DNA of 64,000 nt. Source: Branchiostoma floridae (Eukaryota; Chordata; Leptocardii; Amphioxiformes; Branchiostomatidae). Positions 1 to 64,000 of this stretch are shown here, piece by piece. Location of the stretch: NCBI RefSeq assembly GCF_000003815.2, contig NC_049997.1:8064676-8128675 (forward strand), written 5' to 3'. Numbering within the stretch: position 1 is the stretch's first letter; every line of letters starts with the position of its first letter. The notes beneath the pieces are model-generated. The model saw nothing but the letters and a program-made list of their open reading frames with translations, made no database searches and was not told where the DNA came from. A program made the position numbers and the translations under genes.

Positions 1-441
1 AGAGTTCACACCTTGCAGTCAGGGTCATGACTCGTCGTAATTTAGAGCTGGCAGCCTAGTCGTCCGATCGATTTTCGCTACATGTGAGGAGGTTATTACA
101 GGATAGCGAGTGTAAGAAGCCCCGGTAGAAATAGGATGTTATCCAGGCTAGATATTCACGTCTAAGCGACGTCTGATTAACATCAGACTGTTGTTAGAGT
201 CCCATAGCTGATCAACAGGACATGCATTGGTCATTCGTCATCGGCCGCAGGACTGAGGTTCAAGGGCCTGTCAAAATTTCCCCAAGTCTGGCCAAGCACT
301 CCGGGCCACTCCTGCTTTTCTCGGTACAGCTTGAGGTCCAGTGTGAGATCACATTGAACACGTAAAAGAACCCACCGCACCGAAAAAGAGTAAGCGTCTA
401 TCTTTGTGTGAGTGCATCAAACCAGCTGTCACTTACGTATG
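1..441. other. Window start, no gene seen
   Basis: The only item noticed is GTCGTCCGATCGATTTTCGC near 58-78, shared with the MITE end at 29143-29165. No coding exon is supported. Confidence 0.4.
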
Positions 442-610
442 GCCTCCATAGCAGGCCCTCTGAGCCTTTTTTTGCTCAAAAGAGACTTTTGCTGGCGATT
501 TCCGAACTGGGTTGCACAAGCGTTAGTACAAAAAGAAATGGCCAGCAAAAGTGTTGATTTTTTAGCCAACGACAAGACGAAAAAATAACAAGAGAGCTTG
601 CTATGGAGGC
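442..610. mobile_element. Small inverted-repeat element
   Basis: GCCTCCATAGCA near 442-453 is matched by TGCTATGGAGGC at 599-610. An inner hairpin ACTTTTGCTGG/CCAGCAAAAGT lies at about 497-551. No ORF; MITE-like. Confidence 0.5.
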
Positions 611-743
611 TAACCGTTACACCTAGATTGTCGATATGTCGTTATACCTTGTGTGCAAAACTGGTGTATTACACATAAAGGCGGTTTATGGCCGGTTATG
701 CTGAACAAACCATGTTGCAGGTGCAACCTACTGATGATGCAAT

Positions 744-866
744 GCTTATTCTCCAAGCAGAGGTTGAGTCGCGGAGATATAGTAGTAGTCGGGATTCTTA
801 CCGACTCGCTCCTCTAAAATCCCGACTACTATATCTCCGCAACTCAACCTCTGCTTGGAGAATAGC
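744..866. mobile_element. Foldback element with about 48-bp arms ('CTCCAAGCAGAGGTT' family)
   Basis: The left arm (GC(T)TATTCTCCAAGCAGAGG, then TTGAGTCGCGGAGATATAGT) and the right arm are near-perfect reverse complements around a loop of about 20 nt. The open frame across it is only a by-product of the palindrome. Single-arm relatives are at 4369-4400, 6819-6850, 11669-11710 and 33861-33897. Confidence 0.8.
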
Positions 867-1750
867 AATGCTACATATCGTGACAATTTTGCTGAACATT
901 CAACCCTTTTGCACATTGTTACGTAACCCATTAATCAACCCACAAAGCAGAACTACTTGATGGACACTTTATAAAATTTCAATGGCCGAGTAGTTAACAA
1001 ACAATGTGAACCCACTTGTGTAAAAGCTTTTGAGCAAAAAAAGCGAGAAAGACCAAAAACGGAACAAGAGGGAGTTCTGGTAAGTGACTCCCAATTGTTT
1101 AAGTTCAATGACAGTTTTCTATACGTTAAAGAAAAACTATTCAGGTGCGTGTACTCAGCCGGCCACGCGTGGTGGCCAATGAAAGAACTCGTTACATCTC
1201 CCACCGGAAAGGACGTGTTGGTTCAGGCTTCGGGCTGGAGTGCTGGTTTTTGTAAGAAGCGATTGTGACAAGACTCAGGAAAGACTGTATCTTTTGTTTG
1301 AAAAGACTTGCCATGAAAGGGAGAAAAGACGAGTCCTCTGTTTGAGCGTAAAGGGGAGAAAGGCATAATGGTAATAAATCTAGTTAAGGACTTCTCAAGT
1401 TCATCTAAATTTAGACTTGTTGCTATGTAAGGAATATCATGCTTTTCGTGCCATTTCGGAATTTAGGGGTCTTCACAGGCTAGATACTTTTTATACGTCG
1501 AAGATCAAGTAAGTAAAATATCTTTCAAGAGTTCGTAAAGTTGTCTCATACATGTGTGATGACATAGTCATTAATTGTCCTCATCATCATGGCAGCTTTC
1601 AGTTACCCGGATGAACGACATCTCGTGACCTTATAAAACTTCGCAAAATGCAGCTACACAAATACATGTAGATCAGAAGGTACACGTTTCATGCAACTTG
1701 CCGATTCTTTGCTTGGCTCGGAGCTCCTTTGAATGAAGCACCCTTGAAGG

Positions 1751-1989
1751 CCCCCTTTCCACTAGACGGCGATCGCTCTGCGCTCTCACTGCGACCTAAA
1801 TAGGATATGTGTAACCTTCGCTTTCACACTGGGTATATCATACAAAACGTAAAAGTATGACTGGGAAGACAACAAAACACACAAAGTGTAAAAAGATTCG
1901 TTTCTTTTCTGTAGAATTCGTTGAGCGATATATCAAATTTTAGGTCGCAGGAAGAGCGCGGCGAGAGCGCCATCCAAGTGGAAAGGGGG
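1751..1989. mobile_element. MITE, 'CACTTGCGTCA' family, diverged copy with CCCCCTTTCCACT ends
   Basis: Ends CCCCCTTTCCACTAGACGGC and, inverted, CCCCCTTTCCACTTGGATGG. Inner GCGACCTAAA/TTTAGGTCGC pairs follow. The core (GTAAAAGTATGACTGGGAAG, TAGAATTCGTTGAGCG) matches the 9925, 30386 and 36824 copies. Confidence 0.7.
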
Positions 1990-4100
1990 TATAAGCGTTG
2001 TTATAAAAGCATCCCGTGCAATACTCACACTGCAAACCGCTTTCATCATGCCGCAGGTCCTTTCTTTTTACCTTTGACGGTTGGTCACTGTGATCTTCTA
2101 TCATAAAAAGAAGTTGAACGTTCATTGAAGTTCATTCATATAAAAATAGACCGTAAGGAGAATGGTGGAGAAGTGAACGGGAGGGAAAGGGGAAGAGAAG
2201 TTGGGGATGGGGTGGGATGGGATGGGAAGCTGAGAGGTAGGGAGGAGAGGTGTAGAAAAAGTTTTGGGTGTGGGCAAAGCGGTTTGCATCATTCTTTTGC
2301 AAAATGTTTTATTCATCTTTCTTCGTCGTATTCTATCACATTTGATCTCTTCCCAATATTCACCTTAGCTTATTAGGCTTCTACATAGCGGACTCTTGCA
2401 GATTGGTAATGGTGAGCTTCTTTTGGCCCTATAGTGGCAGGAGAAAAGGAACGGAGACTCCCGCATGCTGTGATTTCTAGGTCATCCATGCGACCTATCC
2501 TACGACAGAACACCCAACCGTCGATGAATCATTTTACACATCTAATCTACAGGACCCATCAGTGACGCCCCACCGGCGGTGTATCAAACACTTCACGGGC
2601 CAGCAGGTGTCTGTACAGGTGTAACAAGGTGGGCCTTCCGGTTCCCAAACACGGTGTCTATTATATCAGCACACCTGAGTGGCGACAGTGTACGGGGTTT
2701 ACCTGTGAATAGCTTGACCAGTGATAAGCGGTGTAGCGACCTTAATGGGTGAAGTCAGATGAATAACGGTTCTGTTGAACGGGCAAGGCTCCAACTGTGT
2801 GTGACGTCACAAACTATAAATAGAAGCCGCGATTTGGAGGGTTGGAGAGTTTTTAGGGTTGGAGAGTTTTTTTAGGGTTGGAGAGTTTTTAGGGTTCGAG
2901 ACTTTGAAGGATTGGAGATTTTGAAGGGTTGGAGAGCTCCGAGATTTCGACCGGTCTGATTTGAAAGCACACACAGGTGTGTAGAGAAAGGAAAGAATCG
3001 TTCATTAGTGATGTGCTCTCTTGATACAAATTTATAACGAAATCATTCAGTAGCGAGAGAAATGAATTTCGATAACTGTAAATGAAGATTATCTTAGGCT
3101 TAATCCAAGTTCTGTGTGTTAAACCATAGGAAGCAAGCGTCACTGCAAAGTGCATATTCTGATACGGCGTAGGGTACGGAAAAAGCTATCCATTCTCTCC
3201 AAGGACAGTTGATTTCCAACGTTGGGGCAACCCGGTTTTAATCACGGGAGATGCAATTGCAACGTTTCCTTGTTAAATAAGAGGTAGAAAAGGGTGGCAA
3301 TTAGTCTAGAAGTAGATTTTAAGGTTGGAAAACAACAAGATCTTCGCTAGGTCACAAGATGTAGAACCTGTCCTTGGCCCGGTCCTGTCTGAGCCGTCTG
3401 CCTTGTACAATCCATGAGTCATGATTTACAAACATGTCTCTTTTTTCAGGCGTTATACGTTATCTCTGTGTCAAAACGCCGTTCCTGGTCGGATGTATCA
3501 AATAATACGAGGCAAACTTCACGTCTTTACACGACGGCAAACTGTCATAGTCAACAATGGCTGATCATTCATCGATGCCTGTGTGGTAGGTTTTGTCTGA
3601 CTCAGGGACTAAATGACTCAGCGACAATCTAAGTATTATCATACGTTAGTTGACATCAAATCAATTACTAGTATTCCTTTATCAATCTCAACTCCTTTGG
3701 CTAGGCCGGCTTAACTTCTTTGTCAGTTTTTGATACTATCTTATGCTCATGACCACTGTCTAACAAACTTAAACCAAGTCGACGCCTAACCTTTGCTTGA
3801 AGAGCAAAAAGCACATCCAAACAGACGTACAAATGATGATGTTCAAAACTAGTCGAAACACTGCACATCTCCTTGTACATGTAAGAGATAGTCTCTCCCG
3901 GACTCCCGCCTGGCCGAAAAGCAATAGGGGACTTTGGCACAGTTAGGAATAAAAGTCTTGTAGTCAATTGGTGTGAACTGATAGCTGGATAGACAGCAAA
4001 AGACTGACTGAAAGCCCATAACAACTTATTTGTCCCAATGTGGCCCTTCTTTAAATCCAGCTGACACGTCTGCCTGGAGACTAGTAGGACATGGCGCGCC
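1990..4100. other. No gene seen
   Basis: Besides the short tandem repeat at 2835-2945 and a purine-rich G/A tract at 2155-2255, nothing supported is present. Near 3720-3760 a fragment matches the 49915-50083 MITE end. At 3892-3960 a block (CTCTCCCGGACTCCCGCCTG) recurs near 11208. Confidence 0.4.
2835..2945. repeat. GGGTTGGAGAGTTTTTA tandem repeat
   Basis: About six imperfect units of 17-19 bp, (GGGTTGGAGAGTTTTTA)n, degenerating to GGATTGGAGATTTTGAA at the right end. Confidence 0.85.
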
Positions 4101-4103
4101 GCA

Positions 4104-4262
4104 TGACCCAACTTGGTCCCCGACTGTGTGGTCCAGACACAGGTGTAGAAGGAACTTAAAACCACCACGAACAGTCAGAAATGGACGGCCTATGATCCAT
4201 TCCGACGTGACCCAACTTGGTCCCCGACTGTGTGGTCCGGACGCACGTGTAGAAGCAACACG
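4104..4262. repeat. 103-bp-spaced direct repeat
   Basis: TGACCCAACTTGGTCCCCGA then CTGTGTGGTCC(A/G)GAC occurs at about 4104-4155 and 4207-4260, nearly identical, each followed by (A/G)CGTGTAGAAG or AGGTGTAGAAG. Confidence 0.75.
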
Positions 4263-4595
4263 TGTCTGATGTACAGGTTTGTTCTCGTATGTCAATAACC
4301 TGTCCGCTACCACCTGGCGTACGGACAGGTGTCACCGGGGTGAGATAGGCCAGAGAACCGTCCGCTTACTCTCCAAGCAGAGGTTAGACTCCGGCTTGTT
4401 TTGGGCGTCTTGTTGTGCGATTTCTATCGGCCTCTCTCTTTTGATAGGCATTTTTTTCTGTCATTTTTTTTCTGTCAGCCAAAAAAAGGAAAACCTGACA
4501 AAATAAGCAGCCAGATCAAAACCTAAGACGTACAGAACAAGCCAGAGTCTAAACTCTGCTTTTTGGGGTCATGTGGTGTACTTGCAGCCAGTGCA

Positions 4596-4835
4596 CGGTA
4601 CTAGTATATCCCCACTCCACCCAGGTGCAAAAATGGCTACCTGACTTCTTCTATTTGGGAGGTAAAGGCAGAGGGGGAGAGGGTTGGGCTCCTCCTTCCA
4701 ATATCGTCCAAGGTCGAAACACAGCTGTGGATAGCAACCCACTGCCCCATGACCTCAAAAAGGCTTTGAGACTACTACCTTTGCCTGCTGTCTGTCCTTT
4801 GTATATGGCACAGTTGATGACTTATAACAGTGTAG
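4596..4835 (+). repeat. Dispersed repeat block preceding a LINE fragment
   Basis: Starts CCACTCCACCCAGGTGCAAA, then a purine-rich GGAGGTAAAGGCAGAGGGGG stretch, then CTCAAAAAGGCTTTGAGACT. No coding sense is visible. It lies just upstream of the LINE fragment at 4860-5084. The assignment rests on its repeat-like character and context. Confidence 0.35.
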
Positions 4836-4859
4836 TGCTACATAGCGTCCTGGGCGAAT

Positions 4860-5084
4860 GTGGCATCATTAAGACGAGCCAGGTGCGGAGTAGGTAGGAC
4901 CAGAGACAACCTACTGAAATGGGGACGGGTGAACTCAGCTGAGTGTCGTTGTGGCCACCCTACCCAAACTATGGGACACATTACAAAGGACTGCGTATTA
5001 GACCCCAACACCTCCAACCAGGACCTACTAGAAGCTAACGAGGAGGCCGTGGCCTGGCTGCAGTACTGGCACGGAACGATATGA
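4860..5084 (+). pseudogene. Non-LTR retrotransposon ORF2 C-terminal fragment
   Basis: The 74-codon frame contains RCGVGRTRDNLLKWGRVNSA, then ECRCGHPTQTMGHITKDC. This is the cysteine/histidine motif (CxC-x7-H-x3-C) found at the C-terminus of jockey/CR1-type reverse transcriptases. The polymerase part is absent, so it is a dead fragment. Confidence 0.75.
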
Positions 5085-5864
5085 AGATGAAGACAACATT
5101 TCATAATCTGTTAAAATGACACTATTGAAAAACGAGCAATGTAATATACTACAGTGACCACTACAGCTGGGCTTGTAATTGGGTATCAGGATTTGAGACG
5201 GACCAGTACAGGGGTGGACAGGTGCAGCGTTTGGGCAGTGTCAAGGGCACAGCGGTACCGGACACAACCGACCCATGATAGTCTGAGAATTGAGATGTGC
5301 GACATTTTTAGCTTGAAGCCATATGGATGTCAAGCCTCTAATTCTAAATTGGTATCTTTATTTCCTTATTTCGGGTATGAAAACCCATAGTCATAGAGCA
5401 CACAACACCAAAGGACACAGATACCTACATATCCTTAAAATGATGACTTATATATAAAAGTATGATTATGAATATTTCTGTCCTCTTTCGCAAAGGAGTT
5501 AACACATTTATGATATCATAATCCATTTAAATATTACTTTAAAACTTACAATATCCTGACACTATAATCCTATATTCTGTTTTCCTACACATTTCTGACA
5601 AATTCGTCCGTGTGAAAAATACGTTTATACAGTCAATACCACGTTGATAAATATACAAATACCAGACAGATATACCAAGCGTGTTCTTCCCACGGGAAGA
5701 ATGGAAACCTTGAACCTATCCCGTCCTGATATTTCAGACATTAAAAACCTCCAGGCCGGCGGTGTGGACCTGTGATCTGACGTCTGCTCCTGGTTTAGAT
5801 CTACCGGTGGAACGCGTTGTTTCATGTCGGTGTGGACCACCTTGGGGCGGGAAAGACCGCCGCT

Positions 5865-6157
5865 GTGGGGTAATATGTTCGGAGAAATAGGAGAACCTAA
5901 CCTTGCACGTGCAGAAACGGTGTCAGTAACATGCTCTGGATATACAGACAATCGTGGAGGATGGAGTAAAGCTTGGACAGGTAAAACAGAAAGAATACAA
6001 CGAAAGAAATTAGAAAGGAGGGAAGCCTAAAAGACTACCACCATGAGGTAAAATGTTAGGAGAAATAGGGGAACCTTGCAGGTGCGAAAATGGTGTCGGT
6101 CCGATCTGGATATACGGACAATCATGGAACAAGTAGATGGTAGAAAAGCTTGGTTTT
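5865..6157. repeat. Tandem duplication of about 175 bp
   Basis: 'GGAGAAATAGGAGAACCTAA...GATATACAGACAATCGTGGA' (about 5880-5960) is repeated as 'GGAGAAATAGGGGAACCTTG...GATATACGGACAATCATGGA' (about 6059-6127). Both are followed by AAAGCTTGGA/AAAGCTTGG. Confidence 0.7.
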
Positions 6158-9100
6158 CATTTGTCCGACCCCTATCCACCTGCTATTAGACATCCACAGC
6201 TTCTCGAGTAATACTGCCCACATAGGCAAAACGGCCCATAAAACATAACATTCTTGGCGAAGGTCACACTGAGAGGTAAAAATGTGTCGGCAACGTCGTC
6301 ATGAAATGGATAGACGAACTGTCATCGGCCTCCGTCCTTCTTGATCAACTATGAACACAATATGTTATAACAAATATGTAATATGGAACCAGTGGATCTA
6401 CTGAAGAAGGCAATAGATCGATGAAAGAAAGGAGAGAAAGATGAGAGGGAAAATGGGAGGTCAGGAAGAAAGAGGGGCAATAACAGGAAATAGAAAGAAG
6501 AAAACAAAGAAGAGTAGAAGGAGAGAGGAAAAAGTGGGAACAAGTCAAATAAAGTAAAAACGCAAAACAAACTTTCCGGAATGCTCAACAGTTTCATCCG
6601 GCAGGGCGTACCAATACTCCAAAATGCTTTATTTGTTTCGCTGTTTATGAACGTCAAAACGCCCCTCATGTTGGTGGGTAATTGAGGGCGAGTGTGTTGT
6701 ACTTTCTTACTCAACCGGACACGAGGACAAAGACTGGCCCCTCCCTACAGCTGACATTTGTACGGGTCTGTTTACTGATGACTGTTACTGTGGACAGAAT
6801 CAGGACACGGCTGCCGTTTCTCTCCAAGCAGAGGTACGGTTCAGGCTACGGTACTTCTTTCGGGCGTCTTTTTATACGTTTAGTAACCCTTTATCTTTGC
6901 AAGGAAAATCGGATTTAGCACATTGGTAAATGATATGTAGAGCTGAGTAACGGTTAGATTTACCAGAGATTTGTCAACATTTATCCGTCCTTTCGCAGTT
7001 TATAAAAAAAATTGAGGAAAACAAAAATTAGAAAGGCTGACAAAACGTTCAATACAAGATTGGAGAGGTGACACAACAAGCGAAATGGACGCAAATGATA
7101 TTATAGAGTATGCATACCTATACTACGGTGGTACAAATTTTTAATCTCAAGCTGATATTTGAAGGGAAGACTATGACGTTTTCCTGTGTACAACTGCTAT
7201 CACACGCTTCCCACGACAGGTGTGCGACAGTACCTTGCGACAGTCGTGAATATATTGTAGATGATTCAAATGAAAGTGAGTTTTCCCATGACCACTTGAC
7301 ACTGTTCGTCAGTGAAAAAGGGTTATAGTCTCCTCGCGATCTTTCCTTCAACTATTTGCTTGGAAATTGCAAATTGTGTTCAATTCTAACTTGCAAATGA
7401 ATAAACAGAACACCATAATTAGTGGTAAGGTGAACGAGGTGGGTGACCAACAGCTTAGGGCGTGGTCGCTGGATAGAAAGTAAATTTTGAATCGACTCTC
7501 AGTTGCAGACCGCACTACTTTGTTTAGGCCTGTTTCTGCGTAACCGGTCTTAGGATTAAGATGCAATGAAAACAAATCAGTTTCCGTCAACCACTAAACT
7601 CTTTGATACAAAAAACAAGCATGACTAATACAACTTCCTTCTGAGAAGGCTAGGTCGAACCAAGACGGTAAAAAAAACTCCACTCATTGTTGTTGTTCCT
7701 TCATCGCTTGTTGTTTGACCCCTGTCGCCACAGCAACTCCTGAAGTCATATTTCAACTGAGAAGACACATAGACATTCTAGTTGACAGTTTGAATGCGGT
7801 ATCTGGTTCCATCAGACTTTTAATTGACGTCTACCTTAACGTGGTATCTAGTCCGTGACCGGTCGCACAAAAGTGTGCAGCTGACAACCGCGTCTGTTAC
7901 AGAGAAGAGACTTGTTACCCTGTTCGGATTGCGCGCAGCCCGTTTCAGGGATTAACTTCCAATGCATGGACTTCCACACCTTAGAAAAGCGTTAAAAACA
8001 CACAAGCCATTGAATGGACTTCGTAGCAACAGTGTGCCCTTTATTATTGAAAACAAACAGGATACGTCAAAATAAACAACCATTGAATTAAACTGAAGGA
8101 GGATGAAAATTGTACAATAGAACCTTCACAATTGTCATGGGAACGGCAAGCATTGCTGTCAACAACATACAGAGTTGTATACATTTACTAAGACTTCCTT
8201 ATCTGTGGTTTCCGGATAGAAAGAGAAAGTCTTTGTTATTATGGGCGTGAGTTAAATGCAGTTTAAGTGTCTATGGTGTACCTTCACTAAGCTTTTCGAA
8301 GTTCCAGGTTGACTTTTTTGATAATTCATTCACTGCCGTTGGGAAAAAAATTAGTCGGTAGTTATATTAAAACACATTTGCAAATAACTGTAAGAAATGA
8401 AAGTTATAAAGTTTTCCGACAGGCTTACTCTTCTACCCCGGCAGAAAACCACCAATACCTTCCCCTCACATCTGCTTGTTTTTCGAGGGGATGTTTTAAA
8501 GGAAGTCTACAGGAATGAAGAAGTAGCCTAAAATCTAGTCTCCTTTACTTTAAAATTCGCTTCCAAAGGTCGCTACCCTGACAACAATTGCCAAGGTAGC
8601 GGGCGTTTGAAGTGAAATAAAGCTACCAAGAGGCAAGACTGAATTCCAGGCTACTGTTGGAAGTGCACCCAAGACAAGAACGCTCGACTCCAGTCTGTAA
8701 AGGCTACCACCATGTTGCCTAAGACATGTACTATGTGCTGTGCTGTGAGACCGCGATTGCAGTGTCCGCCCTCTGTAAACAGATGATTCGGACTTTTTTT
8801 ATTTTGAAGAAATATGATAGCGAGCTAGAAAAACCATGTCTCTGGAACAACGTGTTCTCAATAGACGAGTCCATTCAACTGCACGAAAGAGGGGAGCTGT
8901 TGTCGGTTAAAATTTGAACGTCAAACATCATAATATTCATCTTGATACTAGACAAAAAGCTTGCTATGTCGTTTGAAAAGACAAACAATTCTTTCTTATA
9001 AAGATAAAACTAGAAATTTTCGCCCTTTTAGAATGATCAATCCGCCCTTGTTTTCCACCAATCCCCGTGAAGGCTCCATGTCTCGGCGGCTGTTTGTGTT

Positions 9101-9924
9101 GAGATAGGAAATGTGAGTAAAACGCAAACTCTGACACGGTCTTACAAACAAACAAACATACATACATGTCTTCTGTCGTGTGGCCTTGTGTCTGATGACA
9201 AACATCTTCATCTATATCTGCCGAAAATGAGCAGTTTCTACAAGACAACATAGCTAGCTAGAAATTAGTTGATTTTCCAACTGAACTCCTATGGCTGGCT
9301 CTGGCGTATCATTCAATGTCATCATCATCATCATCATTTTAAGCCAATTTCTACCACTTTCCTGCAACAACGAAGGCAGGTATAAGCTAAAACGCTTTGA
9401 CAACAGCAACAACAACAAAGACCAGGATGTTAGCATTACTAAGGAAAAATTCTATAGCAGAAAAAATGAAAATAAAAGTTTTATTTTACACAGCAAAACA
9501 TATAGAAGCCGTTCTTTGTTTCTTCAACCCAAAGTGAAATGCTTTATAGACGTATCATACACATAATCCTTTGTAATAGACGTTTTGTCTATAGGTACCC
9601 AGTTTGAAGTGATATAGAAGTGTCTGATTGTATTTAGGTAAGCGCCATTTCACCGTTTCCGGCTTAATAAGATTTGGTGTATAACCGTCCGTCGGAAGCT
9701 GTGGTATTAGATAGCCTTGTCAATAGATATGGGAGGCTTGTGGCTGAGACACAAGGCATTGTTTACAACTGCACGTGGCTTTTGGTTCCTTCCATTTACT
9801 TTCTGCCTTACTTGTTAAGATGCCCTTTCAGAATGTTTAAAGTCTAGCTATGCTACATTCTCATAGATGCTTCGCACGCAGAATTCTAAGTACATTCTAT
9901 ATCTCAATATTCATGGCTCAATGC
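6158..9924. other. No gene seen
   Basis: A purine-rich A/G tract at about 6420-6540. A CTCCAAGCAGAGG repeat fragment at about 6819. Otherwise no exon, RNA gene or transposon end that I can support. The short open frames here have no recognisable domain. Confidence 0.4.
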
Positions 9925-10183
9925 TCTCTTATGTTGCTATCTGGCACCGGTGCGGCAATGCGGAGTTCGAAAGATTACTCAACAAATTTCAGAGGTAAAG
10001 AACGAATTTTCTTACGTTTTATGTTTTTGTTGTCTTCTCAGCCATACTTTTACGTATCATACAGTAGCAATATCTAAACTATAAACAAAATACGCCGACA
10101 ATAACACAACAGTGCCTCAGCGAGCGGACGAACCCCGCAGTGCCGCACCGGTGCCCCAAGTGCAGTGAGATGCCACCTTTATA
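9925..10183. mobile_element. MITE, 'CACTTGCGTCA' family, copy 2
   Basis: GGCACCGGTGCGGCAATGCG near the left is paired with CCCGCAGTGCCGCACCGGTGCC near the right. Outer bases (CAAGTGCAGTGAGATGCCAC) match the ends of the 30386 copy. The core has AACGAATTTTCTTACG and ACTCAACAAATTTCAGAG. Confidence 0.65.
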
Positions 10184-12759
10184 AAGAATCATAACGCTAA
10201 AACATATTAACTACTTTCTACATAAAAAACGCGTAGAACGTAAAACGAAAGATCCTAATCCGTACTCCATTACAGTAATCCACTAATCCTTAACAAACCA
10301 AACCGGCCACATAATCCACGTCAGAATCAAATAAATCCAAGTCAAACAGAACATGATATGTAGATTTCACCCAATATTGCCTCATGATATCCTCTCATAA
10401 AAACCCTCAAACACCTTTTGTTGAAGATTAAGTCGTTCTAATTCAGCCTTGTTTGGCCACGAGAAAGACAGCCACCAAAGCTCTTAAGACCTTGCTCTAT
10501 CTTCCTTCACATCTTCCACGCTTCGTTAAGGACCTGCTTGCGGACTTAAGGAGGAAAGGAGACTCTTCTATGATCTTAGTGTTCTTGCTAAGACCCCGTG
10601 AAGACGTGGTTCTTTGTGAGGTGTTCTGGAGCGAAGATGTTGAAAGGATGTGTTAGATTTCATCGGATATGTCCACAGAGGCAGGGTGTGTGAGTGACAG
10701 CGGACGGGTGCGTTGACGTAGTAAGGTCTACTGTAGGGAGGGCAACCGTCAAAACAAACACACGGGGACGGTCAAATCATTTCTGTTATCACAGATAAAG
10801 TCTCTTTGAACTAGATCATGGTACAGAGACAGTGAACGAGGAGGTCGTTACCCTTTTCTGACTAATAACCGTTTCCTGAAGGTCAGGTACCAGTACCAAT
10901 TAGAAGGCAATAATTCCCTCCTTCAAGTTCTTGAAGATTATGGATGCTGTGGACAATAATAGCATTTCTGTCCTCACACGCTCCCGTTACGTTAAGAAGG
11001 TAACATTTCTGCACATAATGTCAATTTTTGTTTTCGTTGTGGGTTTGCTTCGGTGTATGATAGACTTAACTGGATTCGCGCCTCCCTAGCAGCTGCTTTT
11101 GAAATTACAACTGTTTTCAAACTGTACAAACTGCGACAATTCAGTCCTGTAGAATAAAGTACACCACGTTAACGTTAGTCCCTCCCAATCCCCCAATTTA
11201 TCTAGTCTCTACCAGACTCCCGACTGGCCGAATAAAGGGACTATGGCCAAGTTGGGAATAAAAAAGCCTAGTAGGAGTTTATTGGCCTAGGAGTGTTGGC
11301 AGGTCACAAACTGTACCCTTTGGCCATCTAACTCCTCTTGCATGTTTTCTGTCTGATTTGGCCAATTTCTACTATTTTCCAGCGACCTGTGGAGCCTGGT
11401 AGAGGCTACAACTTACCAATCAGAGAACTGTTAGCAAAAACACCATAAACTTGCATATTCAACAAAACAAGCCACTCATCTATGGGAAGTTTCCAGATAA
11501 GATTCGCTACCCAGTTTCTGAGTAAGCTTAGGGGATCTGCGGATATGATGACCGGTCACACCTTTACATAACACCGCTAGCAAAAATAAGCCATAAAACT
11601 GTCAACCTGTGATGGACTGTCCAAAATCACTGGGAGACATAGAAGTGTCTAGGAGTGTTTTGGCTGTCCTTCAAGCAGAGGTCGGGTCGAGGAGATAGCA
11701 GTGGTCGGGATTTTTACTTTCGTACGATCACAAACTGAAAGCATTCAAGGAAAGGTCGTCTTCATTGTCGGCACTTGGTTCGGTCACAGACTGCAGCTGC
11801 TTGAAAAAAAAAAATATTCACTGTAAAAATCTTACGATGGCCTACGACAAGTGTGACAGCGTCATTCAGTGAAAAGAAATGGTAGTCTACGTTTCAACGC
11901 TCTTTCCAAAATGAGTGAAGTTGTTTTCATTGTTCAATGAAGAAATGAACCTGAATCCTAATTACACGAAATGCATGGAAAAGAAAACAAGCACGAAGCT
12001 CCAATTTGTATTTAATCGTACCTTTCTAATTTTAGCGGTTGTCTCAGTTTTATAATGATTTTGGACTGGAGGCAGTGATATCATCGACTGAGACCGCTAA
12101 AAGAATCAAACATAGACCTCAGGAAATACCTGTCGAGACAGAAACGCTATGGCTACCTTACAGTAAACCTATTTGTTTTCTAGAGACTTTACTGGTGCCA
12201 GGACTACGGTTTACCAAAATCCCTCTGTTTTGAAAGAATCGCTAATCTGTTACCTTTTGGTTCACACTAATGACTACGTAAACACGTCAAGTACAAGAAG
12301 ATTGCACTTGTGTTGTAATTATTTCCTTTCCATGTTTTCATTTGGTGGCTAGCGTAATCGTTGACTTAGGGTTTCGATCATTTTCGGGCCAGGGAATTTC
12401 GATCATTTTTTGCATCAACAGTGTGGTCTACAAAAATTGAAAATATGAGTTTTACCATGTTGTAGTTATATGCGTTCCATCAAGAATGCTCAAGGATGCT
12501 GCATGTATAAACATAAAGCTAAAAGTGTTTGAAAACTCCCGCTTTTCAAAATGGTATGGCCCAGGGACTAATCAGAAACATGAGAACACGTCTCGTTCTG
12601 AGGTTTGAGTTTTGCTCATGAGCTCATGACGTCAAAGGTTACTCGAGGTCACGCCCTTTAAAAGCTCCTTGGTAAGAACCTACTAGTATTACTTAAAAAA
12701 GGAATATGAGTCATTCTGTATATATACATCTATAATTGGTGAACATTACACATGTACAA
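10184..12759. other. No gene seen
   Basis: A repeat fragment (CAGACTCCCGACTGGCCGAA, near 11213) is shared with 3898. A CTTCAAGCAGAGGTCG fragment lies near 11670. A short inverted repeat TTTAGCGG..TCTCAGT / ACTGAGACCGCTAAA lies at about 12033-12104. No supported exon. Confidence 0.4.
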
Positions 12760-14690
12760 CATCCTGATTGAACGTTTGGACATGGCTTTAATATAAGCTT
12801 CAAATACACAAAAGAGTAGTCAGCATCAAGACTTGCGTACGTGCGTGTTTGGATGTAGACTGTTTGGTTTGGGATGAAGTGTACTTTACTACCTGACATT
12901 ACCTGGATATCGCAAAATGTAATGAAGCTTTAGACGTGTACTTTATACAAAGATATCAACGCTAAGTCCACAAGGGACCAGCCAGTATCGCCAAATATAA
13001 TGAAGTTTTAGACGTGTACGTAATACAAATTAAAGATATCAATGCTAAGTCCACAAGGGAGCAGTCGGTATCACAAAATGTAATGAAGTTTTAGACGTGT
13101 ACTTTATACAAAGATATCAAGGAGGTTAAAGAAACTTGAAAGATATCAACGCTAAGTCCACAAGGGAGCAGCCAGTATCGCAAAATGTAATGAAGTTTTA
13201 GACGTGTATTTTATACAAAGACATCAACGCTAAGTCCACAAAGGAGCATTCAATATCACAAAATGTAATGACGTTTTAGACGTGCACTTTTATATACAAA
13301 GACATCAACGCTAAGTCCACAAGGGATAAGCTAGTATGGCAAAATGTAATGAAGTTTTAGACGAATACGTAATACAAAGATAGCAACGCTAAGTCCACAA
13401 GGGAGTAGCCTATACAAAGTCTTAGTGTACCTGGCCTAGTGTGGACTGATTGGTCAGCTCGGATCAAATCCTTCGACTACCAGACACCATACAATTCTTG
13501 TCATTACGCACAGAAGGTTATTAATTAAGTTTAGACATGTACACTGCGTCAAACACAAAGAAGCCGTTAGTTCAAACAAGACGTGTTCAAGGCCTTGAGT
13601 GGACTGAATAGTTTTGGATCAAAGTTTTCACCAAATATTTACTTGAATTATCTTGAATAGAAAGTAATACTCAAGTCACAATACCTCTAAATATAAAATT
13701 GAAATGGATATGTTAGAGTTTAGTCAGATATTTTGGAAACATTTGAACGTTAAACTACACAAAAATCTATTTTATGAACAAATTTCAAACATTTGTCTGA
13801 TTCTTTCTCTTAGAAATATTTGTGAATAGTTGCAGCATTTGGCAAATGGTAGATTTGAGTTATTGCCCTCATGAAGGTAGGAGTTAGTCTAGCTCCACTG
13901 TCATCCCCTGTATATATTCAGATTTCATTGTTGGACACCGGTAATACTCTTTTGTGGTGACCATGGTCAGCACAGAAATGTATTGATTTAATTTAGACAT
14001 GTACTTTAAGCCTACAAAGGTGCAGTCAGCACAAAGTCTTAGAGTACGTGTCTCCAATGGCATTATTTGTTTTAGGATCAAGTACTTTCTATTATCTGGT
14101 ATTACGTGGATATCACAGACGGCTATTAATCAAGTTCATACTTAAGTCTACAATGGTGCCAGTCTTAGCTTACGTGTCTCGTACGGTACTATTTGATTTA
14201 GGATCAAATGCTTTCTCTTAATCTTATAATACGTGATCATCACAGAAGGTTGTCAAGTTTTAGACTTGTTCTCTATAACAACGTGAAGTACACAACAGTG
14301 GTAAAGTCAGCCTAAGTTACATAGCTTACTACATGTCTCGAATGGTACTATTTGTTTTAAGATCAAATGCTTTTTGTTAATCTAGTATTACGTGGTCGTC
14401 ACAGAAGGTTGTCAAGTTTTAGACTTGTTCTCTATATAACGTGAAGAACACAATGGTACAGTCAGCCTTAGTTGCTGGTACTTGGTGTTTGGTTTAGGAT
14501 AAAGTGCCTCGTGTTATCTAGCATTACGTGGTCATCACAGAAGGTTGTCAAGTTTTAGACTTGTTCTCTATATAACGTGAAGAACACAATGGTACAGTCA
14601 GCCTTAGTGACTGGCACTTGGTGTTTGGTTTAGGATCAAGTGCTTTTATACTTCCCGGCATTACGTGAGTATCAGAGAAAGTTCGTGTTG
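12760..14690. repeat. Minisatellite field with two unit types
   Basis: At 12908-13412 there are six 76-107-bp units containing ATGTAATGAAGTTTTAGACG and CAACGCTAAGTCCACAAGGG. At 14092-14650 there are four 110-130-bp units containing ATCACAGAAGGTTGTCAAGT, TTTAGACTTGTTCTCTATA and AATGGTACAGTCAGCC. Intermediate degenerate units (about 13500-14090) share TTTAGAC.TGTAC and (C)ACAGAA, so both types probably descend from one unit. No coding. Confidence 0.85.
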
Positions 14691-14701
14691 TGAGCTTACA
14701 C

Positions 14702-15038
14702 CAGGGCTCTAGCCAGCGTCCGTTTTTCCGCCAATTGACGGGAATTTGCTGCGTCTGACGGAAAAATTTAAAACCAATCCGTCAACCTTGACGGACAAAA
14801 ATCCTTGGTAGAAGCTACAGGCAGCTTGGGGACGCCGTCCACGGCCGTAAAAGCCATACACTTTTTTTTTGCTATTATGATTGTTTGATAATGTGTGTCA
14901 GTGCCCTTTTGCATACGATAATCTCATTAAAAACCCATTTTTCAAGATCTCAGTTCAGTCTCTCTAACTCCTGAAATGGTGTTTTCGCGACAATGGGAAT
15001 TGGCTGACGGAAAAAAAATCGAGCTGGCTAGAGCCCTG
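14702..15038. mobile_element. hAT-like MITE with perfect 8-bp target duplication
   Basis: 337-bp element with perfect 16-bp ends CAGGGCTCTAGCCAGC and its reverse complement. It is flanked by GCTTACAC at 14694-14701 and 15039-15046. Ends starting CAGGG and an 8-bp duplication are hAT hallmarks. Inside are several (T/C)TGACGG repeats. No ORF. Confidence 0.9.
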
Positions 15039-15046
15039 GCTTACAC

Positions 15047-17347
15047 AAACATTGGGTGGGCAGTATGGGTTTGGGAGGGGATAGACATGGTTTTGGGACA
15101 AAACAATGGTATAGTGATAGGTTGTATTCTGTATGTACGGTAGAAGCCGTTTAATTACATTATCTCCATTTGATAATGAAATAGACATACAATAAAAAAA
15201 ACTCAAAATATTGATCATATTTGATGTGTTAGAATACAATCTTGGAATAGTGGCTGATATATAAAGTCATTAATGAAGAAACAATTTGATTAGCCGTCGT
15301 TTTCGTCCTTACTGTATACATTGATATTCTGTTTGGAATATAGTTGTCAATTTGTGTACAGTAGTATTAGTTAAAACATATTTATAATCACAGCATTCGA
15401 CTAGCACTAGTAATAGTTTCGTGTTTTTTTATGCCTATATCTAGTTCTACTTGTACAAATCCACAAACTGCGCACAACCCAGTATTCACGTGTAAACCCA
15501 CACGACAACTACTCGGCAAACTAAGCATCCATACTAAAGGCATCCCCAATAAGATTAAATCTGTCTGTGTGTACCGAGTGTTATGTTACTGACTAGGTAA
15601 CCGTTATTGTTAGAGTTCTTTCACCCCTTCACACATAGCCCTGAGTCTCGGCTACCAGACAGCGTTTGTTCTACTGTAAATAAAGTACAATAAAGAAAGA
15701 CGTCAACAGGGGTTTACGTGCAGCACTTCTACCCTTATAAATGAGTATTTTGTAAGAAAAGGAAATGAAAACGTTAGGTAACTTGTTGTGAGTGATAAGG
15801 ACAATAGAATTTAGATAACAGAACTAATTGCTACAGGGAAGACTAGTGCTGAAGAAATGTTAACGTTACATCACATGTAGGAAATATGTCTGAAAAGACG
15901 CCGCGCGTACCACAAATCATATAAGTTACGAACAAAGGTAGAGTTACAGAAATATAAAGTCGGTAATGAATCTGACTGAAGATATTCATATTCTAGACGA
16001 GGAATTGACGTCATTATCCAGTGGGCCTTTCTATTAGTTTGAAGATTTCTACGGAGGTTCACTGGTTTGCTTTCGAAAAGTGGTGCTGAAAGGTCGACAT
16101 TAAGAGGCATACACTAATATATGTAAGTACGCGTATGTCTAGAGTACTGTAACAAGTGGTAATGGAAAAGTTGATTAAAGAAAGGCATACCAGCAGCTTA
16201 GAAAAGGGCGTTATAATTTGTTGTAACGCCGACGTATGTTTACCTGAGTTATGTAACTTTGTAACAACCACCTTTACAAAATATGACAACAAAAAGCAGC
16301 GAGTCTACAATTTCAAGACCAAAAGGCTTTAAAAAGTTAAGCGATGAAAACAAATCAAGTTACGTGTTCTCTCACACATACAATAAGTGCCGAATACATG
16401 TATAGAAAATTACTCTCTCATTAAAACGGTTCGTGGTAATTTTGTGAAGAGTTTCGGGACTCAGGTGGTGCCATGTAAGCACGAACTGTCTCACAGAGGG
16501 GGAACTCAAACAAATCAAAAGATTATGGCTTCCTAATCAATCACGTAAAATACCTCTTAAAACTTACTCTATTGCCGTAGTTACTCTCCAAACTATCTCA
16601 AACAAAGTGTGGAAAAGTACTGAGAAGACGTGGGTGACAATGAGTTAAGATAAGAGTCCTTAAAGGCGTAGTTAATGTATTTAGTGGCGTGTTGAAGGAG
16701 GGATTAAGTCGTTGATTTAGAAGTTATTTGTCATTTTGAACCATTTATGTCGCTGTGGGGGGTGACGGGACGATAAGGTGCTGTTTGGTGTATGACGTCA
16801 TGACTACGTCACGTGTATGCTAATGAGGGGTAAATAAAAACTTTATAAGGAAGCGGGCTTAGAGGAAACAGGAAATCTAAGATCTCATGCTTCCCTGAAA
16901 TACTGAGAGTTTCTGTGAATTTTTCATTGCCAGAGCTAAATCTTATCATGCGTTATAACAGTTGATGCTTAGCACGTTTCAAGCCTAGAGTGTCCCGAAT
17001 TGAGGTCATTGGTCTCAAGGGGCAGACCAGCTGTCCATGGACTGTGCAGCACTTCTTTCAGTAGGCTTGTGATGCTGCAGTAACTAGAAATACTGCTAGG
17101 GAGCCCAAAATTGGCTTATTTCTTTGGGACCCCAATAACTACCCTTAAACAAAATCCATACTAATCCATCAAAGGGATCTTGAGCTACATGTACAAACAC
17201 AAGATACTTGAAGCCAAGGAATAAAGAAACAGCGAAGACGTCGACCCCGCATTTTCATACGATGATACGTTGATCTGTTACCTTGGCGATGAGCTGCACT
17301 ACGGTAGAGCACTTTTCTGGACAGATATATCCAACATATGTGGAAGA
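15047..17347. other. No gene seen
   Basis: AT-rich with only short open frames lacking domains. A GTATGACGTCATGACTACGTCACGTG cluster of CRE/E-box-like sites (about 16790-16815) is followed by TTTATAAGG. This resembles a promoter, but I see no exon behind it. Confidence 0.35.
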
Positions 17348-18560
17348 GGGGCAAAAAGTTCGGACCAAAAATTTGACAACATTTACCAACTTTGAGTTAC
17401 TTACCTTTTATAGAAGACAAAAAATGTGTAAAACTTTCAGAGGATTTATGATTGATTTGTTACGACGATCAATTAAAATCTAACTTGCCGTGTGGCATGT
17501 ATGGTTACGTAATACCAATACCAACTCTACGATCAAAACACTTGACGGCGATACCAAACAAGGCTATAAAAAGGCTGTATATCTTTTTGAGTTGCTTACG
17601 TGTTAGTAACCGTACTTGAAATACGTAAAGTGCAACATTTGCTTCAATAGGTCTATATTTTGAACACTTAGGCTTTGAGGTTGAGTAAATAAGGGACTAG
17701 CAACGATTTCACATTTTGAAAGCTTCCTCAAGGACGTTGGTTTCTTTGATTAAGAGCTGCAATTTATTAATATTCTTGTCAGAAATATTCAAAACGTGCG
17801 CAAAGGAATGTGTGCAAAAATTTAGACCAAAAATTTGACAACATTTTAAACTGTGCTCTTGCTAACTTTTTGTGTGGCAGAACTGCGTGAAAAAATTCAG
17901 ATGATATATGATTTTTTTATCACGCTGTTAAAATTGCATTGCATGGTTACATAACAACAGCGTCTGCGCCCTGAACAAAAAACTCCACGCCGGTACAAAA
18001 CAAGACTATAAAAAGACTATATATCTCTGGTGTATGCTTGTAAACGTGTTCGATATATGGCTGCTTACGTGTTTGTAAGAGCACTTGAGATACGCCAAGT
18101 GCATCGTTTGCTTCAATAGGTCTATATAACAGCCATATAGAGGGGTCGATGCAATTTCTAATATATTTCCAGGAAGATTTTGGGGTGAACAAAAGGAAGC
18201 GTGCATATATATATAAGAAAGGAAACTTTGAGGAAATAAGAGAATGAGACTGAATTTTAAGGTAATAGCTACTGATTCACATTTTCTATTTCATTGACCA
18301 TGAATTACAGCTGTTCACAGTTCGAGATATTTAACATGAATGCACAAATAACAACAGGGACAAATGTCAATTTTCAAACCCAAAAATTACCGCATTTGTT
18401 GTTTGACTAATGTACATGGTTTAGGAAGAGTGTAGCATGTCGCATGGTTATATATTAATAGTCATACTCGACAAATGTTTCGCTGCCAAAACACTCCACA
18501 CTAGTGACATCTTGCTGAAAACAAGAAGTCCAAACAAAACATAAAAAGCTATATATTGTC
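17348..18560. repeat. Diverged triplication (about 450-500-bp period) with TATAAAAAG in each unit
   Basis: Unit 1 (17348-17660) and unit 2 (17813-18130) share GACCAAAAATTTGACAACAT, GCATGGTTAC, CTATAAAAAG.CT.TATATC, TGCTTACGTGTT and TTTGCTTCAATAGGTCTATA. Unit 3 (18355-18560) keeps GCATGGTTATATA and CATAAAAAGCTATATATTG. TATAAAAAG is at 17565-17573 and 18007-18015. Non-coding. Confidence 0.7.
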
Positions 18561-18969
18561 GGCTAAGAATATTCAATCATCATATATCCAGAATCGTATT
18601 CAACAGAAAGTAACCAAACGATGATCATTTAATGACGAACAAAGAGAGAATCTAACAAAATCCAAATAAAAAAGTTAACAGTAAACACCATTAATGAAGT
18701 TATATGCGCTATGTAGAAAACTCTGGAACTGCAACAACGAAGCCATCTGTTATCTGACTTACTTTGGTCTATAAATAGAAGAAGACAAACTACTTAACAT
18801 TTAGATGGGACAGTCCCCCTGCACTTAACGACACAAGGTGTCCTCATTGTGTCATTACAAAGGATACAGGTACACAATTCTCGTTGTCTCTATCTCCGCA
18901 AGGGGCGCGACTGTAAACTCGTCAGGGAGGACAACATACATGGTGTGACGTCTGTACAAAACACATGTA

Positions 18970-19170
18970 TGGGTGAAAAAGTGTACAGCAGAAATCCTAC
19001 TTTTGTGGAAACAAGGGAGAGATGTGCATGCATGGTCTTGTCACCTGCCACAACTTAACCTCCTAAAAAACACATATATGAGTGGCACTGTAGAGAGTGT
19101 TGTCTAGAAATCGTACTATTGCAGAAACAAAGGAGAGATGTACGCGGTCTTGTTACCTGCTACAACTGAT
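18970..19170. repeat. Direct repeat of about 115-bp period
   Basis: 'GTGGAAACAAGGGAGAGATG..GGTCTTGTCACCTGCCACAAC' and 'GCAGAAACAAAGGAGAGATG..GGTCTTGTTACCTGCTACAAC' are related copies at about 19005-19055 and 19110-19170. Confidence 0.6.
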
Positions 19171-20599
19171 CTGAACAGATATTGGGGTCTTCCTTTATTT
19201 GTTTTGCAAAACCATTAAACCTTCTTCAGTAGGTGTAACACACCAGTGGGTGCAAGCTGCGTAAGACCTTACCGTGGGGTTTGTTCTACGGGATGGGCTC
19301 CGCAATTTTCATGTACTGCAATAAATGTGCTTCTCCTCAAACACGGGACCTACTGATCTAATCCCTAGAAGATGTTGCTGACCAAAGCTAGGTACTCATC
19401 TACACCTGGGTAAAGTGAAGAAAACGGAGTGAAGTGCATTTCCCTACACGGAGGCCTGCTAGGATATGAAACCCAGAACTGTTAGATCCTAAGACAAGAA
19501 CCCTAAACCCTTTGCCTATTGTCTATTTCTAGATTTTTCTACCGTCATGGCGGGGCTAGAAAACGCTGGTACGGAGTAAATTTACGTCAGATGATGTTAG
19601 ACATGTGCAAATACCGTGTCCTTGTGGTAAATAAAAAAGTTGAAGTGATCATACAACAAATATACAAGTCACAACAATAAAGCACTTAGTCTTTTATATC
19701 CGTGCCACATTTTCTTTATCATTAAGGCTACTTTAGGCTCCTTTTAACAACACATATCAAAGAAATATAAAGCCATTGTCAGTCTTTGGTTTGGAAAAGG
19801 AAAAGAGAATGCTGCCCATAAAAAAGTGTCTACACAGAAGTGTTACATCAAATATTGTGTCTACCTCCTACAAATCGACAGCCAATTTACACTTAAAGTT
19901 TGTCTTATGTGCAATTAACGCCCCTCTTCACAATATGTGACCTTTGGTATTTATTTTCTCGGATCAGCCCGCTGTTTTAAGTACATCTTTCTTTGTGGAA
20001 AAACAAAACGTGAAAACGTCACGAAAGTGGCTGATTACCAAACAACACGTTATCGGGACAAAACACCGCAAACAAACGTAAAAGAAACAAGTTTACCACC
20101 ACTCAGAGATGCACACATGGAATGACGCTTGGTATAAAACGTTTACATGGAATAGATGTTAAAACCAGTGCTACGCTCTTTTTACAGATATTACTAATAT
20201 GATTATAATTCACGGATTATCCAGTGAAAGGATCGGCTCCAACGGCGAGCTTCTAGACCGACCTCAGACCAAACATAGACACGCTTCTGACGCTAGACGA
20301 TATTAACATAAATATCATTATGAGTTCAATCAAAAGATTCAAAAGGTATGAAAATGAATAAAGACAAAGGTGCTTTTGCAGTAACTCTTTTGTGTGCAAC
20401 TGTTTAATAAGTAAAATATATTCTGCGGTAGATAGATACATAAAATATAATAAAAGTTGCTAGTAAGTAACTATTCTTAAACAGATCTGTAGTGTGTACG
20501 ATATATGTAAAACGACAAAAGCATATACGGTATTACATAGGTATAATATATTGGTAAGTACATTGGTACCGATACAGTGGTGGTAAGACCATATCTTTT

Positions 20600-20665
20600 A
20601 ACGTAGGTTTACAGAAGTGGCAATTTAGAATAACGTAGGTTTACAGAAGTGGCAATTTAGAATAA
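20600..20665. repeat. Exact 33-bp tandem duplication
   Basis: AACGTAGGTTTACAGAAGTG then GCAATTTAGAATA occurs twice in direct succession without change, so the duplication is recent. Confidence 0.9.
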
Positions 20666-21789
20666 CAACCAAATTACATTTACCACACAAAACACCGGTT
20701 TAGATGTCTTCTTTTTTCTCATGGACGTTACAAACACTGAAGAATGTCGCTTTGTTATCGTGTAGACTCGTTTTTGTTTCCGTGTCACTGTGTTCTTTGT
20801 TTTACTCCGTCAGAAGTTTAGACATGCTTTGACAGGTAAGCTAACACAGTGGGCGCCTACACTTGTTTAGAACACCACGGGACTTAATGTCCTCTTTGTT
20901 CGCTTTAACTAGATAAGCTTGTTCTTTTGACAGAAAGGCCTTTCTTATTAACCATATTATGGGTATGGCGACGCCGAAGGATAGAAAAACACCACTTAGA
21001 GCTAAGTAGACCATGGAAAATGGAGTCTTCAGAAACTGACTTCGTTATTTCGCCAACAAACATAGCCGGAATCTATATGTATATGCACAGTATAGAAAGT
21101 TGTGCGCAACAAGAACGAAGATACTCGTAGTACAAATGCAATATCATAAGATGCGTTTTGTTGTAAATTATATATATGAAAATAGTACAGTTTTATAGTG
21201 ATGTTGGAAGATTATATTTCTCAATGCACATGCACTTATACATAGTCTATCCGTGAAAATAGATTAGGTTGAAAAGAGAATAAAGTAGGAAGATGAAGTT
21301 AGGTAAACAGAAGACCACGACTGCACAAAAAACTTAACTGTCATAGAGTTTCTAACAAAACAACCAGAGCCACATGAGAGGGTTGTTTGTGTAAAAGTGC
21401 CCGGTGTATTTGCAACCCGTTACAGCTGGACGCACTTCATAAAACGCTGAGCAAATATTTTGTACAGTCGGTACCGTTTTGTTTTATGAGCTTATTGCTA
21501 GAGCATATAGAAGCTATACATTTTGTCTCTTACCCTGCAATTCACACGAAAAAAAGCTAGGGGAGGTCAAATCTACTCCACTTTTACGAGCCCAACTGCT
21601 ATCTTTGAAAGAATATGACAATAGCATGTCCAGAACGTTCGAACACGAGATATAAACCCGAAAGTCCCGCGGCACTGACATGGAGAGTCGCCAGGGGATA
21701 CAATCTTGACTTCAACCATTTCACTTGGCCAACAACACGTACCAATATATCACAAAGGTCCATCCATGAGATCCCGAGTTATGCTGTTA

Positions 21790-21920
21790 CACAGAGAAAG
21801 AGAGATAGGTAGAGAGAAAGAGGGAGAGAGACATACACACAGACACATACAGACACACACGCGCACACACACACATACACACACACACAAACTCTCACAT
21901 ACACACAGACGCGCGCGAAA
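21790..21920. repeat. (GA)n-(CA)n microsatellite
   Basis: AGAGAAAGAGAG-type purine repeat passing into ACACACAC/GCGCGC repeat. Confidence 0.95.
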
Positions 21921-22534
21921 ACATAACCTCCATGAAGAAGGTAACAAAAAGTTTCTGAATCAAATTAAGATCTAGAAAAGTCAACATACATTTCCTCTAT
22001 GTATCAACGTATATTCAAAGTAAAGGTATTCAGTAATGTTACGATACAAAAGTTGTGGTTTCCACGCGAAAATCTTGAAGTGGGTACACGAATACGAACT
22101 TCACTTGGCCTTTGCTGACACAGCCTAGAAGCAGTTGAAGTACTTAAAACCAATACCATGTCACTCATTTTATGTGCCAATGTTTTGCAATTCATCCGGT
22201 ATATTGCTCTCTATTCGTCTGAAGTGTTTTCGCCGGGCCGTAATGTCAACACGGCCGTACGTGTTGTGTTGAAGTTCATGTCACCGGGTAAAGAAAGGGT
22301 AAAGAAAGGGTAATCCCTTGTCACAGTCACGGACGTGGTAATCCCCTGGGATTGACGTCACTAGAAAAGTAAATAAAGGTGTACAGTGTAGATGGGTAAG
22401 GGTAAGCGATGACCTTAGTCGTGAGAAAAACTAATGCAGCAGTGTTTTCGATTCGGTAATGATAGAATAGGGTCAATAGGTAGGATTTTTATTATTCATT
22501 GTATATGTGTGCAAAAGACTACTTAAATTGTGTG

Positions 22535-22680
22535 TTTGTGAAAGAGAGAGAAAGAGAGTGAGTGAGAGAGAGAGAGAGGGGGGGGGGTGAGTGAGAGAGA
22601 GAGAGGCACGGGGGGGGAGGTAGGGAGGGAGAAAGAGAGAGCGAGACGGAGAGAGGGCCGTGAAAGAGAGCGTGAGAGTT
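22535..22680. repeat. GA/G-rich microsatellite
   Basis: (GAGA)n interrupted by two G runs (GGGGGGGGGG, GGGGGGGG). Strongly purine-biased strand. Confidence 0.95.
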
Positions 22681-23054
22681 TGAATCAGATGTCAAGCTCT
22701 ACACCACAAGTACACAGCAGTTAATCATCGTAAGTTCCCTCCCATCACAGTGTCTACCCTCCCCAACCAATCCTCATCATTTGGACGCACAACAAGCGAA
22801 ACGAATCTTTAGTTCATCTATGGATGCTCGCATAGAGTGTCATAGACTGTACCTCATACGCTCAGGTTTAAATATCAAGTTATCAATTCAACCTGAGACT
22901 TCAACTTACCGCCATGATGATGATGATGATAGTGATGATTTTACAGGGCCGTTGGATGGTTCCATTGCAGATGATTAGGGGTGACTAGAATCAAACTTTT
23001 TGTCCATGTCTCAAAGTTGCTTGAGAAGTTGATTTAGGTTGACTGATGGAGACT

Positions 23055-23160
23055 GAAGGACAGATGGACAGACAGACAGACAAACAAAAAGATACAGGAA
23101 AAAGACACGAGCGAGCCGATGGTCAGACAACCAGGCACGCAGACAGAGAGACAGAGACGT
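23055..23160. repeat. GACA-type microsatellite
   Basis: Imperfect (GACA)n, including GGACAGACAGACAGACAAAC and CAGACAGAGAGACAGAGACG. Confidence 0.85.
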
Positions 23161-24544
23161 ATTATCTTATAACTTATCTGTAGTGTCACTTTAGTTGACA
23201 TGTTACCTGTCACAAGCATGACTCATACGTTTGCGTTCTGCTCAGATGTTTTCTAACCATGGTTTAGGTGAGACAGGTGTTCTCCTCTGAAAAGACACAC
23301 GTTGCATTCACAGTACAGTTTTCTAGTATTGCTGAACTTCTGTTGTGAAGATGTAGTCTCTAGAATAGTAGATATTTGCCCAAGTTTCCGCTATTTCCAG
23401 CAACCTATATATGTCTGGCAGTGACTTGTGAAGACAATCAATCCTTATGCAATTTCCTTAAGAACCGTTTTATTTCTATCATTCGCAACGCGTGAACATG
23501 TTTATTGTCACGATTTCATGTATGGATGATTCAATTTCTGCAAAAACTGACATTTGTTGCTAATTTCTCTCCTTTTGTAGGTTTTTTAGGAATCACTTGC
23601 ATTGTATCTATAGATATAACCTGATTAGAAGGCTATAATGCAATGGAACTGATATGTCATAAAAACAAAAATACGGCTCGTGCAGCTAAGAAGCTAGAAT
23701 AGATAACAAAAGTACAAAACATAAAACCAATGCAATTCACGATTTGTAGTTTGCCACATTAAAGTTTGAGCATAAATGTACAATAAAGGTCTTTCATTCT
23801 TTCATCTATTCATTAAACCTACATGGGAAGTAGGTAAATACAATTCCAGCTTGACCTTTTGCTAAACGACAACTTCCAACAAACGGTTGGGTTTTAAGAA
23901 AACAGAAGACAAAGACAAGATTTGATCCCCTCCAACCATCCATCTTACTGAAACTGTCAGTCGAATCCCCGCTCTGTCTCTCGTGAACAAAGTGCCTACC
24001 GCTGGTGCGTTGGTTTACACAAAGGCGCGCCTGTGTCTGTGCTTAACACACGTGCACAGCTAACGACTCCCTTCCGGTACCTACACCAGGTGTGCGCCCT
24101 CAACTCTTCCACATCAAAGTACCCTTCGCGACCCCTTAAGGGCACGGGTGCCTCTCTTAAGGGAACACTTAAGAGTCTCTCTTCGTCTCAACTGTCTGAA
24201 AGTCTTTGTCTTAGACCGGTAAATTTCCGCTGTCGGTTACGGAGAAGAAACCCGTGAAAGCGCATCAAGTGATTCTCCGAGGCGGAAATTTGATGTAGAT
24301 AAAACACTTCCATGCCGACATTTCCGATGGGTATAGACACAAGATACACACGGATATTTGATATGCGTCTTGCTGTGTCACATTCTTTAGCGTATGAAGT
24401 TTGAAGAAAATTGAAACACAAACAATTGACCCACATATTATAGCAGAGACTGATGTTTTTATCTTGCAATGCTGCTAGCTACTAAAGGTGAAAATTTGTG
24501 TCAAGAAGGAAGTGACATTTCTAAAATTTTTCACAACAATAATA

Positions 24545-24875
24545 CCACAAAAATTCCTAAAACTTTCTAAAGTTGTACGACAAAGTCTTTCTCTCTTATC
24601 ATAGTTCGGTAAGAACACGTGTACATTTGAAAAGCTGACAGTGAGTTGTAGCTCTTTGAACATTACCAGCTTGACCACAAAAATGTCCACACACTCCACT
24701 ATTCAGATCAAAGGTACGACAAAAATTTGTAAAACTTTCCAAAGTCGTTCGACAAAGCTTTTCTTTCTTACCTTAGTTCTATAGTGTAAAAATGCATGTA
24801 CATTTAAAAGGCCGACAGTGAGTTGTAGCTCTTTGAACATTACCAGCTTGACCACAAAAATGTCCGCAGACTACA
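24545..24875. repeat. Tandem duplication of about 173 bp
   Basis: GACAGTGAGTTGTAGCTCTT then TGAACATTACCAGCTTGACC is identical in both units (about 24637-24692 and 24813-24868). The left parts (AAAACTTTC.AAAGT.GT.CGACAAAG) are more diverged. Confidence 0.85.
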
Positions 24876-27036
24876 AACGTCTGTGGTTCCGAACCCTCAA
24901 CGCTAATCAAATATCTTCTTACCACACATCTTTATTCATAAAAAACGAAGACTTCCGTTCCTGAAAGCTCTCTTGCCCAAGACACACTACTTCAGACCTC
25001 TTGTCCAACTTTCACACACACTTAAAGAACTCTAGACCACCGGTACTTGAAGTAAATTTGGAAGTCAAGCAGGTTTCTTCGCTTTTTGAATATGACCTCG
25101 GGCAAGACGGTCGAGAAGAGGAAATACCTTTCAGGATGAAGATATTTAACACATGGTGGTTAAATTCTGGCGTGAAGAGAGTGACATAGCACAGATCCTA
25201 CACAAAACTGTTTATTTGAAATTCAAGTTACAACCTGCTAGAGCTTTACAAATGGTCTTAAAGTAAAGATTCAACTATCTTTTCAAGAACAAGTTGTGGT
25301 GTAGCTGCCACCACAACGTACGGTTTAAAAACGCCCTCTATCGATTTCCCTTCAAAATTCAGGGAAAGTAAGCCTGCTCTCATAAGACAGGGACGCCACC
25401 AGGCGGATACACGTAAAACTGCAGGATTGTAAACTCAGCACCAAGGACATGCACCGCTTTTTGGCAGAGGTTGCAAAGGGGCGTCAGTGTTCTTTAGTGG
25501 TAAACGTATTCTTAACCTCAGTTTCGCACTTGTCTTTCCCTTCAACTCCATATCTCATGTCTCATTTCTTTTTGATAGCTACCTTTTCTAAAACTTTTTG
25601 ACCCGTCAGAGACTCTACTTGTGGTCAGTGATATAACGTTACAGGTTCATGATGGGAAGGGTGGGGGCTTTCAAGACAACTGACTTCTTGTTTAGAATAA
25701 CCAACCCTTTGCTTCTATCTGTACTGAGCCTGTGAAAAATTTAGTTTCCAAAACCAGCTATAGAGGGACTGTGACAGCTCCTAGAAGCAGGACATAAAAA
25801 CTCTCTAAAACAAGATTTCTTCAGTGTCACTGACGAAATACAACGGTTGTCTAAAACGTCTTAGCGTTTCCAAAACCATATTATCCAATTTTTTGAGTAA
25901 CTGTTTTTTTTTTCGGGGGGGGGGGTCTTAATGCTTTGCCTCAAATCCGGAGAAGGCAGGCCACAAATGAACCATGTGGGTTGTTAACGACAATATATCA
26001 TTGTATTCATTCATCGTCATATGTTTTCCTCTCAACTGTGCAAGTGTTACTTTGATGATCTACGTTTCTCATTTATTCATTCCCACTTTTCCGATACCTT
26101 GATATGCAGATTAAACACAGTATTTACAGACGGAAGGACAGAAGAGACGCCGCGTGTGGTCACCTAACCGGACACCAGGTGGCGTAAGTAAGGTCGTTCT
26201 CACTGTTATCTGGCCTGCATATACATGTATGACGCACGGAGAAACAAAATGTCAATACCTTCAGTTTTCAATGACATTATAGAAACCCTTTAAATATCCG
26301 GACCCATTTAAGAATATACCACCATTATGTAAGCCACGATGCCATTGTTTCTAGTTTACCAGGGCTTCCAATACTCGCCGCGAATCATAAAATAACTACT
26401 TGTCTTCCTTCACTGAAATGACTTGTCTTCTATGTTGACATAAATGGTACTTAAAAGATGCTACGACAGCACACAACATAGAGATGTAACGTAATGTGAG
26501 TGAAGTCGTTTAATAATTTTGCCATACAATGCATTTGGGCTTCAGTTGTATGGCCTAACCAAAATTCAACAGTGCGCTTGTTGTAACTGTTCAAAATAGT
26601 AAAGTAGCCGGCACTCTTAATGGTTGATTGACAGCCCTACGCGCTAGTATGTACATTCAAGGTGGGAGGGGGTACACATGACGCATGCACTTTTGACCCA
26701 GCGCGGGAATTTCAAAGTGTATAGCAGTATTTAACACCAGTCAGACTGTAAATGAACTCACTATACGAATGTCATATACTGGGCCCACGCACTGGGATCG
26801 TAAACTTCACGTGCACACCATACATGATTGCGTACAATCTTTATTGTCTTTTAATTACAAGTGTTATCTACACATCACTCTCCTTACGGTTATCAGTTAT
26901 ACCATGCTTGTTTTCAGCTTATATAACACTCCAAAGAAGACACAGTTATCAGATCCGCCTGGCGCTTTATCTTTCAGCAAATACGGCAATGTCCTATTAC
27001 ACAGGACATCCTGATAAAACGGAAATCTATGGATGG

Positions 27037-27044
27037 TATAAAAA
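27037..27044 (+). promoter_or_regulatory. TATA box of GM2A-like A
   Basis: TATAAAAA lies 62 bp upstream of the ATG of gene A. This leaves room for a 5' UTR of about 30 nt if transcription starts about 30 bp downstream. Paralogues C and D have TATA motifs at similar distances, which supports the assignment. Confidence 0.6.
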
Positions 27045-27098
27045 CCAAGCTCCCGAGAACTGATGATCTTTCTTGAGACAGCACATCCTAAAGACAAC

Positions 27099-29879
27099 AT
27101 GTTGGCCTTTTTCTTCGCTACCATCGCCCTTGCGGCGGCACAGTTTGACCAAAACTACCAGTTCGGGAATCTGAACACTCCCATTAACCAGGCTCTCATC
27201 TTCGACTGTGGAAGTACGTATAGTAAAGATTAGGAGTTTGAGAGATTGTGAACTAGACTAAGTAGATGTTACAGCCTACCATATGGATTTTACTTTATAT
27301 CCTATCCTTTGTGTTCTCTAAAATGCGCTAAGGTCTAAGCAGTTGCAAGTGATATGAGCAGTTGCGAATGATGAAGGTAAAATGACTACTACAGTACTAG
27401 TTGGTAGTTTATACTTTGTCTATAAATGTTCTGTAACTTTTTTTTCATTTATTTGGATTCCAGGCAATCCCGATCGGGCTTTGAGAAACCCCAAGTTCGT
27501 TTTCAGCAGGGACGACTTGGAGTTGCCCGGTAGCTTCACTATCATAGACGCCGAGGTAGGACAGATTCAACTACCATAAATAGTTGCCATGGTAAAAATT
27601 GTCCGTTCATTTTTCACAAAAGAAGGCGCATCAGATGTGCTACAAGATAGACAGGATTGTGATAGTGCCAATTTGTATAATACAATGGTCTAATGTGCAC
27701 GTTGTCATCACAGTACCACAGTACCCCAGAGTCTTCCGGTTTCAAACGTCGCACCTAGACTGGCACCGCCATTATCTCTTCGAAGTTTAATGAATGAATG
27801 AAGACCTTTATTGTACGTTTTTGCTTTCTAACAAGCTAAGTACAGGTCAATGTGAATAGGATACATCCCCTAGTGATTCTAAGTACAATCTGTGAAACAT
27901 GTGATACATGACTGGAACTACAAAGTCTAAAGTATTCTAGTACTACTACTAGTATGTATAGTTTCAACTCTTTCTCGCTTCTTAATACAGTCGTAAATGT
28001 AGTTGCAGGTGGAGTTTAGAATACATGGTTTGTCTAATTGCACTAGAAATGGCATTCAAAAGTAACACCAACTCTCAAAAGTACACCGGATACGATGATA
28101 CCACTACATAAGAAAACAATACATGAATTCAAACTTATTTAAAGAGATGTACCAATGTAGCATTAGTAATCCTGAGGTAACGTTACAGTAACGTTATATA
28201 CACTTAATCAGATATTTAGGCGTATGAGACGGACTCTATAACATTTCTTTTCTGTGGCGGTTTTTCGGCACCCATTTGAATTACGGGAGTTGGTATTAGG
28301 TATTAGAAAATGATTAAATGAACGAAAATGACGTGGTACAAACAAGCGCATTTCTACTACGGTGATGTAACGTTAGAAATGTTCTAATTGTTCTCATATA
28401 CTTTAAATTTCTACCGTAGATCGAGGTAGCCAAGCCCATCAATAGACCATTGTACGGCAAGATAGACGCCTGGAGAACCATCTACCTGTTCGGTGGTGCG
28501 GCTTCAACTATCCAGCTGGGCTGTTTCTATCTGTCAGGCAAGGACTATGGCGTTGGAAGTTGGTGAGTTGTTTTTTTGTTTAAAGTTTATGTTCTTTGAA
28601 TTACATCTATTAGGGCATGTTCTACTTTTTCCATACCCCAGTAGTGTGCGTAAGCCCAGTAGTTTTTTTCCTCTATTCATTTCTGTTGTGTATTTTTCCT
28701 ACAGTGACTACGGGGAACTTTGCGGGCTTTTGGACCTGAACACACCAGTCAACAACATTACTGGTGAACTGACCTGTTACGAGGAGGCGATGAACCTGGG
28801 TATCCCGGAGGACCAGTGCACGTGTGAGGGGATCGCGCCCAAGGTCTACAGCCTGAGCAACTGGTACAAGGAGGTGGACCTGACCGACTTGGAGAGTGGT
28901 GTCCTCACATTCCTGGCCCAGGTAGGTCTTCAAGGATCTGTATAATACCCCTTGTCACATTATCCACGATTTTCGGGCGTATCGATGGAAGATCGGCTAT
29001 ATTTTAGATCGACAGAGGTTTGCGCGTATTTTTCACCTGAAAACCGTCCCTGTCACATATAAGCTATACTTTGTACCTTGTACAACTGTTGTGCAATAAA
29101 GTTATTATTATTACAAGCAAGGCTCGGGCGATTACCACAGAATCGTCGTCCGATCGATTTTCGCCAAATGTGACAGGGTTATTAAGCCACGCATACGTCG
29201 CATTTCCAAACCGGGGCTCGGCGGGGCTGTTTATACAAACGATAAAAAAAGAGAAATGTATACGTAAGAATATACATAACTAATGCCCATGACTATTCTC
29301 TTCACGTCTTGTGTAGTTTAAAGTCTTGATCATCATTTTCGTTCCCGAAAGCTGCCTGACCGGGTCCCGGTTTTTTAAAAATATGACGTAGGCATTACAC
29401 TACCTCTCACCGGCAGGAACTTATCGGCCTCCTAGCGGCTATAACCACTAAGTCACATGTGAGTGTTAAAATCAACATGGGGCCCGGCAACAAATTATGA
29501 AAATATCAGAGGTACCTCCGTGGTATCTAGTAGTCCACCGGGACAAATCAAAGCCCGGTCGGGCTACACCCCCTATGGGCACCATTGGAAATGGGATCTT
29601 AGCATAAGACAAAGATCTTTTAGAAACATAAACATGACAAATTGGAATAAACTGTCGTTAGATATGGCTTTAGAGCTACACTCTGCACATCATTTGAACG
29701 TTAATGTTTACTTTTATTCGTAGGGAGACTATGAGATCAAGATGACGGCCACAGACGCTAGCGGTGCGGAGCAGGCCTGTATCGGCATCAGGGTGCCGGT
29801 GAAGGAGTATGAGGACCCCAACGCCACTGACAGCGGCTGGTTCTTCGGCAAGAGGAAGCGCTCAGCAAAGTTGCTGTAA
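27099..29879 (+). CDS. GM2A-like: GM2 ganglioside activator-like secreted protein, paralogue A (5 exons, 240 aa)
   Basis: Exons 27099-27213, 27464-27555, 28420-28562, 28705-28921 and 29724-29879; all introns are GT-AG and the joined frame is open to TAA. Residues 1-14 are a hydrophobic signal peptide ending AAA before Gln15. The eight cysteines (37, 104, 117, 123, 141, 155, 157, 208) match the GM2-activator order, including GSC-x5-C, CxC and a final A-C-I-G-I. By family knowledge they should pair 1-8, 2-3, 4-7 and 5-6. LELPG (exon 2) and the GDYEIK strand also fit. GM2 activator is a lysosomal or secreted ML-type lipid-binding beta-cup that presents glycolipids to hydrolases; the actual ligand here is unknown. 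Possible N-glycosylation sites are N134 and N222. It is about 45 residues longer than the human protein, partly from the tail GWFFGKRKR plus five residues. The ATG is supported by the signal peptide and a TATA box 62 bp upstream. First of four tandem copies. Confidence 0.9.
28943..29186. mobile_element. Short inverted-repeat element (MITE-like) in intron 4 of gene A
   Basis: The left end, AATACCCCTTGTCACATT, is matched in reverse by the right end, AATGTGACAGGGTTATT. The similarity continues inward through 'CGATTTTCG'-type sequence. A related piece occurs at 56-100 of the window (GTCGTCCGATCGATTTTCGC). It has no coding capacity. It lies about 20 bp after the exon 4 donor. Confidence 0.5.
29191..29390. 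mobile_element. Second inverted-repeat element in intron 4 of gene A
   Basis: Ends read TACGTCGCATTTCCAAACCG and, inverted, TACGTCATATTTTTAAAAAA followed by CCGGGACCCGGTC. GC-rich 'CCGGGGCTCGGCGGGGCTG' motifs recur near 29540 and 32733-32760 (intron 3 of gene B). Non-coding and MITE-like; it directly abuts the 28943-29186 element. Confidence 0.4.
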
Positions 29880-29897
29880 TTTCAGCACACAAAACTG

Positions 29898-29955
29898 TGA
29901 CGTCACTGACGTCATCACAGAAAACATCGACGCCCTCTCGCGAAAGTTGACGTCA
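29898..29955 (+). promoter_or_regulatory. Cluster of TGACGTCA palindromes in the 3' region of GM2A-like A
   Basis: Perfect 8-bp CRE palindromes TGACGTCA at 29898-29905, 29907-29914 and 29948-29955, between the stop codon and the poly(A) signal. The 8-mer is the classical CREB/ATF site. In RNA it is self-complementary, so copies could also pair. Similar clusters follow genes B, C and D. Function is not shown. Confidence 0.5.
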
Positions 29956-30011
29956 TCACAGAACGTTTAGACATCTTCAGAGTAGAACGATAGTTGATGC
30001 ACTTTTGTTGG

Positions 30012-30017
30012 AATAAA
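30012..30017 (+). terminator. Poly(A) signal of GM2A-like A
   Basis: AATAAA about 135 bp after the stop codon, the first canonical signal downstream. Inferred 3' end near 30,030-30,040. Confidence 0.65.
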
Positions 30018-31331
30018 CTGAATGGGAAGAACATGAAATTGTTGTTCTTTTTTTTTTAATAAAAAATCAATTAAAAGTACGAGCGATGAATGCGAAGGTC
30101 TTTATTTTTGTTGTAAGGTGGTTTTGACATGACATTGATCTAAGCTGGTACACTATGATACTGATAAAACCACTGGTGGGTGGCCTTGCCCCAGGGCGTA
30201 ATATGATTAACTTGAAAAAAGTATTTTGGACAAACAAGCAAGCTGAGGTTCATACTGTATGTATTACTGAGAAATCGTCTGGTCACCAAATGATATGAAA
30301 TGTAGACTAATGGGGGAGGGGGTAAGAGAACGGAAGGGGACCTAGTTCATCTATCCAATAACTATTATAATTCATAACCCTTAAAGTGCACTCTCACTGC
30401 ACTTGCGTCACTCTTGCGTCACTGCGGGGTTCGAAAGATACTCAACGAATTTTAGAGATAAAGAACGAATTTTCTTACGTACTTTTTGTGTATTTCGTCA
30501 TCTTCCAAGTCATACCTAAACTTATAACCCAATATCTAGATTATAAAAAAATCCGGAGAAAATAACAAAACAGTGACGCCGTGAACGAACCCCACGCTGA
30601 CGCAAACTTGACGCAAGTGCAGTGAGAGTGCACCCTAACCCTAACACAACAGCTGCCTTAAATCACGTACTTTGTTGAGCTATATAAAGTACAGTCACTG
30701 GGGACAAAGTGCCGCTTGTGAGTGCCTCGTGCAAATGTGTGATCGGAAATCCTATCTTTTGTGAGTGATATTTTTACGCACGGCCTACGTCACACACAAG
30801 TTAATAAATACATTATAATAGACACAGTCAGACAAATGTGATCTTCGCCGGGTGAAGGACGTTTTGTTTTTGCTACCTGAAAAAATCATGAGACAAAATT
30901 TAAAATGAATTCCGAAAATGCCATATATTTTCCATGAATCAGCGACTTAACACGATCGTACGACTTATGAACGCTGATTGGTACGAAGATACGAAATGTC
31001 TTACGTATCCAAGGGCGCAGATGGTCTACATATTTGACAATTTTGACTATTTGACTACTTCTTATTTTACAAAGTAAATATATGATAATTAGATATCATT
31101 ATACTAAATCCTAATTACATTGCATCCTTTACGTTCAATGATGTGTGTACATACCGGCGCAAACTAATTTTTTGTGTAAAAATAACTCGGAAGTTTTCAA
31201 ACTGTGGGAGAAAGATGAGCTCTTGCCAGCTGTGTATACACAAGTCCTGATAGGTAAAGGTCTTCGGTACAAATAACATGGACTAGGTCAGAAAAACACA
31301 GTCCACAGAGAGAAGACAAGTCGTTGACAAC
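30018..31331. other. Intergenic region between GM2A-like A and B
   Basis: Apart from the MITE at 30386-30633, I see no coding exon or RNA gene here. No good TATA box precedes gene B. TACAAATAA about 60 bp upstream of its ATG is the closest match. Confidence 0.5.
30386..30633. mobile_element. MITE, 'CACTTGCGTCA' family, copy between genes A and B
   Basis: Perfect 25-bp terminal inverted repeats beginning GTGCACTCTCACTGCACTTG flank a 248-bp non-coding element. Its core shares 'ACTCAACGAATTTTAGAG' and 'AACGAATTTTCTTACG' with copies at 1751-1989, 9925-10183 and 36824-37083. Telomere-like CCTAACCCTAAC follows immediately. Confidence 0.75.
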
Positions 31332-34137
31332 ATGTTGGTATTTTTCCTCGCCACCATTGCCGCAGTGTCGGCACAGACAGTGTATGATTCTACCTACCAG
31401 TTTGGATCTCTAGCCAGTCCCATCGACAATGTCGTGGTTTTCGACTGTGGCTGTAAGTTTCATTTTCTAAATGTTGTGATAAAACATCAACATATTACTG
31501 GAATATCTTTCTTATTTCTGTCAGAATTAGGTTTGAAATACCAAAGTCATATTACGTTGATATAGATGAAACTTCGTATCCCGGAAATGTCTGAAATTGA
31601 TAGATTCTTTCACCTAGCTACTTAAGTTAAATTTGAAGCAAGTATAAGTAAGACGTGTAATTTAGTCTTACATAACAGCTGTTTATTAGATATTATATGG
31701 TTACAAATGAATCGGCTTTTGATTGTATCATGTGGTAAATTTTATTCAGCAAATCGCAAGGAAACCATCATGTACTATGTTATGCTCGTACTATATCATC
31801 TCCTTAATAATTTTATGTTTACATATTTCAGCTAATCCTGACCGCGCCTTCAAAAACTGGCAGTTCGTATTTGACAGAACTGATCTGGAGTTGCCGGGCA
31901 TTTTCACCATTATCGACTTTGATGTGAGTCATCACAACTTTTCTCACTAGAAATATATATAAGATACTATTTGTAGATGTGAGTATACTAACTCGCGCGT
32001 TTTCTGTGAATAGTAGGTGAAACGATATAGATTTGATACATGTATTGTCTTCCATTACCTTCATCTAGAAGGGTATGTTTTGGTTGTGTTTGAATACACG
32101 TTGTATGCATTCGTTTTGTCAGCATAACTCAAGAAGCCGTGGATAGATTGCCATTAATTTGGTATGTAGGTAGGTAATGTATTTTGGCCCCCTGGCGGGT
32201 TCCAAGGTACCACAGTAGAGCTTCCGGTTTTGCTATCTGGTGTCCAGAAGACGCTATGGACTTGTAGATATGTAGGTATCACTTGGGTTTGGGAGGAAGT
32301 GGCATAAGCTTGGGCCTTCAAGCAGTTTCTTTTGAACTTCAAGGGCGTTTCAGTTAGAGATCTTTAAACAGGATAAGTCAAAAAGAGTTGACATTTTTTT
32401 TCTTTCAGTCACGAATGTTGTCAAATGGTACGCAGTTTGTGGTTGAAAGTTGTAGCCTTCAAGACTATCATCAGTTCAGTTCATATGAAAATTTAACATT
32501 CTGATTAAGAATTGTTATCAATATCTGGGAATAGAACCTCCTTAATCAGGTTGTTTTCTCCTCCCTTGTAGGTTGATGTAACGAAGCAGGTTGTAGGACC
32601 TCTGTTCGCGCGGATCGAAGCCTGGCGGGCCATCTGGCTGTTCGGCGGGATCGGCACCACCATCCAGGTCCCCTGCCTGCCGGTGGACCCTGTGTACGGC
32701 GTCGGGACATGGTAAGGCTAAGGTCACATTTCCAAACCGGGGCCCGGTCGGGCAGCTTTCGGGAGCGAAAAGTATGATACAAATGCAAATATGTGATGTC
32801 CTTGACTTTGAACTTTGACTTTGAACTTCCCCGGCCTTCAGATGTTTTGAAACTCAAGTTTTAACGTTAAGTTCAAGGTAACCCTGTACAATGTCACCAA
32901 TGGTTTTCGAAAAAAAAGGGATTAGATTTTCACAAATATGACAGATTATCTTTGGTTCTTAAGATTTCTTTCATTCGGCTTCTCGGACTCGTTGTCACGC
33001 TAAAGCCAGACTACTACATTGTTGAATATTTGTGTAAAACCCTCTTCTCTAGATCTCTTCTCTTTAAAAAATGAAAGACATGCCCTTTATTACCTACCGT
33101 AGATTCCACTTGATATAGTTCACTAGTATTGCAGTAACTGAAATTGTTGTAATATAATGTATATGTGTAGTATCAGTCTGTAACTTTTATTATCTATAAC
33201 TTGTTATACATTGTCAAGTGTTGCGCAATGAATCATCATAAATCATGAATAAATCTCTCGCCAGTGAGTACGGAGACCTTTGCCAGATTCTGACAGACGG
33301 GAAGCCCTTCGACGCCATGTCTAACAGCACGGTTTGTTACGAGGACGGACTTCTCCTGGGCATCAATCCTGACCAGTGTGGCTGTGAGGGCATGGCGCCC
33401 AAACACTACGGCATCAAGGGGTGGAACAAACTCATCGACTTGTCAGGGCTGGAGTCAGGCATTCTCACCTTCCTCGCCTCGGTAACTTGTGTATTCTTTG
33501 ATACCATGAGTATTGTATTCAGTTTGTTTGTTTGTTTGTCTTGGTGTGTGTTCGTGTTTATTTGATCATGACTATTGTAGAGTGGCAAGATGGAAGTGGT
33601 CTGGCTTGTATCCAATCGTGTGGTAAAAAACTCATCGTTTGATTTCCTACTGGAGCCAAGCATTCTTCTCTTCCTTGCTTCGGTCTTCTTTTTGTAGTCA
33701 GTTTGTGTATCTATTTGTTTGTTTTGGTGTGCGCCCGCAATTATTTGAATATTTCAGAGCGGCAATATGTAAGACTGAAGTTTTGTGGTAGGATACTTGA
33801 AACGTTGGAAGTTTAGTTAAGCTAGTGTCCAAAATCCAGTCCAATGCACCATGAGTTGCGACTCTCCAAGAGAGCATAACCTCTGCTTGGAGAGTAGTAA
33901 TTGGCAAAGTTTAAATCGTACACGTCTAAGAAGGTAATTTATCAAATTGCAATGCTTATTCTGTGTTTGTTGTGTTATTATTTGTTAATATAGGGAGACT
34001 ATGAGCTCAGGGCAACGGCTACAGACGCTAGCGGTGTGGAGCAGGCCTGTATCGGTATCAGAGTCCCGGTCAAGGAATATGTGGATCCAAATGCCGGCGG
34101 CGGATGGCTTTTTGGCAAGAAGAAGCGATCCAACTAA
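31332..34137 (+). CDS. GM2A-like: GM2 ganglioside activator-like secreted protein, paralogue B (5 exons, 237 aa)
   Basis: Exons 31332-31452, 31832-31923, 32572-32711, 33265-33481 and 33994-34137. Splice positions and phases (1, 0, 2, 0) are identical to gene A. The start MLVFFLATIAAVSAQ is a typical signal peptide with likely cleavage before Gln15. All eight GM2-activator cysteines are kept (FDC, VPC, GTC, DLC, TVC, QCGC, QAC). Exon 5 is closest to gene A (ATDASGxEQACIGIRVPVKEY). The tail is GGGWLFGKKKRSN. Exons 3 and 4 are the most diverged of the four paralogues, so ligand preference may differ. Same role as inferred for A: a lysosomal or secreted lipid-binding accessory protein. Intron 4 holds a short palindromic repeat at 33861-33897. 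Confidence 0.88.
33861..33897. repeat. Short palindrome of the 'CTCCAAGCAGAGGTT' repeat family
   Basis: ACTCTCCAAG and its reverse complement CTTGGAGAGT flank a short loop containing AACCTCTG. This is the same sequence as the ends of the hairpin element at 744-866 and of fragments near 4369, 6819 and 11669. Confidence 0.5.
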
Positions 34138-34140
34138 CTC

Positions 34141-34194
34141 TGACGTATACACACAAAGTAATGACGTCGGCACAGCATTCACTACGTCATTGAA
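34141..34194 (+). promoter_or_regulatory. TGACGT-type motifs in the 3' region of GM2A-like B
   Basis: TGACGTAT at 34141, TGACGTCG at 34162 followed by GCACAG, and a reverse TACGTCAT near 34183-34190. These are degenerate versions of the TGACGTCA(GCACAG) units after genes A, C and D. Confidence 0.35.
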
Positions 34195-34226
34195 GAAAAT
34201 ATATGTACGAAGGTTTTTGCGGTTGA

Positions 34227-34232
34227 AATAAA
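34227..34232 (+). terminator. Poly(A) signal of GM2A-like B
   Basis: AATAAA about 90 bp after the stop codon of gene B. Confidence 0.6.
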
Positions 34233-35990
34233 AGAGTCGTAAGGAACATGTCTGTGTTTTGCTTTACTTATTCACATACTGCTTTATTGCCAACAGTAAA
34301 CGCATAGAGAAATCAGAGACAATCAGGCAACCAAAGAAAATGGACAGAGTGGAGTGCAATAATTGATTGAGCTGCTAACGTTCCATGAAAAGAGTTATAT
34401 CGGTGCGAATACGAGTGCTAGTATCACATGGTACATGAATAGAAGTAACTTTTAAATGCATTTCATTCTAAACCGTTTTATATCTTGGGAGCTGGGATAA
34501 TGAATTTAAAACAGCTCAGAATTAGTAGGTACAAACGTGTGTGTTGGTTAGGCAATACTAATTGCTAAACTTTATTTCCAACACTGAATTAATATAGGGA
34601 CTTACCCTAAATTTTCGGTCAAACTCCATCGATCTTGTTCACAGAATGACCCTCTCTATCTCCAGCAGTGACGTCAGGAACACTCCACTTTTGCAGGAGG
34701 GGGTCATAAGTATCAGAAAGTCTATGTTGCCCCCCGTCTCTGTTGAGTGTGGGCCGGTGGGCTCTAATGTACACTGCAATACTAATATTGTTAAAATGTT
34801 GTATTTTGGTGTCATAGGTGTCGTAATCCGAACTTAAAGACACTAACGTTATATTGTGAAATGTCGACTTACTTATCTAGCAGCTGAGTACACAGTTGAC
34901 TTCGCACAGACTAAGAGCGAACTGTGCAAATGGCATACTATGCCCGGTTTAATCTGTACTTCATTTTTTCAATCGACGGCACAGGTTATAATCTATTTTC
35001 TTCATTATATAATGTTAAGTTTTTACAAGTTTAAAAGACAAAAATTCTGATTCGGGAATTCTTCCTCAGGTAGCATGAAACCTGCAATGATTCTAAACAA
35101 ATCCTTTCGTGAACATCACTTATAGTCTTTTTTATTTGTCTTCGGACGAGTAAGGATATTATAGCACTGCACTCAAGTTATTAACTTGTTTTGACAGTGC
35201 CACATACAGAGAAGATTAAGATAAATAACGCAAAGTTTACAATGCTACACCTGGTTGACGTGAGAAAAGTCGTGTTTAGTGCCTTTCCTAAGGGTCCAAG
35301 GTCGGTAGCATGACAAGATTTGAACCCAGAACCTCTGGGTTCAGAACCTCTGGGTTCAGGGGCAAAAAAACGTATACCCTGCAGTTATGCCACGCGACCC
35401 CATGTCAGCTTATAGTCCATGGTCTTATCTTCTTGTTATTGTCATTCTCAACGGTTCGAACTAGAGGACAGTGAACCACTTCCGTTCTATCTTATCCACA
35501 CTTTAAAAACATGATGATGCAATATTGCATTACCCCAAGTTAGGCCGCACTGCCTTAATTTTATGGATGACATCCGCGCGCGCATTGATTTTCTAAAAAA
35601 AAAAGAAAAACAAAACAAAACAACAACACTAGTACTGGTCACATGTACATGTTACAAAATAGCATCCATGGCCAATCATAATGCATGTTTCGCAGACGAT
35701 ATGCTCTGTGGGGAAAAGGGGCACATGGGGCCACAGCTCCCTTGTTCCATCTTTAAACAATAATGGCAACATAGTAGAAAAGGCGACGATTATTTCTTAC
35801 AGTCTTACGAAAGGTGAGCATAAGACAAACCTAGCTTGGGAAATAATGGTCTGTATGTTTAGTCTTATGGTTAAGCAGCATTTTATTGCTGGAGTTTTCT
35901 TTTTTCTCCCGCGCGCATTAGATTTGGGGTGCCCAGAGGATGTCATCCATAAAATTAAGTCGGTGTGGCCTTACATTTCAACAGAAATAG
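34233..35990. other. Intergenic region between GM2A-like B and C
   Basis: No exon recognised. At 35,270-35,395 there is a reverse tRNA-like, SINE-style stretch: 'GATTTGAACCCAGAACC' is the complement of a B-box-like GGTTCAAATC. It contains a 15-bp direct duplication, AGAACCTCTGGGTTC, at about 35,332-35,361. A long A-rich run lies at 35,596-35,625. Confidence 0.4.
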
Positions 35991-35998
35991 TATAAATA
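35991..35998 (+). promoter_or_regulatory. TATA box of GM2A-like C
   Basis: TATAAATA, 82 bp upstream of the gene C ATG. The position resembles those of the TATA motifs of A and D. Confidence 0.6.
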
Positions 35999-36072
35999 CG
36001 TATACCTCCGGGGCATTGTGACTGCAGCCGTCAGTGTTTCACCGTTAAAACATCGACAAGGTTTGGGGCACC

Positions 36073-39000
36073 ATGCTGATACTACTCCTGTCCACGCTCG
36101 CCCTTGCAGGGGCGCAGCACTTCGACGAACACTACCCGTTCGGGCAGCTGCAACAGCCAGTCGACACGGCGTTGGTTTTCGACTGTGGAAGTAAGCTATC
36201 CGTACATGATAATGATTCATATACTTGGTAATAAGTAGCCCTTCGCCTTTTTGAGACCGTAGGGGCAGTGGGTGTTTATGTTATACATTGTGTCTAGGGC
36301 ACAGTAATGGGAGTCGAGGCGGAACCAAACCCCCTCCTTCCATCGAATTTACCACCCCACCACCCAACCGAAATCATGTACCAATTGTTACTCCTAGGTG
36401 GAGTATGGAAAATCCTGTTAATTACCTTTCCAAAGGGCACAGGGTTGATAGAATGACTGGATTCGAATCCAGGATCTCTAAAGCATAGGGTTTGGTTGAA
36501 TGCTTACGCTATTAACACTGCTACAACCATACATATCTATATGTCACTACCATTGTTTCGTGATTAAAATGAAAACCTGTTTGGTGAATTTTTAGGCAAC
36601 CCGAACCGTGCGATCAAGAACCCGAAGTTTACCTTCCAGAGTACTGACCCTAACGCGGACCCTAACCAACAAAGTCTGACGCTTCCCGGCTCTTTCATCC
36701 TCCAGGACTTCGAGGTAGGTGAAGACTTGGTGTCTCATATATTTGTGGGCATCTAGCTAGGGTTACCGACCATTGTTACACCCCTGTTTCAACACTCTCG
36801 ATACGACCATGTTCCAACACCCCTAAAGGTAGTACTATAGTATCACACTGCACTTGCGTCACGTTTGCGTTGCTGCGGGGTTCGTTAACTGCTGCACTGT
36901 TGTGTTACTTTTTCTGATTTTTTAAATACTTTAGATATTGCGTAATACGTAAAGGTATGACTTAGAAGACAACAAAATACACAAAACGTAAGAAATTCGT
37001 TCTATATCTCCTAAGTTCGTTGAGTATCTTTCGAACCCCGTAGTGACGCAAGCGTGACACAAGTGCAATGAGATAGCACCTTAAGTTACGACAGGGGAAG
37101 CTTGAAGGAATGTATCAAAGCAAGGATGTTGATTAAAGTGTAACTGGCTCCTCCCAACAGAGGAGGCTGGGCAGATGCTGAGCGGGCTGCTATAAGCAAG
37201 ATTTAATCAGGCAGTTTCATGTTATATATCACAGCTACTGTTTTTTTTCTTCTACTGTTCTAGATTGAAGTGACGAAGCCGATCGCCAGGCCCTTTAACG
37301 GGAGAGTGGAGGCTTGGAGAACCATCTGGCTGTTCGGCGGAACCCCGAGTACCGTCCAGCTGGGGTGCTTCCCACTTACCACCGACAATGTCGTGGGAAT
37401 AGACGGTCTGGGAACTTGGTAAGTCTAGGAATGTGGTTTAGTTTCCGAGAAGTTCATAAAGATCCAGTGTCCCAGCGTTTTCGCTCCTACCACCCCGTAC
37501 GTAATTTCGCTGTAAAATCGTTTTACACCTGTTTTTACAACATTCCCTGGTACACTTCTAGGATCCTCTAGCTAAGATAAGCTTACGTCGAAACCTTGAA
37601 AATTAAACACCAGAAAAAGAGTAAATTTGTGAAACACACTCACACACACACACACACACACACGCGCGCGCAACAAAAACACTGAGAATGAGCTGGGTCC
37701 TTACATCTACTTGGTGATATGATACGTCAGGACAAAACCTTTCGCTGTAAGGTATGAAAAATGATCAAAAAATTGGAATTGGTACATTGGCACTTATTGA
37801 GGGATGAAAGAATATTACTTGCTATGTTCAGTATGTTAAAAATGTATCCAGTGTCACTGACGAAAACTGGTGGATTCCAGTTGAAACGTCTGATCGTTTC
37901 CAAAATCATATCCAGTTGCTTGAGTAACTGCTTTTTGGCATAAAAATGTATCATATTCCTACAGTGACTATGGCGAGCTGTGTTCAATCCTGGACCTGAA
38001 CACGCCTATCGATGACGTCACTGGTCAGCTGACGTGTTTCCCTGAGGCGATAGCTCAGGGCATCCCGGAGGACCAGTGCACTTGTGAAGGTTTGTTGGTT
38101 TGTTGCACATAACCGGTACTTTTGGGCGTTAAGCAACAACTTTGTACAATAAAGCTAGTCTGAGATTTACCCTCTACCAGGCTCCTTGGATCGCTGGTCA
38201 AATAGAAGAAATTGGACAAATAGTCAGTCTAGCCGGCCGACTCATCCAGCTGTCGAGATGGCATAAGACAGTATCAAAGCTGGCCAAGGAGAACAGTTGG
38301 CCAAAGGAATGTCAGTCGGTCAGGTGTGGCTTTGCTCAATGACACTGAATTCACGATCATTGCTCAGGTTGTCTCTGTTGCAATCTGAATAGAATCAAGT
38401 ATGTCTCATCAGGGGAGACGCCCCTAGCGCAAACTTGATGCTCCGATTGATCGAGGAAACATATATATAATATAGGTTTTAAGTGCTTCCTCCAATAGCA
38501 CAACTTTGATTCAACCTCAGGACCTATAGATTCTAAACTGCCATAATCAAAGGACTACCTTTCCACCATGACCAGGTATCATCGCCCCCAAGGTCTACTC
38601 AGCCCCGAACTACAACAGGCTCATTGACTTCAGCGACTTGGAGTCGGGGCTGCTGACGTTCCTGGCCGAGGTGAGATAATGGTTCCATGGACATATGTCA
38701 AAAGTTCCTATGCAGTGCCATAGAAAGCCATGTGATGGTTCAAACTTGAAGCAAGAGGGACTTTTGCGGTATGTACGCATGCACAAAATATAACTGCCCA
38801 CTCACAACAGTTAAAGTACATGCCTACCCCCACGATGTACGATGGTCAAGACCTGTTAGTTCCAGGGTCACAGACTATCTCTTCTAATTCTCAATAGGCC
38901 ATTACAAGCTGATAGACTCGTAACCAGCTTAGCAGAATGGAAAAGAATATCCTGGTAAAATAAGCAGGGTGCGAAGTTGACTTCCAACCACCTGTTGCCG

Positions 39001-39299
39001 ATTCATTACGTAATACTATGAGTCCTAAGCAAAAGTATCATACACCCTGAAGAAGGCCGGAGGTCCGGTCGGAAGATTGATTGATTGAAAGTCATACTTC
39101 TAAATGGTTTGGAGATAGCGAGCCTAATAATGAAATGTTGTCGTAAATTTGGTTTGCATTTTAGGGTGACTACGAGTTCAAGTTGATCGCTGAAGACGCT
39201 AACGGAAACGAGGAGGCCTGTATCGGCATCAGGGTTCCTATTAAGGAGTACGTGGATCCCGACGCCGGTGGCGGCTGGCTTTTCGGCAGGCGGCGCTAA
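36073..39299 (+). CDS. GM2A-like: GM2 ganglioside activator-like secreted protein, paralogue C (6 exons, 248 aa)
   Basis: Exons 36073-36190, 36596-36714, 37264-37418, 37965-38089, 38576-38670 and 39165-39299. Signal peptide MLILLLSTLALAGAQ. The eight GM2-activator cysteines are kept. It differs from its paralogues in two ways. First, exon 2 is 27 nt longer, inserting nine residues around a repeated DPN (TDPNADPNQQ) before the 'LxLPG' motif. Second, the region equivalent to exon 4 of A, B and D is split by an extra phase-1 intron (38090-38575), between CTCEG and IIAPK. Reading through that intron meets a stop, so it must be spliced. The tail GGGWLFGRRR ends directly at TAA. Exon 5 is nearly identical to D (AEDANGNEEACIGI). 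By homology it is a secreted or lysosomal lipid-binding protein. Confidence 0.88.
36824..37083. mobile_element. MITE, 'CACTTGCGTCA' family, copy in intron 2 of gene C
   Basis: Ends TAAAGGTAGTACTATAGTAT then CACACTGCACTTGCGTCAC, mirrored at the right by AAGTGCAATGAGATAGCACC then TTA. Just inside both ends is GCGGGGTTCG or its complement. The core matches the other three copies (GTATGACTTAGAAGAC, GTTGAGTATCTTTCGAACC). Non-coding, about 260 bp. Confidence 0.65.
37637..37672. repeat. (CA)n(CG)n microsatellite in intron 3 of gene C
   Basis: CACACACACACACACA followed by CGCGCGCG. Confidence 0.95.
37845..37930. repeat. Dispersed repeat 'CAGTGTCACTGACGAAA...GAGTAACTGC'
   Basis: Sequence TCCAGTGTCACTGACGAAAA ... 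GAAACGTCTGATCGTTTCCA ... TTGCTTGAGTAACTGCTTTT. Related copies at 25810-25905 and (right half) 44228-44285. All three lie near the GM2A-like array. Possibly one SINE-like family. Confidence 0.5.
38155..38330. repeat. Dispersed-repeat fragment inside the gene-C-specific intron
   Basis: 'GGCATAAGACAGTATCAAAG' followed by CTGGCCAAGGAG matches the end of the inverted-repeat element at 49915-50083 (GGCATAAGATAGTACCAAAC, then TGGCCAAGGAGTG). The complement TTTGATACTATCTTATGC also occurs near 3726. This suggests that transposon-derived DNA makes up part of this intron. Confidence 0.45.
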
Positions 39300-39308
39300 A
39301 TCAGGCAC

Positions 39309-39408
39309 TGACGTCAATACTTTGTACAATGACGTCTACACAGGATCCACTGACGTATTAAGTACTGTCGCATCGACAATGACGTCAGCACAGGATTCAG
39401 TGACGTTA
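39309..39408 (+). promoter_or_regulatory. TGACGTCA motifs in the 3' region of GM2A-like C
   Basis: Perfect TGACGTCA at 39309-39316 and 39380-39387, and near matches TGACGTCT (39330) and TGACGTTA (39401). All lie between the stop codon and AATAAA. Several are followed by (G/T)ACACAG or GCACAG. Confidence 0.45.
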
Positions 39409-39428
39409 AACAACGCTGATCAGTTACC

Positions 39429-39434
39429 AATAAA
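39429..39434 (+). terminator. Poly(A) signal of GM2A-like C
   Basis: AATAAA 130 bp after the stop codon of gene C. Confidence 0.6.
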
Positions 39435-40870
39435 ACGAGGATTGTGAATCACGTGTCTATAGTATTTCATTTATGAAATTTAGGACTTGAGCTCTTGGAT
39501 ATAAAAAAGATAATTCATAGTTTTCACGTCTTGCCAAGGTTTGATATTGAAGTAAATAACAGCCTTTTGGAATAAATGTCAAATAAGGTAGTTGACCTTT
39601 ATCCGCGGGGTAACCTATATTCGTTGTTTTTAAAATCCGTATTTTGGGATATCAAGTCGACGGACAGTGGTTTCAAATCGCAATTTATATTAAAAAATAT
39701 TACTGATATCGCTGTATACCCCTCTATACAACGGATATAGGTTGCCTCTCGGGTAAATGTGAACTATCGTTAGCGACACACAGTTGCAAGATAAATCTTT
39801 TGTCATAAACCATTTCATACTGTGGACTTATGCAAATATCAAGCATTTTAGAGGGCTTGAAATGACCATAGAAGAGATGTGAATGATATGACGCCATTGA
39901 AAAAAAGGTATTCGACGGATAACTTACCTAATTGTAGTGGCTCTTTATAATCATTTGCAGATTGGGTGCAGACAAAATTAAAGAGATGTACATGTGTACC
40001 CTTGATATGTTCAATGACTATAGTGTATGAGAACAGTCACATAACAAGGTAAAAGTCACAAATATTGCTGTGACCTTACTGACAAAACTGATGACCTTAC
40101 TCTCATAACAATGTATGAGAAAATCCATAAAATTAAATTGAAATGGAAATTCATGTCAGTCATTTTACATACTTCTATGTGTCCCTGAGATAACCGGATG
40201 TAAAGTTCATATTCGTTTGTTTAAGATACTGCTAGCAAATTTTATCTTAGATTGAACACATACACACCGGTACCTGTGTGCATATTTGAACAATAGTATA
40301 CAAAAATGACTATGTGCATAAAAAATTAGCTGGTAGAAATATCGACAGTTTTTAAGTAATATGTTAGTACGTTTTCTGAGGCACCACGACACCCTCTCTA
40401 AGATTTCAACCATAGACCATATGAAGACAATGTCGATGCTCCCCAAAAATATTTGAGTTGATTATAATCGATTTTAGTAGTTCTCGTATGGGTCCGATAA
40501 CAAATCGACAGCATTCGTTAGACAGTTGTAGGTAAATATCAAATAAAATTCATCTGTATTGTTACAGAAAAGGCTGCGTTAGATCTTTGTCTGCGGTTGG
40601 TTTTATCACAGGCTGCTTGTAAATGCTACGTCGACATCAAAATTGTATGGCTGCCGGTTAATGTGTCCGCACTGTACAAAATTGCAAAGGTACCGTTAGG
40701 ATAAACTAACGGACATGTGCACATGCACTAAGTTAAGTACCTTCGGAACCTTCCGTTCCTACAAATTTATCTGTTTGCTTTAATATACAATTTTAACTTA
40801 GTTCACATCCTTTGGTAAATATTGCAAAGCCCAGGCAGAAGAGTGTCCTTGCCTGATCAAACACAAGTGG
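39435..40870. other. Intergenic region between GM2A-like C and D
   Basis: AT-rich sequence with no exon, RNA gene or clear repeat that I can support. Confidence 0.45.
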
Positions 40871-40878
40871 TATATATA
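40871..40878 (+). promoter_or_regulatory. TATA box of GM2A-like D
   Basis: TATATATA, 63 bp upstream of the ATG of gene D. This is the same spacing as in gene A (62 bp). Confidence 0.55.
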
Positions 40879-40933
40879 CCCGACGTTATGCGTGAGCAGC
40901 AGTGTTTTGCAGCCAGGACACCGTCAGGACACC

Positions 40934-43900
40934 ATGCTGATACTACTCCTCTCCACGCTAGCCCTGGTAGGGGCGCAGCACTACGACGAGCACTACCAGT
41001 TCGGGCATCTCGCCCGCCCCATTGACGACATTGTGGTCTTCGACTGTGGAAGTAAGTAATAAGAATTCTACTTTGAAACACACTAAAAAGATTTGGTTGG
41101 TAAACTTATAACTAACGTTACTACATGAACGTCGTGTGAATTGGGGTCGACATTCCTTTTCGACTTTCATTCTTTGACTTGTAGTTATTCTTCTGACAGT
41201 CATAAAATCAAGAAAGAGCACAAAGGATTCTTAAACAACTAAATTCATTCTGCGGTAACAACTCTTCGGGCTTTTGGTCACTTCTTAAAGAGTACAAATC
41301 TAATGACAAAACTGACGATCACGAAACGATTGTAGCTGAAAACCTACACTCGGGGGTTTTCGTCTTCCTCAGTCTGCTTCCAAAAGGAAGTCAGGCCCAA
41401 CCTGTTTAGCTATTAGAAATAGCCAACACTAGTATTCAATTACTCTATTTTTACAATAATGTTTATCACTATCCATTATCACATGTATGCTCCCTATGTT
41501 TCTACCATGTACTTGCAATTATCCTCTGGGATATGAACTTGCAAATAAAACTTCTTTGCAAAATTCAGTTGTCTTGTGATGGAGATGTTACCGTGCGTCG
41601 GTAATTTGTTGTGTCCTAACAGTCCCTCGCACGACGTACTCGCATCTGTGGCCCAAGAAAGAAAGTATAAGATATCCTTGCCAATACTCCTGAACCAGGG
41701 GTGCCTACCTACCTACCTAGTCCCTTGACCTCCAGGTCGTTGGGGGGACAAGGTAGCCAAGAAGATAGAGAGTTGCCTCCAGGTTCGTCTCTCCCTAGCC
41801 AGGGTTAACCTCTCCTGTAGGCTGAGGCCCGTCCAGTCAGCAATGTTATCCTGCCAAGCTTTCCGTTGTCGTCCACGCCGACGCCCTCCCTCCACCGTGC
41901 CCTGGAGGATCGTCTTGGCCAGGTTGTTGTGTCGGGTAACATGCCCGAACCACTGCAGTCTGCGTCTTTTAACTGTTGCTAGGAGTGGTTCTTGAGGGCC
42001 AACGAGGCGCCATTCGACGAGTGCTAAGCCTACACTGACTAAACTCATCAGTGACGGCCTATAGAACTGAACTGCAATTCGTACTGGACTGTAAAATTGA
42101 TGTTGACATGTTCGAACAGAGATCTACTTGTAATTGTGATAGTCCGAAACTAACATATCTATATTGATTGTAATCTAGATGTTATTTGTACATATTGTAA
42201 TTCCGTAAACAGTTTCATGTCGTATTGACAACGTTGCGCTAGTTTCACTGTATTCTAAAGCGGCGCAATTCAGTTTTTTTTACTGCAAAGCCGATTTGAC
42301 ACATGGTGTTTTTTTATCAATGCTTTGAGGCAAATTAAAGTTTTATTTCTCAATCTCCAGGCAACCCCAACCGTGCGATAAAGAACCCAAAGTTCACCTT
42401 CAGCAGGAATGACCTGGAACTGCCAGGTACCATTACCATCTATGACATGGAGGTGAGTAGGCAGCTCAATTTGCCTTTGATATTTTTTTAAAATTAGGTT
42501 CGTAGGACTTGATGTTACCATCATGAAGATGAAGAGCGGCCCATAGCGATAACTGTAGCAGCATCTCTTCTCCCTAAGTCAGAAACATCAAGCTTGGGCA
42601 AGCTTGACTTCACTGACTCAAAAGGCGAAGCAGGGGTTACGTGGGTGCTCGGGAAATTCCCTACCCCATTTGGCCGAAATGGTTTGATCCGCTTACATCG
42701 CACCATCGCACATGTGGCAGGTTCTTTTACGTGCCCGGGGTATGGCCCTCCCCAGATACGGGACCTCCAATTAACGTCCTATCCGAGGGAGGGCATTTGC
42801 ATCATTCACCTAGAGCAGGGACTCGCCCGCGGTCTATGAAATATGCCTTGGGAGGTTTTACTAAACAGGGCTGAGGTTTCCACTTTTGTAGGCGTGTCCT
42901 CTAACCAGATGTCACCCAATCAGAGAACCGCCTAATTGTTCTCTCTAGGTAAATCCGGTTCTCCGATTGGATGACAGCTGGTTAGAGGCCCGACATACAT
43001 CCATACAAAGTAGAAACCTCAGTCTGACATAGCTTTAACTCGGAGATTTTGTTGACAACATACATCATGCGATATACAGTCATGCGATATGTTTTTGACT
43101 AGATTGAAGTGACAAAGCCCATCACCAGGCCCTTCAACGGGAGGGTGGAGGCTTGGAGAACCATCTGGCTTCTCGGTGGGGCCGGCAGCACCATCCAGAT
43201 CGGCTGCTTCGGCCTCACAAGCTCCGGTACGATAGGACTGGACGGTGTGGGAACATGGTGGGAGTTATCCTCTTTTTTATATGCATCAATCATAAAGCAA
43301 ATCAGAAACATGGGTTCGAAGATGTCCTAACTCAGTGAGATGTTCAGAGTTTCACGTATGCCTTGTGAGCGCGACTAGCAAAGACAAAAAAACTTCGACA
43401 GACCGAGCGAAACCACAACTCGCCATAAATTTGAAGCTTCCGATCCTTAGTATATGACCTGGACTGCCATTTTTGATCAAAAACTATAACTAGCTAAACC
43501 ACCTCTGACCTGTACTTTCTGTACTACAACTAGTTTGCATTTTCGGTCATCTTCCCATTCACTGGATCATGTCACTTAGTCCAGGGGCATAGCTGAAAAA
43601 TTGTGAAAATTTGCCTAAAGCACCAAATTTGGCACACATGCAGTTGAATGTATTCTAAACAAAAATAGATATGGAGGCATCTCAAGTTCTACCCAGAATT
43701 GATTTTATAGCACTTTTTTGGGCATTTTTAGACCAAAAATGTATATTTTGGGCTTCTGTGCCCAGGTTTTTTTTAATCCAAATGACCTGAAATTTTGAAT
43801 GGAGGTGCCTATAGCATATAACTCAAACACTTACCAAGCCCAACTTAGGCAACTATCTCACACATGTCAAATGTAGGTGGTGGGTATCTAATTGCTGAAT

Positions 43901-44828
43901 GATCTCTATTTTCTTTTATTTCAGCGACTACGGGGAACTTTGCAACATTTTGGACCAGAACACGCCAATCAACGACACCACGGGTGAACTGACCTGTTTC
44001 GAGGAGGCGATGAACCAGGGAATCCCGAAGGACCAGTGCACGTGTGAGGGCATCATCGCGCCCAAGACCTACTCCATCACCAACTGGAACAAGGAAGTAG
44101 ACCTGTTGGACCTCGAAGCGGGGTTGATCACTTTCCTTGCGGAGGTGGGCTTAAAGATTACTTTCTTTCCACATTTAGCATGATACCAGTAAGTTACGCC
44201 TAAAGAAGTTACTCATTGACAAGCATCTAGATATGATTTGTCCAGTTCTAAATCATATCCAGTTGTTTGAGTAACTGCTTTGTGGTGCATCTTATTACCT
44301 GGATGTCTAACCTTCATCGACGTACCAGTGAGGTAGTTCTGCATTCTAAAAGGTCTTTCACATACAGTCCTCAATTTGTTTTCGGTGTGAGTGTATCTGT
44401 TTGTTTGCTTGTATACCGGTAATTATTTAGATGCAGTAGAGAACCTAGTTTTAACATGTAATCTTCGCCAGGGACACCTGCACGAAGTTAGGTCAAAAGT
44501 CCCAGAATAGGTCATCTCATTTCCTGTCTGTAGTTTCCTGCTATATTCGTGTCAGTTGCTTCAAACGGGAGTCGTTTGAACAAGTGCATTGGACAAAATC
44601 AGTGAGGACTTCAGAAAAGGAATTAAAAAAGAGAATAAGCAAGAAAAATATTTTACGGAGATATAAGAGACCTTTTTTTCTCTGTCGCAGGGTGACTACG
44701 AATTGAAGCTGATCGCTGAAGACGCTAACGGAAACGAGGAGGCCTGTATCGGCATCACGTTGGCAGTGAAGGAGTGGGTGGATCCTAACGACACTGGGGG
44801 CGGCTGGCTCTTCGGCAAGAGGCGCTAA
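40934..44828 (+). CDS. GM2A-like: GM2 ganglioside activator-like secreted protein, paralogue D (5 exons, 240 aa)
   Basis: Exons 40934-41051, 42361-42452, 43103-43257, 43925-44144 and 44691-44828. Signal peptide MLILLLSTLALVGAQ, almost the same as gene C. All eight GM2-activator cysteines and the CTCEGIIAPKTY loop are present. Exons 1, 3 and 5 are closest to gene C, but the first half of exon 4 (DYGELC through the GELTC and EEAMN stretch) is closest to gene A, so the gene looks mosaic. The tail GGGWLFGKRR ends directly at TAA. Intron 1 holds a reversed LINE fragment (41713-42048). Intron 2 holds a repeat block and an inverted-repeat element. Last of the tandem array, convergent with the SLC37-like gene. 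Confidence 0.88.
41713..42048 (-). pseudogene. Non-LTR retrotransposon ORF2 C-terminal fragment in intron 1 of gene D
   Basis: The minus-strand frame reads VKRRRLQWFGHVTRHNNLAK, then TILQGTVEGGRRRGRQRKAW and DNIADWTGLSLQE. This is the typical C-terminal tail of LINE reverse transcriptases, downstream of the RT domain. No RT catalytic block precedes it, so it is a 5'-truncated dead copy. It lies antisense to the host gene. Confidence 0.8.
42540..42840. repeat. Dispersed repeat block in intron 2 of gene D
   Basis: Contains 'GTTCTTTTACGTGCCCGGGG' and 'GACCTCCAATTAACGTCCTA', a sequence style I associate with a widely dispersed invertebrate repeat. Only one copy is visible here, so the assignment rests on memory of such repeats. 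No long conserved ORF is evident. Confidence 0.3.
42871..43022. mobile_element. 152-bp inverted-repeat element in intron 2 of gene D
   Basis: The left end CTGAGGTTTCCACTTTTGTA pairs with the right end TACAAAGTAGAAACCTCAG. Inner arms CCTCTAACCAG...CCAATCAGAGAACC and GGTTCTCCGATTGG...CTGGTTAGAGG continue the palindrome almost to the centre. A foldback MITE. Confidence 0.7.
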
Positions 44829-44837
44829 ACCAGGCAC

Positions 44838-44902
44838 TGACGTCAGCACAGTTTTCAATGACGTCAATTGGCGTGACGTCAGCACAGTTTTCAATGACGT
44901 AC
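44838..44902 (+). promoter_or_regulatory. TGACGTCA array in the 3' region of GM2A-like D
   Basis: Perfect TGACGTCA at 44838-44845, 44859-44866 and 44874-44881, plus TGACGTAC at 44895. A duplicated unit TGACGTCAGCACAGTTTTCA (36-bp period) carries them. They lie between the stop codon and the poly(A) signal. Confidence 0.5.
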
Positions 44903-44929
44903 TTAATGAGATGGTGCTGATTAATCGTC

Positions 44930-44935
44930 AATAAA
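44930..44935 (+). terminator. Poly(A) signal of GM2A-like D
   Basis: AATAAA about 100 bp after the stop codon of gene D. Confidence 0.6.
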
Positions 44936-47451
44936 GTACTACCTATGATTCATGTGTAGAGTATTTCATGAATCATTTCTAATTCACGCTGATGTCTTGG
45001 CAGGATGAAAGGATAATATGTTTTTAATAGTTTTATAAATGTTGACAGGAGACATTCAAAATGGTATTATGTTCTTGAACAAATGGTTATGAAACATTGA
45101 CATGGATTTAGTGATGTATTTCAGGTAATCACTAGCAAACGCTTGCTCTCAATGGATTTCACAATTGTAGCTACAACCAAGGGTTTTAAACTAGTCAGAT
45201 AGTCCATTTGTTCCTGGTTGTATTAAACAACAAGCCATTTTTCACGGGTCAGCTTAGAGGTAACAGGGTCCAGTCTGCTATAAGAACAGGCCTGCTTCTG
45301 TCATTCTAATTCACCTTTTGAGCAATAAAATTCAAACAAACTCCCCAGCGTACGCTAAACTGGGTGGGCAGGTAACACTTACATTATAGCATTGTAGATA
45401 AACATGTAGCTGAAATCTCATGATGGTATGGCTACAAGACCAAGTCTGAACACTTTAAAGCAATACTACCAATTAAGCTGTCACAAGTCAGTTCAGAAGT
45501 TACAACAGTAAGTGACTCCAGATTAACAAACTTTAATTTGTTTCTTAATTCCTCAAACCAATGACATACATGTATATGTACAGCTCATTAACACAAAGAA
45601 AAGTGTTCTTGTTTGTAACTTCATAACTCTACTTAATATGAAATTATTTGTCTATGATTCTCCATAACTGAGAGATCTGAATCAGATTACATGGTACGAC
45701 TGTCACCAATATTTAACATTTCTAAAGGCTGTCTGGAACCTAGTACATACACAAGAATGCTATTGTTATAATTTTTTTCAAGACATTTTAGGTTGAAGAC
45801 AGCCATTTGATTGTTCCACAGGCTTTTTTTTATAAAGAATACTAGTAATAGGTACATCTGTTTACGTCTTTGTAAGAATTGCCCATTACTAAAAAATACT
45901 ACATGTACGTGACAATTGAGTTCAGTTTCGACAATACTTTAATTTCTTATTACTGTAAATGCAGAAACTTTTGTGGTGGTTTAATGTTTGCGGTTTTCAC
46001 GGTGCGGCTTCACCGCAAACTTAAAACCACCACGAACATTTTTTTTTCATGCCAGTAGAGTCTAAGATGCTTCAACATCTTAAAACCACTGCGAAAAGTC
46101 CCTTTTCCTGCTACCGCGAAATTAAATCCCCTCAAAGTTAAATGCATTTACAGTATTCAACTATAAAGCATCACGGTTGAAGTTTCTGCTAAGCATAATC
46201 TACATGTAGTCATTGAGGCTGTTGAAAATTTTGTGGTCACAATATCTCCCTCCCTCAAGGCACTAGTTTCTTTTCCCTTTTTTCTGCCCTTACTTTTACA
46301 CAAGATGAACCATTCTCCAAATTCATACTAAAATTGCAAGTTGAACTTAGGTATTTAAAGGAAGTTTGACTTCCAGACTGGATGACTTTAAACAATAGAA
46401 TTGCAGATTCAAACAAAACAAATGGCATCCATGATGATCTAATGTTTAACCAGGATGATTACGATAAATCTCCTCCATGGTAAGGTTGCCTTTTGGAACT
46501 GAATTTTATCAGAATTTCAACAACCAATGGATTTAAAAGCAGTATCGAGGAAAAGATAGCAAAAGTTACCAAGGGCTAACGCCTATTTGCTCCTAATTGT
46601 AGAGACCACGTCTCTACAATTCAGGTAAATTCAGTGGTTACAGGATTAAGCAACAGAAACAAATTATATATGAGCCTTGGCCTCACCCCTGAGGTGTTGC
46701 CAAAAAATCTGAAGTTTTGTCAGGGTAGGAATCCCAATCTGTCTGGAGTTGCCAATTCCAATGTTGCAATGGGAGTCTCCATCCACAGACTTTGATCAGG
46801 ATGCTACAAATGCGTTAGGGTGCATATGGCCTCCTTTTCATAAATCCTGACTTTCAAGTTAATCTTATTCCAAGCCTCATTTCAATAGTTGAAACTCAGG
46901 GGATACACTGAAGAAACACACCCCATAGAAGAGAATATCTCCTGTGTGTATCCTCCCTTTTTTCCCTAGTCAGAGGGTTTCCAATGTTTGTTATGGAGGA
47001 CATATATCCAAAACGTATCCTTGTTGCCAGTCTGTGATCCCTATGTTATGGCAACCAATCTCTTCTAGGAGAGCATACTGCATTTAGCAGACAGCAGGCT
47101 GGCAGGTTCTAAATTAGGTTCTAATGTGTTTCTGTGGGTGGAGTATATAGTTGGTTATGGATATTAGCTATATTTCCATTGGGTTTCACATGTGCATCCT
47201 TCAGTGCACAATTGAAATCAAAATAGAACAATGTGTCTTTAAGGAATATCTATGAATTTTGGGATCTACACATTCAGTTGAGTACAAATAGAAAATTAGC
47301 AATTTTGCCAGATTTCAATCTCTACCTTCAAAGTTGACACATATCAAAATATCCAAATCCTCTTCATGATAAAGATTAAGTCTTATTTTTGTATATAAAT
47401 CTAAGTTGCATCTGAATCTTCTTGATTTGGAAGTACGACCAACTCCAGTTG
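44936..47451. other. Convergent intergenic region between GM2A-like D and the SLC37-like gene
   Basis: Presumably includes the 3' UTR of the SLC37-like gene (minus strand). I could not place its poly(A) site. Apart from the MITE at 45951-46155, no exon or RNA gene was recognised. Confidence 0.4.
45951..46155. mobile_element. MITE with TACTGTAAATGCA ends, copy 1
   Basis: Terminal inverted repeats TACTGTAAATGC / GCATTTACAGTA. Inside are the characteristic 'GTGGTTTAATGTTTGCGG', 'CTTCACCGCAAACTTAAAAC' and 'CTACCGCGAAATTAAATCCC' blocks. A closely similar copy lies at 50984-51195 and a 3' fragment at 55951-56003. Non-coding. Confidence 0.8.
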
Positions 47452-50400
47452 TCACGTAACAGTGGATGCCTCTGGTTTACAGCAACGTTCACACCAGCCT
47501 TTCATCTCCTTCACAAATAGTCTCAACAGGAACTGGAAAAAAATGGCATCATGAGTTCAATAGAGTAATGGCAACATGAGTTCAATAGAGTAAAAAAAAT
47601 GGCATCATGAGTTCAATAGAGTAATGGCAACATGAGTTCAATAGAGTAAAAAAAATGGCATCATGAGTTCAATAGAGTAATGGCAACATGAGTTCAATAG
47701 AGTAAAAAAATGGCATCATGAGTTCAATAGAGTAATGGCAACATGAGTTCAATAGAGTAAAAAAATGGCATCATGAGTTCAATAGAGTAATGGCAACATG
47801 AGTTCAATAGAGTAAAAAAATGGCATCATGAGTTCAATCAAGATAAGTCTGAGTGGAGAAGAAGGATCCATTGCGACCCGTGATGACATCCCTGATGTCC
47901 ACGTTCAAGGTTCAAGGGTTCAAGGACAACATATGAAAAGAGACGGGACCAACACACAAAATCGTGAATACACAAAGATCTGCAAGACTATTAGAAAGAA
48001 CATGGCGCGAGAGATTGCAGCCTATAATGAGAACGAGCAGCTAGAAGCACTGGAAGCCTCCAGAGGACTGAAGTCTGTCAGAAAGAAACAAGTCCTTGGC
48101 AGGAATAAGATGACAACTCTTAAGGAAGAAGATGGTACACTGATCCACGACCTTGACAGAATGGTAAAAAGATGTGAGGAATTCTACGCAAACCTGTACA
48201 GTACAAGACAAACACCTAACACCACAGGAAATACAACTAGTAATGAACAAAACACAGAACAAACACCTCCAATCATGCCATCTGAGGTACGAGCTGCCAT
48301 ACAACGGTTAAAGCTAAACAAAGCCCCAGGGGATGACAACATTACAGCAAGCATCCTGAAGGCTGGAGGAGAACCCCTTGTAAATAAGCTCACGCAGATG
48401 TTCAACAAATGCCTGAGGGAGGGCAAAGTTCCAACTGCTTGGAAAAATGCCTCCATTGTTCTCATCCACAAGAAGGGCGACACAAATGACATCAAAAACT
48501 ACCGTCCAATCAGACTGCTGTCAGTGATCTACAAAGTCTTCTCGCAAATCCTTCTGTGGAGAATGATGACGACTCTAGACCAACACATAACACGAGAACA
48601 AGCTGGATTTAGGTCTAAATTCTCCACCATTGATCACATCCAAGTTGTCAGCCAACTCCAGGAAAAGGCCAATGAATACAAAATTCCACTATGTTTTGCA
48701 TTTGTGGACTATGAAAAGGCGTTCGACTCCATCGAATTTGAGCCGATATTCACAGCACTCGAACACCAAGGTGTTGACCCAGAAATCATCACTCTTATAC
48801 GTGACCTATTAAATGGAGCAACATCCACCCTCAGACTCCATAAAGACAGTGAAAAGATCAAAATGGAAAGAGGAGCACGGCAAGGTGACAGTCTCCAGGA
48901 TGCCATCATCAACAAGATCAACTGGGAGGAAAGAGGGATAAACATTGATGGTGAATACCCGTCCCATCTCCTATTTGCAGATGACATCATCCTAGTGGCA
49001 ACCTCACCACAAGAACTGGAAGAAATGCTACAAGACATACATGATGCTAGCAAGCCAGTAGGTCTCAACATGCACCTAGGGAAGACCAAGGTGATGTATA
49101 ACAAACATGTAGACAAAGCTCCAGTAGTGATAAGTGGAGAAGGAGTAGAACAGGTTAAAAGCTACATCTACCTAGGAAGAAAAGTGTCAGAAGATGGAAG
49201 TCTCCTGCCAGAGATCAAGAGACATATCACACTGGGATGGACAGCTTTTGGAAAAGTGGACAACATCATGAAAAGCCATAAGGTGAGTATAGGACTTAAG
49301 AGAAAAGTTTTTAACCAGTACATTCTCCCAGTGATGACTTACGGAAGCGAGACATGGGCACTAACCACTACTCAGATGGAGATTCTTCGAGTTGCTCAGA
49401 GGAAAATGGAACGGGTAATGCTAGGCATCACACTCCGTGACAGGAAAAGAAACTCCTGGATCCGACTCCAGACAGGAGTTACAGACATCATCACAGCAGT
49501 AAACACAGCTAAACACCCCTGGGCAGGACACGTAGCAAGGCTACAGGACAACAGGTGGACACTACGGGTCACGGAGTGGACTCCCAGAGAATGGAGGAGA
49601 CCCAGAGGGAGGCCATGCACCAGGGGGAGAGACAGCCTGCAGAAACACCTAGGCCCCACCTGGCCACAGACTGCAAGATGCAGAAGAGTCTGGAACAGTT
49701 CAAGGGAGGGGTTCCTCAAAGAGAGCGACAATACCCTGCCATGAGTGAGTGAGTGAGCGAAAAAAAAAAATTCCGAAGACTTAATCAACCTTTGTAAGCA
49801 ATCTGCCTCATGTCAAGCTCTTATAATATAAAGACAATATTTTTTTCATGTCATTTCATCAAACTGAGAGGTGAGTTTGACAACTAGTTGTGACAGATAG
49901 ATCAATGATACACTATCTCCAAGCAGATCCTACAATGGCATAAGATAGTACCAAACTGGCCAAGGAGTGTAGTCAGTCAAGAGGTGTCCTTTTACCATGT
50001 AGCCAAACACACTCCTCAGCCGGCTTCACTCCTCTGCCAGCTTTTGATACTATCTTATGCTACCGTAGGATCTACTTGGAGATTACATGCTACACACAGT
50101 CAACTCAGATTTAAACCTACCAGACAGGCCAGTACATCCGAAGCCATGAGCATGTAGAAGACGTTGTCCCATTGGGCAGCACGTTGGCCTGCTCCTGCCT
50201 TGTTGAGGATGATACCAGCCAACAGTGGGCCAACCGCAGCACCTGTTACAAGAAGAACAAGAGGAAGAAGAACTTTATTGCGCAACGACCGTACACGGTA
50301 CAATGTATGGCAAAAAAAAGAAGAAACAAACTTATCATCCTAATTACTAAAACAAGTATCAAACTTAGTACATATGCAGATTATGAATATTGAATGAAAT

Positions 50401-53400
50401 TTGCATCCTAATTTCTAGAACAATAAGAGCTAGCCTAAATCATTGATATTGAATAACAATCGAGTGGGGCTAATTATGAGTTTCGGCATTTTTTCTTATG
50501 ACAAAGCAGTCCTTAATATATTTACCTATTTCAGCATTGTGGGAGTTACAACAGATGTTTGTTATTTCTCAACACAATATGAAGCTTCAATATGATTTTC
50601 AAAATTGCATGCATGGCAACAAATAAATTATGTGAACAATGTAGGGTTTCATTGGCCTAATTTTCCATACAGTGTACATTTACTAGACTAGCTAACTAAA
50701 AGAAACTCCATGCCAAAATTTAACATCTAATCAAACAATGATAACTTAGATATTGATAAACTCCTATCCTATCCTGTACTTACCTATAGATCCAGTTCCA
50801 TCTATAATGGCTGTAACAGTGGACAAGGCTTTGGCATTCCCCTTCAGACTTTTATGTGTTCCCTGGAGAGAAAGTTAAATGTTATTAGTACATAGCCTGC
50901 TGCAAACACATACACTGGTAGTAAATTGTTAAATCTGTACAACTAATACTAACGTTACATTGTAAAAAAATGCTGCTAAAAAGTACTGTAAATGCAGAAA
51001 TGTTCGCGGTGGATTAATGTTCGCGGTTTTCGCGGTGACCACTTCACCGCGAACTTAAATCCACCGCAAACATTTTTCTATTATTGTATTAGACTGCAGT
51101 CTATGGTGTTACCGCGAATTTAAATCCACCGCGAAAAGTCCTTTTACCCGCTACCGCGAAATTAAATCCCCGCGAACTTAAATGCATTTACAGTAATACA
51201 TTTTACGAGTTATTGTAATAACTATAGCTTGCATCAAGGCCAAAGAGGAAAAGTTTAGCTTGCTGAGGAGCTATTCTTCCAGTGTTCATGTCACAGAGAA
51301 AACAGATGAAATGCACAGTATTTACAGGTTCATCGTACTGGGAAAATTCCCCTAGCTCTTTCCAACCAGCACAATAAGCAGTAGACCACAGCTTAATGTC
51401 CCATCCTAAGGACTGCAACTCATCCAGTAGCATGCATGTCAGGTGAGCGACACAGCCAGGACTCAAATTCACGGCCTCTTGCTCCAGAGGCAAGGTTACT
51501 AACCACAGGACTACACACAGTTCAGTGCGTAGGACTACGTGGGACTATGCATACTACAGTATTACAGAGGAAAATTTGAAATCTAGACCCTCTAAAACGG
51601 CATTTCATGCATTTTGACGGGCAAATTTTGCTGCCAGACTAAGCTAAGTTTGATGGCAATTCTGTTAGAAAGACACATGGTTTTAGCGAGGGCGATGCCC
51701 ACAAAATATTTTCACGATTTCGAGTGCCGAAGGTGCGAGCTGTTGCAAGGTTGGACTTTGGAAATTTCGAAATCTGCACCCTCTGAAACGACATTTTCTG
51801 TATTTTGAGGGACAAGTTTTGCTTGCAGACTATGCTAAATGCCATTTTTGTCAAAGAAAAAGATGTTTGAGGGCGATGACCTAAGCTACCACGCACAAAT
51901 TTTCACCATGTCGTTGTGAGCGCCGGAGGCTTAAGTCATCGCTAGGGAGGTCCGGAGAAAATTTTAAATCTTGACCGTCTGAAACGTCATTTCCTGAATT
52001 TCAGTGGCACATTCTGCTTGTAAACTAAGCTAAGTACGATAGTACAATTTCTATTGGTTTAAAAGATTTTTCAGAGCAACGCTCCCGCAACATGTTGTCC
52101 TGCGTCAAAGACGCAGTCGTCACAAGGGAGGTCTGGCGAAATTTTGAAATCGGGACTCTCTGAAACGCCATTTCTTGCATTTTTAGGGGTAACCTATGCT
52201 GTTAGACTAGCTTGATTTTATGAAATTTCCATCATCAAAAAAATACACAAGGTTTCAGCTTGATTTTTTTTGGGGGGCGACGCCCCCCCAACATATTTTC
52301 CGGGGGGGCAGCCGCCCCCCCCCTGCCCCCCGGTGCCGCCGCCACTGTATTATGAGCTTGTCTTTTGTCATCAGTCTTAGTAAGACACTCAGTCATGTAC
52401 ATACCAGATCTGCAGACACAGCTGTAGTGATGAGTGCATACGGACCGTTCACCAGGAAACCCAGGGCTGCAAGCATACCTGTTGGACAGCACGGAGGTCT
52501 GAATAACTGCATATTCAGACCAAAACTTCCTATTTCAACAATTTAGAATAAATTAGCACGTAGCCATCAATCAGAAGTCCCGATTTTATATCATGATCAG
52601 TTATGATGCTGTAATGTCATAAAAAGTGCCACAAAGGGTGACTGATGAATCTCCAGTGGTCATTATTCTAAATGACCTGATTCAACATGGATGAGAGATA
52701 CTTAGGACATTGACCAATCAGAATGAAAGCCACAGGATATTGACCAATCTGAATGAAAGCCACCCGACATTGACCAATCAGAATGAAAGCCACATTGACC
52801 AATCAAATAAACAGACATATATACATACAACTAAGGGGAAGGAACAATTCATTAGCAACTACTTTTTTAAATGAATGAATTATAAGCCAATATAACTTTG
52901 CAAATACATGGCCTTTTCATACTGTGCTGGCCAAAACAAAGGACTAAAACACAATGTCCATTCAAACTCTAAGCCTGCAAAAACTTAATAAAAAAGTTTG
53001 CTGCAAATTTTGTGAGTCTCAGAACAGAGTTGCTTCAAGACTTTACAAAATAAATAAACTTACCTATAGCTGTTGAGGTGGATGGTTTAGTTTGAAAGAC
53101 AACCTGGGTAACGTAGAGCTGAAAGAAGATGAACAAATAATGTAATATCCATTATTTTTTACCAGTAGTAACTGTTTCCTTTATCTTTACATTATGATGT
53201 ATCATGTTATAGTTGTAAATTCTTTTTTTATTTCATACAAATCATTCTACTTGTGTCAAACTCATTGTTCTTTTAAATATATCTTGAAAAGTTGGCAGAA
53301 GAAAACAATTTCATAGAAAATATAGTCCTTACATAAGATTAAGAATCCTTACAATAAAACTTATAAGTCAATAATATCCCTGCACATTAGCAAGTCTGGT

Positions 53401-56400
53401 AGAAGCTGTTCTGCTAGTTGAAAAATACAGCAAAACACTACACCAAAATCACAAGAACTTTAATCCCATTAAATTGCAGTCAACTACAGATACAATGTGT
53501 GTAGCAAAACATAATGAAGAATTTTAGTCTTACCATAGGTGCCCCAAGTACCAGCATGACCACACAGCACGTGGCTCTCCCCCCTGTAAAGTCTGAAATG
53601 GTACCTGCCAAGAAACCACCTGGGGAAAATAGGTCATTAGAACATCCAAACATGAACAGCAAAACCTATCTCTTCTGTTTCTAAGTACTGAAATCTCTTA
53701 CACTAATTAGATTTACACTAAGACTTGCAGTGCCTTCAAATAAGCAAAAAACAAGTTATTAACTACTTTTACAAGTGGATACTAAGAGGGATTGGCGTTC
53801 AGTTGATACATTATACATTGTATAATCGGGAAGATGTCTTTACAGTTAAGGATACGCAGTGAAAGAACTTTGAAAAAAAAGGTAGGCAAACACAACAACA
53901 TCTTCTCTTCTTTACAATACCATATAATCCTTAAACAAAAATGAAATTAAAGTGGAGTAGTTACTGATAAAAGCAATCAATCAGGGGTACAAAGGTTTTA
54001 TCTTACTCATTTGTTATTCATGACACTAGAAATGACTCCACCTCTGAGGTGTTGCCAAAAAAAATTTTCTTTATTTTCAAACTCACCGACAATTCCTCCC
54101 ACATCGAAGAGAGTTGACATGTCTCCTGACACTGAGGGACTGTAGTCCTCTGAAAGTGATGAACATACAGTAAATGGGTTAAGGTTTCTTCTACAAGTTA
54201 ACACTACTTAAGGTGGTTCACAGTATCTTGTTTCTATGTCAGCGAAAGTTGCATATTTGTTAAAACTTAAAAGCATAAAGACCTTTTATCTAGTTTATGG
54301 CCTTAGGCCATGTTGATTTGATTATATGGATGACATCTGCACGTGCATCAATTTTTGACCGCTTCAAAAAATTAAAGAAAAAGTTTTCAACCATACCTTA
54401 CATTTTAAAATGCTTATCAGATAGCAACCTACCAACAAACTTAATACATAAACCATCCAGCCAGCTGTTCTTGGTTTATCTTGGTGACAAACAGGAAGAC
54501 AGACACACAGACCAACCCTGCCTAAAAATAACCTCAGTCTCTTTTTTTCACAGAGGCAACAAGACAATAACAGTGGGGATCACCTGGTTCACAAAATTCA
54601 AAGGCAGCACAAACCAATCAGAAATGCTGAAACAAATGCCCTTACCTTCATCCCTGATGTACTTAGGCAGCCAATAGAGGAAGGTGTAACTGACCAGCTT
54701 GGCAAAGAACAGGCACATGCTGAATTCTATTACTCCCTACAGGAAAGACAATAAGATGTAGTTAAGTAACAAGTATTGTATTTGATTCCTGTATTCTATG
54801 TATTGCATTTCTATTATAATAGGTTGAAAGAATATTCAATGGAAGTGTAATAGAATTATGCAGAATTAATGACAAAAACGTTCATAACGCATGTCTTTTA
54901 TTCTATAATATTTTATGCAATAATAAATTATGCGTGAAAAACTGTAGAAAGGAAAATATATCTGTACTTATCTATATATTTATTGGTTTGGCTGTTCAGC
55001 ACATACAACCATGTATATGAAAAGATGAAAGTTGAATCTCTACTTCTGGATAAATAATAATAATTCCTGGATGTATAATCTTCACAAACATAACCATGTA
55101 TATGGTACTTAATTAATGAAAGACCTTTTTGTTGTTGTACAGTTAGTGAACAACTTACAGGAATTTTGAGAGCACCCAAAAAACTGATGGCTTTTGGGTT
55201 TGTAGGTCCTCCTGATAGTGGCTTGATCTCTTCACCCAATAATGGCTCTGAATCGGCATGCTGAAAATAAACAAACAAACAAATAAACAAACTGTTACCA
55301 AAACAATCTAACGTGAACACAAAAACTTAACCCCATCCTCTGTAGGGTGCAAACATTTTTATTGTTTAAAAGAATGTAATGAAATAAAATAAAATAAAGA
55401 AAAATGCACACGAAATGTAGAGATAAGATGCATATGGCAATGGATCACTGGGGACATCTAGCAGCGCAGCTTTGTATTGCAGTCTGCAGAAATAAGTAGG
55501 ATTGTTTTTCCCCACATTTTTAGTCACAAAAGTCTTGAATATCAACCCCAGAAGCAGGATAGAGAGGACAGCCAACACCGTCTATCTACCACCAGTTTTC
55601 TACAACAACAACTACAACAACAACAATGGGAATATTACATCTACTGGCAACGATGCCCCCTCGTCAACCACCTCGGTAGTCTCAGTCTCAGACTCATCAC
55701 CATTGCACAGCTGCCACATGGGAATATGTTGCTGTGAGTGAGCAGTGGTGTTAATTCTGTTTACTAGACTAAGAAATTAGGACTATCATCAGAGACTACT
55801 ATTAATCATGGTGGTTCCATGTTAATATTTTCGTCGACTATCTGTCCACTGGGAATTCATGACACCATGATCATGCATTCCCAATGTATTAATACTGTGC
55901 ATTAGAGTGGCCAAACTACAAAATTCAAAACACAGAGATAACATCTTTTCCCTCCCACCACGAAATAAAACCCCTACGAAAGTAAATGAATTTGCATACA
56001 GTACTTTGCAAGAAACAAACTTATTGGACTATGAACACTTCCTGAATGTTACAGATCTAACAGATTCCCTATGATTTCTGCTCCTGGTGATAAAAATATC
56101 TGTAAGCTTACAATATACAACTGCATGTACTCATGGACAATACTGAGAAGCACATTCTAGGTGTTAGGTATATCTATCATTTTCAGATATGTCACAAGGC
56201 ACAAAAATGTATTGTTTAATACAACTTAAAGTAATCCAGTCAAAGTAGAATGAACACAAACATACCGTAGACTGCTCTGCTTGTACTGTGTAGCTGTCTG
56301 TCCTGCTCTTTTTTTCCATCACTATCCCAACTTCCTTTGGTTCTGTGAACGAACAAACATAGCATACAAGTCAACTTCAGACATGGAGCTATGAAGGAAA

Positions 56401-59400
56401 TTGCTCTAGGAACATATTTATTTCTTCATTAACACAAAATCATAACATTAATCATCTGTCAGTAAGTTAGAACATACCACATCATTGCTGCATACCAATA
56501 ATATTCAAAACAGGTGAATACACATCTCTATAGCCTAGGGTACAGAATTTCTATTCTGTTCTTTAGACGGTTGCTGTCTTTGTGATAAAATTCAGAATCT
56601 GTAAATGCAGTCTGTCTTCAGACAGAAGCTTTCTTTCTACTTGTATGCTGCTGATCATATAGATTCAGGGCTCGAAATTCATTTTTGGGATTAGGTGCAC
56701 TGGTGCACCCAGCTGAAAAGACTGGGTGCACAAAAGATTTTTTGGGTGCACCACTTTAATTTAAGTAGAATGTAAAAAAAAAAAACTAATAACAAAACTT
56801 GGTTATAAGCTATCAAATTCTTTTAATTCATTCAACAAGTAACATGACAGACATTTTTATTATCTTTCTAACACTTAGATGTCAAGAATATGATGTATAC
56901 TAGTATACTCAATATCTATCCATACATTAACCTAAGAAAATATTTGTGCACCCACTGAAAAAAAATTGGGTGCACAGTTCCAATTTTGGGTGCACCTGGG
57001 TGCACATGCACCCAGTATTTCGAGCCCTGAGATTAGTCTCTTAGATTTGTAGATACTAGTAACTCATGTAGTGCTCTGTTCTGTATGTATTGTATGTACA
57101 AGTTGCCAAACACTGTTTCCTCTACAGTTGTCGTGCAATAAAGTTCTTCTTCCTCACCTATAGCGAGGGCAAAGGTGTTCTCCAAGAGCTGCCCACTACA
57201 CTAGACATGCTGCCTCTCCCATTGGTCAAACCACTGATGTGGTGATGTTATCATTGGTTGAACTGCTAATTGTGATGGACAGTCAGGATCGACAAAACTA
57301 ACAACTCCACCCACCTGTGACTAGGAAAAAGAAGGCTATGCCCCCTATCAATCTGTCTTCAAACTGCAGAAAAAGAGGGCAATGCCACCTGTCTGACAGG
57401 TGTTCTCTATAACTTAGTATAAGCCATCTTTTGTGCTAATATTACTGATAACTCCACCCACCTGTGACGAGGAAGAAGAAGGCTATAACCCCTACAGAAG
57501 CGATGATGATGCCGGGAACAATGAAGGACAGCCCCCAGGCCTCCGACACGAACGCGGCTGCGATGAGCGAGCCCAGGATGTTCCCTACAGACGTGTGGGA
57601 GTTCCACAGGCCCATGATGAAACCTCGTCTGGAACGGGATGGTTACATACTATTATTTAATAACAATCATCTAAACGTTTCTCCCTATGACTGAATCTTC
57701 TAAACACAAGCTTTGCAGTCATGTGGTGCAGTAGCAGCTAGTTATATTGTATAATATTACACTGAACGACCTGTCGCACCTAGTCTTAACGCATCTGACT
57801 GTATGAAAGTGTTGTCGTTGTTTAAAGCTATACTACGGAATAATTTGCACTCAACTTTGAAAAAGTATAGAACATCTGTTTGTTGGAAGATCACAATTTT
57901 TATACATCATGCTTACATGGTGCTATAATGTCGCAGCATCTCTCCCTGAACATTGGTATGCAATGCTATAGGGTTGATTGAACTAACAATCTAAAGAAAA
58001 AGTAGGAAAAGCTACTTTCTGTTTTGTTCAAATATTCCGTAATATACCTTTAAAGCTATCTAGTGAGCATCCTCTTACATTACTTGGTGGCAATGAGTTC
58101 CATTCTACAATAGTAGAGTGTTATGCACTTATCTAAAAGCAGTTACAATAATTATCATTGATAAAAAGATTTGCTCTCCTTGCATCAATCTTTATGATAG
58201 CTAAGCCCAGAAGTACATCAACAGTTGACCTCTGACCTACCTGCCCTTCCTAACCAGCTGCCCACGCAGGTGACCACAGCTGGCCAGCCGGTGGCCTGTA
58301 CCACTCCTGCTACAGCCTGGGGGTGGGCAGGGGTAACAAATGAGAAAATATGACAAGTGATGCCAAAAATACATGTACGGCAGCCTTGCCGTTTATCTAT
58401 ATAAAAACAATCATATTCCATTTTTTCAATTTGTCAAAATAAATAGGCTTGTTATTTCATATTTCTTTATGAGGCTATTGTAACAGTGGTGTTCAAGTAC
58501 TGCCTATCGTCCTTGCCCAAGGGCACTAGTGCTTTTGTGGCGACAGCAATAGCAGTCGTGATTTGTGATCCGGCTGCCCGGGTTCGGCGCGGGTTCGAAT
58601 CCCGGGAGTCGGGATGTTGTTTCTTTCTGTTCTACTCGCCCCTCTGGTTGTTTCACTATGACTCTAAAATCCAAATTTAGCAGGGAAGAAATTTGAGACT
58701 TCATACTAGTCACGTAAGTAATTATAACCATGTAGGAAAAATAAATGGTTGTTGAATTTCATAGTGCTGGATTCTAAAGGTGCAAGGTTTCACTGTATAA
58801 AGTAAATGAATGAATGAGTGAGTGAGTGAGGAAATGAATGAATCATTTACTGAATGACTGAATGACTGAATGAATGAATAAATGAATGAAGGAAGGAATG
58901 AAGGAAGGAATGAAGGAACAAACAAATGAAGATGTAATACCTGTACTATAACAAAGAAGGCGACAGTGTGAATGTTCCAGTAGGGAATATGACATACCTG
59001 TACTATAACAAAGAAGGCCACAGTGTGAATGTTCCAGTAGTGAATATGTGAATATGACATACCTGTACTATAACAAAGAAGGCGACAGTGTGAATGTTCC
59101 AGTAGTGAATATGTGAATATGACATACCTGTACTATAACAAAGAAGGCCACAGTGTGAATGTTCCAGTAGTGAATATGTGAATATGACATACCTGTACTA
59201 TAACAAAGAAGGCGACAGTGTGAATGTTCCAGTAGTGAATATGTGAATATGACATACCTGTACTATAACAAAGAAGGCCACAGTGTGAATGTTCCAGTAG
59301 TACCCCAGCCCGAACAGTGCCGTCATCAGGCCACTACTGAGCATGCCCAGAACCAGGAAGTACCTCAGGTTACTGCGTTCAGCAATGTGGCCGCTGCAGA

Positions 59401-61578
59401 AAAAGTAGAAATAGTTGTAAATATACATCCTAGAAGTGAACGATTCACCTCAAGGAATCATGTGAGCAGAACAAACTGTCACCATTTTAAAATGGACATG
59501 TACTCGTACCTAACTTTAATCCAAAAAGCCTTCATACCCATCACACGGCAGGAAAACCAATAGCCAAAGAGTCTGTCAGCTCTAAATGACATTCTTAGCA
59601 GTGATACACCTGTTACTTTCAGGATTATTTCATGAAATCGCCCAGTATTGTCGGGTCCCAAGCCCCATCCAATGTGATTCCAATGGTAGATTTTCAAGTG
59701 AATAATATGCTCATCTCCCTAACGATCAACAAATATGGTCAAAACTCCCTGTATAACAGCCCTGGGGATAAGGAACACATGTACAGTATAAGATTTCACA
59801 CAATCTATCTACTGCCCCTTACAACATGTGTGCTGCATAAGGAAGGAAAGATAAAGATTATTTTATTGTCAGTGCATTAGTCACAAAAGATTTTCTAACA
59901 AACATGCTATATTTTACCTGAAGAACATGCCCCCTGCATAGGCAAACAGGAAGGCAGTGTCCAGGTCTCCAAACAGGGACTCATAGTCACTGCCATCTGG
60001 AAACACACAGGTTGCTTGTTTAAGAACAACATCACTGAAAGACACAAGATCCACTACTAGCAACACTAGTTTAGTCAAAATTGTATTATTCTTCAGCAGC
60101 TATTTTCCACATGGCACGAATGATAAAAAAACAGTGCCAGTGGCTGCGTTTTAAATTGCTCAAAACAGTTTTAACTGAAAATTGTTTACGTATTAGTATT
60201 GAAGTATGGAATATACATTTTCAATATCTATAATTATTATCACCATTGATGGTTTATTTACAAAGAGTAGAGACAAAAGATCAAACCCTTCACAAACTGA
60301 TCGCATCAGCAACAATACAAACTACAGTAGATTGTTACTCACCAAAAGGTTTCCACGAGGAACAGTTTGCTGTGGTGTTGTGGTCGGTGGTGTTACAGTT
60401 TTTATGGAGCTCGTTCTGGTGAAATAAAGAGAGAAAATTGATGTTGCAAGTTTTTGCAATAGTGTTGATTTTAAGTATTCTTAGGCAGAGCTATGATTGA
60501 ATACTGGGTACATGTAGGTACATGTGCACTAAGAAGCAACAACAACAACGAGTAAACAAAATGTTGTGTTACCTTGACGATACTGATAGGTTTCCGTGAC
60601 AGGTGGTAGCTGGTATAACACAGGAACGTCAGAAACAGGGTCCAGAGCTGGTAACTGGGGAAAAGGAGGGGGGCAATAATGATCAATGATGAAGGCAAGC
60701 ATCTTACATAGTCTAGGACTCTAGATAATAGTATTGATAGTCATTATGTGAGGCTACAGACACTAACATAACATGAGAAATACAGGTACTGAGTACACGT
60801 TCTAGTAAACGTATGTTTTGCAGTAGTACTAACTAAGGTAAGGTAATCGCTTACTATTTATTTGTGAATGTCTGAATGCAAGTGTGTAAAAACTTAATGG
60901 CATCATTTTAGGACCAGAATTCGTGCATTGATTAAGATACATTTCCATACAACATTTTAAATAATGAAGATATGACTTCTAATTCGAGAAAAAGAGAAAC
61001 TTTGACTCCATATGGTGGTACATCAATAAAGAGCATATTTTATAAGCTTAATCAACTGTGATAACGCCTTAAGTGTAGTATCAGAGGTAACATCACATCA
61101 AAACATCACTCATTAAAACTCAAAGGTCAACATGTGATTGTGAGAACAGCACTTGACCTTTGGTTTCTGTGATCATAATAAATTTATTTCTAGAACAAGT
61201 AAAATCAAAAAGATGTAGCAATGGATTACGAAAGAAAGAATTACAATAAAGTCATGGCAGAAGCAGGTATTTGGTGTTAAGTGGACAAATCTATTTCCTT
61301 GACTTCGTCTTGTACTAGTTGTAGATGTCACGTTTATGCTTGTAACATATTGTTGCGTGGGAGGGGGGCAACTTGTTGCGGCGTGTCACCGACAAATCTT
61401 CCAAAATGGGTCATCAAATGGATGTCCATTTCATCAAAACTTCGTCAAATAGTAAAACATTTTCTTAGCTACCAGAAAAACTGAGAAAGTTGTCCACTTA
61501 CACTTTCTGTCTGTCCCAACACGGCGTCAAACCGAGCCACTGCAGGAACCGAACGCCGGGTGGACCTCGGACCGCCAT
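47452..61578 (-). CDS. SLC37A2: SLC37A1/A2-like sugar-phosphate exchanger (17 coding exons, 507 aa)
   Basis: Minus-strand exons, 5' to 3': 61502-61578, 60573-60654, 60343-60415, 59918-59996, 59258-59393, 58237-58316, 57462-57628, 56266-56342, 55159-55260, 54646-54736, 54087-54149, 53534-53619, 53064-53118, 52405-52478, 50784-50862, 50121-50242, 47452-47532. They sum to 1524 nt with consistent phases and no stop; human SLC37A2 is about the same length. Diagnostic blocks are YHLSRKPISIVK (TM1 end), a loop with NTT, NTT and NCS glycosylation sites, RGFIMGLWNSHTSVGNILGS, WGLSFIVPGI, STLFDVGGIVGG, NGPYALITTAVSADLGTHKS and GSIGAAVGPLLAG. The family is MFS, 12 TM, an ER-membrane Pi-linked glucose-6-phosphate antiporter. 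The exon 6 donor had to be GTCAGA rather than the nearby GTAGGT to keep frame (RAGRRGF). SLC37A1 and A2 cannot be separated here; A3 and A4 fit less well. Confidence 0.93.
47543..47838. repeat. 55/56-bp minisatellite next to the last SLC37 splice acceptor
   Basis: Five full units starting at 47543, 47599, 47655, 47710 and 47765, plus a partial unit at 47820. Each contains two half-units, ATGGCATCATGAGTTCAATA and ATGGCAACATGAGTTCAATA, and an A7-8 run. On the minus strand the A-run is the polypyrimidine tract of the acceptor at 47533-47534, so the array starts about 10 bp from the splice site. Confidence 0.9.
47828..49744 (+). pseudogene. RTE-like non-LTR retrotransposon, 5'-truncated reverse transcriptase ORF (638 codons)
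   Basis: RT blocks in order: NKAPGDDNITASILKAGG, VLIHKKGDTNDIKNYRPI, EQAGFRSKFSTIDHI, FVDYEKAFDS (catalytic D294), RGARQGDS (349-355), HLLFADDIILVA (DD at 385-386), then TYGSETWALTTTQMEILRVA and RDRKRNSWIRLQTGVTDI. No endonuclease domain lies upstream, so the copy is 5'-truncated. Its ATG comes from the last unit of the adjacent minisatellite, so it is not a native start. Right after RGARQGDS the usual ISPxLF segment is missing in frame (junction about 48892/48893), so activity is unlikely. It ends at a TGAG microsatellite tail, as RTE elements do. It sits antisense in the last SLC37 intron. The clade call is by motif style. Confidence 0.85.
49742..49771 (+). repeat. (TGAG)n then poly-A tail of the RTE-like element
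   Basis: ATGAGTGAGTGAGTGAGCGA followed by ten or so A residues directly after the RT ORF. Short tandem-repeat 3' tails are a feature of RTE-clade elements. Confidence 0.6.
49915..50083. mobile_element. 169-bp MITE with about 45-bp terminal inverted repeats in the last SLC37 intron
   Basis: Left ATCTCCAAGCAGATCCTAC then CATAAGATAGTACCAAA. The right end, reversed, reads ATCTCCAAGTAGATCCTAC then CATAAGATAGTATCAAA. Related sequence occurs near 3720 and in the gene-C-specific intron near 38255. Its first bases also match the CTCCAAGCAGAGG ends of the hairpin family at 744-866. Confidence 0.75.
50250..50320 (-). repeat. Dispersed 3'-end repeat (TTGCGCAATAAAGTTCTTCTTC type)
   Basis: On the minus strand this reads like the repeats at 29072-29112 (TGTACAACTGTTGTGCAATA then AAGTTATTATTATT) and 57095-57152 (GTTGTCGTGCAATAAAGTTC). 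It may be the 3' end of a SINE or LINE family with an internal AATAAA. These AATAAA copies should not be taken as gene poly(A) sites. Confidence 0.5.
50984..51195. mobile_element. MITE with TACTGTAAATGCA ends, copy 2
   Basis: 212 bp, with ends TACTGTAAATGCAGAAA and TTAAATGCATTTACAGTA and internal 'TTCGCGGTGGATTAATGTTC' / 'CTTCACCGCGAACTTAAATC'. It is more GC-intact than copy 1 at 45951, so it is probably younger. It lies in the SLC37 intron between 50862 and 52405. Confidence 0.85.
51550..52320. repeat. Satellite-like array of about 190-bp units in an SLC37 intron
   Basis: About four diverged units. Each contains 'GGAGGTCCGGAGAAAATTTT', 'CTGAAACG(T/C)CATTTCCTG', 'GCAAATTTTGCTG..AGACTA' and 'GAGCGCCGGAGG..CGTCGC' blocks. 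The last unit runs into GGGGGGCGACGCCCCCCC. It stops about 85 bp before the donor of the exon at 52405-52478. The same family is at 63430-64000. Confidence 0.75.
52704..52806. repeat. 30-bp tandem repeat with CCAAT motifs
   Basis: Three to four units of (G)ACATTGACCAATCAGAATG then AAAGCCAC. Each contains a CCAAT core. It lies in an SLC37 intron. Whether it binds anything is unknown. Confidence 0.75.
55951..56003. mobile_element. 3' fragment of the TACTGTAAATGCA MITE
   Basis: CCACCACGAAATAAAACCCC then AAAGTAAATGAATTTGCATACAGTA resembles the right end of the copies at 45951 and 50984. A truncated, older copy in an SLC37 intron. Confidence 0.5.
56666..57029. mobile_element. hAT-like MITE in an SLC37 intron
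   Basis: 364-bp element with perfect 13-bp ends CAGGGCTCGAAAT / ATTTCGAGCCCTG. It is flanked by a 5-bp direct repeat AGATT (56661-56665, 57030-57034). The subterminal region holds many GGGTGCAC/GTGCACCC motifs in both orientations, as expected for transposase-binding repeats. No ORF. It lies between SLC37 exons 7 and 8. Confidence 0.75.
57303..57380 (-). pseudogene. Duplicated 3' end of SLC37 exon 7 with its splice donor
   Basis: Minus-strand ATAGCCTTCTTTTTCCTAGT then CACAG|GTGGGTGG repeats the end of exon 7 (57462-57628), with only synonymous changes in IAFFFLVT. A plausible acceptor (CTCTTTTTCTGCAG) lies 49 nt upstream on the minus strand. The resulting mini-exon would shift frame after exon 6 or exon 7, so I call it a pseudo-exon. 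A weaker third echo is at 57361-57395. Confidence 0.65.
58510..58625 (+). repeat. tRNA-like (SINE-type) fragment
   Basis: GCGGGTTCGAATCCCGGGAG is a strong B-box/T-arm sequence. TGGCGACAGCAA, about 48 bp upstream, is a weak A-box. No cloverleaf can be drawn with a paired acceptor stem, so a tRNA-derived SINE remnant is likelier than a tRNA gene. Confidence 0.35.
58799..58930. repeat. TGAA/TGAG microsatellite
   Basis: Imperfect (GAAT/GAGT)n and (GGAA)n runs in the SLC37 intron, directly before the 65-bp exon-derived minisatellite. Confidence 0.85.
58934..59257 (-). repeat. 65-bp minisatellite made from the SLC37 exon 5 end and its splice donor
   Basis: Five tandem copies (one of 57 bp, four of 65 bp) lie directly downstream of exon 5 (59258-59393). 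Each contains the last 43 nt of the exon, encoding YWNIHTVAFFVIVQ, the donor CAG|GTATGT or a close variant, and about 22 nt of intron. Alternate units differ by a synonymous GTG/GTC codon, so the array has a two-unit period. The unit length is not a multiple of three; read-through meets a stop in the next copy, so only the exon-proximal donor gives the full protein. Confidence 0.9.
60750..61490. other. First SLC37 intron, no other feature seen
   Basis: AT-rich sequence between coding exons 1 and 2 of the SLC37-like gene. No conserved element or transposon end is recognised. Confidence 0.4.
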
Positions 61579-63090
61579 CTTGTCTTGTTCAACAGGTCGT
61601 GGACCCGTCCACATGTTTTTAGGGGGTGATCTGTTATACGTTTAATCATTAAATACACAAAAGACTGATTCTGAAATAAAATTGATGGAGATTTTTCTGT
61701 GATTACTTAATTTTCTATACTAAAAAGTGATATTTATTATCGTATGTGTACCATACTGTCTTCTTGTGTTTGTTAACTTTGAGGCGCCTACACCTTTGTA
61801 AAGTAAAGTGTTCTGATGACGCAACGTGTGTAGTATAGCATACTGCAGATACTAATACTATGATCATTGAATTTCATTGTGTCAAGGAGGTTGATTGTGT
61901 TGCGTGGTTTCTAACATCAACATTATGATATCAAATACAGATTTTTAACACACTAGTCTTCGAAACTGTTTCTTTTCTTTCCATTTCTGGGCCTTCCCTT
62001 TTGTTCGTTGTGAACATCATAACATTGTCACGTGTTTGTCTTGTGACGGGTCCAAAGGTAAAATCTTCAAGCAGATGTTGTGAGGGAATGTTACTGGGAG
62101 GATATCACCATTTATAGGACGCACATTATGAAAAATTGTGAATCAACGGATTAATGAATGATTACAAGTGATCAGTATCCACTGAGTTTGCATTGGAAGA
62201 CAGAGTACTGAACAGTACAAAAGTCACGGCTTCCTTTATATCGGTTTACGTGACTGATGAACCTCTTCAACTAGTCTGTGTAACGCAAACTCCGCCATCC
62301 GAAGCTGGTAGCCTGAGAAGCGCGATTAAATCAGGCTACTCTTCAACGATTTCCTTTATATCGGATTTTAATTGTGGTAACGTTACGGGTCTGTAGAGGA
62401 AAAAAGATAAATTTAGTCAATAATAGAAGGTTTGACGCAACCGTCATCATAATTAAGACTTAATGAATCATCTGTTAAGGCAAACTGAGTTATTGTTTTG
62501 AGCCAAATGGGCATAAAAAAGGGTAAACATTAAGAGCCGGAAACAAACCGGTGTTTGGAGAGTAGCTACAAACGGTGAGACCGTGTGTGACAAAAATGAA
62601 TCTAAAAAATTTAGTTGCACATTTCAACAACATGGTTATCACTCAATGCAAATGCATCCGTGAATGTTATATTCATTACTTCAACTATAAACGCAAATAT
62701 GTAAAAGTCACAGTGGTTCAGTCCCAGCTGGCTTTGTCAGTGTTGATCCTTCAAATGATGTACAAATCGCGTAGATGATCGCGTACAGAAACAAGATAGA
62801 TAGGTTGAATATGTCGTTCGCACTCATTTTTGCCGAGTATAAGTAGTTCGGTTCCAACTTGTGATGAACGCCTGGGCGGGATGCCCCTAAAAGGGGCTTT
62901 GCCCAGTACAGCATAGAAATAGAAATAGAAACGCTTGGCCATAATGATGTAACGTTACATACCGGATAACTTACAATGAATATTACCATACATCAAACAT
63001 TGATAACGGATTAACCAAGGACAATATAACGTCCTTGGATTAACCAATCAATGTGCAGCTACTATAAGAGGGTCTGCATGGGGGGGTCTT
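61579..63090. other. Upstream flank of the SLC37-like gene
   Basis: The start context AAGATGGCGG lies at the 5' end of the minus-strand gene. No TATA box is seen; the leader CpGs suggest a TATA-less promoter, which is an inference. Short inverted pieces (GGTAGCCTGAGAAGCGCG...AATCAGGCTAC near 62,305-62,342) occur. No gene recognised. Confidence 0.35.
62870..62909. repeat. Nested GC-rich hairpin
   Basis: CTGGGC...GCCCCT-AAA-AGGGGC...GCCCAG forms two nested perfect stems separated by short bulges. It lies upstream of the SLC37-like gene with no obvious gene context. Confidence 0.5.
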
Positions 63091-63183
63091 GGTAACGCTT
63101 AACGGTGAATTCAGGAGGCCCGGTAACGCTTAACGGTAAATTCAGGAGGCCCGGTAACGCTTAACGGTAAATTCAGAAGGAGT
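63091..63183. repeat. 31-bp tandem repeat, three copies
   Basis: GGTAACGCTTAACGGTAAAT then TCAGGAGGCCC is repeated at 63091, 63122 and 63153, nearly identical. Confidence 0.9.
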
Positions 63184-63429
63184 TACAGAGCATAACAGTA
63201 ACATTGACGTGCGTGCATTCCTATTTGTACAACGCTAGAGTAGTTATATCAATGGGTGAAAATATCCGACTAATGACAATGTGAGAAGAAAAATGATGCC
63301 CAGAACCCAGAGGAATGACAGGGACAATACCCATGACATCTGTAAATTGACGGAGGCAGAGTTCCCGGTCCGCCACAGAGACGGCGGCAGCAAATTTCTT
63401 ATGGGGGGATTGAACTATATTGTTCCAGT

Positions 63430-64000
63430 ACATTGAGCGCCGAAGGCGCGACGCATCCCAGGGGGGTACGGGGGTATGCTCCCCGGGAAAATTTAAAAAT
63501 CAAGACCCTCTTAAATGCTATTTCCTGCATTTTCGGCAAATTTTGCCGACAGACTAAGCTAGGTTGATTTTGACATTTTCATCAAATTACACATGGTTAT
63601 AGCTTTGACCTCCACCCCCAGAGCCCCCGACATATTTTTACCATTTCGAGCTCGGAAGGCACGAGAAGTTGCAAGTCCGGGGAAATTTTAAATCTGGACC
63701 GTCTGAAATGCCATTTACTGCATTTTGAAGGGCAAATTTTGCTGTAAGACGAAGCTAAATTAAATGACATTTAATTTGAGAGAAAATGTTTTTTTCGGCG
63801 ACGATCGACCCACGCCCCTAACGTTATTTTCGCCATATCGTCGTGAGCGCCAAAGGCGCAAGCCGTCGCAAGGGAGGTCCGGAGAAACCTCATTTTCTGC
63901 ATTCTAGGAGTACTTTTTACCCGAAAGTTTTAAACGTTTGACACGGAAATCTGTATGAATGATAAAGTTTTTGAGGGCGACGCTTCCGCAACATATTTTA
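63430..64000. repeat. Satellite-like array of about 190-bp units at the window end
   Basis: Three units with 'GAGCGCCGAAGGCGCGACGC', 'GGAAATTTTAAATCTGGACC', 'TGAAATGCCATTTACTGCAT' and 'GCAAATTTTGCTG' blocks, the same family as 51550-52320. It continues beyond the window edge. Confidence 0.75.

Follow-up and report, generated by a model that had tools for sequence, protein, structure and literature searches.

The GM2 activator (GM2A), whose eight cysteines form four disulfides, works in lysosomes, where C-terminal amidation is not expected. The textbook signal for that modification is a glycine followed by basic residues, a finish normal for peptide hormones, and amidated folded proteins of more than 200 residues are uncommon. 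Antibody heavy chains end in Gly-Lys. On recombinant antibody from CHO cells, amidated ends are reported to reach up to 15% and to include prolinamide ends (PMC4146454), and CHO cells are reported to amidate large proteins that end in glycine (PMC4482046); as these recombinant products show, large proteins can be amidated. The CCK, gastrin and sulfakinin peptides have a tyrosine some six residues ahead of the amidated terminal residue and are flanked by basic cleavage sites, a motif taken in part from PMC4772807. Here we describe four lancelet genes whose products probably join the two themes, a GM2A-like fold and a peptide-hormone type of ending.

The genes, A to D, are neighbours in Branchiostoma floridae, arranged in tandem, head to tail on the + strand, at 27099–44828 of the window (the whole stretch of 64,000 nucleotides that was analysed). 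Gene A (27099..29879, 240 residues) has exons at 27099–27213, 27464–27555, 28420–28562, 28705–28921 and 29724–29879; gene B (31332..34137, 237 residues) at 31332–31452, 31832–31923, 32572–32711, 33265–33481 and 33994–34137; gene C (36073..39299, 248 residues) at 36073–36190, 36596–36714, 37264–37418, 37965–38089, 38576–38670 and 39165–39299; and gene D (40934..44828, 240 residues) at 40934–41051, 42361–42452, 43103–43257, 43925–44144 and 44691–44828. All four models are open and complete, as judged by exon-wise homology among the four and by splice sites. Their introns are GT-AG, with phases 1, 0, 2 and 0 in A, B and D, and C has one additional intron inside exon 4. The proteins share 54–74% pairwise identity. 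The first AATAAA on the + strand starts 90–133 nt past each stop codon (A 30012..30017, B 34227, C 39429, D 44930). Rfam gave no match within the window.

Each protein starts with a hydrophobic stretch of 14 residues that resembles a signal peptide: MLAFFFATIALAAA before Gln15 in A (27099..27140, + strand), with the same layout in B (31332–31373), C (36073–36114) and D (40934–40975). In the translations, position −1 is alanine and position −3 alanine or valine in all four, and Ala14 and Gln15 are invariant. Signal-peptide cleavage follows a −1/−3 rule, by which the predicted cut falls between these two residues; if it is made there, the mature proteins could carry an N-terminal pyroglutamate.

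Translated on the + strand, the tail of A (29835–29879 including the stop) is GWFFGKRKRSAKLL, that is, GWFFG-KRKR-SAKLL-stop; B (34102–34137) has GWLFG-KKKR-SN-stop, C (39273–39299) GWLFG-RRR-stop and D (44802–44828) GWLFG-KRR-stop. The DNA thus bears out the sequence-only reading, which had all four paralogues ending in GW(L/F)FG followed by KRKR, KKKR, RRR or KRR and a stop within 0–5 residues; its start for the A tail was right, and those for B, C and D were off by 1, 4 and 1 bases. The common linker that it proposed, VDPxAGGG, is not present in all four: A has EDPNATDSG and D has VDPNDTGGG. All four tails are encoded by the final exon of their complete gene models, and in each protein the tail holds the sole dibasic site and the sole Gly-basic-basic sequence. 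The glycine and three basic-type residues after it are kept in 4/4. What follows the basic residues differs: SAKLL stands behind KR in A and SN behind KR in B, and the stop codon comes immediately in C and D. Ahead of the tail there is an invariant lysine (VPVK in A and B, VPIK in C, LAVK in D), followed by EY or EW. A tail-like stretch also occurs inside the proteins, as IWLFGG in B and C, IYLFGG in A and IWLLGG in D.

Under a composition null, a Gly-basic-basic sequence within the last 12 residues has P = 0.005, and a glycine followed by three basic residues has P = 0.0003; as paralogues, A to D are not independent draws, so that these chance figures cover one event, not four, and later selection counts for more. 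Synonymous sites among the four are strongly diverged (pS 0.48–0.66). Pooled NG86 pN/pS is 0.08 for GWxFG, a value from overlapping pairs and five codons only, compared with 0.24 for the linker and 0.43 for both the core and the signal region. When the three basic codons are added to GWxFG the ratio rises to 0.35, because lysine and arginine exchange freely: the three columns are basic in 12/12 cells and identical in 0/3. The glycine codon before them is GGC in all four genes and hence lacks a synonymous control. Counted by invariant columns (4 of 5), the tail is well conserved but not exceptional: a count of 4 or 5 is shared by 26 of the 195 ungapped five-column windows, its own among them. 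Conservation, together with the absence of other Gly-basic-basic sites, led us to reject a neutral leftover or chance tail.

The relationship of A to D to GM2A emerges more clearly from a profile–profile comparison than from sequence search. At E 1, Pfam reported no ML family in A, B, C or D. A phmmer search of the PDB with D had GM2A as its top match (E 0.028; the match ends at residue 160 of a 162-residue chain) and a search with A again placed GM2A on top, weakly (E 1.2); neither B nor C had a match at E 10, and the combined profile of A to D listed two unrelated PDB chains, with GM2A absent. In the genome, a GM2A fragment had 7 matches at E 10, namely four exons of two genes on C5 and three weak matches on C12 and C15 (E 2.9–8.8), with A to D not among them. 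Sequence search alone is therefore weak support for the kinship. One of the C5 genes, assembled with its first exon missing, hits solved GM2A at E 2.3e-45, and a profile–profile comparison of A to D with the two C5 GM2A genes gave a probability of 92.5% and an E value, for this single comparison, of 4.9e-7. Each of the four proteins has eight cysteines; all eight align with those of the C5 GM2A in the profile comparison, and seven of the eight in a plain alignment.

On the strength of the profile comparison and the cysteines, we take A to D to be divergent GM2A-type (ML-type) proteins. They share with GM2A the order of the eight cysteines and a G(S/T)CxY(x)(D/E)(I/L)C segment, and are 24–27% identical to one C5 GM2A. 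They differ from it in additional residues between Cys 2 and Cys 3 and both before and after CxC, and in the C-terminal tail, which GM2A lacks. Since they carry an extension of 17–24 residues beyond the last core lysine, their sequences mark them as GM2A relatives and not as GM2A itself. The classical GM2A genes on C5 end in ...LACYRAELSLTK and ...LACRELTMSVVSS, each directly before the stop and without a Gly-basic tail. The earlier remark, by which the tail is lacking in classical GM2 activator, thus holds for the matched PDB chain and for two GM2A genes of the same genome.

The tail appears to be confined to this array. The last, tail-bearing exon searched against the 513 Mb genome at E 0.001 gave four matches, which are A to D themselves, and exons 4 and 5 of D at E 10 gave nine, all inside A to D. 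No further paralogue appeared at these thresholds, in a search that scores the best candidates only and in which distant copies escape a single-sequence query. A degenerate DNA pattern for GW[LF]FG followed by two M-R-N codons, a pattern that lets in His, Gln, Asn and Ser as well as basic residues, matched the genome 12 times, four of these being A to D, versus 13 times in a reversed control. In the eight matches outside the array, each read for 30 codons, a true Gly-basic-basic sequence is present in four, none of them with a stop within the next ten codons; another has a stop a few codons past GKQ in an otherwise unremarkable frame. We rejected a wider genomic family of such tails, as the matches are no commoner than in the control and those with Gly-basic-basic have no nearby stop.

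Amidation of these tails would call for the amidating enzyme PAM. A PHM fragment query found two matches in the genome: an exon at C2:31848680-31848826, which in turn hits 13 different solved PAM sequences, the best at E 1.5e-9, and a weaker one at C2:31072580-31072672 (E 7.9e-4). Frames near the former contain further PHM-like stretches, among them DAPPTHIPEG, HPFAFRTHAHGLG and SSDEMCNFYMMYY, identified by eye against PHM. On the evidence of this exon and its surroundings, the genome codes for the PHM half of PAM. The Pfam domain Cu2_monooxygen was discarded as proof of PAM; with 72 genome matches it is too broad, because relatives of dopamine-beta-hydroxylase share it. Among six Cu2_monooxygen loci read on the fetched strand, two have a readable copper motif, which in both we take not to be of the PHM type.

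Together these observations favour, with a probability of slightly under 60%, a reading in which A to D are GM2-activator-like lipid-binding proteins, probably secreted, that are trimmed and amidated by PAM to intact proteins ending in GW(L/F)F-amide. In A and B, a furin- or PC-type enzyme would cut after ...KR, before the serine, and a carboxypeptidase would trim back the basic residues; in C and D these residues are already terminal and would be trimmed directly, exposing the glycine. PAM would then convert the exposed glycine, leaving ...GW(L/F)F-amide at the end of the intact protein in all four. The strongest argument for processing, as opposed to a passive basic tail, is that the predicted end is the same although the residues after the basic ones differ; it is drawn from four related genes. 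Both this argument and that from conservation concern four paralogues of one tandem array in one species. Lipid binding, secretion, cleavage, amidation and a signalling role of the amidated end are all properties that we infer. The sequence-only reading had proposed an amidation-type signal on a lipid-binding type of protein, and it gains support from the conserved glycine and basic residues with no other dibasic site, and further from the hydrophobic, signal-like start and the presence in the genome of PAM's PHM half.

The main rival leaves the tail unprocessed: GWLF or GWFF with three or four basic residues would be a membrane-docking or lipid-gating element on acidic membranes, or would fold into the protein's own lipid cavity. 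We regard such an aromatic and basic membrane tail as somewhat unlikely and yet a reasonable alternative, as the aromatic and cationic character is kept in 4/4, the proteins are related to a lipid-binding family, and the similar inner motif means that the tail could mimic an inner strand. It leaves unexplained, however, why glycine stands directly before the basic residues in all four, and why A and B have KR and then serine where C and D stop at once; for both arguments, four related genes are few. Processing that ends without amidation would account for the same sequence features as the amidated end, with a product that ends in glycine or has lost the whole tail and with conserved residues that serve cleavage only. 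Carboxypeptidase trimming is, moreover, widespread in the secretory pathway. Conservation of the tryptophan and phenylalanine is not needed for such trimming, and the genome encodes the PHM half of PAM; we hold this version to be very improbable.

The proteins might instead be precursors, in which a mono-basic cut after the invariant lysine near the end of the GM2A-like core frees an amidated peptide of 13 or 14 residues, for example EYVDPNAGGGWLF-amide. Such a peptide, with its acidic residues and GWxF-amide end, would bear a loose likeness to CCK-type peptides such as starfish QYGFGLFF-NH2 (PMC4772807). We consider this improbable: none of the four proteins has a dibasic site upstream of the tail, the peptide would be a single copy ending a folded domain of about 200 residues, and the likeness to CCK covers little sequence and could be accidental. 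The release of a short peptide, which the sequence-only reading had also allowed, is weakened accordingly, as only the lone lysine could serve as its cut site.

If the signal is used as we favour, with amidation of the intact protein, a lipid-binding protein, folded and longer than 200 residues, would bear the finish of a peptide hormone and have kept it in four copies, in an animal whose ordinary GM2A has no amidation tail. A to D would then be a simple test case for whether natural protein-sized substrates of PAM exist, and for the way in which lipid carriers come to make receptor-like contacts. One can go further and imagine an intact GM2A-type carrier turned hormone-like ligand in lancelets, possibly blocked at both termini by a pyroglutamate at Gln15 and a GWLF-amide end, that delivers its lipid and uses the amidated end to dock on a peptide receptor; we think this quite unlikely. 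Among the matches listed in searches of the open-licence literature, a body that leaves most subscription journals outside, we found nothing on such a tail, whether as amide or as sequence, on ML or GM2A proteins together with amidation, or on amphioxus GM2A or ML proteins.

Amidated peptide-hormone precursors, for example of the CCK/sulfakinin type, share with A to D the same Gly-basic-basic signal, and the tryptophan and phenylalanine before the glycine recall CCK-type ends. Unlike those precursors, A to D carry a single signal, right where a large folded domain ends, and no dibasic site upstream. A tyrosine lies 11 or 12 residues before the terminal phenylalanine in A, B and C, with a tryptophan in its place in D, which differs from the CCK-type motif. 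Kinship to CCK was set aside, the likeness being no more than short. The amidated antibodies and Fc fusions of CHO cells are, like A to D as we read them, large folded secreted proteins whose C-terminal glycine makes them PAM substrates (PMC4146454, PMC4482046). They are, however, recombinant products, whereas the signal of A to D is native and has been kept among paralogues.

In all four tandem GM2-activator (GM2A)-like paralogues, genes A–D, the sequence directly 3′ of the stop codon is dense in the CRE-like word TGACGT(CA). On the + strand, 14 of the 33 TGACGT copies in the window fall inside the 497 nt that these stretches comprise: 29880–30020 in A (copy spacings of 9 and 41 nt), 34138–34240 in B (21 nt), 39300–39440 in C (21, 21, 29 and 21 nt) and 44829–44940 in D (21, 15 and 21 nt). 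The frequent spacing is 21 nt, and the repeated unit resembles TGACGTCAGCACAG.

The encoded proteins share an invariant Ala14-Gln15 at the end of a hydrophobic 14-residue start (codons 12–15; 40967–40978 in D). Signal cleavage between these residues would expose an N-terminal Gln capable of forming pyroglutamate, and the mature proteins might therefore be blocked at both the N and the C terminus. Exon 3 (+ strand; A, 28420–28562; B, 32572–32711; C, 37264–37418; D, 43103–43257) encodes I(W/Y)L(F/L)GG, a motif internal to the protein and similar to the GWLFG of the C-terminal tail; this likeness may be due to chance, or the tail may mimic a strand.

Downstream of gene D, a tandem repeat with a 55- to 56-nt unit (47537–47838) extends into the 5′ end of an open frame of 642 codons (47816–49744). 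The frame matches RVT_1, the reverse transcriptase domain, at E = 8.5e-26, and the locus is probably a retrotransposon. The region is bracketed by two repeat pairs (45951–46155 and 50984–51195; 87% and 89% identity) with approximately 5 kb between copies. Their ends carry words such as TTTACAGTA, and the repeats are perhaps a non-autonomous mobile element.

Elsewhere in the same genome, contig C5 carries a classical GM2A gene pair in tandem, L039 and L040 (G000:C5:19816500-19827000), with 51% identity to each other over the pieces compared. Unlike A–D, these classical genes lack the tail.
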